Shown here: positions 1 through 64,000 of the stretch, one piece after another | Position numbering within the stretch: position 1 is the stretch's first letter | Layout of the letters: every line of letters begins with the position of its first letter | Source of the DNA: Actinomycetota bacterium | GTDB lineage: Bacteria > Actinomycetota > Acidimicrobiia > Acidimicrobiales > Ilumatobacteraceae | DNA: 64,000 nt | Assembly: GCA_016213625.1 (NCBI GenBank) | Contig: JACQZZ010000097.1 | Location: forward strand, 1 to 64,000 | Reading direction: 5' to 3' | The notes under the pieces: generated by a model | Told to the model about the DNA's origin: nothing | Database searches by the model: none | Seen by the model: the letters and a program-made list of their open reading frames with translations, nothing else | Position numbers and translations under genes: made by a program

Positions 1-1530
1 GGCACGGGTGACGCCGGCCTGCCGACACGCGCCGTCGAACACCTTGTCGTCGGCGGCGAGGGCGCCGGTGTGGCTGGCGGCAGCACGTGCGCCGTTGGCC
101 GTGGCACCGCCCTTCACCACCACCAGCGGCTTGCGCGACGCGACCGAGGCGAACCGGTCGAGCAAGCCCCGACCGTCGACGATGCCCTCCACGTATGCGA
201 GCGACACCGCGGTGGCGGCGTCGTCGGCGTACCAGTCGAGGTAGTCGGCCGGAGTGACCGCTGCGGCGTTGCCGGCCGACACGGCCCGGCTGATGCCCAC
301 GCCGGTCTGGCGGGCGTAGTTCAGGAAGCTGCTGACGAAGTTGCCGCTCTGACTGGCCACGGCGATGCGGCCGGCGGGCGGATACGGGGCCACGATCTGT
401 GCGCACAGGTGCGCCGGGGTGCTCACGACGCCCTGGCCGTTCGGCCCCGCGAGCAGGATGCCCAGCTCGTCGGCCAAGGCCACGAGTTCCGCTTCCGCCA
501 CGCGACCTTCGTCGCCCGCTTCGCCGTACCCGGCGCTGGTGAGGAACGCCGCCTTCACACCCTTCGCCGCGCAGGCACGCAACAGCGCCGGGTTCGCGCT
601 CGCCGGGGTGCACACGAACACGAGGTCGATGGCACCGTCGGGCAGTTGCTCGATGTCGGCGACGGTGCGCACGCCGAGCACCTCCTCGCCGTGCAGATTG
701 GTGCCGTACACCCCGCCCGCGAACCCGCCGGCGAGGATGTTGTGCACGCTGACGAAGCCGAACTTGCCCGGATGGGTGGACGCACCGGTGACGAGCACCC
801 CCTTGGGCTGGAACAGTGCGAGGAACTGCTCGTCGGTGGGACGGCGCCGAACGGCAGCGAGTGGTTCGGCTGCCTCGCCCAGCTCCACCAGCGCGTCGAC
901 CGCGACCGGGGTACCGTCGGCGCGCACGATGAGGGGGTTCACGTCGACACTCACCACGTCGGGGCGATCGGCTGCCAGCGCCGACAGGCCCATCAACACT
1001 GCGGCGAGCGACGGACCATCGACTGCAGCCTCGCCGCGGAACTCGCCGAGCAACTTCTGGGTGGCCAGGCCTTCGATCATCTCGTAGGCGTCGACCTCGG
1101 TGATGGGCACCGGTCGGAACACCACGTCGGCCACGGCTTCGGCCAGCACGCCGCCCACGCCGAGCATCACGTTCGCCCCGAACTGGGGATCACGCACGAC
1201 ACCCGCGATGAGTTCGCGGTTGCCGCTGATCATCGGCGCCACCAGCAGCGAGACCTCACCGTCGTCGGGGGTCGCCTTGCCGAGGAGTTCCGCCGACGCC
1301 GCTTCCACTGCGGCGGCGTCGCCCAGGCGCAACTTCACCAGGCCCCTCTCGGTCTTGTGCGCGATGGCGTCGCCGCACAGCTTCACCACCACCGGGAATC
1401 CCACCTCCGCGGCTGCCGCTGCGGCCGAACCGGCATCGGCCACCTCGTGCTCGGGGGCGATGGGCACGCCGTAGTGGCGCAGGAGCGCCTTCGAGGCGGC
1501 TTCGGACAGGGTGTTTCCAGTGGCGGTCAT
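1..1530 (-). CDS. ADP-forming acyl-CoA synthetase, C-terminus beyond window edge
   Basis: Member of the acetate-CoA ligase (ADP-forming) / NDP-forming acyl-CoA synthetase family, which interconverts acyl-CoA + ADP + Pi with acid + ATP + CoA in the cytoplasm. The 510 visible residues begin at the ATG complementary to 1528-1530. An ATP-grasp half (residues about 10-230, with FPVVVKL and HKTERGLV) is followed by a CoA-binding Rossmann half starting near residue 240 (KGVLVTGASTHPGKFG). The phospho-histidine motif SHTGAL is visible, His about residue 487. The order ATP-grasp then CoA-binding is the reverse of many family members. A TACCGT box 8 nt upstream suggests a leaderless transcript. A thioesterase and a TetR gene lie upstream on the same strand, suggesting a small acyl-CoA metabolism group. 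Substrate unknown. Confidence 0.88.
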   Translation of the reverse strand, partial: MTATGNTLSEAASKALLRHYGVPIAPEHEVADAGSAAAAAAEVGFPVVVKLCGDAIAHKTERGLVKLRLGDAAAVEAASAELLGKATPDDGEVSLLVAPMISGNRELIAGVVRDPQFGANVMLGVGGVLAEAVADVVFRPVPITEVDAYEMIEGLATQKLLGEFRGEAAVDGPSLAAVLMGLSALAADRPDVVSVDVNPLIVRADGTPVAVDALVELGEAAEPLAAVRRRPTDEQFLALFQPKGVLVTGASTHPGKFGFVSVHNILAGGFAGGVYGTNLHGEEVLGVRTVADIEQLPDGAIDLVFVCTPASANPALLRACAAKGVKAAFLTSAGYGEAGDEGRVAEAELVALADELGILLAGPNGQGVVSTPAHLCAQIVAPYPPAGRIAVASQSGNFVSSFLNYARQTGVGISRAVSAGNAAAVTPADYLDWYADDAATAVSLAYVEGIVDGRGLLDRFASVASRKPLVVVKGGATANGARAAASHTGALAADDKVFDGACRQAGVTRA

Positions 1531-1538
1531 CGAGGTCC

Positions 1539-1544
1539 ACGGTA
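1539..1544 (-). promoter_or_regulatory. -10 box, leaderless promoter of acyl-CoA synthetase
   Basis: TACCGT on the minus strand, 8 nt before the ATG. It matches the TAnnnT actinobacterial -10 consensus and leaves no room for a ribosome-binding site. Confidence 0.45.
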
Positions 1545-1569
1545 GCCAACCACTTCGTCTCGGCACGTC

Positions 1570-2022
1570 TCAGGTGCGGACGACACTCACGTTGTAGGTG
1601 AGCACGCTGCGGGCGATGAGCTTGCCCGACGTCGCGCCCATCATCTCGGCCTCGCAGAACACCGTGGAGCGGCCGCGCTTCACCACCCACCCCTCACAGA
1701 GGGCGTCCTCCTTCACCAGCGCCGAGATGTACTGCACGTGCATGTCGACGGTGCTGTACCGGTGCTCGGCGGTGTAGGCCGAGCCGACCGCCGGCACGAC
1801 CACGCTGTCGAGCACCGTGGCGATCGCCCCACCGTGCACCACACCTGCCGGTTGCTCCAGTTCTGGCCGGAACGGAAGGATCATCCGACAGTAATCGTGC
1901 CGCACCTCCTGCACCTCCAGCCCCACGAGCATCGGGAAGTACACGCGGTCGTGCTTGGTGAATCGCATCCACCGTTCAGCGGTCTCGGTGGGCAGGGGCT
2001 GGAACTGTTCCGCGCGGCTCAT
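1570..2022 (-). CDS. PaaI-family hotdog thioesterase
   Basis: Predicted acyl-CoA thioesterase of 150 residues, the usual length for a single hotdog-fold domain. The PaaI/YdiI-type motif VVHGGAIATVLDS sits at residues 61-73; His63-Gly-Gly and Asp72 are in the positions used for thioester binding and catalysis in this family. No signal peptide. The ATG at 2022 was chosen over an upstream in-frame start because a TACGGT box lies 7 nt before it (2030-2035) and the protein alignment to the fold starts there. It lies 31 nt downstream of the TetR gene and 39 nt upstream of the acyl-CoA synthetase start, all on one strand, consistent with a shared role in acyl-CoA turnover. Confidence 0.85.
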   Translation of the reverse strand: MSRAEQFQPLPTETAERWMRFTKHDRVYFPMLVGLEVQEVRHDYCRMILPFRPELEQPAGVVHGGAIATVLDSVVVPAVGSAYTAEHRYSTVDMHVQYISALVKEDALCEGWVVKRGRSTVFCEAEMMGATSGKLIARSVLTYNVSVVRT

Positions 2023-2029
2023 CGAGGCG

Positions 2030-2035
2030 ACCGTA
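2030..2035 (-). promoter_or_regulatory. -10 box, leaderless promoter of thioesterase
   Basis: TACGGT on the minus strand, 7 nt upstream of the thioesterase ATG; this position decides the start codon. Confidence 0.45.
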
Positions 2036-2053
2036 GCGGGACGACCCCGACGG

Positions 2054-2668
2054 TCACGGAGTGAGCGCCGCCACGAAGAACTGGGTGAAGTGCTCGCGTC
2101 GAGCACTCAGCGCCGACTTGGACAGCGGGTCCTGGTCGAGCAACCCCTCGAGGAACACCGCGTCGCTGAAGTAGGTGAGCAGCGCCCCGTAGCCGGAGAG
2201 CAGCATCTGCGCCGGGTCGACGCGGCGAAAGACGCCGGCGTCCATCTCTCGCCGGAAGAACTCGACGGCGCGGTCCCACATCGGCCGGAGAACCGCCGCC
2301 AGGTCGATGCCCAGGTGCGCGCCACCGTCGAGCGCTTCGCGCCGGATGAGACGCACGAAGTCGGGGTTCTCGGCGAAGAAGTCGAACCCGGCCTCGATGA
2401 CCAGTTCCATCTTGCGCAGACCCACTTCCGGCGCGGTGACCATCACGTTGAGTTTCTCGAACCAGTCGCTGAGCGACTCCTCGAACACCTCCTGGTACAG
2501 CGCGTCCTTCGAAGCGAAGTGGTGCAACAGGCTCGGGCGACGGATTCCGACCCCTGCGGCGATGTCGTTCAGCGACGTGCCGTCGTAGCCCGACTCGGCG
2601 AAACATCGGAGCGCCTCGGCCAGGATGAGCTCACGCGTGGTGAGCGGATCGGTCCCCTGGTCGCCCAT
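2054..2668 (-). CDS. TetR/AcrR-family transcriptional regulator
   Basis: DNA-binding repressor-type protein of 204 residues. The N-terminal helix-turn-helix is clear: ELILAEALRCFAESGYDGT followed by the recognition helix region LNDIAAGVGIRRPSLLHHF and the typical KDALYQEV. The C-terminal two thirds are helical and would bind a ligand; they are not diagnostic. The start at ATG 2668 is preferred over a GTG at 2677 because TAAGCT lies 9 nt upstream of it. It is divergent from nagA with about 30 nt between starts, and upstream of the thioesterase and acyl-CoA synthetase genes, so it may control that acyl-CoA group; this is inference. Confidence 0.9.
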   Translation of the reverse strand: MGDQGTDPLTTRELILAEALRCFAESGYDGTSLNDIAAGVGIRRPSLLHHFASKDALYQEVFEESLSDWFEKLNVMVTAPEVGLRKMELVIEAGFDFFAENPDFVRLIRREALDGGAHLGIDLAAVLRPMWDRAVEFFRREMDAGVFRRVDPAQMLLSGYGALLTYFSDAVFLEGLLDQDPLSKSALSARREHFTQFFVAALTP

Positions 2669-2698
2669 ACGAACCACAGCTTATGAGATCGTGGAGCC

Positions 2699-3793
2699 AT
2701 GCCGTCCGTCGATGCCGCTGATGTCCTCGCCGCCCGTGGATGGACGGGCCCCGCGCGGGTGCACCTGGACGGCGGCACCATCGCCCGCATCGAGCCGGTG
2801 TCGACGGTGGACACCACTCGTCGGTTGGTGCCCGGATTCGTGGACCTGCAGGTCAACGGCATCGACGACATCGATGTCGCCTCGGCCGACGGCGCAGCGT
2901 GGGGCCGTCTGGACACGATGCTCCTCGCCCAGGGCGTGACCACGTGGTGCCCCACGCTGGTGACCATGCCGCTCGCACGCTTCGAGCGGCCGTTGCAGCG
3001 CATCGGGGCCGCCATGGACCGCCCGCCGGTGGGCCGGCCCGCGATCGTCGGGGCCCATCTGGAGGGCCCGTTCCTCGGCCGCTCCCCCGGTGCGCATCCG
3101 GTGGACCTGATCGTGCCCATCGATCTCGAATGGCTCCGCCACCTCCCCCGCCATGTCGCGCTGGTCACCCTCGCCGCCGAGCAACCGTTGGCGCTGGAGG
3201 CGATTCGACTGCTCACGTCCAGCGGACGGCTGGTGTCCATCGGGCACACCCAGTGCAGCGAGGCCGAGTTCGACGCAGCGGTGGCGGCAGGCGCCCGACT
3301 CACCACTCACCTCTTCAACGGGATGAGCGGCGTGCACCACCGTGAGCCAGGCGTGGCCGCCTTCGCGCTCACCAACCCCGACGTGTCGGCGTCGCTCATC
3401 GCCGACGGCGTGCACGTGCACCCGCGAGTGCTGCAGCTGGCCGCTCAGCTGCTGGGCGACGACCGGATGGTGTTGGTCACCGACGCCGTCGCGTGGCGCG
3501 CCGGCAACGTGGGCGTCATCGGCATGGAGTGGCGCGACGGCGCGCCGCGCCTTCCCGACGGCACGCTGGCGGGCAGTGGAGTCACCATGGACACGGCTGT
3601 GCGCATCATCGTGGCCGCCGGGGCATCGCCGCGGCGAGCGCTGCTCGCGGCCAGCACCAATCCTGCACGGCTGCTCGGGCTCCACGACCGCGGGGTGTTG
3701 GCGCCGGGCATGCGCGCCGACATGGTGGCGTTGGACGCCGACCTGCAGGTCGAACAGGTCTGGGCCGGCGGCGCCCCGTGCATCACCACCTGA
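2699..3793 (+). CDS. nagA: N-acetylglucosamine-6-phosphate deacetylase
   Basis: Removes acetate from GlcNAc-6-phosphate to give glucosamine-6-phosphate, a cytoplasmic step in amino-sugar and cell-wall recycling. Length 364 residues is normal for NagA. Amidohydrolase signatures are present: PGFVDLQVNG (45-54; the Q-x-N form, as in E. coli NagA, instead of HxH), GAHLEGPFL (118-126, metal ligand Glu122), SIGHT with His183, THLFNGM with His204, and LVTDAV with catalytic Asp262. Divergent from the TetR gene. No nagB or PTS genes are in the window, so the gene stands alone here. Confidence 0.93.
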   Translation: MPSVDAADVLAARGWTGPARVHLDGGTIARIEPVSTVDTTRRLVPGFVDLQVNGIDDIDVASADGAAWGRLDTMLLAQGVTTWCPTLVTMPLARFERPLQRIGAAMDRPPVGRPAIVGAHLEGPFLGRSPGAHPVDLIVPIDLEWLRHLPRHVALVTLAAEQPLALEAIRLLTSSGRLVSIGHTQCSEAEFDAAVAAGARLTTHLFNGMSGVHHREPGVAAFALTNPDVSASLIADGVHVHPRVLQLAAQLLGDDRMVLVTDAVAWRAGNVGVIGMEWRDGAPRLPDGTLAGSGVTMDTAVRIIVAAGASPRRALLAASTNPARLLGLHDRGVLAPGMRADMVALDADLQVEQVWAGGAPCITT

Positions 3794-3805
3794 GTGGTGG
3801 CGAGG

Positions 3806-4126
3806 TCAGAAGCGGCGATCGGTCTTCTTCTTCGGCGGTGCCGCGAACGGGGCGGCGATGAGCGCCTCGAACTGCTCGTCGTTGGGCTGCTTGGGCTCGT
3901 TCAGCTTCTGCAGGTAGCTCTTCAGCGCCGCGCGTGCGGCGGCGACGTGTTCGCCCTTGGCGCCCACGGACCGGGCCAACGCGTCCTTGGCCCTCGCCAC
4001 GCGGTCCTTGCGCGTGGCCTTCTCCTCCTCGGATATGACGCGCTTGGGCTTGTCGGCGGCGGCCAGTGCCGCGAGGCGACGAGCCTCGGAGGCCTGCAGC
4101 GGGGTGAGGTTCTGGGTCGATGACAT
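3806..4126 (-). CDS. Lys/Ala-rich helical protein of unknown function
   Basis: A 106-residue protein I do not recognise. It is rich in Ala, Lys, Arg and Glu with long predicted helices (ASEARRLAALAAADKPKR, EEEKATRKDRVARAKDALA) and a basic Pro/Lys C-terminus (PFAAPPKKKTDRRF). No signal peptide or membrane segment. ATG at 4126 is preferred over further in-frame upstream starts because the upstream stretch overlaps the promoter and start of the opposite gene at 4211 and has no coding character. Convergent with nagA (12 nt between stops). It could be nucleic-acid associated, but nothing proves this. Confidence 0.6.
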   Translation of the reverse strand: MSSTQNLTPLQASEARRLAALAAADKPKRVISEEEKATRKDRVARAKDALARSVGAKGEHVAAARAALKSYLQKLNEPKQPNDEQFEALIAAPFAAPPKKKTDRRF

Positions 4127-4210
4127 TGCGTCCACTTTCACGTCGAGTGACGACGACGCTATCGGAGAACCCGGTCGCCCTCCCGCGAACGGCCGGTACT
4201 CTCGGGCGTC

Positions 4211-4606
4211 ATGCAGATCGTCTCCGCCCTCTTCGTCGAGAACTTCGAGCTGCGCCAGGCACCCGGTCCGTCCACCCGCATCGACCTGACGGGAGCGATG
4301 TTCAGCATGGCCGCACCCACGCCGGTGCCGGTCACGGTGGCACCGCACCTGGTGGCGCTCATCTTCTGCCCTCCCGGCGAGACCGGGAGCGGCGTGTTCG
4401 AGGTGGTGTTCCGCAACGGCATCGAGGAAGACGACGAGCAGATCGCGCGCAATGTCAGCCCGTTCACCGTCGAGCCGGGCAAGTTCACGTACCGCCTGGT
4501 GCGCGGTGAGCTCGATTTCACCGAGTACCGCCAGATCATCGCCCACTGCCGCGTGGATCGCGGTCCGTGGCATCTGGTGCCGTTCACATTGCTGCCTCCC
4601 GCCTGA
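4211..4606 (+). CDS. Hypothetical beta-rich protein upstream of transketolase
   Basis: A 131-residue protein of unknown function. It reads as alternating beta strands (MQIVSALFVENFEL, HLVALIFCPPGE, KFTYRLVRGELDF, HCRVDRGPWHLVPF) with no signal peptide and no catalytic motif. The style resembles small beta-sandwich proteins of unknown function such as DUF6941, but that is only an impression. TACTCT lies 8 nt upstream of the ATG, suggesting leaderless transcription. The stop is 20 nt before the transketolase GTG on the same strand, so the genes may be co-transcribed, although transketolase has its own -10 box. Confidence 0.65.
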   Translation: MQIVSALFVENFELRQAPGPSTRIDLTGAMFSMAAPTPVPVTVAPHLVALIFCPPGETGSGVFEVVFRNGIEEDDEQIARNVSPFTVEPGKFTYRLVRGELDFTEYRQIIAHCRVDRGPWHLVPFTLLPPA

Positions 4607-4614
4607 CCCCCGGG

Positions 4615-4620
4615 TACAGT
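4615..4620 (+). promoter_or_regulatory. -10 box, leaderless promoter of transketolase
   Basis: TACAGT 6 nt before the GTG at 4627. It supports GTG 4627 as the start rather than the in-frame ATG at 4567, which would overlap the preceding gene. Confidence 0.5.
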
Positions 4621-4626
4621 CGCTGC

Positions 4627-6594
4627 GTGCCCCGTACGCTCACCCACGAACAAGAACAGCAGGCCATCTCGCTCATCCGCGGCTTCGCGATGGACGCTCC
4701 GCTCCACGCGAAGAGCGGGCATCAGGGCACGGCGATGGCGCTCGCGCCACTGGCTCACACCCTGTATGCCCGGGTGATGGAGCATTCGCCCTCGAACCCG
4801 CGCTGGCCCGACCGCGACCGGTTCATCCTGTCGGGTGGGCACGCCAGCATCCTGCAGTACTCGTTGCTGTACCTCGCGGGGTACGGCCTGCAACTGAGCG
4901 ACATCAAGGACTTCCGCCAGTGGGGCTCGGCCACCCCCGGCCACCCCGAGGTCGGCCACACCGCCGGCGTGGAGGTCACCACCGGCCCACTGGGCCAGGG
5001 CTTCGCCAACGCCGTGGGCATGGCGCTCGCCGAGCGCCACTTGCGGGCGCAGTTCGGCGCCGACGTGGTGCACCACCACACGTTCGTGCTCGCAGGCGAC
5101 GGCTGCCTGATGGAGGGCGTCAGCCACGAGGCGGCATCGCTCGCAGGTCACCAGCGGCTCGGCGGTCTCGTGTGCGTCTACGACGACAACCACATCACCA
5201 TCGACGGCAACACCAACCTCACCTACAGCGACGACGTCGTCGGTCGGTTCGAGGCCTACGGCTGGCACGTCGAGCAGTTGGGTGAGATCGCCGAGAACTG
5301 CGACGCGCTCGAAGCTGCGCTGCGTCGGGCGATGGCCGTCACCGACCGGCCCAGCCTGCTGGTGCTGCGTTCGCACATCGGCTTCCCGAGCCCCGATCTC
5401 ACCGACCGTCACGAGGCGCACGGCAACCCGTTCACCGCCGAGCAGGTGGCCCGCACCAAGGCCGTGATGGGCATCCCCGACGAACCGTTCTGGGCGCCCG
5501 AGGAACTCGTCGACGCATACCGCGCCCACTGCGCGGAGCGCGGCGATGCCGCGGTGGCCGCGTGGCAGCAGCGCTTCGACGTGTCGTCCGTCGATCGAGC
5601 CGTGTGGGACGCCTGCTGGGGAGCCACCGGGCTGCCCGGCTGGCAGGACGCACTCCCCACCTTCGACCAGGGCGAGAAGATCGCCACGCGGGTGGCCATC
5701 GAGAAGGCCTTCAACGCCTCGCTCGACACCATTCCCGGGCTGGTGGCGGGCGCCGCCGACCTCACCGGCAACACCGGCACCAAGTTGGCCGGCCAGACCG
5801 CGATGTCAGCCGCCGATCCGGGCGGCCGTCAGGTGTACTACGGCATCCGCGAGCACGGCATGGGGTCGGCCATGGTGGGCATGGCGCTGCACGGCGGCGT
5901 GCTGCCCGCCGGTGGCACGTTCTTCGTGTTCCTCGACTACATGCGTCCGCCCGTGCGCCTCGCCGCGCTCAGCGGAGCAAAGGTCATCTTCGTCTTCACC
6001 CACGACTCGGTGGGTGTGGGTGAAGACGGACCCACGCACCAACCGGTCGAGCACGTCGCGACGCTGCGGGCCATCCCCGGGTTGCAGGTCATCCGCCCGG
6101 CCGATGCCAACGAGACGTCCGCCGCGTTGCGGGCAGCCGTCGAGCACGACGGCCCCACCGCGCTGGTGCTCACCCGCCAGAACGTCACGGTGTGCACCGA
6201 CGGCAGCGCCGTCGAAGTGGGTGCCGCAGTGGTGCACGCCGTCGACCATCCGCAGGTCGTCCTCCTCGCCACGGGCAGTGAGGTCAGCCTGTGCGTCGAG
6301 GCCGCCGCGACGCTCGCCGAGCAGGGTGTGAGCGCGAGCGTGGTCAGCATGCCCTCCTGGGATCGCTTCCGCGCACAACCGGCCGCCTACCGCGCCGCGC
6401 TGTTCCCCGCAGGCGTTCCCGTGCTGTCCGTGGAGGCCGGGGTCACGTTCGGCTGGGCACAGTTCGCCGACGACAGCATCGGCATCGACCGCTTCGGCGC
6501 CAGCGCGCCGGGCAACGTGGCGATGGACCAACTCGGATTGAACGTCGGCAACGTCGTGGCCAGGGCCACCGCACTCATCGCATCGAAGGGCTGA
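4627..6594 (+). CDS. tkt: Transketolase
   Basis: Thiamine-diphosphate enzyme of the non-oxidative pentose phosphate pathway, moving two-carbon ketol units between sugar phosphates. 655 residues, the family length. Catalytic and cofactor features: AKSGHQG (His32), LSGGHASILQYSLLY (His72), GPLGQGFANAVG, and the ThDP motif AGDGCLMEGVS (GDG about 157-159) closing with the Asn of VYDDNHITIDG. The middle domain carries GIREHGMGSAMVG and the C-terminal domain VLLATGSEVSLCVEAA. GTG start chosen from the leaderless promoter. Directly followed by transaldolase (3 nt gap), so one transcript supplies both pathway enzymes. Confidence 0.96.
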   Translation: MPRTLTHEQEQQAISLIRGFAMDAPLHAKSGHQGTAMALAPLAHTLYARVMEHSPSNPRWPDRDRFILSGGHASILQYSLLYLAGYGLQLSDIKDFRQWGSATPGHPEVGHTAGVEVTTGPLGQGFANAVGMALAERHLRAQFGADVVHHHTFVLAGDGCLMEGVSHEAASLAGHQRLGGLVCVYDDNHITIDGNTNLTYSDDVVGRFEAYGWHVEQLGEIAENCDALEAALRRAMAVTDRPSLLVLRSHIGFPSPDLTDRHEAHGNPFTAEQVARTKAVMGIPDEPFWAPEELVDAYRAHCAERGDAAVAAWQQRFDVSSVDRAVWDACWGATGLPGWQDALPTFDQGEKIATRVAIEKAFNASLDTIPGLVAGAADLTGNTGTKLAGQTAMSAADPGGRQVYYGIREHGMGSAMVGMALHGGVLPAGGTFFVFLDYMRPPVRLAALSGAKVIFVFTHDSVGVGEDGPTHQPVEHVATLRAIPGLQVIRPADANETSAALRAAVEHDGPTALVLTRQNVTVCTDGSAVEVGAAVVHAVDHPQVVLLATGSEVSLCVEAAATLAEQGVSASVVSMPSWDRFRAQPAAYRAALFPAGVPVLSVEAGVTFGWAQFADDSIGIDRFGASAPGNVAMDQLGLNVGNVVARATALIASKG

Positions 6595-6597
6595 ATC

Positions 6598-7701
6598 ATG
6601 GATCGTCTGGCGCACCTGTACCACGAGTACGGACAGAGCCCCTGGCTCGACAACCTGAAGCGCAGTTACCTCACCGACGGCACGCTCGACCGCCTGGTGC
6701 ACTCGGGTATCCGCGGGCTCACCAGCAACCCCACCATCTTCCAGAAGGCCATCCAGGGCTCTGCCGACTACGACGACCAGTTCCGCGAACTGGTCGCCGA
6801 GGGCGGCGACGTGCTGGATCACTACTGGGGCATGGTGTTGCAGGACATCCACGGAGCACTCGACGCATTCGCCACGCTCTATCACGACAGCTTCGGTGGC
6901 GACGGCTACGTGAGCGTGGAGGTCGATCCCGGCCTCGCCCACGACGGTCCTGGCACCGAGGCGGCAGCCCGCGAGCTGCACCAGCAGGTCGCCCGCCCGA
7001 ACCTGATGGTCAAGATCCCCGGCACCGAGGCGGGTCTGCCCGCCATTCGCCAGATGATCGCCGAGGGGCGCAACATCAACGTCACCCTGATCTTCTCGCT
7101 CGACCGTTATCAGCAGGTGATGGACGCTTACGTCGACGGCCTCGAGACGTACTCCGGCACGGTCGATGCCGACCTCGCCAAGGTCGCCAGCGTGGCCAGC
7201 TTCTTCATCAGCAGGGTCGACACCGAGGTCGACGCGCGGCTGGATGCCATCGGTTCACCCGAGGCGCTGGCCCTCAAGGGCAAGGCTGCCATCGCCCAGG
7301 CGAAGCTGGCCTACGCGGCGTTCCAGCGCACGTTCAGCGGCCCGCGATGGGAGGCGCTCGCCGCCGACGGCGCCGTGGCCCAGCGCCCGCTGTGGGCCAG
7401 CACGTCGACGAAGAACCCGGCCTACCCCGACACGCTGTACGTCGACACGCTCATCGGGCCGCACACGGTGAACACACTGCCCGATGCCACCATCGAGGCG
7501 TTCGCCGATCACGGCAACCTCGGGCGCACCATCGACGCCGATGTCGATCAGGCGCAGCGCGACTGGGATGCCATCACCGCCGTCGGGGTCGACCTCGACG
7601 ACGTGGCAGCGCAACTCGAACGCGACGGTGTGGCGAGCTTCCAGAAGAGCTTCGACGAGCTGCTCGACGCGCTGAAGGCGAAGGCCGTCACGCTGGCGTA
7701 G
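6598..7701 (+). CDS. tal: Transaldolase
   Basis: Transfers dihydroxyacetone units between sugar phosphates through a Schiff base in the pentose phosphate pathway. 367 residues, the length of the bacterial TalB-like/actinobacterial subfamily. Signatures: GIRGLTSNPTIFQKAI near the N-terminus, the active-site lysine in LMVKIPGTEAG (Lys139), NVTLIFSLDRY and VASFFISRVDTEVD. Starts 3 nt after the transketolase stop and ends 10 nt before the LOG-family start. No glucose-6-phosphate dehydrogenase or opcA follows, unlike the classical actinobacterial tkt-tal-zwf cluster. Confidence 0.96.
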   Translation: MDRLAHLYHEYGQSPWLDNLKRSYLTDGTLDRLVHSGIRGLTSNPTIFQKAIQGSADYDDQFRELVAEGGDVLDHYWGMVLQDIHGALDAFATLYHDSFGGDGYVSVEVDPGLAHDGPGTEAAARELHQQVARPNLMVKIPGTEAGLPAIRQMIAEGRNINVTLIFSLDRYQQVMDAYVDGLETYSGTVDADLAKVASVASFFISRVDTEVDARLDAIGSPEALALKGKAAIAQAKLAYAAFQRTFSGPRWEALAADGAVAQRPLWASTSTKNPAYPDTLYVDTLIGPHTVNTLPDATIEAFADHGNLGRTIDADVDQAQRDWDAITAVGVDLDDVAAQLERDGVASFQKSFDELLDALKAKAVTLA

Positions 7702-7704
7702 CCT
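7699..7704 (+). promoter_or_regulatory. -10 box overlapping the tal stop codon
   Basis: TAGCCT begins with the TAG stop of transaldolase and lies 7 nt before the GTG start at 7712, the spacing expected of a leaderless promoter. Confidence 0.4.
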
Positions 7705-7711
7705 GCCCGCC

Positions 7712-8734
7712 GTGTCCGAATCTCATCCCGCCGACGACCTGTTCGCCTCGCTCCTCGAGGGCGTTCCGCAGGGCGCCGATCGGCGCCACGCGCAGCAGCT
7801 GTTGAGGGCCGCGTACGACCTGGTCGAACAGCGCCCGTCCACGCTCGACATGAAGATCGCGGCCGCCGCGCTCGCGGAGATGGGCGACGCCTTCGACATG
7901 TTCGCCCACGCGCAGGACAAGCCGAAGGTGGCCATTTTCGGCTCGGCACGCACGTCCGAGAACGACCCGCTGTACACCGCCGCCAAGGAGGTGGCCTACC
8001 GGCTCGCCATCGAAGGGTGGATGGTCATCACCGGCGCCGGCCCGGGCATCATGCAGGCCGGCATGGAGGGTGCCGGGCGCGAGAACTCCATCGGCGTCAG
8101 CATCAGGTTGCCGTTCGAGCAGGGCGCGAACCACGTCATCGCCGGTGACGACAAGTACGTCAGCATGAAGTACTTCTTCACCCGCAAGCTGATGCTCATC
8201 AAGGAGAGCCGCGGATTCGTCTGCCTGCCAGGTGGGTTCGGCACGCTCGACGAGACGTTCGAACTCCTCACGCTCACGCAGACCGGCAAGGGGCTGCCGG
8301 TGCCCATCGTGTTCCTCGACGTCCCGGGCGACCCCTACTGGGAGACCGTCGATGCCTTCGTGCGCGAGCAACTCGTGTTGCGCGGGCTGGTCGCCGAGGC
8401 CGACCGACAGCTCTACCTCATCACCGACGACTGCGAAGTCGCGGTCAACGAGATCCTCGGCTTCTATCGCAACTACGACTCGATGCGGTACGTCGGCGAC
8501 ACGCTCATCATCCGTCTGCGCCACGAACCCACCATCGACCAACTGCGCGAGCTGAACCGTCGCTTCGGACACCTGTGCAAGCACGGCGACATCCACGTCA
8601 GCGACCCCATCGGCCCCGAGCGCAAGGAGGGCGACCAGGTGCACCTGCCGCGCATCGCGTTCGTGTTCGCGAAGCACGGCTACGGTGATCTGCGGGGAAT
8701 GATCGATCTCTGCAACACCTTCGTGGAGGACTGA
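7712..8734 (+). CDS. LOG-family Rossmann-fold protein
   Basis: Member of the LOG (lysine decarboxylase-like / cytokinin riboside phosphoribohydrolase) family, many of which cleave nucleoside monophosphates to free base and ribose phosphate. 340 residues, longer than the 190-residue minimal form because of N- and C-terminal extensions. The family motif PGGFGTLDE is present, preceded by KLMLIKESRGFVCLPGG, and the Rossmann start VAIFGSARTSENDP and GAGPGIMQAGMEGA are clear. Start is GTG 7712. The C-terminal part is not diagnostic. Lies between tal and a MOSC protein; its stop is 1 nt before the MOSC start. Substrate unknown. Confidence 0.85.
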   Translation: MSESHPADDLFASLLEGVPQGADRRHAQQLLRAAYDLVEQRPSTLDMKIAAAALAEMGDAFDMFAHAQDKPKVAIFGSARTSENDPLYTAAKEVAYRLAIEGWMVITGAGPGIMQAGMEGAGRENSIGVSIRLPFEQGANHVIAGDDKYVSMKYFFTRKLMLIKESRGFVCLPGGFGTLDETFELLTLTQTGKGLPVPIVFLDVPGDPYWETVDAFVREQLVLRGLVAEADRQLYLITDDCEVAVNEILGFYRNYDSMRYVGDTLIIRLRHEPTIDQLRELNRRFGHLCKHGDIHVSDPIGPERKEGDQVHLPRIAFVFAKHGYGDLRGMIDLCNTFVED

Positions 8735-8735
8735 C

Positions 8736-9572
8736 ATGCACGTCACCGAGCTCTGGCAATACCCGGTGAAGTCGATGATCGGGAGCCGGCTGCCCGAGGC
8801 ACATTTCACCGAACTGGGAATGGTGGGCGACCGCATCTGGGCGTTGCGCGACGTCGACGGCGACTACCTGGCCAACACCCGCCAGACGCCCGGAATCATG
8901 CAGTTGGCCGCTGCGCACGGTGGCGGCGGCGATGTCGCCATCCGACTTGCCGATGGTCGATCGGTGCTCAGTTCCGACAGCGAAGCGAATGCCGTGCTGT
9001 CCGAGGCCCTCGGCCGGTCGGTTCGGCTGGAGAGCCTGCGCCCTCCCGAGGACCTCGACTTCTACCGCAGTCGCGGCGAGCTCCCCGAGGACCTCATGGG
9101 GTACCTGCGCGACATCTTCGCTCGCGAGGACGACGAGCCGCTGCCCGACTTCAGCAAGTTCGGTCCGTACGTGGGCGAGTACCAGGCACCGCCCGGTACG
9201 TTCTACGACTGCTATCCGCTGTTGCTGATGACCACGTCGTCACTGCGCACGATGGCGGCCGCACTCCCCGACTCCGTGGTCGACGTCCGCCGCTTCCGGC
9301 CCACGTTGGTCATCGACACGGGCGACGAGCCGGGCCATCCGGAGTTCGAGTGGAGCGGTCGCCAGTTCTCCATCGGCTCGGTCGTCGTGGAGGTCGTCAA
9401 CGATTGTCCCCGCTGCGCGGCCATCACCAAGCAGGTGACGCCCGACATCCCGCAGGACCGCGCCATCCTCCGCCACGTGGTGAAGGAAATGGGCCAGGCC
9501 GTCGGCGCCTACGCCAAGGTCGTGCAACCCGGCACCATCACCCAGGGCGACGAGGTCCGCGCCAGAACTTAA
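8736..9572 (+). CDS. MOSC domain-containing protein
   Basis: 278-residue protein with an N-terminal MOSC beta-barrel (MHVTELWQYPVKSMIG, GDRIWALRD) and a C-terminal MOSC domain, as in mARC and YcbX-type molybdenum-cofactor proteins. The conserved cysteine lies in VNDCPRCAAITKQ. Such proteins reduce N-hydroxylated compounds or handle sulfur for Mo/W cofactor; the specific substrate cannot be told. RPTLVID and the hydrophobic core are typical. No ferredoxin domain is attached. The start is 1 nt after the LOG-family stop, so translation is probably coupled. It ends in the shared CTTAAG palindrome where the opposite-strand gene also ends. Confidence 0.88.
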   Translation: MHVTELWQYPVKSMIGSRLPEAHFTELGMVGDRIWALRDVDGDYLANTRQTPGIMQLAAAHGGGGDVAIRLADGRSVLSSDSEANAVLSEALGRSVRLESLRPPEDLDFYRSRGELPEDLMGYLRDIFAREDDEPLPDFSKFGPYVGEYQAPPGTFYDCYPLLLMTTSSLRTMAAALPDSVVDVRRFRPTLVIDTGDEPGHPEFEWSGRQFSIGSVVVEVVNDCPRCAAITKQVTPDIPQDRAILRHVVKEMGQAVGAYAKVVQPGTITQGDEVRART

Positions 9573-9576
9573 GTTC
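9565..9576. repeat. GAACTTAAGTTC palindrome containing two convergent stop codons
   Basis: A 12-bp perfect palindrome. The TAA of the MOSC gene (9570-9572) and the TAA of the opposite-strand gene (9569-9571) both sit in its TTAA centre. The same 12-mer recurs at 24701-24712 and, with one end missing, at 24721-24731. Confidence 0.7.
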
Positions 9577-9766
9577 CGTTGTCACTACCTCGGAGGAGGT
9601 GGCTTGCCTTCTCGATGGCGCGCCGTGCCTGGGTGAGGCGCTTGTCGTCGGCCGGGCGACCGGTCTTCTCGGCGGCCGCCTCGCGCAGCTGATCGAACAT
9701 GATCTCGTCGAGCTCCTCCGCCACGGCATCGAGGCGATCGGCGAGGTGGTCGTAGTTGCCGCTCAC
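9569..9766 (-). CDS. Small hypothetical protein coupled to glcF
   Basis: A 65-residue acidic helical protein (NYDHLADRLDAVAEELDEIMFDQLREAAAE...) of unknown function; no cysteines, no membrane segment. It starts at GTG 9766, inside a 4-bp GTGA overlap with the stop of glcF, so translational coupling is likely and fixes the start. The stop overlaps that of the convergent MOSC gene. It could be a small accessory protein of the glycolate oxidase iron-sulfur subunit, but only position suggests this. Confidence 0.7.
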   Translation of the reverse strand: MSGNYDHLADRLDAVAEELDEIMFDQLREAAAEKTGRPADDKRLTQARRAIEKASHLLRGSDNGT

Positions 9767-10899
9767 AGCGCGTCCGCCAACAGATCGATGGGGTGTCGCA
9801 CCACCAGGCCGGCCGCAGCGAGGTGCATCGCGCAACCGGGGTTGGCACTCGCCACCACGCCCTCACCCGCACGTCCGATGGCCGCGACCTTGCGCGCGCG
9901 AATGTCACCCGCGAGCGCGGGCTGCATCACCGAGTAGGCACCGCCGGCGCCACAGCAGACGCCGTCGTCGTCGAGTTCCTTCAGGTCGGCCACCGGCGCC
10001 AGCACCGTCCGCACCGCCATGTGCGCCTTCTGCACGTGGCGCAGGTGACATGGATCCTGCACGATCACGCTGCCGAGGTGCTTCGTGGGCGCGAGCCGGT
10101 CGATGTGCTGGGCGACGAACTCGTGCACGTCCTGCACCCGAGCGGCGAAGGCCTCGGCGTCGGGTGTCCCCAGCAGGTGGCCGTAGTCCTTCAGCGCTGC
10201 GCCGCAGCCCGCGCTGTTCACCACCACTGGCGCATCGCCGGGCATCGAGGCCATCACCGCGACAGCGAGTCGACGGGACTCGTCGGTGAGCCCGGCGTGC
10301 GTGTGCAGCGCGCCGCAGCAGCCCCCACCCGTACCGGGTGTGCGGTAGGTGACGCCGAGATGGTCGAGCACCTTGGCGGTGCTGCGATGCGTGTCGCGCA
10401 ACCACGCGTCCATCACACAGCCGGTGAACAGCCACGCATCGGTGCCGGTGTCGGCGACCGCGGGCGAACGACGGAGCGCCAACCGGGGCAGCCCGGCGCG
10501 CTTCGGGACCAGGCGCAGGCGTTGTGCCACCGCCAACGCCGACGAGCCGAGCAGCAGCGTGCGATGGTGCGGCAGGACCTTGAAGCCCCAACGCTGCCAC
10601 CACGGAGTCATCCGACCCTGTTCGACGAGCGACTCGCGCACGCCCTCCTGGAGGTGGCCGTAGTGGACACCCGACGGGCATGCGGGCTCGCAACCGCGGC
10701 ACTGCACGCAGGTCTCCATGAACGACACGAACTCCGGGGTGATGGGCGCGTCCTCCAGGTGCACGGCCCTGATGGCAGCGATGCGACCTCTCGGCGACAG
10801 CGCTTCCTCACCCGTGACACGGAAGGTCGGGCAGTGCGGCAGGCACAGCCCACAGCTGACGCAAGTGGCCAGCTCCTCGTCGTCCAGGTGGAGTTTCAC
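9763..10899 (-). CDS. glcF: Glycolate oxidase iron-sulfur subunit (GlcF-like)
   Basis: Electron-transfer subunit expected to pass electrons from the FAD subunit (GlcD/GlcE, at 13.4-15.6 kb) to a membrane acceptor during oxidation of glycolate or lactate-like 2-hydroxyacids. 378 residues. Two 4Fe-4S motifs near the N-terminus: CVSCGLCLPHCP and CVQCRGCEPACP. Two cysteine-rich CCG domains follow, with GGGCCGALHTHAG, NSAGCGAALKDYG, QDPCHLRHVQ and VCCGAGGAY. Starts at GTG 10899 with TACGGT 8 nt upstream. Unusually, it is separated from glcD-glcE by a DNA glycosylase, an MBL hydrolase and a kinase. Confidence 0.88.
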   Translation of the reverse strand: MKLHLDDEELATCVSCGLCLPHCPTFRVTGEEALSPRGRIAAIRAVHLEDAPITPEFVSFMETCVQCRGCEPACPSGVHYGHLQEGVRESLVEQGRMTPWWQRWGFKVLPHHRTLLLGSSALAVAQRLRLVPKRAGLPRLALRRSPAVADTGTDAWLFTGCVMDAWLRDTHRSTAKVLDHLGVTYRTPGTGGGCCGALHTHAGLTDESRRLAVAVMASMPGDAPVVVNSAGCGAALKDYGHLLGTPDAEAFAARVQDVHEFVAQHIDRLAPTKHLGSVIVQDPCHLRHVQKAHMAVRTVLAPVADLKELDDDGVCCGAGGAYSVMQPALAGDIRARKVAAIGRAGEGVVASANPGCAMHLAAAGLVVRHPIDLLADAL

Positions 10900-10907
10900 G
10901 CCGCCTC

Positions 10908-10917
10908 ACCGTAGCGT
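10908..10917. promoter_or_regulatory. Overlapping divergent -10 boxes of glcF and nei
   Basis: The 28 nt between the two start codons hold TACGGT on the minus strand (10908-10913, 8 nt from the glcF GTG) and TAGCGT on the plus strand (10912-10917, 10 nt from the glycosylase ATG). They share two bases, so the two promoters probably exclude each other. Confidence 0.45.
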
Positions 10918-10927
10918 CACGGCTGCC

Positions 10928-11722
10928 ATGCCCGAAGGTCACACCATCCATCGCATCGCCAAGGATCACTCCCCGCTCCTCACCGGGCGGCCGGTGGCCG
11001 TCAGCTCACCGCAGGGCCGTTTCGCCGCCGACGCCGCGTTGGTCGACGGGGTGGTGCTCGAGCGCATCCAGCCCTATGGCAAGCACCTCTTCTACGAGTG
11101 GGCGAACGGCCTGGTGGGTCACGTGCACCTCGGGCTCTTCGGCAAGTTCCGGGTGGCCGCCGGCCCCGACTCGCCCGAGCCGGTGGGAATGGTGCGCATG
11201 CGAATGGCCACCGACTTGGGCACCATCGACCTCGCCGGACCCACGGATTGCAGCATCGGCACGCCCGAGGATCGCGACAGCGTCATCGCCAGGCTCGGCC
11301 CGGACCCATTGCGTCGCGATGCGAAGCCACAGTTGGCCATCGAGCGGATGCGCAAGAGCAAGCAGCCCATCGGCCAACTGCTGCTCGATCAGAAGGTGCT
11401 CGCAGGTGTCGGCAACGTGTACCGCGCCGAAGCGCTGTTCGTGAACGCCATCCATCCCGAGCGACGAGGGTGCGACCTCGAGCCGGCCGAAGCCGAAGCG
11501 ATCTGGAGCACCATCGCCTCCATGCTCCGACAGGGCGTGAGGGACAACCGCATCATCACCATCGACCGTCGCAACCACCCCATCCCGAAGGGGAAGGCCC
11601 GACGGGGTGACACCACCTACGTGTACCACCGCGACATCTGTCTGCGCTGCGACACGCCGGTGCAGATCGTGGAGCTCGGCGGCCGGGCCTGCTACTACTG
11701 CCCCACCTGCCAGCCGAAATAG
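10928..11722 (+). CDS. nei: Fpg/Nei-family DNA glycosylase/AP lyase
   Basis: Base-excision repair enzyme that removes oxidised bases and nicks abasic DNA. 264 residues. The catalytic N-terminus MPEGHTIHR supplies Pro2 and Glu3 after Met removal; the MPEG-H/D-T form is typical of endonuclease VIII-like members rather than MutM. Helix-two-turn-helix region LLDQKVLAGVGNVYRAEALF. The C-terminal zinc finger is complete: ICLRCDTPVQI ... ACYYCPTC. ATG 10928 is chosen because the enzyme requires Pro as residue 2. It abuts the MBL-hydrolase gene tail to tail with no spacer. Exact substrate class (Nei versus Nei2) is not decidable here. Confidence 0.92.
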   Translation: MPEGHTIHRIAKDHSPLLTGRPVAVSSPQGRFAADAALVDGVVLERIQPYGKHLFYEWANGLVGHVHLGLFGKFRVAAGPDSPEPVGMVRMRMATDLGTIDLAGPTDCSIGTPEDRDSVIARLGPDPLRRDAKPQLAIERMRKSKQPIGQLLLDQKVLAGVGNVYRAEALFVNAIHPERRGCDLEPAEAEAIWSTIASMLRQGVRDNRIITIDRRNHPIPKGKARRGDTTYVYHRDICLRCDTPVQIVELGGRACYYCPTCQPK

Positions 11723-12505
11723 TCAGCGCGGCAGCTCGCGCGCCATCTCCACCATCTTGCGATGCGCCGGCTCCATGCCATCGAGCGCGCGACGTGGGTC
11801 GTCGCTGTCGCCGCGGGTGATCACGTCGTCGAGGTAGCGGCGGTCGGCGTCCAGTCGCGACATCGGGTCGGTGGTGACATGGCCGTGGCCCGGTACGAGC
11901 ACCTTCGCCTTGGCCACCACGGGTGCCAGCGCGTCGAGCCCGGCGAGGTACGCAGGGAGGTCGTCGGGGAAGAACGGGAACGGCAGCTCGATGTCGCTCA
12001 GCATGTCGCCGGCGAGCAGCACGCCGCGATCGGGGAACCACATCGCGGTGTGGCCCGGCGCGTGTCCGTCGTGCACCACGAGTTCGATCTCCTCGAGGTC
12101 GCCGTCGCCGAAGGGGTCGGGCACATGGGTGTCGTCGAGCGCGTGCAGGCCGTCGACCGGATGCGGCCACTCGGGCGGGATGTCGCCCTCCAAGTGCTCC
12201 AGGATGAGCGCCCGGTCCTCGTTCGCCATCGCAACGGCGCGAGGCGATCCCCATCGAGGTGCATCGCCGAACTCGGGGTGCCACAGCACGTGATCGAAGT
12301 GGCCGTGGGTGCTCAACCCGGTGGAGATGTGCAGCGATGACGACTGCAGCCACGCGGCGATCGCGTTCAGATCGGTCTCCGTCCAGGCCGGGTCGACGAT
12401 GACGGCCCGATCGTTCCGAACGACCACCGTGGTGTTGGTCGTGTACTTCACCGCCGTGGTGACGCTCACCCCCGGCGCGATCTCCACGAAAGAACCAGTG
12501 CTCAT
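11723..12505 (-). CDS. MBL-fold metallo-hydrolase
   Basis: Metallo-beta-lactamase-fold hydrolase of 260 residues, probably cytoplasmic. The metal-binding motif STHGHFDHVLWHPEFG (HxHxDH) is complete; further ligands lie in VHDGHAPGHTAMWF, LLAGDMLSDIELP and VPGHGHV. Substrate unknown; glyoxalase-II-like or lactonase activity is possible. ATG 12505 is supported by TAGCGT 7 nt upstream (12513-12518), which lies inside the end of the kinase gene. The stop TGA directly abuts the stop of the opposite glycosylase gene. Confidence 0.86.
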   Translation of the reverse strand: MSTGSFVEIAPGVSVTTAVKYTTNTTVVVRNDRAVIVDPAWTETDLNAIAAWLQSSSLHISTGLSTHGHFDHVLWHPEFGDAPRWGSPRAVAMANEDRALILEHLEGDIPPEWPHPVDGLHALDDTHVPDPFGDGDLEEIELVVHDGHAPGHTAMWFPDRGVLLAGDMLSDIELPFPFFPDDLPAYLAGLDALAPVVAKAKVLVPGHGHVTTDPMSRLDADRRYLDDVITRGDSDDPRRALDGMEPAHRKMVEMARELPR

Positions 12506-12512
12506 CGCGTCG

Positions 12513-12518
12513 ACGCTA
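12513..12518 (-). promoter_or_regulatory. -10 box, leaderless promoter of MBL hydrolase
   Basis: TAGCGT on the minus strand, 7 nt upstream of the MBL ATG and overlapping the last codons of the kinase gene. Confidence 0.4.
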
Positions 12519-13373
12519 CTGCGGATCCCACAGCGGGGCGTCGGGGTCGCCACGCCAGTAGCGCAGCCGACGCTCGGCCTCCGCTGCGGCCACCACATCC
12601 GTTCGACCGGCCCGTACGCGCATCAGCGTGGCGATCACCATTCGCATCGCGGACAACGCCTGTGTCATCCAGTCGTCGCGCAACGAAACGCCGTAACCCT
12701 GGGCGAACTGGTCGTACGCGAGCGGCCCACCGCCCCATCGAGTGGTCCAGTGCTCGCTCCATTGCAGCATCGGTCCGTGGTCCCACCCCGCCGGCGCCAT
12801 GCACCGGAGATCCCAGTCGATGAGGACGGGACCGTCGGCAGCCTGCATCACGTTGCCTGGGTGCACGTCGCCGTGGCAGACCACCAAGTGCTCGCGAAGG
12901 CGCTCCTGCCAGCCGGCCCACTGCCTCAGACATCGTTCGATACCCGCGAGCGCGGACGAATCGATGGAGGCCCGGACGTCGGCCAGCAACGACTCGATCT
13001 GCCAATGCGGGAAGTGCCCGGCCCACGGCAATCCCGGCGCCGCGGATGGATCGATCGCATGCAGGCGGTGCACCATCGCGCCGGTGGCGCACCAGTCGAT
13101 GTCGCCGACGGGATGGATGCGCTCGATGGCCACCACCGACACGCCCTCCCCGCCATTCATGTCATGGAGCAGTCTCGGAACCCGCACGTCGTGGGATGAC
13201 ATGAGCGACATCCAGGCGCGCTCGGTGGCAATGGGGAACGCGGGGCGGCCGACGCGCAGCACCACGTCGTCGCCGGCGGCGAACAGGGAGTTCATCCCGG
13301 TGCGGATGAGCACCGGGTCCGGCAGGCCCCACTGGCGGGCTGCGGCTGCCGCCAACGGCGTGGGGTCAGACAT
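12516..13373 (-). CDS. APH-fold phosphotransferase
   Basis: Small-molecule kinase of the aminoglycoside/choline kinase fold, 285 residues. Brenner motif VCHGDVHPGNVMQ (catalytic Asp and Asn) and metal-binding LIDWDLRCMAPAGWDHG are intact; the N-terminal lobe has VVLRVGRPAFP. Substrate unknown; resistance to an antibiotic cannot be inferred. The start overlaps the end of glcE by 8 bp, so it is translated with the glycolate oxidase genes. Confidence 0.85.
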   Translation of the reverse strand: MSDPTPLAAAAARQWGLPDPVLIRTGMNSLFAAGDDVVLRVGRPAFPIATERAWMSLMSSHDVRVPRLLHDMNGGEGVSVVAIERIHPVGDIDWCATGAMVHRLHAIDPSAAPGLPWAGHFPHWQIESLLADVRASIDSSALAGIERCLRQWAGWQERLREHLVVCHGDVHPGNVMQAADGPVLIDWDLRCMAPAGWDHGPMLQWSEHWTTRWGGGPLAYDQFAQGYGVSLRDDWMTQALSAMRMVIATLMRVRAGRTDVVAAAEAERRLRYWRGDPDAPLWDPQ

Positions 13374-14232
13374 CGATGCCGGGGTTCAAACGACCGGTAG
13401 GGTCGAACTCGGCCTTCACTGCTCGGGTCAATTCGAGCACACGTGCCGATCGGGGCGGCGCTGACCACGGCTCGGCGTGGTGGACGATGCCGACCCCCAC
13501 CTCGGTCACGAACTCGCCGCGTTGGTCGACCACAGCGGCGGGCGGCACGGACCGTCGGCTCCCCTGGGGCAGCGGCGGCGGTCCTGCGCACGCAGCGAGT
13601 CCCGCGGCATCGGCCTGTTCGGCGACGTCGAACGGGTGACCCTCCAGGAGCGCCCACACGGTGGTGCCGTTCCACAACACGCTCACCGGACGGTGCAGCC
13701 GCGTGAACACCGTGTCGGGGTCGGTGGCAGGCGCTGACATCCACTGCGAGCTCGGCGGCAGCGGGCGCGTGCGCAGGATGACCTCGCCCAGGAAACCGAG
13801 CGTGCCCCTGGCTCCCACCAGCAGACGGCACAGGTCGAAGCCACTGACGTTCTTGACCGTCGGGCCACCCGCCTTCACCACGTCGCCGGTGGCGCTCACG
13901 TACCGAGCCTGCAGGAGCACGTCGCGCACGGGCCCGTACCCGAGCCGGCGGTGGTCGCTGTGCCCGACGGACAACGCGCCACCCACCGTCCCACCAGCCG
14001 GCAGCGCCACCGTCTGGCCGTGCTCGGCGAGCGCGTCGACGAGTTCGTCGACCGGAGTGCCGGCGCCGCAGCAGACGATCATCTCGTCGGGCTGCACCCA
14101 GAGGATGCCGGACGGCGCGGCGACGGTGCGGACCCCCGCCGGCCCGCCGCCCCTGGTGCACAGTCCAGCGACAGCGACCGGGTCGTCGACCCCCACCTCG
14201 TGAGCGAACGCGTCGAGATCGATCACACCCAT
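13366..14232 (-). CDS. glcE: Glycolate oxidase FAD-binding subunit (GlcE-like)
   Basis: FAD-binding PCMH-type protein of 288 residues that pairs with GlcD. Visible are the FAD-binding region VALPAGGTVGGALSVGHSDHRRLGYG, GGPTVKNVSGFDLCRLLVG and GTLGFLGEVILRTRPLPP, and the family C-terminus EFDPTGRLNPGIDV. The ATG at 14232 overlaps the end of glcD by 10 bp; an in-frame upstream Met is possible. Operon order glcD-glcE-kinase-MBL on the minus strand with overlapping starts and stops indicates one transcript. The iron-sulfur partner is encoded 3.5 kb further on. Confidence 0.88.
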   Translation of the reverse strand: MGVIDLDAFAHEVGVDDPVAVAGLCTRGGGPAGVRTVAAPSGILWVQPDEMIVCCGAGTPVDELVDALAEHGQTVALPAGGTVGGALSVGHSDHRRLGYGPVRDVLLQARYVSATGDVVKAGGPTVKNVSGFDLCRLLVGARGTLGFLGEVILRTRPLPPSSQWMSAPATDPDTVFTRLHRPVSVLWNGTTVWALLEGHPFDVAEQADAAGLAACAGPPPLPQGSRRSVPPAAVVDQRGEFVTEVGVGIVHHAEPWSAPPRSARVLELTRAVKAEFDPTGRLNPGIDV

Positions 14233-15644
14233 GCTCCCGGCGGTACGTGCTGCGCGTCGCCGCATGCCGCGGGACTCGGCAGCACCTTGAACGGGTTCGC
14301 CAGACCGGAAGGATCGAACGCGCGACGCATCGCTGCCTGCGCGGCCAGGTCGGCCGGCTCGAACATCAACGGCATGAAGTCGCGCTTCTCCAGCCCGATG
14401 CCGTGCTCACCCGACAACACTCCCCCGGCGGCGACTGACGCCCGAACGATGGCTTCACCCGCGGCGTGCACACGCTCCATCACACCGGGCTCACGCTTGT
14501 CGAACACCAGCAGCGGGTGGAGGTTGCCGTCGCCGGCGTGGAACACGTTCATCACCAGGAGCTGGTAGCGGTCGGCGATGGCGTACACCTGGCGCAACAC
14601 CTCGGGCAGCATCCGCCGGGGCACCACCGTGTCGTGCAGGTAGTAGTTCGGCTTGATCCGAGCGATGGCACCGAACGCGGTCTTGCGTCCCTTCCACAGC
14701 AGCGCCCGCTCGGCTTCGTCCTGCGCGATCCTCACCGTGCCGGCACCGTGAGCGGGCCCGATCTCGACGATGCGGGCGACATCGGCCTCCAGGCCATGGG
14801 GCAACCCGGCCACCTCGACGAGCAGCACCGCAGCGGCGTGCACGGGCAGGCCGGCATGGATGTACTCCTCCACAGCCTGCACGCAGAGCTGATCCATCAT
14901 CTCCAGGGCGGCCGGCACCATGCCCGCAGCGATGATGGCGCTCACCGTCTGCGCTCCCGCTTCCACCGACGCGAAGTCCATCAGCATGGTGCGCACCGTG
15001 GGGGCATTCTGCGTGAGTCGGACGAGGACCTTGGTGGCGATGCCGAACATGCCTTCGCTGCCGACGAACGCGCCGCGCAGGTCGAGCCCCTCGACCTCGG
15101 GCTCCTCGCCGCCCAACTGCACGACCGACCCATCACTGAGCACCACCTCGACACCCAGTACATGCGAGGCGGTCACGCCGTCGGCCAGGCAGTGCGGACC
15201 GCCCGAGTTGTTCGCGACGTTGCCGCCGATGGAGCAGCTCTGCTGGCTGCTCGGATCGGGGGCGAAGTGCAACCCCAGGGCGGTGACCTCCCGGGTGAGG
15301 TCGAGGTTCAGGAGCCCCGGCTCCACCCACGCCATCCGATGCACGGCGTCGACCGACAGCACTCGCTGCATCTTGGTGGTGGCGATGACGAGCGCTCCGT
15401 CGAGCGGTGTCGCTCCGCCGGCGAGCCCGGTGCCGGCGCCCCGAGCCACGAACGGCACGCCGTGGCGGGCCGCGGCGAGCACCGCAGCCTGCACCTCGGC
15501 GACCGTGAGAGGAAAGCACACCACCGACGCCGAGCCCTCGATGTTCGAGGCATCGCGTCGATACAGGCCGAGTTCGGTGCTGTTGGTGCGCACCCGGTCG
15601 GGCGACAGGGCGAGACGCAGTTCGGCGGCGAGCGCCTCGGTCAT
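14223..15644 (-). CDS. glcD: Glycolate oxidase catalytic subunit (GlcD-like)
   Basis: FAD-linked 2-hydroxyacid oxidase/dehydrogenase, 473 residues, the usual GlcD length. N-terminal FAD domain: VPFVARGAGTGLAGGATP and the glycine-rich CSIGGNVANNSGGPHCL; GSEGMFGIATKVLVRL follows. The C-terminal cap carries LVMNVFHAGDGNLHPL (metal/substrate His) and the classical GVLSGEHGIGLEKRDFMPLMF, ending AFDPSGLANPFKVLP. ATG 15644 lies in a 4-bp ATGA overlap with the preceding gene, so it is translationally coupled. D-lactate dehydrogenase is an alternative specificity, but neighbouring glcE and a separate glcF favour glycolate. Confidence 0.9.
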   Translation of the reverse strand: MTEALAAELRLALSPDRVRTNSTELGLYRRDASNIEGSASVVCFPLTVAEVQAAVLAAARHGVPFVARGAGTGLAGGATPLDGALVIATTKMQRVLSVDAVHRMAWVEPGLLNLDLTREVTALGLHFAPDPSSQQSCSIGGNVANNSGGPHCLADGVTASHVLGVEVVLSDGSVVQLGGEEPEVEGLDLRGAFVGSEGMFGIATKVLVRLTQNAPTVRTMLMDFASVEAGAQTVSAIIAAGMVPAALEMMDQLCVQAVEEYIHAGLPVHAAAVLLVEVAGLPHGLEADVARIVEIGPAHGAGTVRIAQDEAERALLWKGRKTAFGAIARIKPNYYLHDTVVPRRMLPEVLRQVYAIADRYQLLVMNVFHAGDGNLHPLLVFDKREPGVMERVHAAGEAIVRASVAAGGVLSGEHGIGLEKRDFMPLMFEPADLAAQAAMRRAFDPSGLANPFKVLPSPAACGDAQHVPPGAWV

Positions 15645-15994
15645 GCTCGCCGGCTGCGCCGACCCGACTGGGCCTTCTCGTCGCGGACCTGCTTGAGCAC
15701 GATGACCTGACCCGGCTCGACCGGCACGCCGTCGACGAACACCGTGTCGCCGTCGTCGAGGTCGTCGGCCAGCGTGCGCGTGCGGCCTTCGAGGCGGCCC
15801 TTCAGTTCGGCTTCCTTGGCGTGCATCGCGCGACGGCCTTCGTGCACGGCCTCCTTCACCCGGGTGGTGGCCTTCTTGGCCACGTTGGCCGGAGCGAAGT
15901 CGACCGCGACGGCCTTCACCTTCTTCTTCGCGACACCGACACCCGCGGCGCCGGCCGCGACGCCGCCGAGGAACCACGTGACACGCTTGATCAT
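15641..15994 (-). CDS. Small protein with N-terminal hydrophobic segment
   Basis: A 117-residue protein of unknown function. Residues about 3-22 (KRVTWFLGGVAAGAAGVGVA) could form a membrane anchor, followed by a basic stretch KKKVKAVAVDF and an amphipathic charged region (VKEAVHEGRRAMHAKEAELKGRLEGR). The C-terminal half (LDDGDTVFVDGVPVEPGQVIVLKQV) reads as a small beta domain. It overlaps both neighbours by 4 bp (ATGA at each end), tying it into the rarA-to-glcD operon. With the preceding protein it resembles the YtxH/YtxG-type small envelope proteins often found together in actinobacteria; function is not known. Confidence 0.72.
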   Translation of the reverse strand: MIKRVTWFLGGVAAGAAGVGVAKKKVKAVAVDFAPANVAKKATTRVKEAVHEGRRAMHAKEAELKGRLEGRTRTLADDLDDGDTVFVDGVPVEPGQVIVLKQVRDEKAQSGRRSRRA

Positions 15995-16380
15995 GCGCTC
16001 TTCCTCTCCTTGCGACGGAGGCGCTTCACCGCACGCGACGTGCCGGTGCCGATGGCGACGGTCTTGATGACCGGTGCGGAAAGGGCGGCCCGCGCCATGC
16101 GGCTGCCGCCCACCATGGCGCCGCTGATGGCCTCTGCTGATCCGAGCACACGGTCGAAGCGCTCGAGGTCGTCGCGGGCTTCTTCCACCACGGCGCGGGT
16201 GTCGTTGGTGGTGGACCGGAGTTCCTGCAGGAGCGGCCGGGTCTCGGCGCGCAGCGACTCGACCTCGCCGCGGAGTGCCTTCAGACTGTCGAGCACTCGC
16301 ATCAGGACCACCACGAGCGCCGCGAAACCGATGCAGCACAGCACTGCCGCCATGAGGACTGCCAGTTCGCCTGCGGTCAT
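15991..16380 (-). CDS. DUF948-like membrane-anchored coiled-coil protein
   Basis: 129 residues. One N-terminal transmembrane helix (ELAVLMAAVLCCIGFAALVV...) is followed by a coiled coil (LDSLKALRGEVESLRAETRPLLQELRS, VVEEARDDLERFDRV), the layout of DUF948 proteins. The C-terminus is basic (RAVKRLRRKERKSA). Coupled by ATGA overlaps to rarA upstream and to the small anchored protein downstream, a neighbourhood also seen for DUF948 genes near rarA and alaS in other actinobacteria. Probable envelope-associated role; unproven. Confidence 0.75.
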   Translation of the reverse strand: MTAGELAVLMAAVLCCIGFAALVVVLMRVLDSLKALRGEVESLRAETRPLLQELRSTTNDTRAVVEEARDDLERFDRVLGSAEAISGAMVGGSRMARAALSAPVIKTVAIGTGTSRAVKRLRRKERKSA

Positions 16381-17678
16381 GCGGTTCCTTTCTGTTCCTG
16401 CGCTCCCATGCGTCGGTCCATGCGGTCCTTCACGTGGGCCTCGGCCCCGTGGGTGGTGGGGTCGTAGTAGCGCTTGTCGAGTTGGTCGGTGGGCAGGTAC
16501 TGCTGAGGAACCCACCCGTCGGCGTGATCATGAGGGTAGTCGTAGCCCACCCCGTGGCCGAGGGACTGTGCCCCCTGATAGTGCGCGTCGCGCAGGTGCG
16601 CGGGCACCTCGCCGACCGCTCCCGCCTGCACGTCGGAGCGTGCGTTCCAGATGGCGAGCGCCGCCCGATTGCTCTTCGGTGCCGTCGCGAGGTGGATGGC
16701 CGCCTGGCTGAGGTTGAGCTGCGCCTCCGGCAGGCCGACGTGATCGAGGGCTTGCGACGCGGCCACCGCCACCAGCAGCGACTGGGGATCGGCCATGCCG
16801 ACGTCCTCGCTGGCGAAGATGATCATCCGCCGGGCGATGAAGCGCGCGTCCTCGCCGGCTTCCAACATCCGTGCCAGGTAGTAGACCGCCGCCTGCGGGT
16901 CGCTGCCGCGCATGCTCTTGATGAACGCGCTGACCACGTCGTAGTGGTCGTCGCGCCCGTAGCGCAGCGCGCTGGTGCCGAGTGCCGATTCGACGTGGTC
17001 CAGCTGCACCGGCCCGGGGTGGGCCAGCGCACATGCCACCTCCAGGGCCGTGAGCACCTGTCGGCCGTCGCCGCCCGCACGATCGGCGAGGTGGTCGACC
17101 GCGGCCGGATCGGCCGTGCGCCCCTCGGCCTGCAGCCCCCGTTCGATGAGCGTACGAATGTCGTCCTTCCGCAAGGGTTCCAGCCGGAAGAGCGTGCTGC
17201 GACTGCGCAGTGGAGGGTTCACCTCGAAGAACGGGTTCTCCGTGGTGGCACCGATGAGGGTGAGTGTGCCGTCCTCCACCGCCGGCAGCAGCGCATCCTG
17301 CTGCGACTTCGAGAACCGATGAATCTCGTCGAGGAACAGGATGGTGCCTCGCCCGTGCTCGCCCAGGCGATGGCGTGCCCGCTCGATGACCTCGCGCACG
17401 TCCTTCACCCCAGCCGTGACCGCGCTGAGTTGTTCGAAGGCACGTTTGGTGCTGCCGGCGACGGCCAACGCCAGGGTGGTCTTGCCCGTTCCCGGCGGCC
17501 CCCAGAAGATGGCGCTGGTCAACCGGTCCTGTTCGACCAGTCGGCGCAACGGCTTCCCCGGACCGACCAGGTGCTCCTGCCCCACCACGTCGTCGAGCGT
17601 GCGCGGTCGCAGGCGGGCGGCGAGTGGCGCCTGATGGCGGAGGCGGTCCTCTGCGGCGGCGCTGAAGAGATCGGACAC
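16377..17678 (-). CDS. rarA: Replication-associated recombination ATPase RarA (MgsA)
   Basis: AAA+ clamp-loader-like ATPase acting at stalled replication forks, 433 residues. Walker A GPPGTGKT (60-67), Walker B LFLDEIHRF (114-122), sensor ATTENPFFEVN with arginine finger PLRSRST. The C-terminal RarA oligomerisation domain follows, with MRGSDPQAAVYYLARML and the hallmark FASEDVGMADPQ. The GTG at 17678 is chosen from TACGGT 7 nt upstream and the conserved start DLFSAAAEDRLR. The stop overlaps the DUF948 start by 4 bp. aspS and hisS lie nearby, an arrangement common in actinobacteria. Confidence 0.95.
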   Translation of the reverse strand: MSDLFSAAAEDRLRHQAPLAARLRPRTLDDVVGQEHLVGPGKPLRRLVEQDRLTSAIFWGPPGTGKTTLALAVAGSTKRAFEQLSAVTAGVKDVREVIERARHRLGEHGRGTILFLDEIHRFSKSQQDALLPAVEDGTLTLIGATTENPFFEVNPPLRSRSTLFRLEPLRKDDIRTLIERGLQAEGRTADPAAVDHLADRAGGDGRQVLTALEVACALAHPGPVQLDHVESALGTSALRYGRDDHYDVVSAFIKSMRGSDPQAAVYYLARMLEAGEDARFIARRMIIFASEDVGMADPQSLLVAVAASQALDHVGLPEAQLNLSQAAIHLATAPKSNRAALAIWNARSDVQAGAVGEVPAHLRDAHYQGAQSLGHGVGYDYPHDHADGWVPQQYLPTDQLDKRYYDPTTHGAEAHVKDRMDRRMGAQEQKGTA

Positions 17679-17685
17679 GACGACG

Positions 17686-17691
17686 ACCGTA
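17686..17691 (-). promoter_or_regulatory. -10 box, leaderless promoter of rarA
   Basis: TACGGT on the minus strand, 7 nt upstream of the rarA GTG and just beyond the NUDIX stop codon. Confidence 0.45.
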
Positions 17692-17695
17692 GCGG

Positions 17696-18148
17696 TCAGA
17701 GCGTGCTGAGCACGCGGGCGTACGCCTCGCGACGCCAGGCCGGCACGTGGTCGACGAGCCAGGCGGGCGTGACCCACTGCCAGTCGACGAACTCGCTGCC
17801 ATCGGGAGTGGGCGTGATGTCAGCGGAGATCGCGTTGAACAGGAACCACTTCTGCACCTGGCCGATGCGGTCCTTCCGGTTGGCCTTGCCGCGTCGCAAC
17901 TCGTCCGGCCACTCGTACGCCACCCACTCCGGGTACTCGGCCAGCACTTCCACCTGTTCGTCGCGCAGCCCGGTCTCCTCGTGCAGCTCGCGCCACGCGG
18001 CGTCGATCGGCGTCTCGCCTTCGTTCATGCCGCCCTGCGGCAGCTGCCAGCTGCCTCGCACGTCGACGCGCTCGAAGGCCATGACACGGGTGAGATCGGG
18101 ATGCCGGACCACGATGACCACTCCAGCACGAAAAAACACACTGCTCAT
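17696..18148 (-). CDS. NUDIX hydrolase, RppH-like
   Basis: 150-residue NUDIX pyrophosphohydrolase. The NUDIX box GGMNEGETPIDAAWRELHEETGL matches Gx5Ex7REUxEExGU. The preceding SWQLPQGGMNEGE and following WVAYEWPDELRRGK ... GQVQKWFLF resemble RppH / diadenosine polyphosphate hydrolases, which remove pyrophosphate from RNA 5' ends or cleave ApnA. No signal peptide. It sits 17 nt upstream of the rarA start on the same strand and divergent from the secreted discoidin-like gene. Confidence 0.88.
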   Translation of the reverse strand: MSSVFFRAGVVIVVRHPDLTRVMAFERVDVRGSWQLPQGGMNEGETPIDAAWRELHEETGLRDEQVEVLAEYPEWVAYEWPDELRRGKANRKDRIGQVQKWFLFNAISADITPTPDGSEFVDWQWVTPAWLVDHVPAWRREAYARVLSTL

Positions 18149-18257
18149 CTCACGCTCCGTGACGAATTTGGGTGATGTGTCAAATTCAGCTCACGGTGCT
18201 CGGAGACGATGCCGATAGCTCCTCGACCCTTCTCCGAGTGGGGCAGAGGACCGGAAC

Positions 18258-19460
18258 ATGACACACCGACATTCAACACGATGGGGGCTGGCTGCGGCAG
18301 CCGTCCTCGTCGCGCTGTCGGTGCCCGGCCTGTCCGCGGCCGACAACGACACGACCACGAGCACCAGCTCTACGACCACCTCCACCTCGACGCCCACGAC
18401 GTCGCCGGACGAGCTGAACGTCACGAAGAACGACGACACGAAGAACGACGACAAGAAGGGCGGGGACGACAAAGACGACGACACGACCAGCTCCACGTCG
18501 TCGACGGTCGAGGCAGACGAAGGCGACGGCGAGGAGTCGGTACCCAAGAAGGACGACACCCCCGTGCCCGTGCGCGCCCACTCGTGGTCCACCACCGGAA
18601 ACTCACGCCTGTCGTCGCACGCCGACGACGGGGATCCGGCGTCAGCGTTCGTCACCCAGATGCTCGACTGGGCACCACCCACCTGGGCGTGGCTCAAGGC
18701 CGACCTCGGTGGCAACGTCCCGCTGACCCGTGTCGAGTGGATGTGGTCGCAGGCCGGGGCAGCGGATGCGTTCACCGTGGAGGTGTCGGCCGGTCAGGGC
18801 AAGTGGATCATCATCGCCCAACCGGGCGAGACCCCGGTGGGCCAGTGGACCGGTGTGACGCTGGAGCGCGAGACCCGCTTCGTTCGCTTCGCGTGGCGGA
18901 ACCCGAACGGCGACCGCCAACTCGGCCACCTCGCCGAGGTGCGCTTCCTCGCCCGGCCGGGCTTCGTCGCTGACGGCAAGGGGATGACCCCACAGCCCTC
19001 CGACGTGGTGGGCACGTCCGAGAGCGCCGTCGCCGATCGCAGCAAGCCCGAGACCAAGGGTGACCACTGGGTCGTGCAGCGTTCGACGCGCTCGTCGAAC
19101 TCACCCGACAAGTCGTCTCGCCTTCCGCTCGACGGCAAGCCCGACACCGCGTGGCAGACCGCGCTGTCCATCGCCCCTCGAACCGGCTGGACCATGTACG
19201 ACCTGGGCGACGTGGTGGATGTTCCGACCATCAAGTGGAAGTTCTCCCAAGTGGGCGGCGCCGACCGATTCCTGGTGCAGACCAGCGTGGACGGCAAGAA
19301 GTGGTCGTCCATCTCCGAGCAGACCAACGCCGCCGCCGTCGACACCTGGGTGCAGTTGGACGCGAACGTCCGCACCCGATTCGTGCGCTTCTTCTTCACC
19401 AACCCGAATGCCGACGCCAACATCGGGTTCCTCAGCGAAGTGCGGTTCCTGCACGGCTGA
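18258..19460 (+). CDS. Secreted protein with two discoidin-like (F5/8 C) domains
   Basis: 400 residues, exported: an N-terminal signal peptide (RWGLAAAAVLVALSVPGLSAAD) is followed by a low-complexity linker of Thr/Ser then Asp/Lys (residues about 30-100). Two similar modules of about 130 residues follow. Each has a strand pattern with TRVEWMWSQAGAADAFTVEV / PTIKWKFSQVGGADRFLVQT, and each ends FVRFAWRNPNGDRQLGHLAEVRFL / FVRFFFTNPNADANIGFLSEVRFL. This is the layout of galactose-binding-like, discoidin-type carbohydrate- or surface-binding domains. An RBS-like AGAGGA precedes the ATG. No catalytic domain, so a binding role at the cell surface is inferred. Convergent with aspS. Confidence 0.82.
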   Translation: MTHRHSTRWGLAAAAVLVALSVPGLSAADNDTTTSTSSTTTSTSTPTTSPDELNVTKNDDTKNDDKKGGDDKDDDTTSSTSSTVEADEGDGEESVPKKDDTPVPVRAHSWSTTGNSRLSSHADDGDPASAFVTQMLDWAPPTWAWLKADLGGNVPLTRVEWMWSQAGAADAFTVEVSAGQGKWIIIAQPGETPVGQWTGVTLERETRFVRFAWRNPNGDRQLGHLAEVRFLARPGFVADGKGMTPQPSDVVGTSESAVADRSKPETKGDHWVVQRSTRSSNSPDKSSRLPLDGKPDTAWQTALSIAPRTGWTMYDLGDVVDVPTIKWKFSQVGGADRFLVQTSVDGKKWSSISEQTNAAAVDTWVQLDANVRTRFVRFFFTNPNADANIGFLSEVRFLHG

Positions 19461-19471
19461 GCCGTGGCCGG

Positions 19472-21217
19472 TCAGGCCTTCGGCGGCAGCACCCGGATGC
19501 CCAGCTCGTCGAGCTGCTTCTGCACCACGGGTGTGGGGGCGTTGGTCATCGGATCCTGACCCGACTGGGTCTTCGGGAACGCGATGACCTCGCGGATGTT
19601 CTCCTCACCGGCGAGGATGGCCACCAGGCGGTCGATGCCGAACGCGAACCCGCCGTGGGGCGGTGCGCCGTAGCGGAACGGGTTGAGAAAGAAGCCGAAC
19701 TTCTTCTGCGCCTCTTCGTCGCTGATGCCGAGGATGGAGAACACACGCGCCTGCAGCTCGTGCTGATGGATTCGGATGGAACCCGAACCCAGCTCCCAAC
19801 CGTTGAGCACCAGGTCGTAGGCCTGGCTGCGCACCTTGAGCGGCTCCGTCTCCAGCATGTGCACGTCGTCGGGGTGCGGCTGGGTGAAGGGATGGTGGCC
19901 CGGGCGCGGGCGCCCGGTCACTTCATCGACACCGACGAACATCGGGAAGTCGACCACCCACAGGTACCGATACGGGCCCTCGAACACGGGCGGGCGCCCG
20001 ATGTCGTTGCGCAGGGTGCCCAGCACCTCGCACGCGGTCTCCCACTGGTCGGCGACGATGAGCAACAGGTCGCCCGGCTGCGCGGCGAGACGCTCGCGCA
20101 GGGCCTCGGTCTCGGTCTCGGACAGGAACTTGGCGACGGGCGATTCGAACGTTCCGTCCGCAGCCACCTTCAGCCACACGAGGCCCTTGGCACCCATCTG
20201 CTTGGCCTTGTCGGTCATCCCGTCGAGCTTGTTGCGCCCGTACTCGTCGGCCTTCCCCGACGCGTTGATGCCCTTGATGGCTGCCGCGCCGGCGAAGGCC
20301 TTGAACTCGGTGGAGGCGAAGACGTCGGTGAGCTCCTGCAGCTCCATGCCGAAGCGCAGGTCGGGCTTGTCGACGCCGAACCGGTTCATCGCGTCGTGCC
20401 AGGTGATCTTGACGATCTCGCCGCCGGTGTCCTTGCCGGCAGCCTCGGCCGCGGCCAGGACGGCAGCGCCGATGGCGGCGTGCACGTCATCCTGGTCGAC
20501 GAAGCTCATCTCCGCGTCGAGCTGCATGAACTCGTACTGGCGGTCGGCACGCAGGTCTTCGTCACGCAAGCAGCGGGCGAGCTGGTAGTAGCGGTCAATA
20601 CCCGCGACCATGAGCAGCTGCTTGAACAGCTGCGGGCTCTGCGGTAGGGCATAGAACGAACCCGGCTGTTGCCGGCTGGGCACGATGAACTCGCGGGCGC
20701 CCTCCGGGGTGCTCGGCACGAGCATCGGCGTCTCGACCTCGACGAAGCCCTGGGCCTCCATCGAGGTGCGGATGGCGCTGTTCACCGCCGCACGAAGGCG
20801 CAGGTTGCGCTGCATGCGCTCGCGACGGATGTCGAGGAAGCGGTACTGCAGCCGGGTGTTCTCGGCCACCTGATCGGCGCGTTCGCTGATGGGGAACGGC
20901 GGCGCCTCGGCGATGTTCAGGATCTCCACTTCGCAGTCCTGCAGCTCGACACCACCGGTGGGAAGCTTGCTGTTGACGTTCTCGGCGGGACGCGCGGCGA
21001 CCGTGCCGGTGACCCGGATGACGTATTCCGCTCGCACGTCGACGGTGTTGTCGACCACACACTGGGTGACGCCGCTGTGGTCGCGGAGGTCGATGAAGGC
21101 GAGCTTCTCGCCGTGTTCGCGGCGGGTGGCCACCCACCCGGCGAGGGTGACGGTCTGGCCGATCTGCTCGCTGCGCAGCTCGCCGCACTGATGGGTACGC
21201 ATGGACGTGGAGCTCAT
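19472..21217 (-). CDS. aspS: Aspartyl-tRNA synthetase
   Basis: Class II aminoacyl-tRNA synthetase, 581 residues, of the bacterial (GAD-insert) type. OB-fold anticodon-binding domain at the N-terminus (VTLAGWVATRREHGEKLAFIDLRD), class II motif 2 in YYQLARCLRDEDLRADRQYEF, and motif 3 GFAFGIDRLVAILAGEENIREVIAFPK. The GAD-type insertion lies in the middle. The residue in RREHG, where non-discriminating AspRS enzymes carry His, is His here. The start ATG overlaps the hisS stop by 4 bp (ATGA), giving a hisS-aspS coupled pair. Confidence 0.97.
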   Translation of the reverse strand: MSSTSMRTHQCGELRSEQIGQTVTLAGWVATRREHGEKLAFIDLRDHSGVTQCVVDNTVDVRAEYVIRVTGTVAARPAENVNSKLPTGGVELQDCEVEILNIAEAPPFPISERADQVAENTRLQYRFLDIRRERMQRNLRLRAAVNSAIRTSMEAQGFVEVETPMLVPSTPEGAREFIVPSRQQPGSFYALPQSPQLFKQLLMVAGIDRYYQLARCLRDEDLRADRQYEFMQLDAEMSFVDQDDVHAAIGAAVLAAAEAAGKDTGGEIVKITWHDAMNRFGVDKPDLRFGMELQELTDVFASTEFKAFAGAAAIKGINASGKADEYGRNKLDGMTDKAKQMGAKGLVWLKVAADGTFESPVAKFLSETETEALRERLAAQPGDLLLIVADQWETACEVLGTLRNDIGRPPVFEGPYRYLWVVDFPMFVGVDEVTGRPRPGHHPFTQPHPDDVHMLETEPLKVRSQAYDLVLNGWELGSGSIRIHQHELQARVFSILGISDEEAQKKFGFFLNPFRYGAPPHGGFAFGIDRLVAILAGEENIREVIAFPKTQSGQDPMTNAPTPVVQKQLDELGIRVLPPKA

Positions 21218-22488
21218 GACATGACTTTCGTGAGGTGGGAAAGAAGATCCGTGCGGGCCACGACTGACTGACCCGACTGTGTGTCGTCGCCGACTTGTTC
21301 GGCGCGAAGCGGCCGCACCACAACGGTGCCCGCTTCCAGTTCGTTCGAACCGACGATGAGGGCGATGGCCGCACCGCTGCGGTCGGCGGCCTTCATCTGG
21401 CTCTTCATACTGCGGTTCTCGTACGCCCGATCGGCGCGGAGGCCGGCTCGGCGCAGTTGTGCGGTGAGGGCGAGGGCCTCGGCCCCACCGGTGGTGTCGA
21501 CCACGAACACGTCGACCGCGGTGGACGGTGGTGCGAACACACCCTCGTCGTCGCACGCGAGGAGCGTACGGTCGAGCCCGAGCGCGAAGCCGACGCCCGC
21601 GGTGGGCTTTCCACCGAGTGCCTCCACGAGGCCGTCGTAGCGACCGCCGCCGCCGAGCGCGTTCTGTGCCGAGTCGAGCGTGCCGCCCTGGTACTCGAAC
21701 GTCGTGTGCCGGTAGTAGTCGAGCCCGCGCACGAGCTTCGGTTCCACCGTGAACGGGATGTCCAGCGCGGTGAGCCCGGCCTGTACCGCGGCGAAGTGTG
21801 CAGCGGCCTGCTCGCTGTAGAACTCGGCGATGCGGGGCGCCGCGGCCACCAGCGCAGCATCCTGCGGCCGCTTGGAGTCGAGCACTCGCAGCGGGTTCTT
21901 CTCCAGTGTGACGCGACTCTCTGGGCTCAGCTCCTCGAGGTTCGCCTCGAAGTACGCCTTCAGCGCCTGCACGTAGCGCGCCCGGTCGTCGGGTTCGCCG
22001 AGCGAGTTCAGGATGAGCTTCACCTGCTGCAGCCCGAGAGCCGCGTAGAACTCCCAGCCCAGAGCGATGATCTCGACATCGAGGTTGGGGTCGTCGGCGC
22101 CGAGCACCTCGATGCCCACCTGGTCGAACTGGCGATACCGCCCACGCTGGGGCTTCTCGTACCGGAACATCGAGCCCGAGTACCAGATCTTCCAGGGCAT
22201 CTGGGGGTTGTGCTGCACGAACGCACGACAGATGCTGGCCGTCAACTCGGGTCGGAGGGCGATGTGGCGGCCCCCCTTGTCGACGAAGTCGTACATCTCC
22301 TTGCTCACCACGTCGGTCGCATCGCCGATGCGCTGGAACACGCCGAGGTCCTCGAGCAGGGGCGACAACACCTGCCCGTAGCCTGCGCTCTCGGCCACCT
22401 GCGCGAACACCTCCACGAACCGGCGCCAGCGGGCCGATTCGGGGGGAAGGATGTCGCGCATCCCGGGGCTGGTCTGGAACTCAGGCAC
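21214..22488 (-). CDS. hisS: Histidyl-tRNA synthetase
   Basis: Class II synthetase that charges tRNA-His, 424 residues from the GTG start. Motif 1 region at the N-terminus (PGMRDILPPESARW), motif 2 YSGSMFRYEKPQRGRYRQF, the histidine-specific LVRGLDYYRHTTFEY and motif 3 GVGFALGLDRTLLA, then the anticodon-binding C-terminal domain. GTG 22488 is preferred over a TTG at 22497 because TAGCCT lies exactly 8 nt upstream of it and overlaps the TTG. Coupled to aspS. In related actinobacteria this pair lies close downstream of rel; here the mobile element and the esterase gene intervene. Confidence 0.96.
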   Translation of the reverse strand: MPEFQTSPGMRDILPPESARWRRFVEVFAQVAESAGYGQVLSPLLEDLGVFQRIGDATDVVSKEMYDFVDKGGRHIALRPELTASICRAFVQHNPQMPWKIWYSGSMFRYEKPQRGRYRQFDQVGIEVLGADDPNLDVEIIALGWEFYAALGLQQVKLILNSLGEPDDRARYVQALKAYFEANLEELSPESRVTLEKNPLRVLDSKRPQDAALVAAAPRIAEFYSEQAAAHFAAVQAGLTALDIPFTVEPKLVRGLDYYRHTTFEYQGGTLDSAQNALGGGGRYDGLVEALGGKPTAGVGFALGLDRTLLACDDEGVFAPPSTAVDVFVVDTTGGAEALALTAQLRRAGLRADRAYENRSMKSQMKAADRSGAAIALIVGSNELEAGTVVVRPLRAEQVGDDTQSGQSVVARTDLLSHLTKVMS

Positions 22489-22496
22489 GGTGGTCA

Positions 22497-22502
22497 AGGC
22501 TA
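22497..22502 (-). promoter_or_regulatory. -10 box, leaderless promoter of hisS
   Basis: TAGCCT on the minus strand, 8 nt before GTG 22488; it decides between two candidate starts. Confidence 0.45.
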
Positions 22503-22540
22503 CCGGCCACCACCTGTCGCACCCGGCAACGTTTCGCCGG

Positions 22541-24630
22541 TCACCCGGCGACGAACCAGCCGTGCACGTCCACGATCACGTGCGATGTCGCCGAGGTGAT
22601 CGCCAGCGCAGTGCCGTCGCGGACGCCGATGAGCGCCTGGTTGGCGACCGCACGGCCACTCGGGTCGGCGTTCACCGAGGCGACGGTGGGCGTCGGCGAC
22701 CCTGACGGCCACAGCGTGGCGTACCCAGCGGTCACTCCGAGCAACTGCACCGTGGCGGCCACCGCGATGGCCCGGGGGCCGGCGAGCGGCACGGGCGTTC
22801 GACGAGCGGCGCGAATCCTGCGCCGGTCCGGCTGTCGAACGCTCTGAACGACGGGTTCGTGCGGTACAGCCCGGCCCGGGATCGCATCGCAGACGCACCG
22901 GTGAAGTAGCCGGCCACGTCGACGGTGAGATGAGCAGCCATCGACTGCAGCACGGCGATCCTGCCGTCGCGCACGGGCACGACCACGAAGCCGCCGCGGG
23001 TCTCCCCTGGCCCGTCGACGTTCAACGCGCTCGCGACCGGCGCACCACTCCCCTCGGCCATCGCCGTCAGATAGCCGGCCGAGACGGAGCGGATGGCGGT
23101 CAGGTTCACCGCCACCGCAGTTGCATCGCTGGGTACTCCGGCCTCGGTGACGTCCACCGTGGTCACGGTGCCGGCCACCGGCATCACACCCGATCCCTCT
23201 CTGGTGTCCAGCAGGCGAATCGGCTCCACGCCGGTGTAGCGGCCCGCGGTGGCGGTCGCCGAGGGCACGAATGCGCCGGTGACGTCGACGATGATGCTGC
23301 CCACCACGCCGGTCAGATCGATCTGGCCCGCGGAGCTCAGCGTGACCATGCCCGAGTTCGCGCGCACGTCGCCGGTGTTGAACGTGAGGATCGGCAGCCC
23401 ACTCGGTGCGCCCGACGGCGCCGCCGAGATGGCGCCACCCTGCGTGGGTCGCACCACGGTGACCGTGGCGGCCACCGCGCGTGCGTTGGACGGCACGCCG
23501 CACTGACCCGAGACCTGCACCCGGAAGGTGCCTGCCGCCACTCGACGGAACGGGTTGGCGATGCGCGTGTCTCCCAGCCGGCACGGCGTGAGCGGCACGA
23601 ACTGGAGCAGCGAGAGTGGAGGGGGCGTGGCCGGCAGGTATCGCCGCACGAACTCCCCCAGCGCCCACATGTTCAGGGCGTACGACGTCGCCTTGGTGTG
23701 GTTCCGCGGGTCGTCGCCCCCAAAGGCCGCCGGGTCCCCGCCGTTGACCACGTCGAGCCAGACCTGGGAGTCACCCATCGTGCTGACCAGGTCGGTGTAC
23801 GGAACCGCGGCCTGCCAATGCGGGTCGACGATGCCGTCGCGGTCGCCCACGGTGATGTAGATGGGTGCATCGCCGGCATCGTCGTACGAGGTCGGTCGCG
23901 TCGCGGCGAGGAGTGCGGGATTGCAGCTCTGCCACAGGTCGGGCGTGCCGGGGCATCCCACCAACGCGGCGACCATCGATGCATTCCCTGGCGGCAGGCC
24001 GGGTTGGTACGGGAACGTCGCCGGGTCCAGCACGCCGGCGATCGACACCACTGCGGCGGGACGCGAGGAGATGCCCGCGAGTTCTGCGGGAGGGTTCGGC
24101 GGCTCGAGGGATCCGGCCGACACGCCCAGGAGCGCGGCCAGATGCCCGCCCGACGACCACCCCATCGCGATCACCGAGTTGGGGGACACGCCGAATTCGT
24201 CTGCACGCGACTTCACCCACCGCAGCGCCAGCTTCGCGTCGTGGATCTGCGCGGGGAACGGGGCCTCGTCGGTGCCCGCGTAGCGCATGGAGAACACGGT
24301 CCACCCGCGTCGGTACAACTCCTCCACCACCGGCTGCATGCCAGGCGGTTCCTCGGTGGCGAAGTCGGCGAGGCCGCTGTCGCTGTCGGCCCAGCCGCCT
24401 CCGTGGATCCACAGGATGGCGCCGCCGTTCGGTGACGACGGCGCGTAGACGTCGAGCACCTCGTGCTCCTCCGGGCCGTAGTGCACGTTGTCGAGTGCCT
24501 TGGGAATGGGGGCCGACGGATACGTCAGCGTCTCCCCCGGGTTCGGGTCGGCCACCTGGCACGCCGACACCACGAGCGCGCACGTCGCGACGATCAACCA
24601 CCGATGTCGGAGTCGTACAGCGCGCGCCAT
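22541..24630 (-). pseudogene. Lipoprotein alpha/beta-hydrolase with three C-terminal repeats, frameshifted in the third
   Basis: Predicted secreted lipoprotein: signal sequence RWLIVATCALVVSAC with a lipobox cysteine. An alpha/beta-hydrolase of the BD-FAE/carboxylesterase type follows: oxyanion motif WIHGGGW, nucleophile MGWSSGGHLAALLG, acid in VGDRDGIVDPHW and a histidine in RNHTKATSYAL. After about residue 340 come three repeats of roughly 110 residues, each of the form RLxDTR ... IIVDVTGAF. The third (FRAFDSRTGAGFAPLVE) loses frame near 22795-22830 and would stop at 22732. In another frame the repeat continues (TPVPLAGPRAIAVAATVQ ... HVIVDVHGWFVAG) to a stop at 22541. The shift equals one missing base or an equivalent small deletion; a sequencing error cannot be excluded. 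The hydrolase domain is intact. Confidence 0.82.
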
Positions 24631-24700
24631 GACGAAATCATCGTCATTCTCCGCAGGCGATGTGACCGATTCCGCCGGTCATCCGTCACCCCATACACCC

Positions 24701-24731
24701 GAACTTAAGTTCCGACGTCGGAACTTAAGTT
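24701..24731. repeat. 30-bp perfect palindrome with two AACTTAAGTT copies
   Basis: Positions 24702-24731 are perfectly self-complementary: AACTTAAGTT, then the 10-bp centre CCGACGTCGG, then AACTTAAGTT. Position 24701 adds the G that completes GAACTTAAGTTC at 24701-24712. It lies between the esterase gene and the left end of the mobile element, in chromosomal sequence that once followed rel. It could be a bidirectional terminator or a protein-binding site. Confidence 0.7.
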
Positions 24732-24743
24732 TGCGTGCGTGGG

Positions 24744-24782
24744 GTCAGCCGCCTTTGCCGGGGACCAGGCGGTAGGCGTCGT
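24744..24782. repeat. attL: left copy of 39-bp direct repeat (displaced rel 3' end)
   Basis: 38 of 39 bases match 32822-32860; the only difference is t24754 against c32832. Read on the minus strand it encodes the last residues of Rel (DAYRLVPGKGG, then TGA), with AAA in place of AAG for lysine, a silent change. It has no upstream coding sequence, so it is the original chromosomal end of rel left behind by integration. Confidence 0.88.
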
Positions 24783-24889
24783 CTAGTGAGGTGCCACCTG
24801 TATGCGGGAGGCTGATCCACCTGGTCAAACGCGACCGCAGGGTGTGCACCTATTCGCCTGGTGCTGGCGTCCCTCTCGGCGGTTCGGTG

Positions 24890-25225
24890 CTAGTCGTCCA
24901 AACCCACGTCGGTCGCCTCGTCGTCCTCCGTCGAGGTCATAAACCAGCCGGTCTGAGCCCACGGCCTGGAACGGTCCCCGAATCCAGGTCGCCCGTCGGA
25001 GTACATCACGTAGTCGCCGCTCTGGATCGTGGCGAATGAACGAGCGAGGCGGCTGAGACGCTCCCCCTGGTCCGTCGGCGTCGCAGCCTCCGAGGCGATC
25101 GCGCGCAGCACAGCCAGCAGTGCTTCGTGGAGAGCACTGTCCAACTCGGCTCGCTTCGCCTCGAATTCAGCCGCCCTTCCTTCGTCGAGGTCGTCCGCAG
25201 GCGTGAACGAGGGCCAATCCGTCAT
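24890..25225 (-). CDS. Hypothetical protein of the mobile element
   Basis: 111-residue acidic protein I do not recognise. The N-terminal half is helical (DEGRAAEFEAKRAELDSALHEALLAVLRAIAS), the middle has SFATIQSGDYVMYSDGRPGFG, and the C-terminus is very acidic (STEDDEATDVGLDD). ATG 25225 is preferred over an upstream in-frame start because TAGACT lies 7 nt before it. It is the gene nearest attL and lies 54 nt downstream of the adaptor-like gene on the same strand. A virion or packaging accessory role is possible from position only. Confidence 0.62.
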   Translation of the reverse strand: MTDWPSFTPADDLDEGRAAEFEAKRAELDSALHEALLAVLRAIASEAATPTDQGERLSRLARSFATIQSGDYVMYSDGRPGFGDRSRPWAQTGWFMTSTEDDEATDVGLDD

Positions 25226-25232
25226 GGCCGTG

Positions 25233-25238
25233 AGTCTA
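25233..25238 (-). promoter_or_regulatory. -10 box of the attL-proximal gene
   Basis: TAGACT on the minus strand, 7 nt upstream of ATG 25225. Confidence 0.35.
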
Positions 25239-25279
25239 GGACTGGTGGCCACACCTCCTGCCCGAGAGGGATCAGGCCG

Positions 25280-25645
25280 TCAAACCGGGATGCGGCGCCA
25301 GTGTTGGTCGTTGTCGTCCAACAGGTCGCAGAACCTCAGGTCGTCGGTCTCCTCCACCGCCTCCATGATGGCGTCCAGCACCTTCACGCTGGCGTGTAGG
25401 GCGCGCCGGTAGGGGCGCAGCAGCATGGCCTCCGTGGCCGTCAGGGGCACCGCCGTGCCACCCTCGGCGTACATGACGCTGTAGGCGCCTACCGTCTGCG
25501 ACGCGGTGCCAGGCGCGGCCTGCGCCATGCGCTCAGCGAGCACCGTCACCAGGTCGGCCACCGCAGCGGGCTGCGGGTCAGGCAGCCGCGGGTACTCCGA
25601 ATGCAGCGCGGCCAGCGCAATGGCGATCCAATCGGAAATAGACAT
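25280..25645 (-). CDS. Putative phage head-tail adaptor
   Basis: 121 residues. The central stretch TVGAYSVMYAEGGTAVPLTATE followed by AMLLRPYRR resembles the (S/T)xGdYSVtYA...LTxxExxxLrrYRR pattern of small head-tail connector/adaptor proteins in actinobacteriophages; this is pattern recognition, not a search result. The N-terminus is helical (SDWIAIALAALHSEYPRLP). Divergent from the protease-like gene: TACCCT lies 8 nt upstream of its ATG (25654-25659). If it is an adaptor, it is odd that it is on the opposite strand from the capsid gene. Confidence 0.58.
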   Translation of the reverse strand: MSISDWIAIALAALHSEYPRLPDPQPAAVADLVTVLAERMAQAAPGTASQTVGAYSVMYAEGGTAVPLTATEAMLLRPYRRALHASVKVLDAIMEAVEETDDLRFCDLLDDNDQHWRRIPV

Positions 25646-25653
25646 ACCCCCCG

Positions 25654-25699
25654 AGGGTACATCCAGGCGCTACGGACACGGCTGGACCACAACTAGCCT
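25654..25699. promoter_or_regulatory. Divergent leaderless promoters inside the mobile element
   Basis: The 61 nt between two divergent starts contain TACCCT on the minus strand (25654-25659, 8 nt from ATG 25645) and TAGCCT on the plus strand (25694-25699, 7 nt from ATG 25707). Confidence 0.42.
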
Positions 25700-25706
25700 G
25701 CGCCGC

Positions 25707-26510
25707 ATGCCGGACAAGATCACCAAGCGCGTCATCGTCGCGACCACCCACCCAATGCGCGCCTACGGCGGAGTCCGCTTCTCTCGTGAGGCCCTCGCCG
25801 GCCTGGCCGACAGTCTGAACAAGGGCAAGACCCCGTGGCACCTGGAGCATGACGCGCTTCAGCCGCTGGACGCCGAGGTCATCGCGGCAGGGCTCAACGA
25901 ACGCGACGACGGCGAGGCGGAGGTGTGGGCCGAACTGCGAGTCGACGGTGCCCAGTGGGGTGCCTACGAGCGCGCGGTGGTGGAGGCCGGCGCTCCAGGT
26001 GGCATCTCGGTGAGTGCTACGTCAACCATCAGCCGACATCCCGGCCCACCTGGGGCGCCAGTTGGCGTCGAGGTGGTGGTCGCAGCGGACGCAGCGCACT
26101 TCTCAGACGAGGAGATCGACGCCGCCGCTGCGGAGATCGCCCACAACGTCCCGGCAAGGTCAGCGGAACTGTTTCAGTTCTCCCATCAACCCCCGGCGCT
26201 CATCGTGTTGGAATTCGTATTAGACGGCGGAGTTCAGGTGGCGTGGGGCGTCCTCGGCAGTTACGTGTACGACGCGCTTCGCAAACTCAGGAAGGACTCG
26301 CCTGCTGCGGTGCAACTCGTCGTGGAGGAGCCGGAGCGCGTGGTGAAGGCGGTCATCCCGCATGGGACCGACCAGGCCACGGTGGACAAGGCGCTGGCCA
26401 GTTGGGAGCGTGTCGCGGCCCAGGGTCGAGGCGTCTACTCGTACGACGAGGCGGAGGACTGGCGGTTCTCACACCCGGACCCACGGAATGAGAAGCCTGC
26501 TGACGACTAG
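25707..26510 (+). CDS. Putative prohead-protease-like protein
   Basis: 267 residues. Position directly before the capsid gene and the pattern of the first 110 residues suggest an HK97-type (S78-like) maturation protease. PWHLEHDALQPLDAEVIAAG has the His48-Asp49 pair and the following strand expected of wnHd...lG. EAEVWAELRVDGAQWGA matches the beta-strand region, and APGGISVSATSTI (Ser101/Ser103) is a candidate nucleophile like the lSiGf motif. The C-terminal part (QVAWGVLGSYVYDALRKLRK, VVEEPERVVKAVIPHG) is not explained by a protease fold and could be a fused scaffold or other domain. Start from TAGCCT 7 nt upstream. Confidence 0.6.
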   Translation: MPDKITKRVIVATTHPMRAYGGVRFSREALAGLADSLNKGKTPWHLEHDALQPLDAEVIAAGLNERDDGEAEVWAELRVDGAQWGAYERAVVEAGAPGGISVSATSTISRHPGPPGAPVGVEVVVAADAAHFSDEEIDAAAAEIAHNVPARSAELFQFSHQPPALIVLEFVLDGGVQVAWGVLGSYVYDALRKLRKDSPAAVQLVVEEPERVVKAVIPHGTDQATVDKALASWERVAAQGRGVYSYDEAEDWRFSHPDPRNEKPADD

Positions 26511-26731
26511 CCCTGCGGGCTATCATTGCTAATGAGCCGGTGGCTGTGCCCCGGTGGTAGGTGCGCCAAGCGCACTGAGGGCCTGTGGCCAACCGACCCG
26601 GCAGGGCTGTGCCCGCCAGTCGTCACAAGAGCAGCCCGCTGCACCCACGCCCCCGGGTGCTGTGTGAGCGCCAGGCCCGGCAAACCGCTGCCACCCCGTC
26701 AACCCGCTCTCACTCCCCAAGGAGAACAACC
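26511..26731 (+). other. 221-nt untranslated leader of the capsid gene
   Basis: Stretch between the protease-like stop and the capsid GTG. It holds several GC-rich complementary segments but no convincing coding frame; an in-frame extension of the capsid gene back to 26585 is Arg/Pro/His-rich without protein character. A ribosome-binding site GGAG at 26721-26724 ends it. It may hold a promoter, a structured 5' UTR or a small RNA. Confidence 0.4.
26721..26724 (+). promoter_or_regulatory. Ribosome-binding site of capsid gene
   Basis: GGAG (context AAGGAGAAC) 7 nt before GTG 26732. It fixes the start and contrasts with the leaderless genes around it. Confidence 0.7.
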
Positions 26732-27544
26732 GTGGCACTCTCCCGTGCATCCTTCGATGGCATCACCGTTCCCGACGAGGTTCGTGACTCCATCCTGTCC
26801 ACCCTCGTCGGTGGCGCCCCCTTCGGCCGCAGCCTGCCAGTGCTCCGCACCGTCCGTGGCACGATCGCGTTCCCCATCGCCGCCCCGTCCGGTCAGGGCT
26901 GGGTCGCTGAGAACCAGCCGCTCCCGACCGTCACGCTGAACGACGACTCGTACGTCATCGGCGTGGCCAAGATCGCCGGCCTGATCGCCATGTCGAACGA
27001 ATCGATGACCGACTCCGTGCTCGACCAGGAAGCCGCCGTGGGCGCGGTCCTCAAGGACACCCTCAGCGCCGACCTCGATGACGGCCTCCTCAACGGCACC
27101 GGCATCGCCCCCATCCCCGCAGGCGTCATCGGTCGCGCCACCAGCACCACCGGCACGTTCACCGACATGCGCTCCGGTGTCATCGCGAGCATCGGTGAAC
27201 TCATCGACGCGGGCGCCGACCCCAGCGCCATCAAGGTGTACGCCAACGGTCTCACGGTCGCCCCCGAACTGGCCCGCGAGGGCACCGCTGGCCCGATCTA
27301 CACCAAAGGCGTGGACGGCCTGCCGTACGGTGCGCAGATCGTCCCGGCGCAGAAGATGGGCGCCGCCGAAGTGCTCGTCGTGGACACCACCCGCTGCTGG
27401 CTCGTTACCCACGACGACTTTGAGGTCGCCGTGTCCGGCGAGGCAGGCTTCGCCAACGACCAGACGCTCCTGCGCATCAAGGGCCGCTTCAACGTGGCGA
27501 CTCCGGTGCCCGGCAAGGCGCTCCGCACCTTCACGGTGTCGTGA
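26732..27544 (+). CDS. HK97-fold major capsid protein
   Basis: Structural shell protein of 270 residues. The family pattern is clear: GQGWVAENQPLPTVTLNDDS (P-domain/E-loop region), VAKIAGLIAMSNESMTDS (the lvpvSnEll motif), LDDGLLNGTGIAPIPAGV (nGtG..p.Gi) and the C-terminal VDTTRCWLVTHDDFEVAVSGEAGFANDQTLLRIKGRFNV in segments typical of HK97 capsids. Short N-terminus with no long delta domain, so scaffolding may be separate. GTG 26732 has a strong RBS. A 12-bp stem terminator follows the stop immediately. A capsid gene without portal or terminase points to a satellite that builds its own (perhaps smaller) shell. Confidence 0.85.
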   Translation: MALSRASFDGITVPDEVRDSILSTLVGGAPFGRSLPVLRTVRGTIAFPIAAPSGQGWVAENQPLPTVTLNDDSYVIGVAKIAGLIAMSNESMTDSVLDQEAAVGAVLKDTLSADLDDGLLNGTGIAPIPAGVIGRATSTTGTFTDMRSGVIASIGELIDAGADPSAIKVYANGLTVAPELAREGTAGPIYTKGVDGLPYGAQIVPAQKMGAAEVLVVDTTRCWLVTHDDFEVAVSGEAGFANDQTLLRIKGRFNVATPVPGKALRTFTVS

Positions 27545-27546
27545 TC

Positions 27547-27578
27547 GCGGGCCGGGGGCGCTCACTCCCCCGGCCCGC
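27547..27578 (+). terminator. Terminator hairpin after capsid gene
   Basis: Perfect 12-bp stem (GCGGGCCGGGGG pairing with CCCCCGGCCCGC) with an 8-nt loop, starting 3 nt after the capsid stop. No T-run follows, as is common in high-GC actinobacteria. Confidence 0.75.
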
Positions 27579-27674
27579 ACCTCCTCCACTGACGGGTGGA
27601 AGTAGGGGCCTCCAGCGGACTTCCGAACAGGGTCGCCGCTGGGGGCCTCTGCGCGTCCGGGCACCGCAACGCGA

Positions 27675-27703
27675 GCAGCCCCCGGCACTCGGCCTGGGGC
27701 TGC
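27675..27703 (-). terminator. Possible terminator after zinc-ribbon gene
   Basis: 8-bp stem GCAGCCCC / GGGGCTGC with a 13-nt loop, 27 nt beyond the zinc-ribbon stop on the minus strand. With the capsid terminator it separates the two convergent transcripts. Confidence 0.4.
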
Positions 27704-27729
27704 ACACTTGTGCGCTCAGCGGCACGTGG

Positions 27730-28131
27730 TCACTGCTGTTTGCGCGGCTTCTTCGCCTGTGCTGCCGCGGTCGTCTTCAGCAGCGCCTCCGCCTCCTCGA
27801 TGGCCTGCGCGGCAGCCCGCTTGGCCTGCACCGTGGGCGACACGTTGTCCCGACATTTACGGCACCGCGTGGAGCGCAATTCCGGACCGCTGATCGTGGG
27901 GAACGAGTTCACCGGCAAGGTCATCAGGCAGATGCGGCACTGGTGGTAGCCGTTCGTGTCCTCCGCGTGAAACGAGGGCGCCGGAGCGAGGGAAGACGAG
28001 CCCTTAGGGCCGGCAGCGGACAGCGACTTCGCCTTCGGTGCAGGCGCCTCCTTCGCGGGGGCCTTCTTGGTGGTTGCGGTCTTGTTGTTGGAGGCTGCGG
28101 TGCCCTTGGCGGGCTTCGGTGAGGTTGTCAT
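27730..28131 (-). CDS. Zinc-ribbon protein with Lys/Ala-rich tails
   Basis: 133 residues. A four-cysteine zinc site is visible (Cys65-x2-Cys68 and Cys90-x2-Cys93 in YHQCRICLMTLP ... RSTRCRKCRDN). The N-terminal 50 residues are Lys/Ala/Pro/Ser-rich like histone tails (KPAKG, KTATTKKAPAKEAPAPKAK) and the C-terminus is again basic and helical. Such small phage zinc-ribbon proteins are often annotated as HNH-like or DNA-binding, but the catalytic HNH histidines are not evident. Likely DNA-binding. It is last on the minus-strand side before the capsid gene and has an inverted repeat just upstream of its start. Confidence 0.62.
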   Translation of the reverse strand: MTTSPKPAKGTAASNNKTATTKKAPAKEAPAPKAKSLSAAGPKGSSSLAPAPSFHAEDTNGYHQCRICLMTLPVNSFPTISGPELRSTRCRKCRDNVSPTVQAKRAAAQAIEEAEALLKTTAAAQAKKPRKQQ

Positions 28132-28136
28132 GCCCG

Positions 28137-28164
28137 AATCGAATGCACGAACATCCGTTCGATT
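28137..28164 (-). promoter_or_regulatory. Inverted repeat upstream of zinc-ribbon gene, possible operator
   Basis: AATCGAA (28137-28143) and TTCGATT (28158-28164) form a 7-bp inverted repeat with 14 nt between, starting 6 nt upstream of the ATG. A dimeric regulator could bind here. Confidence 0.35.
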
Positions 28165-28193
28165 GCAAGGCCATAAGCCGCTCTATGGGCGTG

Positions 28194-29000
28194 CTACGGC
28201 GATTGCGCGGCCCCGATCGTGAAGTCCAGTCCCTCGAGTACGCCATCAAATCCCTCGCAGTGCGCGAGTTCAGGTGTCACCCCGCGCCGCGCTTGGTAGC
28301 GGCAGTGAATGAGCGTCACGTACATGTGCATGCCGTGCATGAGGCGGCCAAACTCGTCCATCGCCAGCGCGACGCGATCTCCAACGGCGAGACCGAATCC
28401 TGGGCACTTGTCGATGAAACGTTGGTCGGCGTTACCTGCCCGGTGCGCCCACACGTTCCGAACTTGCTGGGCGTCAAAGATCGCCTTCCGCACCCGGGCG
28501 GGCACTGGCCCGGACAAGCCGGCCAGTTCAAGCAGCGGCTCAAACCGCGTCACGCCCTGTTCTAGCGGGGACTTGAGTTCTCGACGCCACTCGCTGAGAA
28601 GAGTCTTCGCAGCGTCGTCAGGAGATTCAAGAAGTGTGGCAGCAGGGACGCGAACGCGCCGGAACGCGTCTGCACCTACCGACGCTGGATTGGCGACGAT
28701 GGAGGCAACGACAAGATCTTCGATGAAGGTCTCCAGCAAACTCCAGAGCACCATCAGCATGCTCGAGTGGACGATCGGGTATCCCGCATCGATCTCTGTC
28801 TTCGCCATCGCGGCGATCTTGTCGGCGCGATGTTGGCGGAAGTCCTCAACCTTGAGGAGTCGCAAGACTTCCTTGTCTCTACAGAGACTCGTATAGCCCT
28901 CGTGGGTGAGGTGAACCAGAGACTCGATGTGCCCAGACCCCTCAGCCCAGTTCATGAAGATCGGGCGAAGGTTGTCTGGTCCAACTTGAGCGTTGCTCAT
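28194..29000 (-). CDS. HEPN-motif protein coupled to Mrr endonuclease
   Basis: 268 residues, strongly helical, no signal peptide. Residues 181-186 (RNVWAH) match the R-x4-6-H motif of HEPN domains, with helices before (LSEWRRELKSPLEQGV, ARVRKAIFDAQQV) and after, as in RiboL-PSP-HEPN and related families. Many HEPN proteins are RNases in toxin-antitoxin or abortive-infection systems; others are inactive partners. A hydrophobic helix MLMVLWSLLETFIEDLVVASIV (81-102; shown in parts: MLMVLWSLLETF) is part of the bundle. The ATG overlaps the Mrr stop by 4 bp (ATGA), so the two proteins are probably made together and may act together. Function inferred, not shown. Confidence 0.66.
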   Translation of the reverse strand: MSNAQVGPDNLRPIFMNWAEGSGHIESLVHLTHEGYTSLCRDKEVLRLLKVEDFRQHRADKIAAMAKTEIDAGYPIVHSSMLMVLWSLLETFIEDLVVASIVANPASVGADAFRRVRVPAATLLESPDDAAKTLLSEWRRELKSPLEQGVTRFEPLLELAGLSGPVPARVRKAIFDAQQVRNVWAHRAGNADQRFIDKCPGFGLAVGDRVALAMDEFGRLMHGMHMYVTLIHCRYQARRGVTPELAHCEGFDGVLEGLDFTIGAAQSP

Positions 29001-29914
29001 CTGGCGCCCTCCGAGTCGAAGCGGTCGAACCAGTCTTCGTTGACGACGGGTTGAATGGTGAGGCCGATCTCCTGGGCGCGAACGAGGTCACACAGGCGTT
29101 CTCCGTCGATGAGGTCAACACGGGGCGTCACGGTGGTGGCCGCCTTGCGAGCCGGCGCCGTGAAGCGAGCGAGAGTGATGAACACTGCCCGCTCCGCGCC
29201 GGCAGCAGCAGCGTCCCGCTGGAAGAGCGCAACCGTGTCACGCCCCACACTCGATGCAGGGTCGAAGCGCTTGGCCTGAACTGCCACCGTCGCAGAAAGC
29301 ACCTCGCTCAAGGGAGCAGTCCCGATCCCGTCGATGCCCTCGTCTCCGGTGCCACCCACACGTGTCAGGTGCAGCCCGTAGCGGCGCAGCAGGTACATGC
29401 AGAACTCCTCGAACCCGGTGGGCGTCAGCCTGTGAAGTCGGGCTAGCAGGCGCTCACGCCAAGCATCGGACTCATCGCCCGCCTCCTCCATGGCAGCCTC
29501 ACGCGCCACCTGCTCCTCATCAGCCGGGGCTGCGACCTCACCGGCCTTCCGTGGCTTGGCAGGCCGCGCTGAACGAACCTGCCGGTCCATGTCAGCCAGC
29601 CGGGTACGCGCTGCATCGTCCGGCATCGCCAGCACGTCTCGCCCCACCGGGGTCAGCAGGAAGAGCCCACGCTTGGGACTCTCCAGCGCGCCACCCAGTT
29701 TGCAGTAGGAGCGCGCCCAGTCCATCCGATCCAGCAACACCGACAGCGGCCTGTTCGGATACTGGATGGCCACCTGCTCATCCGTGTAGCCCTCTGCCTC
29801 CACCACCTGGTTGCTGATCTCACGTCCTGTTGCGGACCCGCCCAGTGCCTCGATGGCCCTCAGGACGGGCAACATCAGATCGTTGTAACGCGGCAGGGTG
29901 TCATGGCTAGCCAT
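28997..29914 (-). CDS. Mrr-type restriction endonuclease
   Basis: 305 residues. N-terminal winged-helix Mrr_N domain (LMLPVLRAIEALGG ... LFLLTPVGRDVL), an acidic/charged linker (about 115-150), and a C-terminal PD-(D/E)xK Mrr catalytic domain: TGFEEFCMYLLRRYG, GGTGDEGIDGIG (catalytic Asp195) and VAVQAKRFDP (Gln-Ala-Lys 213-215). Mrr enzymes cut modified DNA, so it can act against phages with modified genomes. No methyltransferase is nearby, consistent with a modification-dependent enzyme. ATG 29914 chosen; an in-frame start at 29941 is possible. Translationally coupled to the HEPN-motif gene. Confidence 0.86.
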   Translation of the reverse strand: MASHDTLPRYNDLMLPVLRAIEALGGSATGREISNQVVEAEGYTDEQVAIQYPNRPLSVLLDRMDWARSYCKLGGALESPKRGLFLLTPVGRDVLAMPDDAARTRLADMDRQVRSARPAKPRKAGEVAAPADEEQVAREAAMEEAGDESDAWRERLLARLHRLTPTGFEEFCMYLLRRYGLHLTRVGGTGDEGIDGIGTAPLSEVLSATVAVQAKRFDPASSVGRDTVALFQRDAAAAGAERAVFITLARFTAPARKAATTVTPRVDLIDGERLCDLVRAQEIGLTIQPVVNEDWFDRFDSEGAR

Positions 29915-29966
29915 CCGCAGAGTCTTGCCCAGCGGCACCACGCATCACGACCATCGCAACCATCGT

Positions 29967-29996
29967 GGTGGGGTACCACCCCCTCCCCCCGGGGGG
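29967..29996. other. GC-rich inverted repeats between rep operon and Mrr gene
   Basis: A 5-bp stem (GGTGG / CCACC, loop of 4) followed by CCCCCCGGGGGG at 29985-29996. It lies in the 162-nt gap and could end the upstream operon or hold the Mrr promoter; no clear -10 box was found. Confidence 0.3.
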
Positions 29997-30076
29997 CCTC
30001 CTGGCCAGAGGGGACTGCCGACACGTGCGCGGCCGAGTTAGCCGCAACGTACGCGATGGTTACGACAGCGCGGACC

Positions 30077-30337
30077 CTAGGCATCGTCCAGCAGGTCCTC
30101 CACCAACAGCGCCAGCGCCGTTTCACGTGCCATCGCCAGGCTGTGGAACACGGTGCAGTCCGGGTCCCCGTCGACGCGCAGGCCACGCTCCCGGGTGAGC
30201 CGCGCCACCTCCTCGCTCTGCGCGTCCCACTCATCGCCCAGGGGGACACGCAGGATGACGCGCCCGAAGTGCACCACCCACCCGGCGCTCTTGGAGAGCA
30301 CGAGCACCCCAGGCTTCATCGTCGGATCACCAGTCAC
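30077..30337 (-). CDS. Small hypothetical protein of the mobile element
   Basis: 86 residues from a GTG start that overlaps the stop of the preceding replication-type gene by 4 bp (GTGA); an internal ATG at 30319 is the alternative. Reads as a small alpha/beta protein (GVLVLSKSAGWVVHFGRVILRVPLG, then two helices ending ALALLVEDLLDDA). Not recognised. Being last in a four-gene coupled chain with the initiator, it may help replication or copy control; that is inference only. Confidence 0.65.
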   Translation of the reverse strand: MTGDPTMKPGVLVLSKSAGWVVHFGRVILRVPLGDEWDAQSEEVARLTRERGLRVDGDPDCTVFHSLAMARETALALLVEDLLDDA

Positions 30338-31140
30338 AGGTCCTCCTCGGTCCAGATGTCTTCGTCCTCCTCCAGCAGCCCTGCATTCACCGCTCGGGGT
30401 GCCAGGTGGTCCAGTGCCGTGTCCAGCGCCGACCACGGATTGTCGATGTGGTGCGGCAGGTACTCGTCCCGGAGCAGCGCGTCCCGCAGGGGGCGCCAGA
30501 GGTCGTCCGCCGCCGCGTGCGCGTCCTCCCACTGCCAGCCGATCCCCAGGTCCACCATGCGCCTCGCGAGATGATCCACAGCCCTACGAGCGAGTGCGTC
30601 CACCTCTGCGGCGGGCTTGCCCGTCGCGCTCACCGCAGGTGTAGGCGTAGGCACCACCTGGACGGTCTCCTGGTAGTCCTCCTGGTTCTGTGTACCGCGC
30701 ACCTCTGCGCGGTTCGATTCGCGCAGGTCTGCGCGGTTCGGTTCGCGCACCTCTGCACGGTTGCCCGCCATGGCCTCCGCCGAGTAAGCGCGCACTTCTG
30801 CGCGGTTACTCACCAAGTCCCACAGGGCCGCCGTGGGCCTGTAGTGACAGACCTTGCGTCCGTGGAAGAAGTGCTGTTCAACCTCGAACAGTCCCAGCCG
30901 AACCAGCGACTGACGCGCCCGGCGCACCTGGGTCGGTGCGAGCCGCCGGCGCGTCCAGCCCTCGTCGGTGTCCTCCAGAGCGAGCCACCGGCCGTCGTGG
31001 CGGAGCGCCCCGAAGGAGGGGTACTCGACCCACAGTCGGGCGAGCAGCGAGATGACGATGGCATCACGCATCGACCACTCCTGGCCTTCAGGCATGGCCC
31101 AGGGGTAGAGCGTGAAGCCCGGCCCCAGGTCGGCGCTCAC
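30334..31140 (-). CDS. Probable replication initiator / winged-helix DNA-binding protein
   Basis: 268 residues from GTG 31140. The N-terminal half looks like a winged-helix domain (SMRDAIVISLLARLWVEY, RRRLAPTQVRRARQSLVRLGLFEVEQHFF, VCHYRPT), as in phage replication proteins and some plasmid initiators. The middle has four degenerate repeats NRAEVRE/NRADLRE (about residues 112-149) encoded by iteron-like DNA repeats. The C-terminal half is helical and acidic (ending LLEEDEDIWTEEDL), suited to recruit a helicase or loader. The GTG overlaps the stop of a 43-residue gene by 4 bp. Assignment rests on layout and iterons, not on a recognised family. Confidence 0.58.
   Translation of the reverse strand: MSADLGPGFTLYPWAMPEGQEWSMRDAIVISLLARLWVEYPSFGALRHDGRWLALEDTDEGWTRRRLAPTQVRRARQSLVRLGLFEVEQHFFHGRKVCHYRPTAALWDLVSNRAEVRAYSAEAMAGNRAEVREPNRADLRESNRAEVRGTQNQEDYQETVQVVPTPTPAVSATGKPAAEVDALARRAVDHLARRMVDLGIGWQWEDAHAAADDLWRPLRDALLRDEYLPHHIDNPWSALDTALDHLAPRAVNAGLLEEDEDIWTEEDL
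30696..30807. repeat. Four iteron-like 19-bp repeats, candidate replication origin
   Basis: Copies at 30696-30714, 30720-30738, 30744-30762 and 30789-30807, based on CGCGCACCTCTGCGCGGTT with one to three changes each. Start-to-start spacing is 24, 24 and 45 bp, all multiples of three, so they encode NRAEVR-type repeats in the overlapping gene. Regular direct repeats within or beside an initiator gene are the usual form of an iteron origin. Confidence 0.62.
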
Positions 31141-31268
31141 CAGGCCACCCACCAGATGGTGACGAGCCAGTACGCTTGCGCACGACGACGTTCCGCGGCG
31201 GCAACTGCGGTCAGGTCCTGGTGGCCCGCCTCCCACTCGGGGGCGGGCCACTTCGCGTCACGGGACAT
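31137..31268 (-). CDS. 43-residue protein with C-terminal hydrophobic helix
   Basis: Begins MSRDAKWPAPEWEAGHQDL, continues with a basic stretch (AAAERRRAQ) and ends AYWLVTIWWVAW, a short hydrophobic segment that could enter a membrane. Support for its reality comes from both ends: its ATG overlaps the previous gene's stop by one base (TGATG), and its own TGA overlaps the next gene's GTG by 4 bp (GTGA). This gives an unbroken coupled chain. Function unknown; a toxin-like or regulatory micro-protein is possible. Confidence 0.6.
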   Translation of the reverse strand: MSRDAKWPAPEWEAGHQDLTAVAAAERRRAQAYWLVTIWWVAW

Positions 31269-31543
31269 CACCTGTCCCCCACTCGATCCACACGGCGACC
31301 ACCGCTCCTCGCCTGCCGAGCCTTCACGCCCTTGGCAGACAGTTCGAGGTACCAGGCACGCCTCAGGTTCTCAGCCGCCTTGCGGCGGGTCTCCTCGTCG
31401 GCCTGCGCCATGTGTGGCGCCAGCCGAGCCAGCCAGTACTCCAGCCCCGTGGGGCTGAGGTTGCGACCGGGTGCCGTCCGGGCGGCTCGGTCAGGGGTGT
31501 TGGCCCACGACCTGTTGGCCGCGACCCTGTGTTGCATCGTCAC
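31268..31543 (-). CDS. Small basic protein at the head of the rep operon
   Basis: 91 residues, rich in Arg and Ala: GRNLSPTGLEYWLARLAPHMA then DEETRRKAAENLRRAWYLELSAKGVKARQA. Not recognised; the helical basic C-terminal half could bind nucleic acid. GTG 31543 is preceded by a strong Shine-Dalgarno GAGGAGG with 7 nt spacing. First of four overlapping genes leading to the putative initiator. Confidence 0.65.
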   Translation of the reverse strand: MTMQHRVAANRSWANTPDRAARTAPGRNLSPTGLEYWLARLAPHMAQADEETRRKAAENLRRAWYLELSAKGVKARQARSGGRRVDRVGDR

Positions 31544-31712
31544 GATGCGTCCTCCTCAATCCTGGGGCGCGCTGCTGATGGCGCCTTGGGCATCGAAAGG
31601 AGCTGGTCGTGATGCGGTACATGATTGGTCCTTGGGGGGTAGTTCCGGACTTACGGCGGCACCCCAACCTTACACGTGTGCGGTGACGAATTGCAGGGGT
31701 GTAACTCCCCGC

Positions 31713-31726
31713 CTAGGCATGCCTAG
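31713..31726. promoter_or_regulatory. 14-bp palindrome, possible operator
   Basis: CTAGGCATGCCTAG is perfectly self-complementary and sits between the integrase stop and the promoter side of the rep operon, a place where a repressor or excisionase might bind. Confidence 0.4.
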
Positions 31727-31741
31727 CAGGACTTATGCGTC
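31725..31741 (+). repeat. 17-bp direct repeat, copy 1 (integrase 3' side)
   Basis: AGCAGGACTTATGCGTC matches 32808-32824 in 16 of 17 positions. The two copies bracket the integrase gene in the same orientation, as integrase arm-type sites might. Confidence 0.5.
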
Positions 31742-31756
31742 GTCAGCCTGGCGCCG

Positions 31757-32674
31757 TCACAGGCCCTGACCGATGCCCAACCGTGCCGCCTCAGCCTGCG
31801 CGCGTCCGGCCGCGGCCGACCTGCCGTAGCGGTCGATCATCGCCCGGTTGGACCACCCAGCGGACGCCATCAGGCTCCCCTCGGTGCCGCCCTTCGACAA
31901 CCATGAGTGGGCGAAGAGGTGCCGCCACGCATGTGGATTCGCTCGCTCGACACCGGCCCACGCGGCACGACGTTGGAGCATCTGCTGGATGCCGGCCCCG
32001 CCGAACGCCTGCTCCTTGCCGAGCCAGAGAGCCTCGAGATGGGCGAGCCGGTGCAACGCCCTTGCGCGGAGGTAGCGCCGGAGCGCCAGGGCAGTGTGGT
32101 CGGGGAAGTAGACCACGCGACCCTTGCCACCCTTGCCGCGCACGATGTGGGCGGTCTGCGCCTTCAGGTCGACATCTGCCAGCGACAGCCCGGCACACTC
32201 GCCGCGCCGCATCCCGGTACCCAGCAGCATGCGGATGACCGCCTCGTCACGGATGCCGTAGAAGTCACGCTCACACGTAGCCAGGATCGCCTTCACCTGG
32301 TCATCCTGGAGCACCGGTACCACGGGCATCGACCGACGTGGCTTCTCCACAAGTGCGGTCGGATCAGTTTCAGCGAGCCCTTCCTGGCAGCACCACTTCC
32401 AGAAGGCCTGTAGACCGCCATGGCGGGTGATCGCGGTGCTGTCGCTCGTGCGGGCCAGCACGTCCGCCAGGTAGCCACGCACCTCCCCCGCCGTCACGTC
32501 ATCGGTGGTCGCATCAGGCCTTCCGTGCTCGGCGAGCCAGGTGGTCAACTGGGCAACGGCAGTGCCGTACACCTTTCGAGTCGCGGGCGACTTGTTCGCC
32601 GCCCGCATGGCCAGGTCCCACTCGTCCGCAGCGTCGGCAAGTAGCGCCCCTTGGGGCATGTTGGTCTTGGGCAT
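31757..32674 (-). CDS. Tyrosine recombinase / integrase
   Basis: Site-specific recombinase of 305 residues, expected to integrate and excise the element at the rel 3' end. N-terminal SAM-like core-binding domain (SPATRKVYGTAVAQLTTWL, AITRHGGLQAFWKWCC) and C-terminal catalytic domain with all key residues: Arg156 in GTGMRRGECAGL, Lys in RGKGGKGRVVYF, His248-x2-Arg251 in NPHAWRHLFAH, and nucleophile Tyr283 in GWSNRAMIDRYGR. ATG 32674 has a strong RBS (AGGAGGGG, 7 nt away). Similar in layout to XerC/XerD and short phage integrases. The gene is 148 nt from attR, the usual position for an integrase. Confidence 0.93.
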   Translation of the reverse strand: MPKTNMPQGALLADAADEWDLAMRAANKSPATRKVYGTAVAQLTTWLAEHGRPDATTDDVTAGEVRGYLADVLARTSDSTAITRHGGLQAFWKWCCQEGLAETDPTALVEKPRRSMPVVPVLQDDQVKAILATCERDFYGIRDEAVIRMLLGTGMRRGECAGLSLADVDLKAQTAHIVRGKGGKGRVVYFPDHTALALRRYLRARALHRLAHLEALWLGKEQAFGGAGIQQMLQRRAAWAGVERANPHAWRHLFAHSWLSKGGTEGSLMASAGWSNRAMIDRYGRSAAAGRAQAEAARLGIGQGL

Positions 32675-32807
32675 GGGAGCACCCCTCCTGTGTTCAGCGC
32701 CCCGGGGCACCGCTACCAACGGCCCGGGGCGCACGTATGTTCGATCCCCAGCCTACCGTATGGTGCACCCCTGTGGGTATGCGCGCCAGCATGGTGCAAG
32801 TACCCTG

Positions 32808-32824
32808 AGCAGGGCTTATGCGTC
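32808..32824 (+). repeat. 17-bp direct repeat, copy 2 (overlaps edge of attR)
   Basis: AGCAGGGCTTATGCGTC, one mismatch to 31725-31741. Its last three bases overlap the attR repeat. Confidence 0.5.
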
Positions 32825-32860
32825 AGCCGCCCTTGCCGGGGACCAGGCGGTAGGCGTCGT
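32822..32860. repeat. attR: right copy of 39-bp direct repeat, forms current rel 3' end
   Basis: Matches 24744-24782 at 38 of 39 positions. It supplies the last 11 codons and stop of the intact rel gene, so integration does not change the Rel protein. Confidence 0.88.
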
Positions 32861-35045
32861 ACACGGAGTCGATCTGCTTGATGGTGCGCAGGACGGACTC
32901 GAGGTGCGACGGGTCGCCCATCTCGAACTCGAAGCGCATCTTCGCCACTCGATCGGAGCCCGTGTGTGTGCTGCACGCCACGATGTTGACGTGCTGCTCG
33001 CTGAGCGAGTTGGCGACGTCGCGCAGCAGCTTCGACCGGTCGAGCGCGACGACTTCCACGGCGGCACGGAACAACGCCTTCGACTGGTCGCCGTCCCACT
33101 CCACCTCCACGAGGCGAGCGGCCTGCTCGTTCATCAGACTGCCGGCGTTGGCACAGTCGGCGCGGTGCACGGACACGCCGCGTCCACGGGTGACGAAGCC
33201 GATGATCTCGTCGCCGGGTACGGGCGTGCAGCACCGCGAGAGGCGCACCAGCACGTCGTCGATGCCCTCCACGTGCACGCCGGCGGTGTTGCGCGGCTTG
33301 CGATCGGTGGCGCTGTGCAACGCCGGCGCGGCGGGAAGCTGCTCGCTGTCGGAATCGTGATGCAGTCGCCGAGCCACCTTGCCGGCCACCGAACGCGCCG
33401 ACACGTGGCCCTCGCCGATGGCGGCGAGCATCGAGTCGAGATCGGAGTACGAGGCGGCTTCGATCTCTGCCGCGAGCGCGTCGCTGGCCCACAGGCGCTG
33501 CACGGGCAGGCCCTCCCGACGGAACTCCTTCGTGAGCTCGTCGCGGCCGGCTTCCACCATGTCGTCGCGACGCTCGCGAGAGAACCACTGCTTGATCTTG
33601 TTGCGCGCACGCGGCGACTCGACGAACTGCAACCAGTCGCGCGTGGGGCCCGCAGACTCGACCTTCGACGTGAAGATCTCGCAGGTGTCGCCGCTCTTCA
33701 TCTGATGGTGCAGCGGCACGAGGCGTCCGTTGACCTTGGCACCGATGCACGCGTGGCCCACCTCGGTGTGCACCGCGTAGGCGAAGTCGACCGTCGTCGA
33801 GCCGACGGGCAACGTGACGACCTTGCCCTTGGGGGTGAACACGAACACCTCGTCCTGCTCGAGGTCGGTCTTCAGGCTCTCCATGAACGCGGCGGGGTCG
33901 CTGACCTCTGCCTGCCAGTCGATGATGCGATTCAGCCAGTCGATCTCGGTGCTGGCGCCCACGCCGTCCTTGTAGGCCCAGTGCGCCGCCACGCCCCATT
34001 CGGCACGCTGGTGCATCTCGCGAGTGCGGATCTGCACCTCCACCACCTTGCCGCCCGGCCCGATGACCGTGGTGTGCAAGCTCTGATAGAGGTTGAACTT
34101 CGGCATCGCGATGTAGTCCTTGAACCGACCCACGACCGGCTTGTACCGACCATGGATGCAGCCGAGGGCCGCGTAGCAGTCCTTCACCGAATCGACGATG
34201 ACTCGGATGGCGATGAGGTCGAAGATGTCGTCGAACTCGCGCCCCTTCTGCACCATCTTCTCGTAGATGCTCCACAGGTGCTTGCCGCGGCCGGTGACCT
34301 CGGCCGAGATGTTCAACTCCTGCAGGCGTCCCCCGAACTCGGCGATCGCCTTTGCCAGGTACAGCTCTCGCTCGGGCGATCGCCCCGACACCAGATGGTC
34401 CAGTTCGGCGTAGCGCTTCGGGTACAGCGAGGCGAACGACAGGTCTTCGAGCTGCTGCTTGAGTTCCTGCATGCCCAGCCGGTGCGCGAGCGGGGCGTAG
34501 ATCTCCAACGTCTCGTGCGCGATGCGCTGCTGCTTCTCGGACGGCATCGCGGCGATGGTGCGCATGTTGTGCAGACGGTCGGCCAACTTGATGATGAGCA
34601 CGCGCAGGTCTCGCGCCATGGCCACCAACATCTTGCGCATGGTGGCGGCCTGCTGCGCCTCCTTGGAGTCGAACTGCAGGCGCTCGAGCTTGGTGACGCC
34701 GTCGACGATCTGCGCGACCTCCGCCCCGAACGCGGTCTCGACGTCGGCGATGGTGATCTCGGTGTCCTCCACCGCGTCGTGCAACAGCGCGGCGGCGAGG
34801 GAGATCTCATCGAGCCCCAGGTCGGCCACGATGCGGGCCACGGCCAGCGGATGGTTGATGTAGCTCTCGCCACTGCTGCGCAACTGGTGGCGGTGCGCCT
34901 CCTTGGCCGTCTCGTAGGCGCGGTTGATGAGCGCCACCGACGCCTTCGGGTGCCGCCGCCTGTAGGCCGTGAGCAGCGGTGTCAGCTCCTCGGCCGTCGC
35001 GTTCTGGTGGCGACGCCAGGGCAGAACACGATCGACCGCTGCCAT
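32823..35045 (-). CDS. rel: Bifunctional (p)ppGpp synthetase/hydrolase Rel
   Basis: Stringent-response enzyme making and degrading (p)ppGpp, 740 residues. HD hydrolase domain with SYINHPLAVA (His65) and LLHDAVEDTE (His89-Asp90); synthetase domain with GRFKDYIAMPK and NLYQSLHTTV, the RxKD form found in bifunctional Rel enzymes; TGS domain (DEVFVFTPKGKVVTLPVGST); zinc-finger/CC domain (LSRCCTPVPGDEIIGFVTRG); C-terminal ACT domain. The final codons lie inside attR of the mobile element; the protein sequence is unaffected. Its ATG overlaps the apt stop by one base (TGATG). Confidence 0.97.
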   Translation of the reverse strand: MAAVDRVLPWRRHQNATAEELTPLLTAYRRRHPKASVALINRAYETAKEAHRHQLRSSGESYINHPLAVARIVADLGLDEISLAAALLHDAVEDTEITIADVETAFGAEVAQIVDGVTKLERLQFDSKEAQQAATMRKMLVAMARDLRVLIIKLADRLHNMRTIAAMPSEKQQRIAHETLEIYAPLAHRLGMQELKQQLEDLSFASLYPKRYAELDHLVSGRSPERELYLAKAIAEFGGRLQELNISAEVTGRGKHLWSIYEKMVQKGREFDDIFDLIAIRVIVDSVKDCYAALGCIHGRYKPVVGRFKDYIAMPKFNLYQSLHTTVIGPGGKVVEVQIRTREMHQRAEWGVAAHWAYKDGVGASTEIDWLNRIIDWQAEVSDPAAFMESLKTDLEQDEVFVFTPKGKVVTLPVGSTTVDFAYAVHTEVGHACIGAKVNGRLVPLHHQMKSGDTCEIFTSKVESAGPTRDWLQFVESPRARNKIKQWFSRERRDDMVEAGRDELTKEFRREGLPVQRLWASDALAAEIEAASYSDLDSMLAAIGEGHVSARSVAGKVARRLHHDSDSEQLPAAPALHSATDRKPRNTAGVHVEGIDDVLVRLSRCCTPVPGDEIIGFVTRGRGVSVHRADCANAGSLMNEQAARLVEVEWDGDQSKALFRAAVEVVALDRSKLLRDVANSLSEQHVNIVACSTHTGSDRVAKMRFEFEMGDPSHLESVLRTIKQIDSVYDAYRLVPGKGG

Positions 35046-35572
35046 CAGTAGAGCGCCAGGCTCTCGACCAGGTGGCCCTTCAGCCGCTCACGACCGCCGA
35101 GCTCGGTGAGTTCGAGCAGGAACCCGAGGCCGGCGACCTGACCACCGAGCGCCTCGACCAGGCGGCAGGTGGCCTCGGCCGTGCCACCCGTGGCGAGCAC
35201 GTCGTCGATGATGAGGATGCGCTCGCCGGGGTGAATCGCGTCGCGGTGGATCTCGAGCTTGTCGCGCCCGTACTCCAGTTGGTACTCCTCGCGCACGACG
35301 GCCCACGGCAACTTGCCGGCCTTTCGCACCGGGATGAACGACGCGCCGAGGCAGTACGCCACCGGTGCGGCGACGATGAAGCCGCGAGCCTCCATGCCGA
35401 GCACACGATCGACCTGCACTCCGGCAAAGCGTTCGACGAGCTCGTCGATACTGCGCTTGAAACCGTGCTCGTCGCCGAGCAGCGGCGTGATGTCGCGGAA
35501 GGTGACTCCGGCCTCGGGGTAGTCGGGGATGTCGCGGATCAGTTCGGTGATCCAATGACCGTTGGACGCCAT
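35045..35572 (-). CDS. apt: Adenine phosphoribosyltransferase
   Basis: Purine salvage enzyme forming AMP from adenine and PRPP, 175 residues, the normal length. PRPP-binding motif [16 protein letters not shown], the [12 protein letters not shown]-terminal signature, [16 protein letters not shown] and the flexible loop [20 protein letters not shown] 35572 lies 6 nt after TACCCT. Placed between secF and rel as in most actinobacteria; coupled to rel by a one-base stop/start overlap. Confidence 0.96.
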
Positions 35573-35578
35573 GACCAG

Positions 35579-35584
35579 AGGGTA
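35579..35584 (-). promoter_or_regulatory. -10 box, leaderless promoter of apt-rel
   Basis: TACCCT on the minus strand, 6 nt before the apt ATG; it probably gives an apt-rel transcript separate from secDF. Confidence 0.45.
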
Positions 35585-35596
35585 CCGGTTGGGTTC

Positions 35597-36772
35597 CTAG
35601 GCCCGACGCTTCTTCTTGCGCGGCCGAGGCGTGTGCGTGAGCACTTCCGTGGGCGTGAGCACGGCCTGCGGCGCCGACGACTCGAGCACATCGGTGGACC
35701 GCTGACGAGCCCCGTCGCGGCGGCCACTGGGCATGCCGCCGTGCACCAGTCGCTCGAGCTCGGCACCGGTGGCATGGTGGCCGGCCGACGACTTGTACCG
35801 CGGCTCGCGCTCTTTCAGGATGGCCACCAACGGTGACGCGACGAAGATGCTCGAGTACGAGCCGGTGATGAGGCCCACCAGCAACGCCAAGGCGAACTCG
35901 CGCAGTGTGGCTGCGCCGAGGATGCCCGAGCCGAGCACCAACAGCGACAGCACCGGCAACACCGCGGCGAGACTGGTGTTCAGTGAGCGCATGAGCACCT
36001 GGTTCATGCTGACGTTGAGGATGTCGGCGTACGGCATGCGGTGGCTGGCGTAGCGCTTCTGGTTCTCGTCGAGTTTGTCGAACACCACGATGGTGTCGTA
36101 CAGGGAGAAGCCCAGGATCGTCAGGAACGCGACAACGGTGGCGGGCGTGACCTCGAACCCGAACACCGAGTACACGCCCACGCTCAGCAACACGTCGTGC
36201 AACATCGCGGCGATGGCGGCGAGCGCCATTCGCCATTCCAGTCGCCAGGCGATGAAGAGCGCGACGAGCACCATGAACACGATGAGTGCGCGTACCGCCT
36301 TCTCGGTGATGCTGGCGCCCCAGGTGGAACTGACCAGCTGCGTGGCCACCTCGTCGGTGGTGACGCCGGCCTTCTCTGCGAACGCTTCCTGCACGGCCAC
36401 CCGCACGGCGTCGGGCTGGTCGCCGACCTGGATCTCCAGGCTGCGACCGGTCTCCTTCGACGTGAGTTCCTGCACCTTGGCGGAGCCACCGTCGAGTCCT
36501 TGGTCGTTGAGAACGGCTCGCGCCTCGTCCTCGGTGAGGGTCTCGGAGGGGACCTCCCAGAGGACGCCACCCTTGAACTCGAGGCTGAGGTTCAACCCGC
36601 GGGTGACCAGCGAGCCCACGCTGATGAGGAGCAGCAGCGCCGAGATGGCGAGGCCGATCCAGCGCCGACCGTAGAAGTCGATGGCGGTCTCGCCGTGGTA
36701 CAGGCGGCCCCCCGGGCCACGCCGCGACGGCGGCGTGGGAGTGGAGTCGTCGGTGACGATGATGTCGGTCAT
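35597..36772 (-). CDS. secF: Protein translocase subunit SecF
   Basis: Membrane partner of SecD that uses the proton gradient to help release exported proteins, 391 residues. Six membrane segments with one periplasmic domain after the first (WIGLAISALLLLISVGSL, then LSLEFKGGVLWEV). The conserved DTIVVFDKLDENQ follows segment 4, and GSGILGAATLREFALALLVGLITG is typical. The C-terminal tail of about 75 residues is cytoplasmic and basic (TPRPRKKKRRA), longer than in E. coli. ATG 36772 overlaps the secD stop by 4 bp. Confidence 0.96.
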   Translation of the reverse strand: MTDIIVTDDSTPTPPSRRGPGGRLYHGETAIDFYGRRWIGLAISALLLLISVGSLVTRGLNLSLEFKGGVLWEVPSETLTEDEARAVLNDQGLDGGSAKVQELTSKETGRSLEIQVGDQPDAVRVAVQEAFAEKAGVTTDEVATQLVSSTWGASITEKAVRALIVFMVLVALFIAWRLEWRMALAAIAAMLHDVLLSVGVYSVFGFEVTPATVVAFLTILGFSLYDTIVVFDKLDENQKRYASHRMPYADILNVSMNQVLMRSLNTSLAAVLPVLSLLVLGSGILGAATLREFALALLVGLITGSYSSIFVASPLVAILKEREPRYKSSAGHHATGAELERLVHGGMPSGRRDGARQRSTDVLESSAPQAVLTPTEVLTHTPRPRKKKRRA

Positions 36773-38382
36773 GACGAGGCTCCCTGCGTGGCAGTGACTT
36801 CGATGCCCATCACCTTCTGGCGTTCCATCCAACGTGTACGAGCGAGGAGGAGCACCATCGGGCGAGTGAAGAAGTAGGCGACGATCAGGTCGCAGAGGGT
36901 GGACAGGCCGAGGAAGAACGCGAAGCCTCGCACCGCGCCCACGGTGAGGTACCACAGCACCAGTGCGCCGATGAGCGACACGAGGTCGGCGATGACGATG
37001 GTGCGCCACGCTCCCTGGAAGCCACGCTGTGCGCTGTTGCGCATGGTCTTGCCCGATCTCACCTCGTCCTTCAATCGTTCGAAGAACACCACGTAGGAGT
37101 CCACGGTGACACCCACCGACACGATGATGCCGGCGATACCGGCCAGCGACAGGGCGAGGCCGTTGGTGGTGGACAGCCAGGTGATGATGCCCCACAGCAA
37201 TGCGCCGGAGACGGTGATGCCGATGGCCACGATGAGACCGAGCAGTCGGTAGTAGGCGACCATGAAGATCAGCACGAGCAGGACGCCGAAGAGGCCGGAG
37301 ATGACCGCGGCGCGCAACGAGTCCTTGCCGAGGCTCGGCGACACGTTCTGCACGGATTGCAACTGCAACTGCACCGGAAGCGAGCCACTGTTCAACACTC
37401 GGGCGAGATTCTTCGCCTCGTTCTCGCTGAACGAGCCGCTGATCTCCACGCTGCCGGTGAACTGCTCCTGCTGCACCGTGGCGACGGACTGCAGCGTGCC
37501 GTCGAGGTCGATGGAGATCTGCTGCGTGGGGCACGTGGCCTCGGCGTTGTAGCACTGCCGCGCCAGGTTGTTCCAGATGTCTTCGCCCTCGGCGCCGCCC
37601 CGAAGGTCGACGGTGACGCCCCAGCCCTTGCCCGGGATGATGACGGCGTTGGCGTTGGTGAACACCTCACCGGTGCCCTGCTGGGGGCCGACGTAGCAGT
37701 ACTCGGGCGGATCCGAGCTGAACACCGGCAACAGCTGGTTGTTGTTCGGGTCGCTCTCCTGCACCGGAACGCCGTTCTCGTCGAGCGCCGGCGTGGTGGT
37801 GCTGGTGGCCGGCGCGGCGACGGGCACGATGCCCACGGTGGTGGTGGTGTCGCCGGCCACGGTGGTGCTGGTGTCGGTCGCGGCCGTGGTGGGCTCGGTG
37901 GCGGCCGTGGTGGTGGTGTTCCCCGCGCTCACCGCACGCGAGGGACCGCCTGCGGCGGTGGTGCTGGTGGCTGCGGAGGTGGTGCTGCTGCCGGCCACCG
38001 TGGTGCTGGTGGGGCTGGTGTCGAGCACCTGGCATTGCGCGAGCACCGGACGGAGGTACACCTGGCCGGTGACCTGCACGAGCTCGACGGCCTGCTGCTG
38101 GTTCTGCACGCCGGGCAGGTTCACCACGATGGTGTCGCCCTGGCGAAGGATCTCGGGCTCGGCGACACCGAGGCTGTCGACGCGTTCACGGATCTTCTCG
38201 ACGGCGAGATCGAGGCTCTCGTCGCTGTAGTCGGTGCCGGGCTTGGGCTGCTGCGTGACCGAGATGCCGCCCTGCAGATCGAGTCCGAGCGCCGGCTTGC
38301 TGTCGGTGATGATCGTGAGCAGCAGCGCGCCGTAGGCGACGACCATGATGCCCACGAGCGAGACGATGAGTTTGCGACGCAT
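36769..38382 (-). CDS. secD: Protein translocase subunit SecD with Thr/Ser-rich insertion
   Basis: 537 residues. Motifs of SecD are clear: first membrane segment (SLVGIMVVAYGALLLTII), LGLDLQGGISV, the P1 domain (VVNLPGVQNQQQAVEL), and the C-terminal membrane domain with SPSLGKDSLRAAVISG, VTVDSYVVFFERLKDEVRSG and GFAFFLGLSTLCDLIVAYFFTRP. Residues about 121-200 are a low-complexity Thr/Ala/Ser insertion (for example TSPTSTTVAGSSTTSAATST) on the outer side of the membrane; E. coli SecD has no such stretch. Operon yajC-secD-secF, coupled to secF by ATGA. Confidence 0.95.
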   Translation of the reverse strand: MRRKLIVSLVGIMVVAYGALLLTIITDSKPALGLDLQGGISVTQQPKPGTDYSDESLDLAVEKIRERVDSLGVAEPEILRQGDTIVVNLPGVQNQQQAVELVQVTGQVYLRPVLAQCQVLDTSPTSTTVAGSSTTSAATSTTAAGGPSRAVSAGNTTTTAATEPTTAATDTSTTVAGDTTTTVGIVPVAAPATSTTTPALDENGVPVQESDPNNNQLLPVFSSDPPEYCYVGPQQGTGEVFTNANAVIIPGKGWGVTVDLRGGAEGEDIWNNLARQCYNAEATCPTQQISIDLDGTLQSVATVQQEQFTGSVEISGSFSENEAKNLARVLNSGSLPVQLQLQSVQNVSPSLGKDSLRAAVISGLFGVLLVLIFMVAYYRLLGLIVAIGITVSGALLWGIITWLSTTNGLALSLAGIAGIIVSVGVTVDSYVVFFERLKDEVRSGKTMRNSAQRGFQGAWRTIVIADLVSLIGALVLWYLTVGAVRGFAFFLGLSTLCDLIVAYFFTRPMVLLLARTRWMERQKVMGIEVTATQGASS

Positions 38383-38390
38383 GGTGAGTG

Positions 38391-38804
38391 TCAGGACTCG
38401 TCGGGGCTGGAGGCGGTGATGTCGCCGTCGACGGCGGTGTTCTTGGGCAGCGTGGCGTCGTTGGGCGGCGTGGCGGTCTCGCCCTTCGCGGTGTCCACCT
38501 TGCGGTGGATGGCCTGACGGGCGACGCGGATCTGCACGTTGTCGTCGATCTCGATCCAGGCGATGTCGCCGTCGAACCCGGTGACGAAGCCGTACAGACC
38601 GGCGGTGGTCATGACCTCGTCACCCACCTCGATGTTCTTCTGCAGCGCGACCTGCTCGCGCTGGCGGCGACGCTGGGGACGGATGAGCAGGAAGTACATC
38701 GCCAGACCGATGAGGCCGAAGATGGCGAGCTGGGCGATGGCGGCACCGCCGCCGCTGTTGCTGTCGGCGGCGAACACCGACGCCGCGGAATGGATCGAGC
38801 GCAT
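38391..38804 (-). CDS. yajC: Sec translocon accessory protein YajC
   Basis: Single-span membrane protein of the SecDF-YajC complex, 137 residues. Membrane helix IAQLAIFGLIGLAMYFLLI followed by the hallmark RPQRRRQREQ, then the YajC core KNIEVGDEVMTTAGLYGFVTG. The C-terminus is extended and acidic. ATG 38804 preferred over an upstream in-frame TTG. Ends 8 nt before secD. Confidence 0.93.
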   Translation of the reverse strand: MRSIHSAASVFAADSNSGGGAAIAQLAIFGLIGLAMYFLLIRPQRRRQREQVALQKNIEVGDEVMTTAGLYGFVTGFDGDIAWIEIDDNVQIRVARQAIHRKVDTAKGETATPPNDATLPKNTAVDGDITASSPDES

Positions 38805-38905
38805 AATGGAGACGACCAACTGTTCACGTGAGAAGGGAAGTCGGCCCGTGGGGCCGAGCGGCGATTCTAGCCAGCACCGGACGGCATCGGCAGATCACCC
38901 CCGCT

Positions 38906-40003
38906 TCATCCCCAGACGTCGAGCACCTGCGCCCTGAGCGCGGGGAACGTTCCGCCGCCGATGGCATCACGCATGCGCTGCATCAGTTGCAGCGTCCACG
39001 ACACGTTGTGCAGGCTCATCAGGCGCGCCGCGGTCGGCTCTCCCACCTGGAACAGGTGGCGGATGTAGCCCCTGGAGTGGCGCGCACACACCTCGCAGGC
39101 GCACTCGGCGTCGATCGGCTCGTCGCTGAGCGCCCACTTGGCGTTCTTCACGTGCAACCGGCCGCCAGCGGTGAGCGCCGTGCCATGACGGCCGATACGG
39201 GTCTGCATCACGCAGTCGAACTGGTCCACGCCGAGCGCCACGGCCTCGACCAGGCTCGCCGGGTCGCCCACGCCCATCAGGTACCGGGGACGATCCTGCG
39301 GAAGGTGCTGGATGGCGGCGGCCAGGGCCGGCAGCATCTCGGCCCGGGTCTCCCCCACACTCAGCCCACCGATGCCGTACCCGTCGAAGCCGACCGCCAC
39401 CGTGCGCTGGGCGCTCTCGGCTCGCATCGACTCGCTGACCCCGCCCTGCACGATGCCGAACAGTGCCTGGTCGTCGCGCAGGTGCGCCGCCTTTGCCCTC
39501 GCCGCCCAGGCCGAGGTGCGTTCGAGACCGAGCCGCACGACATCGGGCGTGGACGGCAGCGACACGCACACGTCGAGCACCATCTGGATGTCGGCACCCA
39601 GCAGCTCCTGGGTGCGCACGGCGATCTCCGGAGTGAACCGGTGCGACGACCCGTCGTAGGTGCTCTTGAACGTGACGCCGTCGTCGTCGACCTTCGGGTC
39701 GAGCGAGAAGACCTGGAATCCGCCCGAGTCGGTGAGCGTGAGGCCACCCCACGCCGCGAACTTCCCGAGGCCACCGAACTGCGCCACCGTCTCTGCACCC
39801 GGCCGGAGCATCAGGTGATAGGTGTTGCCGAGCACGATGTCGGCGCCGAGCCGCTCGTAATCGGCGGCGCTGAGGTACTTGATGGCGCCGCGGGTGCCCA
39901 CCGGCATGAAGCACGGGGTGCGGTAGGAGCCGCGGGCGGTGGTGGCCACTCCGGCGCGGGCCGCGCCATCCGTGGCAGTGGCCTGGAAGCGAACGGGATG
40001 CAT
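38906..40003 (-). CDS. tgt: tRNA-guanine transglycosylase
   Basis: Exchanges guanine for the queuine precursor at position 34 of tRNAs, 365 residues. LGNTYHLMLRPG, catalytic LTDSGGFQVFSL, FGIVQGGVSESMR, and the zinc site CACEVCARHSRGYIRHLF with the following HN. Two normally conserved motifs differ: QFDCVMQTRIGRHG where FDCVLPTRNARNG-like is expected, and VLDVCVSLPST instead of DECTPYP. The nucleophile Asp in FDCV is kept. Immediately downstream of queA (start and stop adjacent), fitting the queuosine pathway. Confidence 0.92.
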   Translation of the reverse strand: MHPVRFQATATDGAARAGVATTARGSYRTPCFMPVGTRGAIKYLSAADYERLGADIVLGNTYHLMLRPGAETVAQFGGLGKFAAWGGLTLTDSGGFQVFSLDPKVDDDGVTFKSTYDGSSHRFTPEIAVRTQELLGADIQMVLDVCVSLPSTPDVVRLGLERTSAWAARAKAAHLRDDQALFGIVQGGVSESMRAESAQRTVAVGFDGYGIGGLSVGETRAEMLPALAAAIQHLPQDRPRYLMGVGDPASLVEAVALGVDQFDCVMQTRIGRHGTALTAGGRLHVKNAKWALSDEPIDAECACEVCARHSRGYIRHLFQVGEPTAARLMSLHNVSWTLQLMQRMRDAIGGGTFPALRAQVLDVWG

Positions 40004-41014
40004 CTAGCTCAGACTCCGATCCAGCAACATCGCGTCGCCGAAGCTCAAGAATCGATAACCCTCGGCGAGGGCTTCGTCGTACAGGCGCCGCCACCGCGGG
40101 CCGATGAACGCATCGATCATCATCAGCAGCGTGGTGCGCGGCATGTGGAAGTTGGTCATCAACACGTCGACGGTGGTCCATTCGTACGGACGGTGGATGA
40201 AGATCCGCGTGCGACCCTCCAGGGTGCCGAGCGTGGTCGCGCTCTCCAGCGCGCGCACGCTGGTGGTGCCCACGGCCACCACGCGTCGAGCGGCGCGACA
40301 TGCATCGAGTGTGGACTGCGGCACGCGATAACGCTCGCTGTGCATCGGGTGCTGGGTGGGATCGTCCTCGCTCACCGGCTTGAACGTGTCGAGCCCCACC
40401 ACCAGTTCCACCCGTGCGGTCTCCACGCCCCGTGCCGCCAGCTGTGCCAACAGCTCCGGCGTGAAGTGCAGACCCGCCGTCGGAGCTGCGGCCGAGCCAG
40501 GTTCCCTGGAGTACACGGTCTGGTACCGGTCTGGCCGATCGAGCGTGGCGGTGATGTACGGCGGCAACGGCATCTCGCCGTGCACCTGGAGCAGCGCCAG
40601 CGGGTCGCCGTCACCGATGAGTTCCACCACCATGGTGTCGCCGGCGTCGGACCGACGCACCACACGAACGAGCGGCACGCCGTCGGAGAACAGCTCCTCG
40701 CCTGGCTTCAGCTTCTTGGCAGGGCGCATCATCGCCTCCCACACCCGCCGTTCGGCGTCGAGTGGATCCAGCAGGAGCGCCTCTGCCGCGCCGCCGGTGG
40801 CCCGCGCCAGGCGCAGGCGGGCGGGGATGACCCTGCTGTCGTTCACGACCAGCAGATCGCCCTCGCGGAGGAACTCGCCGATGTCGCGCACGTGACGGTG
40901 CAGCGGTGCCGACTTGCCCTGGTCCACGAGAAGGCGTGCCGAATCGCGTGGTTCCACCGGGTGCTGGGCGATGCGCTCTTCGGGCAGCACGTAGTCGAAG
41001 TCGTCGAGACGCAT
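40004..41014 (-). CDS. queA: S-adenosylmethionine:tRNA ribosyltransferase-isomerase
   Basis: Builds the epoxycyclopentane ring of queuosine on tRNA using SAM ribose, 336 residues. Signatures: FDYVLPEERIAQHPVEPRDSARLL, LLVVNDSRVIPARL, YQTVYSREPGSAAAPTAGLHF and TNFHMPRTTLLMMIDAF. Stop is adjacent to the tgt start. TAGCCT lies 9 nt before the ATG (41024-41029). queA followed by tgt indicates queuosine modification. Divergent from the FMN-binding oxidoreductase gene. Confidence 0.96.
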   Translation of the reverse strand: MRLDDFDYVLPEERIAQHPVEPRDSARLLVDQGKSAPLHRHVRDIGEFLREGDLLVVNDSRVIPARLRLARATGGAAEALLLDPLDAERRVWEAMMRPAKKLKPGEELFSDGVPLVRVVRRSDAGDTMVVELIGDGDPLALLQVHGEMPLPPYITATLDRPDRYQTVYSREPGSAAAPTAGLHFTPELLAQLAARGVETARVELVVGLDTFKPVSEDDPTQHPMHSERYRVPQSTLDACRAARRVVAVGTTSVRALESATTLGTLEGRTRIFIHRPYEWTTVDVLMTNFHMPRTTLLMMIDAFIGPRWRRLYDEALAEGYRFLSFGDAMLLDRSLS

Positions 41015-41023
41015 GGCCCGCCA

Positions 41024-41029
41024 AGGCTA
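41024..41029 (-). promoter_or_regulatory. -10 box, leaderless promoter of queA-tgt
   Basis: TAGCCT on the minus strand, 9 nt upstream of the queA ATG. Confidence 0.4.
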
Positions 41030-41058
41030 ACGGGACCCGTCCGCCGCATGGCTGTGCC

Positions 41059-41064
41059 TACGAT
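41059..41064 (+). promoter_or_regulatory. -10 box, leaderless promoter of FMN-binding oxidoreductase
   Basis: TACGAT 6 nt before ATG 41071; selects this ATG over frames further upstream. Confidence 0.45.
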
Positions 41065-41070
41065 TCCTGC

Positions 41071-41700
41071 ATGTACGACTCGAACCGCATCGACACCGTG
41101 GAAGGGCTCCGCACGCTGTACCGCGAGCCGTCGGCGCTGGTCGTCCACAAGGAACGCCCTCAGCTCGACGAGGCTTCTCAGCAGTTCGTGTCCCGCTGCC
41201 GGTTCGCCGCCGTCGGTACTTTCGACGCCGACGGCAATCCTGACGTGTCGCCACGAGGTGGGCAGAGCGGGTTCATCCGCGTGCTCGACCCTGGCCACCT
41301 CGCGATCGCCGACCTCGGCGGCAACAATCGCCTCGACACCCTTCAGAACGTCATCGCCAGCGGCCGAATCGCGCTGATGATGGTGGTACCCGGTCAGAGC
41401 GAGACCGTGCGCGTGAACGGCCGGGCATGGGTGTCGGCCGATCCAGAACTGCTGGATGGGTTCTCGCTGCCGAAGGTGCCGAAGACCGCGATCGTCGTCG
41501 AGGTGCAGACCACCTTCGTGCACTGTGCCAAGGCGTTCCTGCGTGGCGGTGTGTGGGACGCCGCGGCGTGGGCCGAGTTGGCCGACACGCCCGACGGCGC
41601 CGCCATCCTCAGTTGCCAGCAGGTGGCCGACCTCGATGCGGCCACCATGCGACGACTGCTCGACGACGGCTACGTCTCCTCGTTGGACGAAGAGCGTTGA
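41071..41700 (+). CDS. Pyridoxamine-5'-phosphate-oxidase-like FMN-binding protein
   Basis: 209-residue split-barrel flavin-binding protein of the PPOX class (MSMEG_1061-like). Strand pattern with CRFAAVGTFDADGNPDVSPRG, HLAIADLGGNNRLDTLQNVIASGRIALMMVVPG (shown in parts: GNNRLDTLQN and RIALMMVVPG), TVRVNGRAWVS and VVEVQTTFVHCAKAFLRGGVW. Likely a flavin- or F420-dependent reductase of small molecules; substrate unknown. Convergent with the PEP-utiliser gene, with 3 nt between stops. Confidence 0.85.
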   Translation: MYDSNRIDTVEGLRTLYREPSALVVHKERPQLDEASQQFVSRCRFAAVGTFDADGNPDVSPRGGQSGFIRVLDPGHLAIADLGGNNRLDTLQNVIASGRIALMMVVPGQSETVRVNGRAWVSADPELLDGFSLPKVPKTAIVVEVQTTFVHCAKAFLRGGVWDAAAWAELADTPDGAAILSCQQVADLDAATMRRLLDDGYVSSLDEER

Positions 41701-41703
41701 CGC

Positions 41704-43338
41704 TCAACCGTTCAGCAGTTCGATGACGCCCGCGTCGGCGTCGAGACGCACCATCGCGCCGTCGGGAATGTCGGTGAGCGCCGCTCGAGCGCCGACGACG
41801 GCCGGAATACCCAGTTCTCGAGCGATGACCGCAGCGTGGCTCATCGAGCCGCCCTCGGCGGTGACCACACCACCGGCGATCGACAACACCAGGTTGTACG
41901 CAGGAGTGGTGCCGGCGACCACCAGGATGTCGCCGGGCTCGAGGAGATCCAGTGCTTCCTCCGGCGAGGTGGCCACGCGCGCCCGACCCGTGATGGCGCC
42001 GCCGCCGATGCCCACTCCTGCCATTCCCGACGACCTCGCTTCGCCGTCCATGCCCATGTGCTGCATCACGATCTGCACCATGCCCGTGAGCCGCGCCATG
42101 TCGGCCGGCAGCACGTCGGGCGGCGGGGTCGGCTCGGGAGGGCCCAGCAATGAAGGAGTGAGGACACGCTTCAGCGCCTGCCGACGCTCCGCTCGCGCCT
42201 GGAGCACGTCGCCCGACGGTCGACCCGACAGCACGGTGTCCACCTCGGTCGGCTCGATCTCCAACGCCAGCAGATGGTCGCCGACCACACCGCGACGCAC
42301 CATGCGCCGTCCGAGCTCGAGCACCGCGAGTCGCATCAACCCGAGCGGCCATTCCGCCGTGATCGGGCCGTTGTCGTCGCGCAGGTCCATCGCGTCGCGC
42401 GCCTGCGCGAGCAACTCGTCGAACTGTGCCCGATGCGGGGCCGGAACGGTGTGGCGAGCGTCGGCGATTCGAGCGGCGACCGCTGCTGCGTTGTCGCGCA
42501 CCTCCGCGTTCATGATGGACGCGACGACGAGGTCGGGTCGTTCGGCGAGCGTGACGCCGTCGATGTCGTAGCGGGAGAACAACACTGCGCCGCGCCGGTC
42601 GAGGTACTCGGTGACCATCGCGTCCACCTCCGGCGACACCGCCCGGATGTCGTCGAGCGTGTGCGGTGTCCGACCCGACGCCTCCACCGCCTCGCGAATG
42701 CGCGCCAGCGCGATCGCCGGTTCGGTGGTCGAGGGCGACGCCCCCTCGAGGAGCGACAACAGTACGGCCGCGGGCACACCCCAGTCGCGCGCCTCGTAGA
42801 GCAGGCGGCCGATTGGACCGACGTCGTAGCCGTGCAGCCAGAAGTGGAGCTCCCAGTTCGTCGAGCAGTGGGCGATGCAGCGATGCACGTGCGCGACGAG
42901 GTCCTCGTCGGCGAGCTCGCCGAGGGGCACCGACTGGATGGCCAGGTTCTCGGCCGCGATCCGCTGTTTCTCTCCGTGCTGCCAGTCGTGGATGACGCGC
43001 TTCCACGGCTCGTCCACCAGCACCGCGCCGGCCGCTCGGTTCCTCCGGCGCATCTCGGGGTGCAGACGCATGACGGCCTTCAGGACGAAGGCCGGCGGAA
43101 GCCGTGTGGGGGTGCGGTCCGCCCCCAGCAGCGGACGAATCCTGCTGTAGAACTGACCGTTGACGAACCGCACGTCCAGCGTGTCGATCGGCGCGCCGAG
43201 CTCCGCGAACACGCGGCGCATCCCCGCCGGCATGGATCGGCTCACCAGGTCCTGCACGAGCGGCGTCGCGCCACTCGGGATGTGTGACCGATCGACGGCC
43301 CACTGACCGGGGCCAGGTGCATCCCAACGGACGTCCAT
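41704..43338 (-). CDS. PEP-utilising swivelling-domain protein without ATP-binding domain
   Basis: 544 residues. The C-terminal 80 residues form a PEP-utilisers mobile (phosphohistidine) domain: GRARVATSPEEALDLLEPGDILV and the phospho-His motif GGSMSHAAVIARELGIPAVVG. The upstream 440 residues are mostly helical and unlike the ATP-grasp domain of PPDK, PEP synthase or rifampicin phosphotransferase; no ATP-grasp lysine/glutamate motifs are seen. It resembles the central/C-terminal part of rifampicin-phosphotransferase-like proteins. It may work with a separate ATP-binding partner not found in this window. A TAGGGT box lies further upstream with an RBS GAGGGGAGA before the ATG. Confidence 0.78.
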   Translation of the reverse strand: MDVRWDAPGPGQWAVDRSHIPSGATPLVQDLVSRSMPAGMRRVFAELGAPIDTLDVRFVNGQFYSRIRPLLGADRTPTRLPPAFVLKAVMRLHPEMRRRNRAAGAVLVDEPWKRVIHDWQHGEKQRIAAENLAIQSVPLGELADEDLVAHVHRCIAHCSTNWELHFWLHGYDVGPIGRLLYEARDWGVPAAVLLSLLEGASPSTTEPAIALARIREAVEASGRTPHTLDDIRAVSPEVDAMVTEYLDRRGAVLFSRYDIDGVTLAERPDLVVASIMNAEVRDNAAAVAARIADARHTVPAPHRAQFDELLAQARDAMDLRDDNGPITAEWPLGLMRLAVLELGRRMVRRGVVGDHLLALEIEPTEVDTVLSGRPSGDVLQARAERRQALKRVLTPSLLGPPEPTPPPDVLPADMARLTGMVQIVMQHMGMDGEARSSGMAGVGIGGGAITGRARVATSPEEALDLLEPGDILVVAGTTPAYNLVLSIAGGVVTAEGGSMSHAAVIARELGIPAVVGARAALTDIPDGAMVRLDADAGVIELLNG

Positions 43339-43395
43339 CGCGTCTCCCCTCGACGGGGAAACCCTAGACCTTGACGGGATGCGCGCTGGGCGGAC

Positions 43396-44613
43396 TCAGG
43401 CCATCTTCGCCTGCAGGCGACGGTCGAGTGCGTCGAGGAAGTCCTCGGTGGTGAGCCACGGCGAGTCCTTGCTGATGAGGAGCGCGAGGTCCTTGGTCAT
43501 CTCACCCTGCTCCACGGCTTCGACGCACACGTTCTCGAGCGCCTTGGCGAAGTTCACCACGTCGGGCGTGCCGTCCATCTGGCCGCGGTAGGTGAGGCCC
43601 TGGGTCCAGGCGTAGATCGACGCGATGGGGTTCGTGGAGGTCTTGTTGCCCTTCTGGTGCTCGCGGTAGTGGCGCGTGACAGTGCCGTGCGCGGCCTCGG
43701 CTTCGACGGTCTTGCCATCCGGGGTCATCAGCACGCTGGTCATCAGGCCGAGCGAACCGAAGCCCTGCGCCACGGTGTCGCTCTGCACGTCGCCGTCGTA
43801 GTTCTTGCACGCCCACAGGTAGCCGCCCTCCCACTTCATGGCGCAGGCGACCATGTCGTCGATGAGGCGGTGCTCGTAGGTGAGGCCCAGCGCGTCCATC
43901 TCGGCCTTGAACTCGTTCTGGTACACATCCTCGAAGATGTCCTTGAAGGAGCCGTCGTACGCCTTGAGGATGGTGTTCTTGGTGGACAGGTACACCGGGT
44001 AGTTGCGCAGGATGCCGTAGCGCAACGACGCACGGGCGAAGTCGCGGATGCTGTCGTTGTAGTTGTACATCCCCATCGCCACGCCACCGTCGGCACCGAA
44101 GTCGGCCACCTTCATCTCGACCGGCTCGCTGCCGTCGGCGGGGATGTAGGTCATCATGACGGTGCCGGCGCCCGGCACCTTGTAGTCGGTGGCCTTGTAC
44201 TGGTCGCCGTGTGCGTGACGGCCGATGACGATGGGCTTGGTCCAACCCGGCACGAGGCGCGGGATGTTGGAGATGACGATGGGCTCGCGGAAGATGACAC
44301 CACCGAGGATGTTGCGGATGGTGCCGTTGGGGCTCTTCCACATCTTCTTCAGGCCGAACTCCTCGACGCGTGCCTCGTCGGGCGTGATGGTGGCGCACTT
44401 CACGGCCACACCGTGCACCTTGGTGGCGTTGGCAGAGTCGATGGTGACCTGGTCGTCGGTGGCGTCGCGGTGCTCGATGCCGAGGTCGTAGTAGTCGAGC
44501 TCGATGTCGAGGTACGGCAGGATGAGCTTGTCCTTGATGAACTGCCAGATGATGCGCGTCATCTCGTCGCCGTCCATCTCGACCACCGGCTTCGCGACCT
44601 TGATCTTCGACAT
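43396..44613 (-). CDS. icd: Isocitrate dehydrogenase (NADP+), dimeric type
   Basis: TCA-cycle enzyme forming 2-oxoglutarate and NADPH, 405 residues, the length of the dimeric eukaryote-like type rather than the monomeric 740-residue type. N-terminus [18 protein letters not shown], substrate site [31 protein letters not shown]-like [29 protein letters not shown] (in parts: [15 protein letters not shown]), and NADP-binding [16 protein letters not shown] with [12 protein letters not shown] 44613 is preceded by an RBS (AAGGAGCCAGGA); TACCCT 44 nt upstream (44658-44663) is a likely -10. Confidence 0.96.
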
Positions 44614-44707
44614 CTTCCTGGCTCCTTCTCGCTCGCCCACTTGTATCGGACTTGTACAGGGTAGCCGGTTCGACACCGGCGACCGAAACGGCAGGTTCGA
44701 ATAATTG

Positions 44708-44738
44708 TTGACCAGTTGAGTCGCCTTTCAGGTAGGGT
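44708..44738 (+). promoter_or_regulatory. Leaderless promoter of the cupin-TauD operon
   Basis: TTGACC (44708-44713) and TAGGGT (44733-44738) with a 19-nt spacer; the ATG follows after 7 nt. It is the only promoter in the window where I can name a good -35 as well as a -10 box. Confidence 0.5.
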
Positions 44739-44745
44739 GCCACCC

Positions 44746-45198
44746 ATGTCCCCCACCCATCTCGACGACACGAACTCGTGGCAGCTCACCGCGTCACGCT
44801 CGTCGCATCCGTCGCAGCGGATCACGCCGCTGCTCGGGCCCGGCGACCTGCTCGTGGAGATCGCCGCCGGCATGGGTCGGGTCGCGGTGCCGGTGGAACT
44901 GGTCGGCCGGCCGTCCCGCTCGCTGTCGCGGGAACTCGTCCTCACCACGCCGGCGTACGACGTGTGGGTGATGCACTGGCCTGCGGGCGAGGCCGCCGAT
45001 CTGCATTCCCACGATCAGTTCGTGGCGTACCACGTCGTGAGCGGCGAACTCGTCGAGGAGCGAGTGCTGGCCACCCGTTCCGAGCGCGACGTACGCCCGG
45101 TCGGATCCACCACCCTCGTTCCCCCACACACGATGCACCGCCTCGCCAGCACCGCCCCCACCACCACGGTGCACGTGCACGCCAAGGACTCCCGGTGA
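44746..45198 (+). CDS. Cysteine-dioxygenase-like cupin protein
   Basis: 150 residues, single cupin. Metal-binding pattern in YDVWVMHWPAGEAADLHSHDQFVAYHVVSGELVEE (parts: HWPAGEAADLHSHDQ and VVSGELVEER) and the second strand VPPHTMHRLASTAPTTTVHVHAK resemble type I cysteine dioxygenases (PF05995), which oxidise cysteine or other thiols to sulfinates. A 3-mercaptopropionate-type substrate is also possible. Coupled to the TauD gene by a GTGA overlap. Confidence 0.75.
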   Translation: MSPTHLDDTNSWQLTASRSSHPSQRITPLLGPGDLLVEIAAGMGRVAVPVELVGRPSRSLSRELVLTTPAYDVWVMHWPAGEAADLHSHDQFVAYHVVSGELVEERVLATRSERDVRPVGSTTLVPPHTMHRLASTAPTTTVHVHAKDSR

Positions 45199-46109
45199 CG
45201 GCGACCGATCAGGTGCGCGTCGACGACCTTCCCGCCGGCTGGTCCATCGAGCCGCTCACCGGCACCCTGGGCGCGGTGCTCCACGGCGTGGATCTGTCGC
45301 ACTCACTCACCGAGCGCGAGGCAGCGGCGGTCAGGTCCGCGCTCCTGTCGTATCGCGTCGTGTTCTTCCGCGACCAGCAGATCACGCCCGTCCAGCAGGT
45401 GCAGTTCGCCCGCACCCTGGGCACCCTCACTCCTGCGCATCCCCTCGTGGGTGGACTCGACGACGATCACCCCGAAGTGCTGCAGCTCGACAGCGACGAC
45501 TACCCGCTGGGCGTGGGCAATCGCGGCAAGGGCACCAGTTACAACAACCGCTGGCACACCGATGTCACGTTCAGCGCCACTCCCCCGGCATTCGCCGTGC
45601 TCGCCGGACGCGTCATCCCACGGCGCGGCGGCGACACGCTGTGGGCCGATCTGGTCGATGCGTACGAGACCCTCAGCACGCCCATCCAGCGGTTGCTCGA
45701 CGATCTGGTCGCCGTGCACGACGCGAGCGCGACGTTCAATCGCTTCCGCAACGAGGATCCCAGCGGTGAACAGCGCGCCAAGCTGGCTCAGCTGCAGCCC
45801 GTGCGGCACCCGGTGGTGCGAGTGCATCCCGAGACGGGCGAACGCGGTCTGTTCGTGAACGACACGTTCACCGCGGCCATCGAGGGCCTCAGCCCGGCCG
45901 AGAGCGATGCGTTGCTGCGCCTGCTGTACGAGCACACCATTGCTCCTGAGCGCGTCGTGCGCTGGCACTGGCGCGAGGGCGATGTCGCGGTGTGGGACAA
46001 CCGGTCCACGGCCCACTACGCGGCTGCCGACTACACCGAGCGACGCGTCATGCACCGCATCACCGTTGCGGGCGACCGACCCGTGGGCGTGCACGGCTCC
46101 ATCGACTGA
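45195..46109 (+). CDS. TauD/TfdA-family Fe(II)/2-oxoglutarate dioxygenase
   Basis: 304 residues. Iron ligands: His-x-Asp in NNRWHTDVTFSATPP and distal His in DNRSTAHYAAADY, with the 2-oxoglutarate Arg in RRVMHRITVAGDRP. GAVLHGVDLSHSL and YRVVFFRDQQI are family-typical. Taurine dioxygenase, alkylsulfatase-type (AtsK) and 2,4-D dioxygenases share these motifs, so the substrate is open. GTG 45195 overlaps the cupin stop (GTGA). The cupin upstream and an alkylsulfatase-like MBL protein downstream favour an organosulfur substrate. Confidence 0.88.
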   Translation: MTATDQVRVDDLPAGWSIEPLTGTLGAVLHGVDLSHSLTEREAAAVRSALLSYRVVFFRDQQITPVQQVQFARTLGTLTPAHPLVGGLDDDHPEVLQLDSDDYPLGVGNRGKGTSYNNRWHTDVTFSATPPAFAVLAGRVIPRRGGDTLWADLVDAYETLSTPIQRLLDDLVAVHDASATFNRFRNEDPSGEQRAKLAQLQPVRHPVVRVHPETGERGLFVNDTFTAAIEGLSPAESDALLRLLYEHTIAPERVVRWHWREGDVAVWDNRSTAHYAAADYTERRVMHRITVAGDRPVGVHGSID

Positions 46110-46130
46110 GCAGGCCGGGTGCGCACCTCC

Positions 46131-46136
46131 TAGCAT
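46131..46136 (+). promoter_or_regulatory. -10 box upstream of acyl-CoA dehydrogenase
   Basis: TAGCAT 8 nt before the ATG. Unlike other leaderless sites it is followed by a GGAGG sequence, so the gene could also be translated from a longer transcript. Confidence 0.35.
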
Positions 46137-46144
46137 CGGAGGTG

Positions 46145-47245
46145 ATGGACTTCTCCTGGACGAGTGAACAGTCGGCGTTGCGCGAGGAAGCAGCGAGCGT
46201 GGCAGCAGATGCCGTGGCTCGCTTCGGTCGCTCGAACGACTCGTGGATCAACGGGTACTCCAAGGAGTTCTCCAAGGAGCTCGGCGCGCACGGCTGGATC
46301 GGCATGACCTGGCCCGACAACCCGTACAGCGGCCCCGCCCGTCCTGGCCTCGACCGGCTCATCGTCGGCGAGGAGATGATCAAGGCCGGCGCTCCCATCG
46401 CCGCATCGTGGTTCGCCGACCGACAGATGGGCCCGGCACTCCTGGCGTACGGCACACCCGATCAGCAGGACGCGTTCCTCCCCGCCATCGTCGCCGGCGA
46501 GACCACGTGGTGCATCGGCATGAGCGAACCCAATGCCGGGAGCGACCTCGCCAGCCTGAAGACCTCGGCCGAACGCCAGGGCGACGAGTTCGTCATCAAC
46601 GGCCAGAAGATCTGGACGAGTTTCGGCGCGGTGGCCGACTACTGCTATCTCATCTGCCGCACGTCGTCCGATGGCCCGCCCCATGCGGGCATCAGTGAGG
46701 TCATCGTCCCGATGGACACCCCCGGCATCGAGGTGCGTCCCATCAAGGACATGACCACCAACCGCCACTTCTCGGAGGTGTTCTTCACCGATGTGCGCGT
46801 GCCGGTGGCCAATCTGGTGGGCCAGGAAGGCGCAGCGTTCAAGCAGACGATGCGCCAGCTCGAGCACGAGCGCGGCGGCATCGACCGACTGGTGAGCAAC
46901 TTCGCGCTGTACCGCATGGCGCTCGAGCGGGCCGACACCTCGGATCCCGTCGTGCGCCAGGAGATCGCCGCACTGGAGATCGCCTACCGCATCGGTCGCA
47001 TCCTGGTGGTGCGTGAGGTGCTGAAGCAGGCGCCGGCCGGGTTCAGCGCGGCGACGAAGTGCTTCTGCACCGAGCACGAGATCCGAGTCGCCGAGTTCGT
47101 CGCCCGGGTGTTCGGCCCCGAGGCCACGCTGTGGGACGACCTCACTCGTGGCCTGGTCTACGCGCCCGGCTACACCATCATGGGCGGCACCTCGAACGTG
47201 ATGCGCAACATCCTCGGCGAACGGGTGCTCGGCCTCCCTCGCTGA
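46145..47245 (+). CDS. Acyl-CoA dehydrogenase
   Basis: FAD enzyme introducing a trans-2 double bond in acyl-CoAs, 366 residues. Family regions: WCIGMSEPNAGSDLASLKTSA, VINGQKIWTSFGAVADYCYLICRT (parts: GQKIWTSF), FSEVFFTDVRVPVANLVGQEG, and the C-terminal YTIMGGTSNVMRNILGERVLGLPR with GGTSNVMRNILGE where most have GTSEIQR. The catalytic base position cannot be assigned with confidence and a steroid- or branched-chain-specific subfamily is possible. Lies between TauD and the MBL gene on one strand. Confidence 0.9.
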   Translation: MDFSWTSEQSALREEAASVAADAVARFGRSNDSWINGYSKEFSKELGAHGWIGMTWPDNPYSGPARPGLDRLIVGEEMIKAGAPIAASWFADRQMGPALLAYGTPDQQDAFLPAIVAGETTWCIGMSEPNAGSDLASLKTSAERQGDEFVINGQKIWTSFGAVADYCYLICRTSSDGPPHAGISEVIVPMDTPGIEVRPIKDMTTNRHFSEVFFTDVRVPVANLVGQEGAAFKQTMRQLEHERGGIDRLVSNFALYRMALERADTSDPVVRQEIAALEIAYRIGRILVVREVLKQAPAGFSAATKCFCTEHEIRVAEFVARVFGPEATLWDDLTRGLVYAPGYTIMGGTSNVMRNILGERVLGLPR

Positions 47246-47258
47246 ACATGTCGCCGAC

Positions 47259-47264
47259 TACCGT
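47259..47264 (+). promoter_or_regulatory. -10 box deciding the start of the MBL/alkylsulfatase-like gene
   Basis: TACCGT 7 nt before ATG 47272; favours this ATG over the one at 47248. Confidence 0.45.
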
Positions 47265-47271
47265 CGCACAC

Positions 47272-48594
47272 ATGGCCGACCTGCTCGCACTGTCCTCGCG
47301 CATCATCGACAGCCGACTCACCGATCAACCGGTGAACCGCGTCACCAACGAGCTCAGCGAAGTCGCCGAGGGCATCGCCATGGTGGAGAGCTTCAGCCAC
47401 TGCGTGGCGCTCGACAGTGGTGACGGATTGGTGTGCTTCGACTCGTCAGGTGCACACACCGGCGAGGCCGTGCGAGCATCGCTGCGCGGCTGGCGCGACC
47501 AACGGGTGAGCCATCTCGTGTACACCCACGGACACGCCGATCACGTCGGCGGGAGCTCGTTCTTCGCCGACGACCGTCCGCTGGTGGTCGGACACGAGAA
47601 CGTCGCCCATCGCATGGATCGCTACGAGTTCACCAACAACTGGAACCTCATCATCAACGCCCGCCAGTTCGGCGGTGTGGCCGGAGAACTGAACCTCGGG
47701 GTCGGAGGTGGCGGCACAGGCCTGGAGGTGAAGGCCGGCGGGCGCAGGTTCCTCCCCGCCGCCACGTTGCGCCCCGCCGAGACGTTCCGCACCGACGCCG
47801 AGATCACCGTCGGTGCAGAGGTCATCGAGATGCACCATGCGCGAGGCGAGACCGACGACCACCTGTGGGCGTGGCTTCCCCAGCGGAAGGCCGTGGTCAC
47901 CGGCGACTTCCTCATCTGGAACTTCCCCAACGCGGGCAACCCGCAGAAGGTGCAGCGCTACCCCATGGAGTGGGCGGTGGCACTCCGCACGATGATCGCT
48001 CAGGGGCCCGAGTTGCTGCTGCCCGCACACGGATTGCCCATCGAGGGGCGCGAGCGCATCGCACGCGTGCTCGACGATGTGGCCACCGCACTCGAAGATC
48101 TGGTGCGCGACGTCGTGGGGATGATGAACGCAGGCGCCACGCTCGACACCATCGTGCACACGGTGAAGGTGCCGGCGGAGACGCTCGCCAAGCCGTACCT
48201 CCGACCGTTGTACGACGAGCCGGAGTTCGTCGTACGTGGCATCTGGCGCCAGTTCGGCGGCTGGTGGGACGGAGCAGCATCGCGCCTCAAGCCGTCGTCC
48301 GACGCGGCCCTGGCATCGGAGGTGGCAGCACTCGCCGGCGGGGCCGACGTGCTCATCCGGCGAGCCCAGCAGTTGGCCGGCGACGGCGACCTCCGCCTCG
48401 CGTGCCACTTGGCCGACCTCGCCGGGTGGGCCGCGCCGGACGACCCGGCAGTGCACGAGGCACGCGCCGAGGTCTACCTCGCACGCCGGAAGGCCGAGCC
48501 GAGCCTGATGAGCAAGGGCATCTTCGCCGCAGCTGCACGCGAGAGCCAGTTGGTGGTCGAGCAGCACGGCCCACCCACCGCGATCACCGACTGA
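47272..48594 (+). CDS. MBL-fold hydrolase with alkyl-sulfatase dimerisation domain
   Basis: 440 residues. The N-terminal MBL domain has the zinc motif YTHGHADHVGGSSFF, further ligands in HHARGETDDHLWAWL and VVTGDFLIW, and LLLPAHGLPIEG. The C-terminal part WRQFGGWWDGAASRLKP followed by LIRRAQQLAGDGDLRLACHLADLAGWAAPDDP is the alkyl-sulfatase dimerisation region of SdsA1-type enzymes; the sterol-carrier-like third domain is absent. Likely hydrolyses a sulfate or similar ester; no signal peptide seen. Ends with an 11-bp tail-to-tail overlap with the EamA gene. Confidence 0.85.
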   Translation: MADLLALSSRIIDSRLTDQPVNRVTNELSEVAEGIAMVESFSHCVALDSGDGLVCFDSSGAHTGEAVRASLRGWRDQRVSHLVYTHGHADHVGGSSFFADDRPLVVGHENVAHRMDRYEFTNNWNLIINARQFGGVAGELNLGVGGGGTGLEVKAGGRRFLPAATLRPAETFRTDAEITVGAEVIEMHHARGETDDHLWAWLPQRKAVVTGDFLIWNFPNAGNPQKVQRYPMEWAVALRTMIAQGPELLLPAHGLPIEGRERIARVLDDVATALEDLVRDVVGMMNAGATLDTIVHTVKVPAETLAKPYLRPLYDEPEFVVRGIWRQFGGWWDGAASRLKPSSDAALASEVAALAGGADVLIRRAQQLAGDGDLRLACHLADLAGWAAPDDPAVHEARAEVYLARRKAEPSLMSKGIFAAAARESQLVVEQHGPPTAITD

Positions 48595-49423
48595 GCGTCA
48601 CCAGCACCAGCGCGAGCACCGCGAGCACCAACCCGACTCCCTGCCATCGCGTGACCCGTTCCTTGTCGACCGCCATCGCGAGCATCACCGTGCTCGCCGG
48701 ATACAGCGACGCCACCACAGCCACGATCGACAGCATCCCGCCGCGCACCGCCAGGAGATAGAGCACGTTCGCTCCCATGTCGAAGACGCCGGCGACGACG
48801 GCGGTCCGAAGGGAGGGGAGGTCGCGTGCCGGTCGAGCACCCAGCGCCAACGCGAGCAGCAACAGCATCGGCACCGAGGCGAGGCGGGCGATGACCAGTG
48901 GCCACATGCCCGAGTCGTTGTCTGCTCGGTCGAGTGCCACGAACAGCAGACCGAAGCACACGCCCACCAGCACCGAGAGCACCACGATGGACCGTGGCGT
49001 GTTGTGCTGGTGGGTTCCCAGCGCGCCGCTCACCAACGCGACTGCGCCGACTGCCACCACGATGCCCACCGTCGCCAGCGCCGTGGGCCGTTCGCCCGTG
49101 GCCAGCGCCACGATCACCGGCACGGCCGCACCCACCACCGCGCTCGTGGGCGCGACCACCGACGCCTCGCCGTGAGCGAAGCCGTGGTACAGCCCGGCGA
49201 TGCCGAGTGCACCCACCATCCCGCCGAACAGGCTCCACCACCACGTGGACGCCCCGGGTACCGGCGTGCCCATCGCGATGACCGCGGCCCCGACGAGCAC
49301 CAGGCTCACGATCTGGCCGGTCGCGGCGACGATGACGCTCGGCTGGCGTCGGCTCGCACGACCGCCGCACCAGTCACCGACGCCGTAGACGAGGGCCGAG
49401 GCGAGTGCGAGCAGGACAGGCAT
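48584..49423 (-). CDS. EamA/DMT-superfamily transporter
   Basis: 279 residues with about ten hydrophobic helices in two EamA repeats (LLALASALVYGVGDWCGG ... TALATVGIVVAVGAVALVSG; SIVVLSVLVGVCFGLLFVALD ... LASLYPASTVMLAMAVDKERVTRWQGVGLVLAVLALVLV in parts). The family's ASLYPASTVMLA motif near the end is clear. Exports or imports metabolites; substrate unknown. ATG 49423 begins directly with the first membrane helix, which is why longer in-frame starts were not used. Confidence 0.87.
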   Translation of the reverse strand: MPVLLALASALVYGVGDWCGGRASRRQPSVIVAATGQIVSLVLVGAAVIAMGTPVPGASTWWWSLFGGMVGALGIAGLYHGFAHGEASVVAPTSAVVGAAVPVIVALATGERPTALATVGIVVAVGAVALVSGALGTHQHNTPRSIVVLSVLVGVCFGLLFVALDRADNDSGMWPLVIARLASVPMLLLLALALGARPARDLPSLRTAVVAGVFDMGANVLYLLAVRGGMLSIVAVVASLYPASTVMLAMAVDKERVTRWQGVGLVLAVLALVLVTLSR

Positions 49424-49451
49424 GGCAGCCCAGTCAATCAAGCGGAACGAC

Positions 49452-50063
49452 TCAGGTGGTGCACTCCGCCAGCGACCCCCAGGCCACGACTCGACCCAGA
49501 GACCGCTGGCCATCGCCATCCGCGGGAGACGCCGCTTCCTCGGTGACCGTCAGGACCGGATAGTCCGACGGGGCGACACCCGCCCAGGCGACCACGTAGT
49601 CCATGTCGTGGAAGGTGCCGGCCGGCACCCATGCCGAGCCGGAACAGTTGTGCACCCAGAGTTGGTAGTACTCGCCACCGTCGCGCCGAGGAAGGCCGGC
49701 AAGGTGGATCTCGATCTCCACGCCGCTCGACTTCGTGGTGAACTCCGCATCGCCCTGCAGTCCGGGAGCGAAATCGGTGCCCTGCATCGCCGCCGTGGCC
49801 TCGGGCTCGGGGGTGCGGTCGCGCATCACGTACACCGTCGCAGCGACGCCGGCGGCCGCGCCCGCGACTGCGATGGCAGCCATCGCGGTCCACCTGCGAC
49901 GCGGCCGCGTGCCGGAGAGGAGTCGCCGCTCCGCGTCGATGGCCGCCACGAGGGCGGCTTCGCCGTCAGTCGATGGTTGATCCCATGTGCGCGGGTCGCC
50001 GAGGGCGCCACGGAACTCGTCGATCAGCGCACGCTCGTGCGCGGTGAGATCGTCGAACGACAT
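49452..50063 (-). CDS. Membrane anti-sigma factor (RskA-like)
   Basis: 203 residues: a cytoplasmic N-terminal region (DDLTAHERALIDEFRGALGD) that would bind the sigma factor, one membrane helix (WTAMAAIAVAGAAAGVAATVYVM) and an outside domain with GVEIEIHLAGLPRRDGGEYYQLWVH, the RskA-type YYxLWV pattern. No zinc-binding HxxxCxxC is seen. It lies 52 nt downstream of the ECF sigma gene on the same strand, the usual arrangement for a cognate pair. Confidence 0.85.
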   Translation of the reverse strand: MSFDDLTAHERALIDEFRGALGDPRTWDQPSTDGEAALVAAIDAERRLLSGTRPRRRWTAMAAIAVAGAAAGVAATVYVMRDRTPEPEATAAMQGTDFAPGLQGDAEFTTKSSGVEIEIHLAGLPRRDGGEYYQLWVHNCSGSAWVPAGTFHDMDYVVAWAGVAPSDYPVLTVTEEAASPADGDGQRSLGRVVAWGSLAECTT

Positions 50064-50115
50064 TCGGTTCACCCCCTCAGGCTCGATGGGGGTACGTCGC
50101 CGCCTTGTATCTGGT

Positions 50116-50679
50116 TCACGCCGTCGCTTCACGAAGGTGGGCGAGGCGCGCCGCGAGCGCACGGTGAGCGCGGTACGACCTGCTCTTCACTGTGCCCAGC
50201 GGCAGGCCCAATCGGATGGCGATCTCCTGCTGCGTCCATCCCTCGAGGTGCTGGAGCCGCACCACCTCGCGCTCGTCCGGAGCCAGCGACTCGATGGCCT
50301 CGCGCACCTGTGCCACCTCCCATGCTGCACTCTCGCTCGGGGGCAGGCTGACCAGCGACGAGTGACCCGCCTCGACATGGTCGAGCGGCGACGTCGGCCG
50401 ACGACGCTCACGCCGCGCGATGTCGATCGCGACTCGACGGGCGATGGTGACGAGCCACGGGGCGAGCTCGCGACCGTTCTCGAACCGATCGGCGGCGCGC
50501 CATGCCTGCAGGAACGTCTGCTGCACCGCCTCCTCGGCCAGGGCGCGGTCGCCGACGACGTGCCGGGCCACCGCGAGCACCAGGGGCGCGTAGCGGCGAT
50601 ACACGACTCGGACGGCCCCCTCGTCGCCGACGCGGAACGACCTGAGCACCGCTGCGTCGAGTGGATCCGCCGTCGACAT
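50116..50679 (-). CDS. ECF-family RNA polymerase sigma factor
   Basis: 187 residues. Sigma region 2 (VVYRRYAPLVLAVARHVVGD ... EEAVQQTFLQAWRAADRFE) and sigma-70 region 4 (SLAPDEREVVRLQHLEGWTQQEIAIRLGLPLGTVKSRSYRAHRAL in parts: LEGWTQQEIA, GTVKSRSYRA) are complete. TACGAT lies 6 nt upstream of the ATG. Paired with the RskA-like anti-sigma gene downstream. Target genes unknown; the sigma genes lie next to tRNA-Val. Confidence 0.93.
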   Translation of the reverse strand: MSTADPLDAAVLRSFRVGDEGAVRVVYRRYAPLVLAVARHVVGDRALAEEAVQQTFLQAWRAADRFENGRELAPWLVTIARRVAIDIARRERRRPTSPLDHVEAGHSSLVSLPPSESAAWEVAQVREAIESLAPDEREVVRLQHLEGWTQQEIAIRLGLPLGTVKSRSYRAHRALAARLAHLREATA

Positions 50680-50685
50680 TCCCCG

Positions 50686-50691
50686 ATCGTA
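50686..50691 (-). promoter_or_regulatory. -10 box, leaderless promoter of ECF sigma gene
   Basis: TACGAT on the minus strand, 6 nt upstream of the ATG at 50679. Confidence 0.45.
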
Positions 50692-50741
50692 GGCCGACTG
50701 CGCCGACTGTGCATCCGTCGAACCCGAGTGGGGAATCACGA

Positions 50742-50764
50742 AAGCCCAGGCACTGCCTGGGCTT
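50742..50764 (-). terminator. Terminator of tRNA-Val
   Basis: Inverted repeat AAGCCCAGGCA / TGCCTGGGCTT around one central base, followed on the minus strand by TTTCG. It starts 3 nt after the tRNA 3' end. Confidence 0.75.
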
Positions 50765-50767
50765 GAG

Positions 50768-50841
50768 TGGGCGTGGCGGGACTCGAACCCGAGACCTCCA
50801 CCGTGTCATGGTGGCGCTCTAACCAACTGAGCTACACGCCC
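50768..50841 (-). tRNA. tRNA-Val (anticodon GAC)
   Basis: 74-nt cloverleaf on the minus strand. Acceptor GGGCGTG pairs with CACGCCC and the discriminator is A; D-loop AGTTGGTTA; anticodon stem CCACC/GGTGG with loop ATGACAC, anticodon GAC (GTC codons); T-loop TTCGAGT. The 49-65 pair of the T-stem is a mismatch (T:C). CCA is not encoded. A clear hairpin terminator follows. Confidence 0.93.
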
Positions 50842-50962
50842 CTGATCGCTCGCCAACGCTACCCCACCGGGTCGGTTGCGCCAACGTCGAATCCTCAGTC
50901 GATGAGCACGGGTGGACCGAGACGCTGTTCTTCCGCACCCGCCAGCGCGCATCTCGACCGGC

Positions 50963-51292
50963 TCATCGCGACCGCCTCCCCTGCAGCGGATCGTCGATCC
51001 ACGAGAGCACGTCGGCGATGTCGACCGGCTTGGCCAGGAACGCGTCGGCGCCCAGGGTCAACAGGCGCTGACGCACCTGCGGTGCCGCGTCGGCCGTGAG
51101 GACCACGACCGGCAACGTCGAGGTGCGCGGGTCGGTTCTCAGCCGTCGCAAGACCTCGTCGCCACCGATGTCGGGCAGGTGGAGATCCAGCACCAGCAGA
51201 TCCGGAGGCGAGGCGAGGACCAACTCGATCGCATCCGTGCCGCGGAGCGCTTCAATAGATCGACCATGCGCTCGGGATCGGGGACGGCACAC
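50963..51292 (-). pseudogene. Truncated response-regulator receiver domain
   Basis: The 109-residue frame contains most of a receiver domain: phospho-acceptor Asp in LLVLDLHLPDIGG, the Thr of VVVLTADAA and the Lys of AFLAKPVDIADVL. The first beta strand and acidic pair (the DD of ILVVDD) are missing: before AIELVLASPPDLL the sequence is Arg-rich and not receiver-like, and no other frame supplies the missing part. This looks like the 3' remnant of a response regulator or hybrid kinase. Phosphorylation would be unlikely without the acidic pair. Confidence 0.6.
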
Positions 51293-51479
51293 GGGTCCAA
51301 AGACCCTCTGTCACAGCCAGCGCCATACCGACCACGCCACGCGTCACGCCCCGTGACAGTGCGCCATCAACCGCCGCCGAGGGTGACACCCGACGGACAC
51401 GCCGGCGCCATCGCAGCCCGCACGCGCCGGAGGGGAGGGGCGATGTGCCCCTCCCCTCCGACCTCGCTGTGCTACGCGA

Positions 51480-54400
51480 TCAGGTGACCACTTGGTAATA
51501 CCTCGGACTCGTGGACGTGTTGTACCAACCCGCCGCATTTCGATAGAACGCACGGATGGTCGTGGTGCGTCCTCCTCGAAGCGTGCTGGTGCTCACCGAC
51601 GCGCGGCCGCTCGCGTCGATCACTGTCCAGTTTCCGATCCACCTGTTGTTCGAGTTGTCGTAGAACCGCACCTCCCCGAACGGCGTGGCCGTCGCAGGGG
51701 CCACCGGCGACACGGTCGCGGTGAACGTGACAACCTGGCCCCTGGGGATCGGATTCTGGTCCGAGGTGACGGCGACCGTCACGTTGCCCCTGGTCACCGA
51801 TTGCGTGAGCGTCACCCAGCCGGCGTGCAGGTAGTTCACGGTGCCGTCGAAGATGACGCTCACGGTCGTGGTGCCCAACGGGAGGCCGTTGGTGGTCCAG
51901 AACGCCGAGCCGTTGGCGGCCACGGGCACCGTGATGGCCTTGGTGGGGACGCCATTGACGGGCAACCAGAAGCTGACCGTTCCGCCGGTCCCAGGAGGAC
52001 CGACCAGCGCCATGAAGGTGACCGGTTCGCCCACCCTGCTGGTGGCGGTGCTCCGCAGCACCGTCAGCGTGGTGAAGGCTCGGAACACGTTCTGCGTGAG
52101 CGATGCACTGGCGCTGGCGAGCCAGTTCACCGTGCTCGGCTGATACGTGGCCGTCACCGTGTTGACACCAGGGTCACCGCCGGCCGTGTGCACGTAGTCG
52201 GCCAACGTGGCCGAACCGGTGCCGTCGAGCGGCACCACCACGGTGTCGGTCGCCACCAGCGGGTTGCTGATGGTGAACACGACCGAGCCGGTCGGCACGC
52301 CGCCAGGAATCACCGGGGTGACCGTGGCGGTGTAGGTGACCGCTGCCGGGTACGTGATGGCCGCGCCGCCGGTGCTCGAGGTGAGCGACGTGGTCGTCGC
52401 CCTGGCCTCGATCACCTGGGTGAGCGGGGCCGACGTGCTCGCTTGCCATCCGGCCAACCCGTTGTACTGAGCAGTCACCACGTGGCTGCCGAGCGACAAC
52501 GATGCCGACGAGTAGACGGCGACACCGTTCACCAGCGACACCGTGGCGACCGTGTCGGCCGCCGCCGGATTGGTGATGGTGAAGGTGACGGTGCCGTTCG
52601 GAGCGGCACCCGCGGCGGGGGTGACCGTCGCGGTGAGGTTGACGTTCAGCAGCGCACCCGACGGATTCGCACTGGAGGTCAGTGCCGTCGTGGTGGTGAT
52701 GACCGTGATCACCTGGTTGATCGAGGCGCTGGTGCTCCCCGAGTAGTTCCCGTCACCGCTGTAGGTGGCCTCCACGGTGTGGGTGCCAATGGTGAGCGAC
52801 GAGATCGCGTACGTCGCCGAGCCAGCAGTCACCGCTTGTGGTGCGGTGGTGAAGGCGGACGGCGTGCCCTTGTCGAAGGTGAAGGTCACCGAACCAGTGG
52901 CGTCGGGCGGAGCGACCGTCGCCGTGAAGGTGACGGGCTGACCGACTGCCGCGGTCGGCGAACTGCTGGCGACCGTCGTGGACGATGCGGCCTTGTTCAC
53001 CGTCTGCACCAGGAAATCGGCGCTGGCGAAGAACCCTGCGTCACCGGGATAGCTCGCGGTGATGGTGGCATTGCCCACCGGGATCGACGCCGTGGAGATC
53101 GTCGCCACGCCATTGACGAGCGCAACCGTGCCCAGTGTGGTCGGAGCGTTGTTGCCGATCTTCTGAGTGAAGGTCACGTCACCGGTTGGCGTGCCCGCTG
53201 CCACCGTGGCGTCGGACACGGTCGCGGTGAAGGTCACCGACTGGTTGAGCAGCGACGGATTCACCGAGGCGGTGAGGGCCGTCGTCGAGGCGGCTCGCAC
53301 CACGACGCCACCGGCCAGCACGAGCTGTTCGTTCGAACGCGTCTCGTCGGCGACGAGATTCGACTCGGACGTCTGCGCATCGTTCCACGCCACGACCCGG
53401 TACCAGTAGTTGGTGTTCGGGACCGCCGTGGTGTCGGTGTAGGTGGTGCCGTTGGCGACGACGTCGCTGTTGGCCAGTTTCGCCCACGCACCCGGCGTGT
53501 GCCCGGCCAGCGGGTCGTCGGGAAGGGACGCCAACGGATCGAAGTTGTCCGGTGCTCGCTCGATGTAGAACCCGATCTCCGAGCCCTTCATGTTGAGGAG
53601 ATCGAGCCGGATGTTCTGGATCCCGTTCGCGTCGGCCGGGGTCAACTGCACTGGCGTGCCGTCGGTCCAGTTCAACGTGACACCGTTCCCGGTCACAGGA
53701 ACACCGAGCGTCGGCGCGACGGGTGCATTCCACCCGACGTGCACGTTCACCGGCCGCATCATGTCCATTTCCTCGTGGCTGAGGATGTGGCAGTGGTAGA
53801 CGTACTCCCAGTCGAAGCTCATTCGAGCATTCACGATCGGGGCGATCGGGCGGCCGAGGGTGTCGGTGTTGTTGAACCCTGCCTCGGTACCCCTCACTCC
53901 GTTCTGGCTGCCGCGTGCGCCCGCCGGCATCATCGGGTTGGGCACCCGGTAGCTGTCGGGGATGGCGAACGGCAACGTCGGAATGATCGGTCGCACGGCG
54001 ATGATCGTGTCCTGCAACGGATTCATCCGCACCGTGTCCTTCCACCCGAGCTCGTTGGGGTCGGGTGGGCTGATGATGTTGTCCCACGCCACTCTGTTGA
54101 GCACCTGGACGTCGTAGAGGTGGAAGTGGATGGGGTGGGTGTCCACCCCGTTGTGCGTGATCTTCCAGATCTGCGTGCCGTCACTGTTGGTGGAGATGGG
54201 GGTGACGTTGGTGCTCGATGGCATGCCATCGGAGTTCAGCAACTCCGTCGCCGGGTTGGTGTAGGGATAGAGGATGATGTTCTGGGTGAGTGGTGTCGCG
54301 CCTGGTGCTTCGAGGCCCAGGTTGGCGGTCATTCGCCCGAACTCGTCGAAGGTCGCCGAGTTCATCTCGTCGTGGATGCCCTTCGGTTCGAACGGTAGGT

Positions 54401-57400
54401 CGATCTTCGGACCGTTGGTGTATCCGTCCTCCACAGGAGTCGGGTTCACCGCGACCGTGTCGAACTTGTACCGGAAACCGGGAACACCCTGCTCCGAGAT
54501 GCGGGCGTAGCCGTCGCACGGAGCGTCGGCCGCTGCGCCGGGTGCGTTGCACCAGCCGTTGGCGACGAAGTTCGTGCCGTAGGCCTCGTTGTACGAGGCC
54601 TGGCCGACGATGATGGGGTTCTGGCCGCGCTCGAACACGCCCGAGCCGTCGGCCTGGTGGGCGAACTCTGCCATCAACTGACCGAGGCGGTCGTTGGTGG
54701 TGTTCGGACGGTCGAAGGCCACTGCCGGGGCGGCGTTGGACACCTTCACCTGCATGATCGTGCGGGTGTTCGGGCCGTAGCCGGGCAGCGTGGTCGGCGC
54801 ACCGGCGGGCGACAGGTCGGGGCCACCGGTGTAGTAGTCGTAACCGGGCACACGAGCCGGGAAGGCAGCGGGTGCGTCGTTGTACAGGATGAGCGTCTTG
54901 CCGCGGTACTGCGAGAAGTCGACGATCACGTCGGCACGCTCAGCCGGAGCCAACAGCAACGAGTGCTGGTCCACGTTGCCCACGTCGAAGCGAGTGGGAT
55001 CCGTGATCCAGGTCGTCGGATGCGCCGGCACCACGACCGGGGTCGGCAAGAAGCCGCCCTCGGTACCGATCTGCACCCAGTTCGGGCCGGCCGGGCTCTT
55101 GGTGGTGTCGGGCGTGGGGAACACGACCGGATCGGTCTGTGCCGCCTCGAGCTCCGCAGCGTTGAGCGCCACTTCCGACAGGGTGCCGGTGGTGGGGTCG
55201 GCCACGTACCACGACAGGTTCCAGAACCGGTCGTTGGCCGCATTCAGGATGCGGTACCGGTAGGTCTTCGGGTCGACCGTGGTGGTCGGATACGCCGTGC
55301 CGTTCACGATCGGAGTGTCGTTGAACGCCTCCATGCCGACGGTGACGTTCGGGGTACCCGGAATCAACTTCGGCTCACAGAACGAGGCCGTCGCAGGGTC
55401 GCAGTTGGCGGTGATCTTGGTGACACCGTCGGCAGCGATGCCCCAGCCATCGTAGGGGTTCGGAATCGGGCCGTACTTCGGGGTGGCGGGCGGCCAGAAG
55501 AAGGGGCCGTACATCCAGCGACCGAAGCCACTCATGCCCGACGGATCGCCAGGGTTCTGCGCCGGCATGTACACGTGGGGAACCCACAGGCTGCCCTCGC
55601 CGCCCCAACGGGCCTTGTCCCAGGTGGGGTCGAGCTTGGCCATCTGCGCATCGCTGGGCACGAAGGTCTTGTCCTGGATGACGAGCGGGGTGCCGAGACC
55701 GAGGTCGGGGAACAGGCCGGTCGGTCCGAACAAGCTCTGCTCGACCTCGTCGGTGATGAGGTACCCGGCGGCCTCGCCGGCGTACACGTTGAGCCGGGTG
55801 ATGCCCCACGCGTGGTCGTGGTAGAACATCAAGCGGGCGCTCTGCTGGTTGGTGTAGAAGAACGTCATCGCGCCGGGGCCCGGGTCCGGCATGTCCGGCA
55901 CGTTGCTCACGCTGACGCCCTTGGGGTACAGCGTGCTCTCGTTGGCGGGCGTGATCCACTGGTGCGGCGTGCCGTCACTGATCCACGGGGTGATGCCACC
56001 GTGGAGGTGCAACTCGGCACGGTTCTGCGAGAAGCAGTGCGTACGTTCGCCGACGTTGTACTCCTTGCCACACATCGGGTTGCGGACTTCGTCCATCACC
56101 GACGACTGGTTCTCGGCGGGGTCGGTGATCGGAACACCGTTGGCATCGAGCTGGACCGCACCAGGGGCCATGCCCGCACCCATGAGCGTCGTGTCGACCG
56201 GGAGGAACAGGTCGCCACCTTCGTTGTTGGGCAGCAGGTTGCGGAAGAGGATGCGGACCGGACGGTCCTTCGTGGCGACGATGGTGGGCCCGAGGTAGTG
56301 AGGGTTGTCCACGCCGTACACCTGGTTGCCGTTCAGCGTGACCGCTTCGTCGACCTCCACCACCGGGCCACCGAGGCCGTCGGAGCGCTTGACGTTCTCG
56401 TTCACGAGCGGGACGTGCAACCCGGGGATCACCGACGTGCTCAGCTGCACGTAGCCACGCAGGCTGGTGGGGGGAAGGTCGCGGTGGAACTTCATCGTGT
56501 ACTGCACGATGCCGATCTCGTAGTAGTCGGTACCGGGGTACGTGGTGGTGTCGGGGACGCCGACCGGGATGTACTGACCGAGGTTGTTCGCGTTTCCGGC
56601 GCCCAGGCCGGGCAGCGTGTCGACGAACTTCTTCAGGCCGGGCGTGATGTAGCCCGAACCCGGCGAGGTGACGGTGATGGCCGTGACCGCACCGGCGACG
56701 GCGACGTTCGCCACCGCGCTGGCACCGTGATCAGGGTTCGGCACACCGACGCCGTCGTTGGCGTCGGTGATGGTGACGGCAGGCGCGCTCGGATAGGCGG
56801 CGCCGGCAGCGGTGATCTCGATGCTGCTGATGCCGATGGTGGCCTGGACGGTGGCCGGCGTCGTGGCCGCCCCGTTGCCGTCGACGATGGTGACCGTGGG
56901 GGCCGAGTAATAGCCCGCGCCGGGCTCGACGACGCTGATGCCGTTGACGACACCCGACGCGTCCATGGTGGCCACGGCCGTGGCCTGCACACCGTTCACC
57001 GTGTCGTCGGGCAGCCCGATCTCCACGATCGGCTGGATGAGGTACCCGGCACCACCGTCGATGAGGGTGAGGTTGTCCACCCCGCCGACCGCACGCGCCT
57101 GCGCCCCGGTGCCATCACCGATGGTGACGACGGGCTGCACGAAGCCGAACCCCGACTCGAGGACCGAGATCGAGGTGATCGCGCCCGTGGACAGCGTGGC
57201 CGACGCAACAGCGGGCGTCGGGGCCATGCCGGGCGCGGTGATCGCCACGGCAGCCGTGGTGTAACCGGTGCCTGGCTCGGTGACCGTGACGCTGGCGATG
57301 CCGCCCGTCTTCGGATCCACCGTGGCCGTGGCCGCTGCTCCCGTACCGTCGCCCGTGATGGTCACGACCGCGTTCGGGATGGCCTGTGGGCTGTTGGCCC

Positions 57401-57626
57401 AGTTCGGGTAGGGCCCGAAGTAGTGGGGCACCTTCGATTCATCGGTGGGGCCTGCAGGACCGGACACACCGGCTTCCGCCGTGCCCTCCTGCACCACCTG
57501 CAGTACCGAGGGCAACCCCGACACCGCAATGGCCACCGCGGCGAACACCGCTGCGATTCGGTGCCAGAGGCGCCGACTTCTCCCGTTTCCGAAACTGTGT
57601 TCGGAATAGTCCCGTCCAGTGATCAT
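51480..57626 (-). CDS. Giant secreted multicopper oxidase with Ig-like repeats
   Basis: 2048 residues. A signal/anchor segment (IAAVFAAVAIAVSGLPSVLQ) is followed by about five Gly/Val/Thr beta repeats (residues about 75-350; ITSISVLESGFGF, VNGISVVEPGAGYYSAPTVTI). The multicopper oxidase core has all copper sites: AELHLHGGITPW (about 540), MFYHDHAWG (about 602), HPIHFHLYDVQVL (about 1162) and YHCHILSHEEMDMM (about 1277, Cys with axial Met). A fibronectin-like segment and six or so Big_3-type Ig repeats (to the C-terminus; VTFTATVSPV, TFTATVAPPD) follow. Probably oxidises metals (Mn/Fe) or phenolics at the cell surface. ATG 57626 has GGGGAG just upstream. Six exported beta domains make it cell-wall or matrix associated. 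Confidence 0.9.
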   Translation of the reverse strand: MITGRDYSEHSFGNGRSRRLWHRIAAVFAAVAIAVSGLPSVLQVVQEGTAEAGVSGPAGPTDESKVPHYFGPYPNWANSPQAIPNAVVTITGDGTGAAATATVDPKTGGIASVTVTEPGTGYTTAAVAITAPGMAPTPAVASATLSTGAITSISVLESGFGFVQPVVTIGDGTGAQARAVGGVDNLTLIDGGAGYLIQPIVEIGLPDDTVNGVQATAVATMDASGVVNGISVVEPGAGYYSAPTVTIVDGNGAATTPATVQATIGISSIEITAAGAAYPSAPAVTITDANDGVGVPNPDHGASAVANVAVAGAVTAITVTSPGSGYITPGLKKFVDTLPGLGAGNANNLGQYIPVGVPDTTTYPGTDYYEIGIVQYTMKFHRDLPPTSLRGYVQLSTSVIPGLHVPLVNENVKRSDGLGGPVVEVDEAVTLNGNQVYGVDNPHYLGPTIVATKDRPVRILFRNLLPNNEGGDLFLPVDTTLMGAGMAPGAVQLDANGVPITDPAENQSSVMDEVRNPMCGKEYNVGERTHCFSQNRAELHLHGGITPWISDGTPHQWITPANESTLYPKGVSVSNVPDMPDPGPGAMTFFYTNQQSARLMFYHDHAWGITRLNVYAGEAAGYLITDEVEQSLFGPTGLFPDLGLGTPLVIQDKTFVPSDAQMAKLDPTWDKARWGGEGSLWVPHVYMPAQNPGDPSGMSGFGRWMYGPFFWPPATPKYGPIPNPYDGWGIAADGVTKITANCDPATASFCEPKLIPGTPNVTVGMEAFNDTPIVNGTAYPTTTVDPKTYRYRILNAANDRFWNLSWYVADPTTGTLSEVALNAAELEAAQTDPVVFPTPDTTKSPAGPNWVQIGTEGGFLPTPVVVPAHPTTWITDPTRFDVGNVDQHSLLLAPAERADVIVDFSQYRGKTLILYNDAPAAFPARVPGYDYYTGGPDLSPAGAPTTLPGYGPNTRTIMQVKVSNAAPAVAFDRPNTTNDRLGQLMAEFAHQADGSGVFERGQNPIIVGQASYNEAYGTNFVANGWCNAPGAAADAPCDGYARISEQGVPGFRYKFDTVAVNPTPVEDGYTNGPKIDLPFEPKGIHDEMNSATFDEFGRMTANLGLEAPGATPLTQNIILYPYTNPATELLNSDGMPSSTNVTPISTNSDGTQIWKITHNGVDTHPIHFHLYDVQVLNRVAWDNIISPPDPNELGWKDTVRMNPLQDTIIAVRPIIPTLPFAIPDSYRVPNPMMPAGARGSQNGVRGTEAGFNNTDTLGRPIAPIVNARMSFDWEYVYHCHILSHEEMDMMRPVNVHVGWNAPVAPTLGVPVTGNGVTLNWTDGTPVQLTPADANGIQNIRLDLLNMKGSEIGFYIERAPDNFDPLASLPDDPLAGHTPGAWAKLANSDVVANGTTYTDTTAVPNTNYWYRVVAWNDAQTSESNLVADETRSNEQLVLAGGVVVRAASTTALTASVNPSLLNQSVTFTATVSDATVAAGTPTGDVTFTQKIGNNAPTTLGTVALVNGVATISTASIPVGNATITASYPGDAGFFASADFLVQTVNKAASSTTVASSSPTAAVGQPVTFTATVAPPDATGSVTFTFDKGTPSAFTTAPQAVTAGSATYAISSLTIGTHTVEATYSGDGNYSGSTSASINQVITVITTTTALTSSANPSGALLNVNLTATVTPAAGAAPNGTVTFTITNPAAADTVATVSLVNGVAVYSSASLSLGSHVVTAQYNGLAGWQASTSAPLTQVIEARATTTSLTSSTGGAAITYPAAVTYTATVTPVIPGGVPTGSVVFTISNPLVATDTVVVPLDGTGSATLADYVHTAGGDPGVNTVTATYQPSTVNWLASASASLTQNVFRAFTTLTVLRSTATSRVGEPVTFMALVGPPGTGGTVSFWLPVNGVPTKAITVPVAANGSAFWTTNGLPLGTTTVSVIFDGTVNYLHAGWVTLTQSVTRGNVTVAVTSDQNPIPRGQVVTFTATVSPVAPATATPFGEVRFYDNSNNRWIGNWTVIDASGRASVSTSTLRGGRTTTIRAFYRNAAGWYNTSTSPRYYQVVT

Positions 57627-57696
57627 CTCCCCGTCTCCCTTTTCCCGTCGGAGTGCTGTCGGTGCCATCGCACCACAGGCAGTGGAAAACGTACAT

Positions 57697-57710
57697 AGGA
57701 CTTAAGTCCT
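57697..57710. promoter_or_regulatory. CTTAAG-centred palindrome AGGACTTAAGTCCT
   Basis: 14-bp perfect palindrome in the divergent promoter region. It shares the ACTTAAGT core with the GAACTTAAGTTC elements at 9565 and 24701 and could bind a dimeric regulator. Confidence 0.4.
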
Positions 57711-57930
57711 TTGGTTGACAAGAAACGGACTTTTCTAGGACCTCCGTTGGATGAATCTGCACTCACCGTCCAACGCTGCCCACCCACCGTGGCATTCGCT
57801 GAGAATCGCTGGACGAAACGCATTGTTTCCATCATTCGAGATCAGGTTCAGGTTAATTGTGAGGAATCAACCACACAGGGTAGGAAGTCCATGGTGAACT
57901 GGTGATTCGCCGTTGTACAACTGTGTTGAC

Positions 57931-57938
57931 GAGGAGGG
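57931..57938 (+). promoter_or_regulatory. Ribosome-binding site of GGDEF-EAL gene
   Basis: GAGGAGGG 8 nt before ATG 57947. It supports that start over a GTG at 57902 and a GTG at 57944. Confidence 0.65.
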
Positions 57939-57946
57939 TGCCGGTG

Positions 57947-60061
57947 ATGCGGGTTTCGGGCCGACGACAGCGAGCGGACGCCGTGCCCGATGCGTCGACG
58001 ATCATCGACGGCCGGTCGCTCATCGACCAGCTCTGCGATGCCGTGATCCTGGTGGATCCACGGTCACGAATCGAGGCGATGAACGCCCCGGCGATCGAGA
58101 TGTTCGCGCTGGATCCCGAACAGCTCCCCGACACACTGGACTCGCTCCTGCCGACGGCGGTGCAACAGCGTCACCGCGAACTCGTCCATCAGTTCCACGA
58201 TGGCCCGGTCGATCGATCGGGGATGAACGGTGAACGTGAGGTCGTCGGTCGACGGGCTGATGGCACGCTGTTCCCGGCGCAGGTGAGCATCTCCAAGTGG
58301 CGGCCCCCCGGCCACGAGGAGTTGCTCGTCGCAGTCGTGCGCGACCTCACCGAGGTGCGCCGGCTCGAGCACTCCCACCTGCAGCTCGAGTCGCTCGTCA
58401 CCAGCATCATCGAGTCCACCGACACCGAGCTCGCCGTGGTCAACGAACACATGATGGTCATGACCGCCAACTCGCCGTTCCGGGTGCAGTTCCTGGCGGG
58501 CGCCGACCCCACCGGAATGAGCCTCGGCGAACTGGCCGGACGGGTGACCGCACCAGGGATGCTGGACATTCTCGACGTCGTTCGCCAAGCGGTGGACCAT
58601 CACGCCGAGGTGCGGATGTTCACCTGCGACGACAGCCGCGGCATCGACCGTTGGTTCGATGTCACCGCCACTCCCCTGCGCATCCAGCCGGGCGCCATTC
58701 TGCGAGCTCGCGATGTCACCGACCTCGTCCATTCGGCACGGCTCAGCCACACCGATCGGGTGCAGGACACCGTCACCGGACTGCTGTCCCGCGATGGACT
58801 GCAGGAACAGCTCACCAGCGAACTGCTGCAGCACCCCACGGGTGCGGTGTGCATCGCGATGCTCGACATCGACCAGTTCAGTGTGGTGCGTCAGACCTTG
58901 GGCTTCAGCGCTGGTGACGACCTCCTTCGGCAGGTCGCGATGAACCTCGAGCGGCACGTCCCCGCAGGTGGGCACCTCGGCAGGATGACCGGCGACACGT
59001 TCTGCGTGGCGTTCCGCCCCGACGACGTCGCCGACATCGACCGGGTCTCCTCCGACCTGCGCGACGCCGTGCGCCAGCCGGTGAGCGTCCGCGGGCGCAA
59101 CGTGCGCATCACGGCATCCGTCGGCACCACCATCACCTCCGGGTACGAGGATCTCGAACACGCCCTGCAGGAGTCGGAGCTCGCCATGCAAGAGGCGTCT
59201 CGGCGTGGTGGGAACCGGTGCATTCCGTACGCCCCCGCCATGGGCGACGCCCAGGACGGCGTGATGCGACTCTGGAATGCCCTGCGCAGCGCTCTTCAGT
59301 ACCGCCAGATGGAGGTGTGGTTCCAACCCATCGTCAGCCTGGCCACCGATCGCCCGATCGCCGCCGAGGCGCTGTGCCGCTGGCACCACCCACAGTTCGG
59401 CGACGTCTCCCCCGGCGAGTTCATCCCCATCGCCGAGCGCAACTCCGAGATCCTGAACATCGGCTCGTTCGTGCACGGCCGTGCCGCCGAGGTGATGAAC
59501 ATGCTGCGAGCCAACCGCACGCAGCGCCTGGGCGACTTCCAGATGTCCGTCAACGCCTCGCCCAACGAGTTGGCGTGGCCGCAGTTCGCCCAGAACCTCC
59601 TCGCTCGCGTGCGGGCCAATGACGCCCGGCCCGAGTGGTTCGCGATCGAGGTCACCGAAGCCGCGTTGGCGCAGCGTGACGACGCCGTTCGCGACAACAT
59701 CCGCACGCTGCGCGAGGCAGGCGTGTCCATCTCGCTCGACGACTTCGGCACCGGATACTCCTCACTGGAGCGCATTCGCAACCTGCCCGTCGACCGGGTG
59801 AAGATCGACCGCAAGTTCGTGGCCACGATGCTCGAGAGCCAGCGCACCGAGCAGCTCATCGCCGCCATCGTCGCCCTCGCGGACGAACTCGGCATCATGA
59901 CCGTGGCCGAGGGCGTGGAGACCGCTGAGCAGGCCGCTCGCCTCCGCGCTCTCGGCTGCCACGCCGCGCAGGGGTTCCTCTACGCACCGGCCGTCCCCGA
60001 CAGCGAGCTCGTGGCCGTGATGCGCGATCTCTCACTCGCCGGCAGCCGACCCTCCTGGTAG
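57947..60061 (+). CDS. PAS-GGDEF-EAL protein, degenerate GGDEF, likely c-di-GMP phosphodiesterase
   Basis: 704 residues, cytoplasmic. One PAS domain (IDQLCDAVILVDPRSRIEAMN ... RADGTLFPAQVSISKW in parts) and a second PAS-like stretch precede a GGDEF domain whose signature reads RMTGDTF (residues 346-352), so diguanylate cyclase activity is unlikely. The EAL domain is intact: EAL 474-476, VNASPNEL, EVTEAAL, DDFGTGYSSLERI, DRVKIDRKF and VAEGVETAEQ supply metal and catalytic residues. It should hydrolyse c-di-GMP, perhaps with the GGDEF part as GTP sensor. A BldD homologue with a c-di-GMP site lies 1.1 kb away. Confidence 0.92.
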   Translation: MRVSGRRQRADAVPDASTIIDGRSLIDQLCDAVILVDPRSRIEAMNAPAIEMFALDPEQLPDTLDSLLPTAVQQRHRELVHQFHDGPVDRSGMNGEREVVGRRADGTLFPAQVSISKWRPPGHEELLVAVVRDLTEVRRLEHSHLQLESLVTSIIESTDTELAVVNEHMMVMTANSPFRVQFLAGADPTGMSLGELAGRVTAPGMLDILDVVRQAVDHHAEVRMFTCDDSRGIDRWFDVTATPLRIQPGAILRARDVTDLVHSARLSHTDRVQDTVTGLLSRDGLQEQLTSELLQHPTGAVCIAMLDIDQFSVVRQTLGFSAGDDLLRQVAMNLERHVPAGGHLGRMTGDTFCVAFRPDDVADIDRVSSDLRDAVRQPVSVRGRNVRITASVGTTITSGYEDLEHALQESELAMQEASRRGGNRCIPYAPAMGDAQDGVMRLWNALRSALQYRQMEVWFQPIVSLATDRPIAAEALCRWHHPQFGDVSPGEFIPIAERNSEILNIGSFVHGRAAEVMNMLRANRTQRLGDFQMSVNASPNELAWPQFAQNLLARVRANDARPEWFAIEVTEAALAQRDDAVRDNIRTLREAGVSISLDDFGTGYSSLERIRNLPVDRVKIDRKFVATMLESQRTEQLIAAIVALADELGIMTVAEGVETAEQAARLRALGCHAAQGFLYAPAVPDSELVAVMRDLSLAGSRPSW

Positions 60062-60091
60062 CCGTGTCAGCCGCACGCGGCGAACGGCAGC

Positions 60092-61144
60092 TCAGCGGAG
60101 CCGCATCGACACTTCGTTGGCCATCAAGCGGCCGGCGCGGGTGAGCACCACCCTGTCACCCTCGACCTCCACCAGACCTTCCAGGTCGCGCGTGTCGAGC
60201 GCTTCCACCGGCACCCCGGCGCGCATACGCAACGCCAGTTGGAGTCCCTCGACGCGCCGTGTCTCGTCGTCGAGCGTCTCGCCAGCAGCTTCGGTGGTGA
60301 GTCCGGCATCGACCGCGGCGATGTAGCGCTCGGGTGTGCGGATGTTCCACCAACGCCGCCCTGCGCGATGGCTGTGCGCAGCGCTCCCGAACCCCAGGTA
60401 GTCACCCTGCTGCCAGTACAGCACGTTGTGCCGGCACTCGTGCCCGGCCCTTGCCCAGTTGCTGACCTCGTAGTTCGCCAGGCCGGCGGCCACGAGCAGG
60501 TCGTCGGCCAGCTCGTACTTGTCGGCCAGGTCGTCGTCGTCGGGGTGCCGGTTGGGCTGGTCGAACAGCGGCGTACCCGCTTCCACGGTGAGCGCGTACG
60601 CCGAGATGTGCGGCGGCTCCAGCGCCAACGCACCCTGCACCGTGGCCCGCCAGTCGTCGAGTGACTCACCGGCAGCCCCATAGATGAGGTCGAGGTTGAA
60701 GGTTGGGATGCCGGCGGCGCGCACGCTGGCGACGGCCCTCACCACGTTCTCGGGCACGTGACGCCGGCCGAGCGACTCGAGCACGTGGCCGACCATCGAC
60801 TGCACACCGATGCTCACCCGGTTCACCCCGGCCGCGGCGTAGATCTGCATCATCTCGTCGGTGACGTCGTCGGGGTTGCACTCGACGGTCACTTCTGCGC
60901 CGGGCGCCAACGGCACAGACCGCAGCACGGCGGCCAACCCCAGCGGATCCACCATCGTGGGCGTGCCACCGCCCACGAACACGCTCGTGACGGGCGGCAT
61001 CGCCGCGGCGTGGATGGCAGTGATCAACGAGTCGAGGTACTGCTGTTGCAGGTGGTGGCGGTCGGTCCAGGTGGCGAACGCGCAGTAGTCGCACCGGTGC
61101 GCGCAGAACGGGATGTGCACGTACACACCGAACGAGGAGCTCAC
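60092..61144 (-). CDS. hemW: Heme chaperone HemW (radical SAM)
   Basis: Radical-SAM protein formerly annotated as oxygen-independent coproporphyrinogen III oxidase, 350 residues. The N-terminus GVYVHIPFCAHRCDYCAFATW holds the Cx3Cx2C cluster site; SVFVGGGTPTMV, VNRVSIGVQSM and the HemW C-terminal region follow. It lacks the N-terminal extension with extra Cys of true HemN, so HemW (heme delivery) is favoured. GTG 61144 lies 7 nt after TAGGTT. Convergent with the EAL gene. Confidence 0.9.
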   Translation of the reverse strand: MSSSFGVYVHIPFCAHRCDYCAFATWTDRHHLQQQYLDSLITAIHAAAMPPVTSVFVGGGTPTMVDPLGLAAVLRSVPLAPGAEVTVECNPDDVTDEMMQIYAAAGVNRVSIGVQSMVGHVLESLGRRHVPENVVRAVASVRAAGIPTFNLDLIYGAAGESLDDWRATVQGALALEPPHISAYALTVEAGTPLFDQPNRHPDDDDLADKYELADDLLVAAGLANYEVSNWARAGHECRHNVLYWQQGDYLGFGSAAHSHRAGRRWWNIRTPERYIAAVDAGLTTEAAGETLDDETRRVEGLQLALRMRAGVPVEALDTRDLEGLVEVEGDRVVLTRAGRLMANEVSMRLR

Positions 61145-61151
61145 CCGTGCG

Positions 61152-61157
61152 AACCTA
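61152..61157 (-). promoter_or_regulatory. -10 box, leaderless promoter of hemW
   Basis: TAGGTT on the minus strand, 7 nt before the hemW GTG. Confidence 0.4.
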
Positions 61158-61186
61158 TCGGGGCGATGCCCCGTCGAGTGGACGCC

Positions 61187-61693
61187 TCAGGGGCGGTAGA
61201 GCAGGTCGAGCGCGTCGAGACGCTGACCCACCTGGTCGACCGGCACGTCGAGCATCGCGGCGATGGCCCGGGTGTCGTCGCCGCGCACCGTGATGACCTT
61301 GCCGTTGAAGTCCTGACGCTGCACCTGGATCATCTTCAGGAAGCGGGTGAGCATCTCGAACGGCTGGCCGCTCAGCTGGCTGAGCTTCAACAGGTCGACC
61401 GCCAGCTTCTTGCTGGTGGCAGCGTCGCCCTCGGCGGGCGCCACCGCTTCCTCGCGGGGCAGCAGTTGGTCGACCGGCACGTTGTAGAACTTGGCGAGCC
61501 GCTCGAGACGGGGCACCGAGATGGCACGCTCGCCGCGCTCGTACGCGCCGAGCACGGAGGCCTTGAACTCCTCGGCCGACGTCGCCTCGACTTCTTGCAG
61601 GGACAGGCGCTTCTGCCGCCGGATGACACGGAGGCGTTCGCCGACCTTACGACTGTACGGTGACGACGTGACGTCATCATCGAAATCGCGCAT
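61187..61693 (-). CDS. bldD: BldD-like transcription factor with c-di-GMP-binding signature
   Basis: 168 residues. N-terminal XRE helix-turn-helix: VGERLRVIRRQKRLSLQEVE, KASVLGAYERGERAISVPRL, closing FYNVPVDQLLP, as in Streptomyces BldD. The C-terminal domain carries RQDFNGKVITVRGDD at 126-140, which fits the RxD-x8-RxxD c-di-GMP-binding motif known from BldD. BldD represses development genes when dimerised by tetrameric c-di-GMP. An AGAGGAG sequence upstream serves as RBS. The neighbouring PAS-GGDEF-EAL gene suggests a local c-di-GMP link; it is inference that the two interact. Confidence 0.92.
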   Translation of the reverse strand: MRDFDDDVTSSPYSRKVGERLRVIRRQKRLSLQEVEATSAEEFKASVLGAYERGERAISVPRLERLAKFYNVPVDQLLPREEAVAPAEGDAATSKKLAVDLLKLSQLSGQPFEMLTRFLKMIQVQRQDFNGKVITVRGDDTRAIAAMLDVPVDQVGQRLDALDLLYRP

Positions 61694-61800
61694 GTTCACG
61701 CCGTGCTCCTCTGCTTGGTGGCCGCTCTGACGCTCAGTGTGGCACAACTGCCGCCACTTCACAACGCTCGGTGGCACCGCCGCACTGTGCGTTGAAGTTC

Positions 61801-62466
61801 CTACGGATCCATCAAGTACCGCACGGCGGCCACCACTGCTGCAGTCTCCACTCGCAACACGGTGTGCGCGAGTCGCACGCGGGGCAGTCCGAGCGACAGC
61901 TCCTCGGCGCTGAAGCCGCCTTCGGGGCCGATGACGACGCACTCGGCGGCCACACGCTCGTCGCCGTCGGGCTCGGCCAACGCCACGCCGGCGCGGGCCG
62001 CGACCTCGGCGAATGGCACCGGCCCCACGATGCGTGGCAACCACACCCGTCGACTCTGCATCGACGCCTCCCGCGCCACGCGCTGCACCCTGACGAGCTG
62101 CTTCTGGGCACGATCGCCGGTCCAGCGGACCACACTGCGGTCGCAGTGGAGCAACACGATCTCGCCCACGCCCACCTCGGTGAGCTTCTGCACCATCCAC
62201 TCGCACCGGTCGCCCTTCGGAATGGCCGCGGCCACGCTCCCCCGGGGTTCACGGTCGTCGTGCTCGATCTCGCCGACGGGCTGCAACGCGGCGCCGGTCA
62301 CGTGCGTCCGTCGCCACCCTCCCTGACCATCGCTCACCGTGACGGCCTCACCGTCGCGTAGTCGGAGCACCCGAAACAGATGATGTGCGTCGTCGGGCTC
62401 GGGCTGCGGGTCGTGCAACGAGGCGACGAAGACGTGTGCCGCGCTCGTGCGCAGCGCAGGATTCAC
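61801..62466 (-). CDS. rsmE: 16S rRNA m3U1498 methyltransferase
   Basis: SPOUT-fold RNA methyltransferase, 221 residues. N-terminal PUA-like part ([20 protein letters not shown]), trefoil-knot motifs [25 protein letters not shown] and [13 protein letters not shown] (the LRxETA signature). GTG 62466 overlaps the dnaJ stop by 4 bp (GTGA), so it is coupled to dnaJ, an arrangement (hrcA-dnaJ-rsmE) common in actinobacteria. Confidence 0.95.
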
Positions 62467-63584
62467 TGGAACGCCGACTTGATGCGGGCGAACAGCCCGC
62501 TCTCGTGGTGCAACTCCTCACCGCGCGACTCGGCGAACTTCTTCAACAGCTCGGTCTCGAACTCGTTGAGCTTGGTGGGGACCTGCACGTTCACCCGCAC
62601 CTTCAGGTCGCCGCGACCGCGACCCTGCAGACGCGGCACGCCGCGCTGGCGCAACACGAACTCTCGCCCCGGCTGCGTGCCGGCGGGCACGACGATCTCC
62701 TCGTCGCCCTCGAGCGTGGGGAGGATGAACTTCGTGCCGAGCGCAGCCTGCGCGATGGACACGGGGAGGTCGGTGATCAGATCGTCGCCCTCCCGGCGGA
62801 AGCGCTCGTGTGCGGCCACCCGCACGTGCACGTAGAGGTCGCCCGCGCTGCCGCCACGCGGGCCCACGGCGCCGCGGCCGGTGAGCCGCAGGGTGGACCC
62901 GGTGTCCACACCGGCCGGCACGTCGACCTGATACGTCTTCTCGGTGATGATGCGGCCGTCGCCGTTGCACGACGGGCAGGGGGTGACCACCTCCTGGCCG
63001 AGGCCGCCGCACTTGGGACACGCCGACGAGGTGACCATCTGGCCGAGCATGCTCTGGCGCACTCGTTGCACCTGGCCGCGGCCGTTGCACTCGCTACAGG
63101 TGACAGGTTTGGTGCCCCCACCGGCGCCGCTGCCGTGGCAGTCGTCGCAGCGCAGCGCCGTGCGCACGTTGACCGGCACCGTGGCACCGAAGACGGACCG
63201 CTCGAACGTGATGTCGGCCACGACCTCGAGGTCCTGACCGGGAGGCGGACCTGCGGGGCCACGGGTTCCACCGAAGGGGCTCCCCCCGCCGAACAGCGTG
63301 TCGAAGAGATCGCCCAAGCCGCCCGCGCCGGCGCCGAAGAAGTCGCCCGGATTGCCGCCGGCGCCACCGACGCCCTGCTCGCCGTAACGGTCGTAGCGCG
63401 CACGGGTCTCGGGGTCGCTGAGCACCTCGTAGGCCTGCGCCACCTGCTTGAACTTGTCCTCCGCGGCGGCGTCGCCTGGATTCGCGTCGGGGTGCAACTC
63501 GCGGGCGAGGCGACGGTACGCCTTCTTCAGCTCGTCGGCAGAGGCCGTGCGGGACACTCCCAACAAGTCGTAGTAGTCAGCCAT
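62463..63584 (-). CDS. dnaJ: Chaperone DnaJ
   Basis: Hsp40 co-chaperone of DnaK, 373 residues. J domain with [15 protein letters not shown] (HPD motif), a Gly/Phe-rich linker ([20 protein letters not shown]), the zinc domain with four CxxCxGxG repeats ([37 protein letters not shown]), and the C-terminal substrate-binding domain. Start overlaps the end of hrcA by 8 bp. This is the hrcA-linked DnaJ, not the dnaK-operon copy, if both exist in the genome. Confidence 0.96.
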
Positions 63585-64000
63585 TCAGAGTTCCACCATC
63601 ACTGAGCCGGCGACCCAGCCGGTCGCTCACCGCCTCGACGGTAGCGAGCGCCTGCGGGTAATCCATTCGAGTAGGACCCAGCACGCCCACAGTGCCGACC
63701 TGCTCGCCGTCGACCACCACCGGCTTCACCACCACCGAGCACGCAGCGAGCGGCTCGATGCCGTGTTCGGTGCCGATGGCCACCGAGAGCCCGCGGTTGA
63801 GGATGTCGCGCACGAGGGACACCATGACGTACTGCTGCTCCAGCGTGCGCAGCACCGACCGCACCGTGTCGACCGTGTCGAACGCGTGCGCCATCGACGC
63901 GGCACCGCCGACGAACACGGACTCGTCGGTGGAGCGGCCCAACGCCGACCGAGCGATGTCGCAGACCGCATCGAGCTCGCGATCGCCGGTGGGTGGCACG
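63577..64000 (-). CDS. hrcA: Heat-inducible repressor HrcA, C-terminal part
   Basis: The last 140 or so residues of HrcA, the CIRCE-binding repressor of heat-shock genes; the N-terminal helix-turn-helix lies beyond the right edge. Recognisable are [31 protein letters not shown] (in parts: [18 protein letters not shown]), the family's [25 protein letters not shown] and the run-out LSDGGTLNG. The frame is open to 64000. It overlaps dnaJ by 8 bp, so repressor and chaperone are co-translated. Confidence 0.93.

Follow-up and report, generated by a model that had tools for sequence, protein, structure and literature searches.

Organization of the element at the rel 3′ end

Within the window, i.e. 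the whole stretch of 64,000 nucleotides that was analysed, an 8,078-bp unit is located between two 39-bp copies of the 3′ end of rel (Table 1). The two copies are identical at 38 of 39 positions, the single difference is silent, and both encode the same end of the protein (DAYRLVPGKGG followed by the stop codon), from which we conclude that rel was left intact by the insertion. The longest exact direct repeat in the region 23500-34500 comprises 28 nt, compared to 12-16 nt in 30 Markov simulations, so that a chance origin of the repeat was rejected. Attachment at a tRNA gene was also rejected, the single tRNA of the window being located at 50767. An Rfam search of 20000-36000 returned no match at the gathering score, and a promoter scan across the element returned none either.

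Table 1 Features of the element at the rel 3′ end (positions refer to the window).
Feature	Position	Strand	Evidence
attL, distal attachment copy, 38/39 identical	24744..24782	-	repeat search
111-aa protein	24890..25225	-	gene prediction alone
Head-tail adaptor-like protein, 121 aa	25280..25645	-	phrog_137 7.6e-5, phrog_442 1.1e-4
267-aa protein upstream of capsid gene, possible prohead protease	25707..26510	+	hhalign
Major capsid protein, 270 aa, N-terminal delta domain not apparent	26732..27544	+	PF05065 1.8e-17
133-aa protein, two CxxC pairs	27730..28131	-	weak PHROG matches alone, E 0.017 or worse
268-aa protein, 4-bp overlap with Mrr gene	28194..29000	-	RX4H motif RNVWAH, once
Mrr-type (type IV-like) restriction endonuclease, 314 aa	28997..29941	-	PF04471 4.9e-24, PF14338 1.3e-16
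86-aa protein	30077..30337	-	gene prediction alone; no match in family searches
Probable replication initiator, 272 aa	30334..31152	-	no family match of weight
Four iteron-like 24-bp repeats, family D1, possible origin	30696..30812	.	repeat search; TRF
91-aa protein of integration module, SWANTPDRxART motif	31268..31543	-	homologues in relatives
Tyrosine integrase, 305 aa	31757..32674	-	PF00589 3.4e-24; phrog_1 1.2e-37
attR, rel-proximal attachment copy (last codons and stop of rel)	32822..32860	-	repeat search; translation

Profile matches firmly identify the integrase, the HK97-type capsid protein and the Mrr nuclease, the latter also as mREase_IV in PADLOC (3.9e-35), and the integrase and capsid assignments of the preliminary description were thereby confirmed. 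The "restriction/HEPN pair" proposed there stands with respect to the nuclease, while its HEPN half goes back to a single RX4H motif in the 268-aa protein, for which Pfam, PHROG, NCBIfam and defence-system searches gave no family match. The capsid protein additionally matched TIGR01554 (4.7e-15), phrog_10 (6e-12) and, at the profile level, PDB chains 8ec8 and 8eco; close relatives were not found, the searches giving four phage records (27-28% identity over about half of the protein), one contig in IMG/VR and none in plasmids.

The 267-aa protein had been called protease-like, a label which we could not uphold. It has no match in Pfam, PHROG or NCBIfam, and hhalign aligned it with six S78-type proteases, His and Ser in register, at E-values of 0.012 to 0.056. 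This has to be regarded as weak, since the unrelated 111-aa protein of the element reached a score of 19.99 and an E-value of 0.02 over 11 columns. The structure model is uninformative (mean pLDDT 38), IMG/VR contains no relative, phage records contain one match (E 0.4), and the ten hits at E ≤ 0.01 in 397 genomes of the order consist of the genome itself (G000) and nine weak partial matches. A head-tail adaptor identity is plausible for the 121-aa protein on the basis of sequence similarity; its E-value against Mycobacterium phage adaptors was 1. Likewise, an initiator role is plausible for the 272-aa protein, whose gene contains the four iteron-like repeats (TRF score 106 for three of the four). 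The 91-aa protein, which may be an excisionase or a regulator, has a 43% identical homologue adjoining the integrase of another genus (G073, see below), a shorter match in L081 and homologues in L146 and L148. An AlpA-type excisionase/regulator, a canonical PICI trait, was not recognised in the element (Pfam, PHROG, six-frame ORFs), and the 133-aa protein matched an HNH PHROG only weakly (E 0.047) and no Pfam family. Genes were called with a custom predictor, which overlooked some of those in L069, L012 and other loci.

Search for packaging, tail and lysis genes

The element had been described as devoid of portal, terminase, tail and lysis genes, and six-frame ORF scans bear this out. When 101 of the 102 ORFs of at least 50 aa were compared with PHROGs, no portal, terminase or tail match was obtained at E ≤ 0.01, and custom portal and TerL profiles gave no match at E < 10 on all 102; these profiles recovered three control blocks at 3e-67 or better, two of which had been used in profile building, and together with PF04860 and PF03354 they span some, not all, portal and terminase types. 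The portal/terminase/tail/lysis set of an intact tailed prophage was thus not found by Pfam, PHROG or profile searches, and a prophage with hidden packaging genes was rejected on the basis of the six-frame PHROG and portal/TerL scans. Genome-wide, neither PF04860 nor PF03354 was detected in the same genome or in seven other assemblies hosting the shell-only elements described below. From this we conclude that a helper phage would have to come from outside, or else possess portal/terminase families other than these.

Empty sites and related integrases

To assess the insertion, rel loci were inspected from 12 of 14 other genomes of the genus (L086-L097; G198 gave no match and G190 no locus). In 11 of the 12, rel is followed by hisS without the element, so that empty sites were indeed recovered, and the remaining locus (L090) ends at a contig edge. 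In eight same-genus loci hisS, as read by eye, starts no more than about 90 nt from the att match, and in three more (L116-L118) hisS is reached after 0.3-0.6 kb; for these three, all att matches of at least 27/39 were listed (one each), for the other loci the best match alone. The claim of a wholly conserved gene order was not upheld, since an additional esterase-like gene separates the distal att copy from hisS; this gene had no tblastn match in the rel loci of 29 relatives, extending up to about 1.5 kb past rel.

Use of the rel stop region for attachment, as initially proposed, was confirmed and extends to another genus of the same family: G073 carries a prophage-like element at the same rel site, with TerL, a tape measure gene, the 91-aa gene and an integrase 55% identical to that of the rel element. 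The rel 3′ end is therefore a protein-gene attachment site common to different kinds of element. L146 resembles a capsid-forming PICI (cf-PICI). The cf-PICI-like element in the same family encodes portal, TerL, protease and HNH proteins together with a 42% identical integrase.

Further shell-only elements

Similar elements occur in related bacteria. We found nine more, 7.6-10.2 kb in length and with both ends defined, that encode a capsid protein and an integrase without a detected portal or large terminase gene. Six-frame scans with the custom profiles were used for this assessment. For the 88 proteins of eight other elements, the PHROG and Pfam scans list the commonest 25 among 136 PHROGs and 41 Pfam families, and a rescan of 55 of these proteins lists 25 of 74; portal/TerL absence is therefore based on the custom profiles and, for seven of the nine, also on the PF04860/PF03354 genome searches. 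The contig of L010 carries an exact 123-bp terminal repeat, as expected of a circular molecule of 7,908 bp, which it probably represents, and the ends of L083, L162 and L065 were defined by short repeats of 18 bp, 17 bp and 19 bp, respectively. Among the matches listed, HTH_17 occurs in five and the prohead protease family PF04586 in two of the 88 proteins. In L011, a scaffold-like protein adjoins the capsid gene as judged by eye, with no Pfam support. IMG/VR holds two large contigs (L153-L154) related to the L065 capsid, and none related to those of L055 and L011.

PF05065 proteins can act as encapsulin-like shells, and a shell gene without portal or terminase, as found here, would also suit a compartment derived from a phage capsid that has no role in DNA transfer. 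We consider this highly improbable, as each of the ten elements with defined ends combines the capsid gene with an integrase gene, the capsid protein matched no encapsulin family in Pfam and NCBIfam (PF05065 and TIGR01554 being the only matches), and no repeated cargo enzyme was seen by eye beside the capsid gene in the other elements.

Capsid phylogeny, element size and selection

The capsid protein of the rel element forms a clade with those of L004, L010 and L162 (SH-aLRT 100). All four members found are shell-only, their integrases differ, and their lengths of 8,078, 7,640, 7,908 and 8,075 bp, respectively, compare with 8,184-10,194 bp in the six elements with other capsids (exact two-sided p 0.0095, the comparison having been made once the sizes had been seen). 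The capsid genes of L004 and L010 differ by an NG86 dN of 0.20 at a dS of 1.03, which indicates constraint on the gene, with dS close to saturation and the test referring to this pair of relatives and not to the rel element's own capsid gene; pairs that include the latter were too diverged for dN/dS (dN 0.55-0.61, dS 0.92-1.00).

In a careful tree of 40 capsids, the shell-only label changes eight times, at least five of them forced, and is not clustered compared to shuffled labels (229/500 as low), whereas a quick tree extended by two rows shows six changes, at least three forced, and a clustered label (7/500 as low); both count L058 as shell-only although its ends are undefined. Since the trees disagree, the number of independent shell-only origins is unsure. 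The scatter in the careful tree of shell-only capsids among those with portal/TerL is what repeated loss would produce, and the G073 element and the cf-PICI-like element would likewise suit a decaying prophage or cf-PICI that has lost its portal, terminase and tail genes and retained a leftover capsid gene. Nevertheless, we regard such a remnant as unlikely, because no portal/TerL trace was found in the 102 ORFs, the capsid clade is uniformly shell-only with differing integrases and a narrow size range, and the capsid frames are intact, with constraint between L004 and L010.

A published size model gives 8.14 kb for T ~2.33 and 11.78 kb (8.1-17.1) for T=3 (PMC7762592). Read against this model, the clade sizes would fit shell-only elements whose shells are the small HK97 heads (below T=4) missing so far, which makes these elements candidates for such capsids. 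It is possible, and put forward here tentatively, that a shell-only satellite lineage exists in which the capsid gene is an inherited virion module that sets genome length, small HK97 heads being served by the portal and terminase of a helper.

Comparison with known systems and proposed mode of transfer

Integrase-plus-capsid "candidate PICIs" such as phiRv1 and phiRv2 have been published in Mycobacterium (PMC10654092), so that this kind of element is, from the published account, already known. As described, phiRv1 (9.3 kb) and phiRv2 (10.8 kb) share integrase, major capsid protein and direct repeats at the ends with the rel element, which has all three traits including attL and attR, and phiBN42_1 has five genes with assigned function (integrase, excisionase, primase, prohead protease and capsid) (PMC10654092; PMC3986857). 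Elements of this type use a tyrosine or serine integrase, the rel element a tyrosine one. The analogy with phiRv1/phiRv2 drawn in the preliminary description therefore holds at the level of published descriptions, and by the same descriptions the rel element differs in host, rel 3′ end site and Mrr cargo. The suggestion that its gene set is unusual was not upheld in view of the Mycobacterium elements and the nine further ones. According to the available account, cf-PICIs encode portal, connectors, both terminase subunits and HNH (PMC10690885); they resemble the rel element in having their own capsid, an integrase and no tail genes, and differ from it in that its portal and large terminase were searched for and not found and no significant HNH match was obtained. 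MulchRoom and MiniFlayer, satellites of Streptomyces phages, are further Actinomycetota satellites with their own small capsids, described as encoding terminases and portal, unlike the rel element, and no recognised primase (PMC10690885).

A capsid gene without recognisable filling or tailing genes suggests that the element probably travels on parts borrowed from a phage. To our knowledge, SaPIbov5 has no portal and large terminase of its own. Its Ccm is reported as a capsid-protein homologue that redirects helper assembly and works with the helper's portal, and that cannot make capsids without helper CP (PMC8569155); as described, this staphylococcal protein has a delta domain, which is not apparent in the rel element capsid. 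Ccm also illustrates that a satellite capsid homologue can change helper assembly, and together with the Mrr-type nuclease and the absence of packaging genes it is compatible with a defence function, in which the lone capsid protein would poison the assembly of infecting phages and the element would move otherwise. This appears rather improbable to us, as eight other shell-only elements (L162 not among them) have a capsid gene yet no tblastn homologue of the window's Mrr at 1e-3, and the two PF04586 matches among 88 proteins and the scaffold-like protein of L011 fit building rather than poisoning; moreover, such a function is compatible with a satellite and does not exclude one.

Taken as a whole, the evidence makes it reasonably probable that the rel element is an integrating phage satellite of the kind termed candidate PICI, which provides its own shell and uses portal, terminase and tail of a helper. 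This reading is favoured by the att repeat and the empty sites, the presence of a similar integrase at the end of rel in another genus, the nine similar elements, the terminal repeat of L010, the shell-only capsid clade of narrow size, the L004/L010 capsid constraint, the cf-PICI-like element in the same family and the Ccm precedent. The initial description as a satellite-like insertion at the rel 3′ end agrees with the att repeats, empty sites and gene content. Points against the satellite reading are the negative PF04860 and PF03354 searches in the same genome and the seven other host assemblies, the lack of a recognised AlpA-type excisionase, the short repeats that define the ends of L083, L162 and L065, and a constraint estimate that comes from relatives at a dS near saturation. 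Upon infection by a helper phage, the element would excise, replicate from an origin inside the initiator gene and produce its own capsid protein, which would either form the entire shell or join that of the helper. Assembly would begin on the helper's portal, the helper terminase would load a single unit of about 8 kb into the small head, and tails of the helper would be attached. How a foreign capsid protein assembles on a helper portal and gets filled is the question raised by elements that contribute a shell without portal or packaging motor, and their recurrence, their narrow size in one capsid clade and one probable circle make it testable. The Mrr nuclease and the 268-aa protein probably represent cargo shielding the host from competing phages.

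Insertion of the element at the rel 3' end

We conclude that the element at 24744-32860 is best read as a real and well-bounded satellite with its own shell. As stated in the preliminary description, direct 39-bp copies of the rel 3' end bracket the block; they agree at 38 of 39 positions, and exact direct repeats in 23500-34500 reach at most 28 nt, compared with maxima of 12-16 nt in simulations (n = 30). The final rel codons and the stop lie in the right copy, and since each copy encodes DAYRLVPGKGG-stop, rel is whole after the insertion. At the sequence level, integration is thus shown to be harmless to rel. A 58-bp palindrome (29-nt arms, 86% complementary) adjoins the distal copy on the chromosome side, and two short stretches look alike by eye, one immediately past the 3' end of the integrase gene and one at the copy next to rel; they are possible arm or core-like sites of the integrase.

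A rel C-terminus query was present in 38 of 41 genomes, from which 30 loci were retrieved, including, besides the window, 12 same-genus loci (L086-L097; 14 other same-genus genomes were in the search). In eight of the 12, no more than about 90 nt separate the att match from the hisS start (by eye), in L116, L117 and L118 hisS is reached 0.3-0.6 kb on, and one locus stops at a contig end. Because none of the 11 same-genus loci that reach hisS carries the element between rel and hisS, the insertion is a clean one, as had been proposed. The surrounding order is, however, not wholly conserved: an esterase-like gene between the distal copy and hisS, with no tblastn match in the rel loci of 29 relatives (spanning up to about 1.5 kb beyond rel), is a second local difference.

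Gene content and absence of portal and terminase

Family searches firmly identified a tyrosine integrase, a capsid protein and an Mrr nuclease; a profile built from three capsids matches five PDB capsid sequences (best E 2.5e-6). The 121-aa protein is plausibly an adaptor (phrog_137, 7.6e-5). None of Pfam, PHROGs and NCBIfam matches the 267-aa protein, described as protease-like, but hhalign placed a His and a Ser in register with six prohead-protease sequences of other loci. The alignment scored 23.75, higher than all 60 shuffles, of which the best reached 22.39, and higher than the ten other element proteins. As its E value is 0.012 (0.056 in another run) and an unrelated 111-aa protein scored 0.02, prohead protease is a weak assignment. 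For the 268-aa protein, only a motif (RX4H) speaks for the suggested HEPN identity. The proposed 272-aa initiator has no family match of weight, and four 24-bp repeats lie within its gene; iterons occur inside initiator genes of some phages. The probable initiator of the element in genome G932 (HTH_36) has a central SSGRAG repeat resembling the NRAEVR repeats of the window protein.

The reported lack of portal and terminase genes was borne out. A PHROG search with 101 of the 102 six-frame ORFs of the window element, which also covered further portal and terminase families, gave matches to an integrase, an adaptor and a head protein and to two families whose function is unknown. Profiles for portal and large terminase (TerL), based on loci with PF04860 and PF03354 matches, hit nothing at E<10 among the six-frame ORFs of ten shell-only elements (integrase and capsid gene, no detected portal or TerL) including the window's, while the weakest of six control values from three blocks was 3e-67; one control, L146, was outside profile building. 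PF04860 and PF03354 were likewise not found in the window's own assembly or in genomes G194, G510, G307, G419, G355, G663 and G754. For the window element, portal and motor are thereby shown to be undetected.

Shell-only elements in the class

Of 395 genomes in the class, 37 contained PF05065 (capsid), with 47 occurrences in total; without two matches that continue a gene already counted and three sites outside the retrieved set, 42 loci including the window remained. Portal or TerL (PF04860, PF03354 or local profiles) was present on the stretch in 23 and absent in 19, six of which have both ends set by direct repeats (window, L012, L055, L065, L081, L083); the remaining 13 run into contig ends, are fragments or could not be resolved. 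Together with L004, L010, L011 and L162 from other searches, this yields ten elements.

Coordinates and sizes of the ten shell-only elements, window features and related blocks
Locus	Feature	Coordinates	Length	Repeat	Target or position
Window	element		8,078 bp (start-to-start)	39 bp	rel
Window	distal copy	24744-24782
Window	right, rel-proximal copy	32822-32860
Window	palindrome	24688-24745
Window	alike stretches	31727-31746; 32815-32831
Window	esterase-like gene	~22732-24597
L004	element	3182-10852	7,640 bp	31 bp	rnpB (RF00010, Rfam)
L055	element	5407-13622	8,184 bp	32 bp	rnpB (RF00010, Rfam)
L011	element		8,597 bp	48 bp	tRNA-Asn (ARAGORN)
L081	element		9,694 bp	48 bp	tRNA-Thr (ARAGORN)
L012	element		10,194 bp	imperfect	tRNA-Leu (ARAGORN)
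L065	element		9,004 bp	19 bp (short, ends rest on it)
L083	element		8,770 bp	18 bp (short, ends rest on it)
L162	element		8,075 bp	17 bp (short, ends rest on it)
L162	probable initiator	8351-9169
L010	element		7,908 bp	123 bp, exact, terminal
L115 (G073:C4:106000-125000)	element	3559-16108			rel 3' end
L146 (G105:C12:36000-55900)	block	7956-16648

The exact terminal repeat of L010 indicates a circle. Taken as a set, the nine other elements appear mostly to have identifiable genes for replication (Prim-Pol, AAA_25, DnaB, D5 etc.; HTH_36 in L162). L004 and L055, which come from different families, are both inserted in the RNase P RNA gene rnpB, at its 3' end. Of the eight other elements scanned, four have a WhiB-like regulator gene close to that of the capsid (L004:7210, L011:11203, L065:10919, L083:8769), based on PF02467 in four proteins, with the assignment to L083 made by eye. 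Tape-measure-like genes were seen by eye in L163 (G889), L164 (G899), L165 (G977), L068 (G636) and L148 (G104); the first four also have a capsid gene and, where scanned, gave no match to the portal and TerL profiles. L163 shows scaffold-like and small-terminase-like genes by eye, and Pfam gave its tape-measure-like gene no such name.

The window capsid has few relatives: those of L004 (G194, same genus; matching JACQZX010000035.1, a groundwater MAG of Actinomycetota) and L010 (an IMG/VR contig), both 44% identical, and that of L162 (G932, outside the class; E 1.8e-50). They form one clade (window/L004/L010 support 100/100; with L162, SH-aLRT 100), all four members of which are shell-only by the portal and TerL profiles. 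The integrases of the clade differ. In tblastn at 1e-3 the window integrase matched nothing in L004 or L010; L004 has another tyrosine integrase, adjoining rnpB, and L010 a serine recombinase (PF07508 and PF00239 among the matches of the scanned element set). L162 has a tyrosine integrase (PF00589, 7.4e-17). As substitution rates go, constraint on the capsid gene within its clade is shown by the L004/L010 pair (dN 0.20, dS 1.03).

Proposed packaging and published relatives

Packaging would depend on a helper phage. Since no delta domain is apparent in the window capsid, the protein may form the entire shell or mix with that of the helper. Provided that one copy is packed, the unit lengths would suit heads below T=4, following the part of PMC7762592 consulted. 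The nearest tested precedent for helper-dependent packaging is Ccm of SaPIbov5, which according to PMC8569155 occupies pentamer positions within small shells of helper protein.

Elements of this kind are already published, because PMC10654092 and PMC3986857 describe such integrase-plus-capsid elements. In the sections consulted, the former defines candidate PICIs by an integrase and a capsid gene, includes phiRv1 and phiRv2 and reports terminase and scaffold genes in some, and the latter lists five phiBN42_1 genes with assigned function (integrase, excisionase, primase, prohead protease, capsid). PMC12324425 deals with elements that have no HK97 capsid. Judged by title and the beginning of the abstract, no paper on shell-only elements of this host class was among those listed by searches of open-licence PMC papers, none of which used rel by name; the points of interest are their repeated occurrence and narrow sizes.

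Related integration modules

In G073 (same family, another genus), an element at the rel 3' end has an integrase 55% identical to that of the window (48% by tblastn), beginning about 60 bp from rel and followed by a homologue (43% identical) of the 91-aa protein. It further encodes a DnaB-like helicase, a 615-aa protein that weakly matches a head protein, a tape-measure-like protein and TerL (phrog_9, 3.9e-40), and appears prophage-like. It lies in a rel-hisS interval of about 19 kb, in which no second attachment copy was found to mark its far end. The G105 block (same family) is headed by a 42%-identical integrase and contains an ATPase, capsid (PF05065, 8.5e-33), portal (PF04860, 2.5e-77), protease (PF04586, 5.1e-24), HNH (PF14279, 2.8e-9) and TerL (PF03354, 4.5e-13) genes, with no tail gene seen by eye in the following 3 kb; judged by these genes, it looks like a capsid-forming PICI. 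The three integrases are related and the element kinds differ; therefore, a single integration module is common to shell-only, capsid-forming PICI-like and prophage-like elements.

What the first reader, a model, noticed from the sequence alone, without database searches (positions are those of the whole stretch)
24744..32860. Capsid-encoding satellite-like element inserted at the rel 3' end
Two 39-bp copies of the rel 3' end bracket an 8.1-kb block with integrase, capsid, protease-like and adaptor-like proteins, a probable initiator and a restriction/HEPN pair, but no portal, terminase, tail or lysis gene. Known analogues are phiRv1/phiRv2 and capsid-forming PICIs; use of the rel stop region as attachment site and this gene set appear unusual. 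The surrounding order (secD-secF-apt-rel ... hisS-aspS-rarA) is the conserved one, so the insertion is a clean interruption.
Basis: partly seen in the sequence, partly recalled or inferred. Interest (0 to 1): 0.9.

Follow-up and report, generated by a model that had tools for sequence, protein, structure and literature searches.

The report
Small mobile element carrying one capsid
An 8-kilobase genetic parasite sits at the end of a bacterial stress-response gene and appears to carry its own virus-type shell protein but none of the machinery found so far to fill or deliver that shell, which suggests that it borrows those parts from a helper virus.

Summary
A 39-bp direct repeat (38/39 identical, found at two places in the assembly) brackets 8,078 bp at the rel 3' end. 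In 11 of 14 same-genus genomes hisS follows rel within 36-578 nt; three could not be read. The block encodes a tyrosine integrase, an HK97-type capsid protein, an Mrr-like restriction enzyme and a putative initiator. No portal, terminase, tail or lysis family matched the ORFs tested.

One is a contig with identical ends (7,908-bp circle).

The 'protease' is not confirmed, the 'adaptor' is weak, and 'HEPN' rests on a motif.

Best reading: a helper-dependent satellite that supplies its own small shell and borrows portal, terminase and tail. Integrase-plus-capsid islands are already described in mycobacteria, so this is a new variant of a known kind. Mobility and packaging are inferred, not shown.

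The parts
24744..24782 (.). attL: displaced original rel 3' end (39-bp repeat, left copy)
24890..25225 (-). 111-aa ORF of unknown function; weak local likeness to the next ORF
   Evidence: only weak matches, best 0.041-0.17; PADLOC Cas8e 0.0086; BLASTP to 25280-25645 E 0.010
25280..25645 (-). 121-aa protein, weakly head-tail adaptor (Ad1)-like
   Evidence: phrog_137 7.6e-5, phrog_442 1.1e-4, phrog_1161 0.0022; no BLASTP match to the clear Ad1 of L024
25707..26510 (+).
   Evidence: two homologs besides itself; H48, D49 and S101 conserved in the three; no family, fold or S78 profile match
26732..27544 (+). HK97-type major capsid protein of mature size (270 aa)
   Evidence: PF05065 1e-17; TIGR01554 best stretch residues 10-154 at profile positions 113-265 of 385; top PDB fold HK97 head 3.9e-12
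27730..28131 (-). 133-aa protein with a CxxC...CxxC zinc-finger-like motif (read by eye)
   Evidence: no Pfam match; PHROG Lar-like 0.017, endonuclease VII and HNH 0.04-0.1
28194..29000 (-). 268-aa protein, HEPN-like only by the motif RNVWAH; overlaps the Mrr frame by 4 bp
   Evidence: sequence; no family or PDB match
28997..29941 (-). Mrr-like type IV restriction endonuclease (Mrr_N + Mrr_cat)
   Evidence: PADLOC mREase_IV 3.9e-35
30077..30337 (-). 86-aa ORF of unknown function
30334..31251 (-). putative replication initiator with internal iterons
   Evidence: no family match; no homolog but itself (capped candidate list); four iterons inside the gene
30696..30807 (-). four 19-bp iterons AACCGYGCAGANNTGCGCG at 30696, 30720, 30744 and 30789: putative origin
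   Evidence: 4 in the 64-kb window, 0.02 expected, 0 of 100 shuffles reach 4; pattern written from these copies
31268..31543 (-). 91-aa ORF of unknown function
   Evidence: phrog_2842 (unknown function) E 0.0036
31725..31748 (.). 24-nt repeat that recurs at 32808-32831 (83%), flanking int: possible arm-type site
31757..32734 (-). tyrosine integrase, 87 bp from attR (an internal ATG gives a shorter start)
   Evidence: PF00589 3.4e-24, phrog_1 1.2e-37
32808..32831 (.). second copy of the int-flanking repeat, running into attR
32822..32860 (.). attR: right copy of the 39-bp repeat, which forms the present rel 3' end
32823..35045 (-). rel, intact target gene

Best explanation
An integrated, helper-dependent phage satellite. 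Steps: (1) the integrase recombines an element copy of the last 39 bp of rel with the chromosome, so that Rel is rebuilt unchanged (outcome shown by sequence and by empty sites in relatives; the act of the integrase is inferred). (2) After excision the element replicates from four dyad-symmetric iterons inside its initiator gene (iterons shown, use inferred). (3) It makes its own HK97-type capsid subunit of mature size, which would assemble into a small shell matched to an about 8-kb genome (capsid identity shown, assembly inferred). (4) Portal, terminase and tail come from an infecting helper phage, perhaps matched through the adaptor-like protein (inferred from their absence). (5) Mrr and its overlapping partner serve as anti-phage cargo (inferred).
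For: att duplication and empty site. HK97 capsid. No portal or terminase family matched the element's ORFs; PF04860, PF03354 and a second PF05065 were not found in the 92%-complete assembly. Capsid relatives: L016 lies in a 7,640-bp interval between exact 31-bp repeats; G374 in an about 8,075-bp interval between weaker repeats, 17 bp exact; L062 is an 8,031-bp contig whose first and last 123 bp are identical, i.e. a 7,908-bp circle, with serine recombinase, DnaB-like helicase and one capsid and no portal or terminase match among 8 ORFs. Of 11 window proteins only the capsid has a tblastn match (1e-3) in the three other elements, 38-44% identical. L016 and L062 capsids fall with the window's in a clade supported 100/98, and their dN/dS is 0.19. 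Iterons: 4 against 0.02 expected; the G374 HTH gene also holds four copies of a unit of its own.
Against: No excision, particle or transfer was observed; no helper or packaging signal is known. Identical contig ends show a closed contig, not a packaged genome. The lack of portal and terminase is a lack of profile matches, and several ORFs have no match at all. L016 and L062 also share a DnaB-like gene, a WhiB-like gene and the gene upstream of the capsid, so they are related elements and not fully independent cases. More distant capsids of the same profile come with connectors, small-terminase-like, scaffold or tape-measure-like genes (G331, G623), so the lone-capsid state may be one end of a range. 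Close homologs are almost absent from viral and phage collections, where packaged genomes might be expected.
Confidence: 0.6

Rival explanations
1. Decayed prophage: a once complete temperate phage lost portal, terminase, tail and lysis genes, and capsid, adaptor and integrase are leftovers.
For: Lone weak adaptor-like gene; no mobility shown; capsid fold is an ordinary phage one; more distant capsids of the profile sit with connectors and small-terminase-like genes.
Against: Integrase, capsid and Mrr frames are intact and the att repeats are 38/39 identical. A lone capsid recurs in three other bounded or circular elements with other recombinases. Capsid under purifying selection between two of them (dN/dS 0.19). 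No close phage relative by tblastn among 50,697 phage records with two of the capsids.
Confidence: 0.17
2. The capsid protein does not package element DNA. It forms a protein compartment (encapsulin-like) or poisons the assembly of infecting phages, and the island is a defence island that moves by its integrase alone.
For: No packaging gene found; encapsulins also match the model (7bcv 4.7e-10); defence-like cargo in the window (Mrr), G374 (TIR) and L062 (PD-T7-4-like).
Against: Best fold and profile matches are to phage capsids, and no encapsulin family was matched in Pfam or NCBIfam. No neighbour of the capsid is shared by all four elements. The 7.64-8.08 kb size range fits a packaging limit, on four cases only.
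Confidence: 0.13
3. A capsid-forming PICI in the strict sense, with portal and terminase too diverged to be recognised.
For: Integrated island with its own capsid; of the 11 ORFs taken as genes, three above 200 aa are unassigned (25707-26510, 28194-29000, 30334-31251).
Against: Those three are 267, 268 and 305 aa, short for a portal or large terminase (usual size recalled as 350-600 aa), and the last holds the iterons. One was modelled, at low confidence, with no match.
Confidence: 0.06

Closest known systems
Mycobacterium candidate PICIs and prophage-like elements, including phiRv1 and phiRv2 (PMC10654092 and PMC3986857, passages read)
   Same: Integrated actinobacterial islands defined in the first paper by integrase plus major capsid; some with helicase, terminase or scaffold genes; elements in the second paper include several of about 9-12 kb, and phiBN42_1 has integrase, excisionase, primase, prohead protease and capsid as its five assigned functions
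   Different: Window element is 8.1 kb, has no recognised primase and no confirmed protease, and uses the rel 3' end; direct sequence comparison with phiRv1, phiRv2 or phiBN42_1 was not made
Capsid-forming PICIs (gene set as stated in PMC10690885, passages read)
   Same: Satellite-type island with its own HK97-type capsid
   Different: cf-PICIs are stated to carry capsid, protease, portal, connectors, both terminase subunits and HNH; here no portal or terminase match and no confirmed protease
MulchRoom and MiniFlayer Streptomyces satellites (PMC10690885, passages read)
   Same: Actinobacterial satellites with their own capsid; MulchRoom has a tyrosine integrase
   Different: They encode terminases, portal and scaffold and lack recognised replication genes; the window element has a putative initiator and no portal or terminase match
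Lambda O gene with its internal origin (recalled)
   Same: Four dyad-symmetric iterons in the middle of an initiator gene
   Different: No sequence similarity was tested or is claimed

Membership tests
Integrase + capsid island (candidate PICI sensu PMC10654092) | phage-like region with integration gene and major capsid gene | tested here: met
   PF00589 and PF05065; TIGR01554
Integrase + capsid island (candidate PICI sensu PMC10654092) | defined att junctions | tested here: met
   39-bp repeat and empty sites in relatives
Integrase + capsid island (candidate PICI sensu PMC10654092) | induction or packaging by a helper phage | not testable with these tools
   needs live host and phage
Capsid-forming PICI | portal and large terminase | tested here: not met
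   no match in the ORFs; PF04860 and PF03354 not found in the assembly
Capsid-forming PICI | head maturation protease | tested here: inconclusive
   H/S pattern only; no S78 or fold match, model poor
Capsid-forming PICI | HK97-type major capsid | tested here: met
Encapsulin | match to an encapsulin family | tested here: not met
   none in Pfam or NCBIfam; encapsulin fold hits rank below HK97
Complete prophage | portal, terminase, tail and lysis genes | tested here: not met

The most novel reading that the evidence does not exclude
A family of about 8-kb actinobacterial satellites whose one gene shared by all members is a capsid protein that starts near the mature residue. Each element replicates itself, often carries anti-phage cargo, and imposes a small shell of its own (perhaps T=3) on a helper's portal, terminase and tail, so that capsid supply alone, not capsid remodelling or a full head module, defines the parasite.
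Probability: 0.4. Interest if true: 0.8.

Novelty: new variant of a known kind. Interest (0 to 1): 0.6.

Why it matters
The satellites described in the papers seen here mostly either resize a helper's capsid or bring a whole head-and-packaging module. Elements that keep a single capsid gene while the rest changes would show that the shell alone is worth carrying, and would make capsid-portal compatibility between unrelated phages directly testable. The recurring size near 8 kb gives a prediction for shell size, and the closed circular relative gives a complete gene list to test.

Tried and rejected
Protease: the H48/D49 and S101 pattern looked like a prohead protease, but profile, fold and hhalign comparisons gave nothing. 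The model was weak (pLDDT 63.8, most of the first 100 residues under 50) and the S78 profile held three sequences, so this is inconclusive rather than negative.

Second capsid or prophage in the assembly as helper: none by PF05065, PF04860 or PF03354; other portal and terminase families were not tried.

Close capsids in other collections: none in phage records with two capsids, none in plasmids with the window capsid. Seven viral-contig scans gave one locus, L062 (found twice); the one genome-contig scan gave L016.

Weaker profile hits: seven regions were fetched besides G374 (G331, G623, G513, G227, G362, G341, G1170); G335, G338, G407, G423, G559, G563, G672, G094, G704 and G180 were not looked at in context. 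G331 and G623 lie in serine-integrase regions with connector and small-terminase-like matches; G1170 has a tyrosine integrase and a primase-like gene. None of these is in the four-element size comparison, because their borders were not set. G362 and G513 look like phage regions by ORF pattern, with an S78 protease beside the G362 capsid. G341 was labelled phage in my tree without a test and may not be one. The G227 match was a short stretch among housekeeping-type ORFs.

Iterons as a general mark of replication genes: not general. In one search (18 genes) the window initiator had 4 copies and G374's 3; the two DnaB-like genes and the G1170 and G623 genes had 1-2. The L062 capsid gene also scored 3, so the count is a soft criterion and the dyad symmetry carries the argument.

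The paper on satellite identification (PMC10085698) is not held, so its criteria were not checked.
Full report
What was checked. The 39-bp repeat is real: 24744-24782 and 32822-32860, 38 of 39 bases identical. A search of the own assembly with 100 bases starting at the left copy finds the 39 bp at these two places only. The repeat is the 3' end of rel. The right copy completes rel (32823-35045, minus strand), the left copy is the displaced end, and the one difference is synonymous. In same-genus relatives rel is followed by hisS: 36-578 nt apart in 11 of the 14 genomes, unreadable in 3 because rel is partial or the contig ends. The integrase has no tblastn match in the fetched flanks of the relatives, which reach 1.5 kb or less. 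In the window the gap is about 10.3 kb, of which 8,078 bp is the element. The rest includes an esterase-like gene.

Genes. Eleven ORFs were taken as genes, by codon-position composition and reading; overlapping ORFs on the other strand were not submitted. Confirmed: tyrosine integrase (PF00589 3.4e-24), HK97-type capsid (PF05065 1e-17; TIGR01554 4.7e-15) and Mrr-type restriction enzyme. Weak: a head-tail adaptor-like protein (phrog_137 7.6e-5). Unconfirmed: the protease-like protein, which has two homologs besides itself in the large protein search and no significant match to families, solved structures, viral models or an S78 profile. The HEPN label rests on an RNVWAH motif that I recognise from memory; no tool matched it. 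No portal, terminase, tail or lysis family matched the ORFs submitted. The assembly (92% complete) has no second PF05065 and no PF04860 or PF03354 match; G374 and the genome of L016 also lack the last two.

The capsid. Its best stretch to the HK97 capsid model runs from residue 10 at position 113 of 385, so the part that HK97 cleaves off as the delta domain (recalled as residues 1-103) appears to be absent. The model (pLDDT 74.0) matches HK97 head structures best (3.9e-12), with encapsulins lower (4.7e-10 and weaker). The 18 proteins found, the query included, are 268-329 aa (the search takes 0.55 to 1.75 times the query's length). Mature size is not unique to these elements: comparison capsids from G513, G341 and G362 are 298, 331 and 353 aa.

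Replication. The 305-aa ORF 30334-31251 has no family match and no homolog but itself among the candidates scored (capped list). It holds four copies of AACCGYGCAGANNTGCGCG, with inverted halves. The window has just these 4 at up to 1 mismatch; 100 shuffles gave a mean of 0.02 and none reached 4. The pattern was written from the copies, so the test is after the fact. The G374 element has a gene with a weak HTH_36 match (6.8e-5, under the cut-off) that also holds four copies of a different unit (73-100% of the reference copy), with the clearest dyads in the two central ones. The two proteins share no significant BLASTP similarity. This layout recalls lambda O and its origin (from memory). In a count over 18 genes the window initiator had 4 copies and G374's 3, but the L062 capsid gene also scored 3.

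Relatives. L016, from a groundwater actinomycete MAG, has the capsid in a 7,640-bp interval between exact 31-bp repeats, with tyrosine integrase, HTH_17, DnaB-like and WhiB genes. G374 has it in an about 8,075-bp interval between weaker repeats (17 bp exact), with tyrosine integrase, HTH_17, the iteron gene and a TIR protein. L062 is an IMG/VR contig of 8,031 bp whose first and last 123 bp are identical, hence a 7,908-bp circle, with serine recombinase, DnaB-like helicase, a DUF4145 protein with a PD-T7-4-like match, one capsid and unassigned ORFs. Of the 11 window proteins only the capsid has a tblastn match (1e-3) in the other three, 38-44% identical. L016 and L062 share four genes (DnaB-like, WhiB-like, the gene upstream of the capsid, and the capsid) but have different recombinases. 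The L016 and G374 integrases are 26% identical. The L016 and L062 capsids fall with the window's in a clade supported 100/98; the branch that unites their side has 87/78. Between these two dS is 1.03 and dN 0.20, ratio 0.19. So four elements share a capsid and a size of 7.64-8.08 kb. Four is a small number, two of them are related elements, and one border is soft.

How common. The single capsid sequence hit 2 of 296 genomes of the class, the own one and a short weak match. The family profile hit 13 of 396 genomes of the phylum, 2 of them strongly, 5 of 395 of the class, only the own one strongly, and 2 of 296 of G374's class at 1e-20. In 50,697 phage records tblastn with two of the capsids found nothing. 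The integrase has matches at 1e-40 in 19 other genomes of 298 of the order, 36-43% identical (some matches partial), and matches under 60% identity in 154 phage records, so the integrase is of a common kind while the capsid is rare.

Interpretation. The best reading is a helper-dependent satellite that carries its own small shell and borrows portal, terminase and tail. Shown: integration, empty site, capsid identity, iterons, recurrence, closed circular relative. Inferred: excision, replication, assembly, helper use, defence role of the cargo.

Known relatives. A Mycobacterium survey calls regions with integrase plus major capsid candidate PICIs and includes phiRv1 and phiRv2 (PMC10654092, passages read). 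An earlier paper gives phiBN42_1 five assigned functions: integrase, excisionase, primase, prohead protease and capsid (PMC3986857, passages read). cf-PICIs are stated to carry portal and terminases as well (PMC10690885, passages read; a review, PMC11389934, was seen in passages), and that test is not met here. A search for Acidimicrobia with satellite, prophage and capsid listed no paper. Searches on satellites with capsids listed no other paper whose title or abstract opening describes a lone-capsid satellite; the full texts were not read, and the library holds open papers only. The element is therefore a new variant of a known kind, with the recurring size and lone capsid as the part worth following.

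Noticed in passing
24702-24731: A perfect 30-bp palindrome stands 12 bp outside attL. The assembly holds 28 places at up to 3 mismatches (8 exact), none for the reversed control: a repeated palindromic family of this genome.
   Followed up: partly
   Followed up: partly
   Followed up: partly
L025 5477-15139: Serine-integrase region with a DNA polymerase/primase-like gene, capsid, adaptor-like gene and a TIR protein; the same genome has a portal match on another contig.
   Followed up: partly
L038 1-382: In G761 the sequence after rel differs from the other relatives and the contig ends before hisS; another insertion at the rel end is possible.
   Followed up: no
L062 7753-8031 and 100-513: A DUF4145 gene may cross the joined ends of the circular contig; its second piece has a PD-T7-4-like defence match.
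   Followed up: no
L062 5266-5442 and 5974-6288: tblastn shows a WhiB-like gene and a homolog of the L016 gene upstream of the capsid, both missed in my first ORF list of L062.
   Followed up: partly
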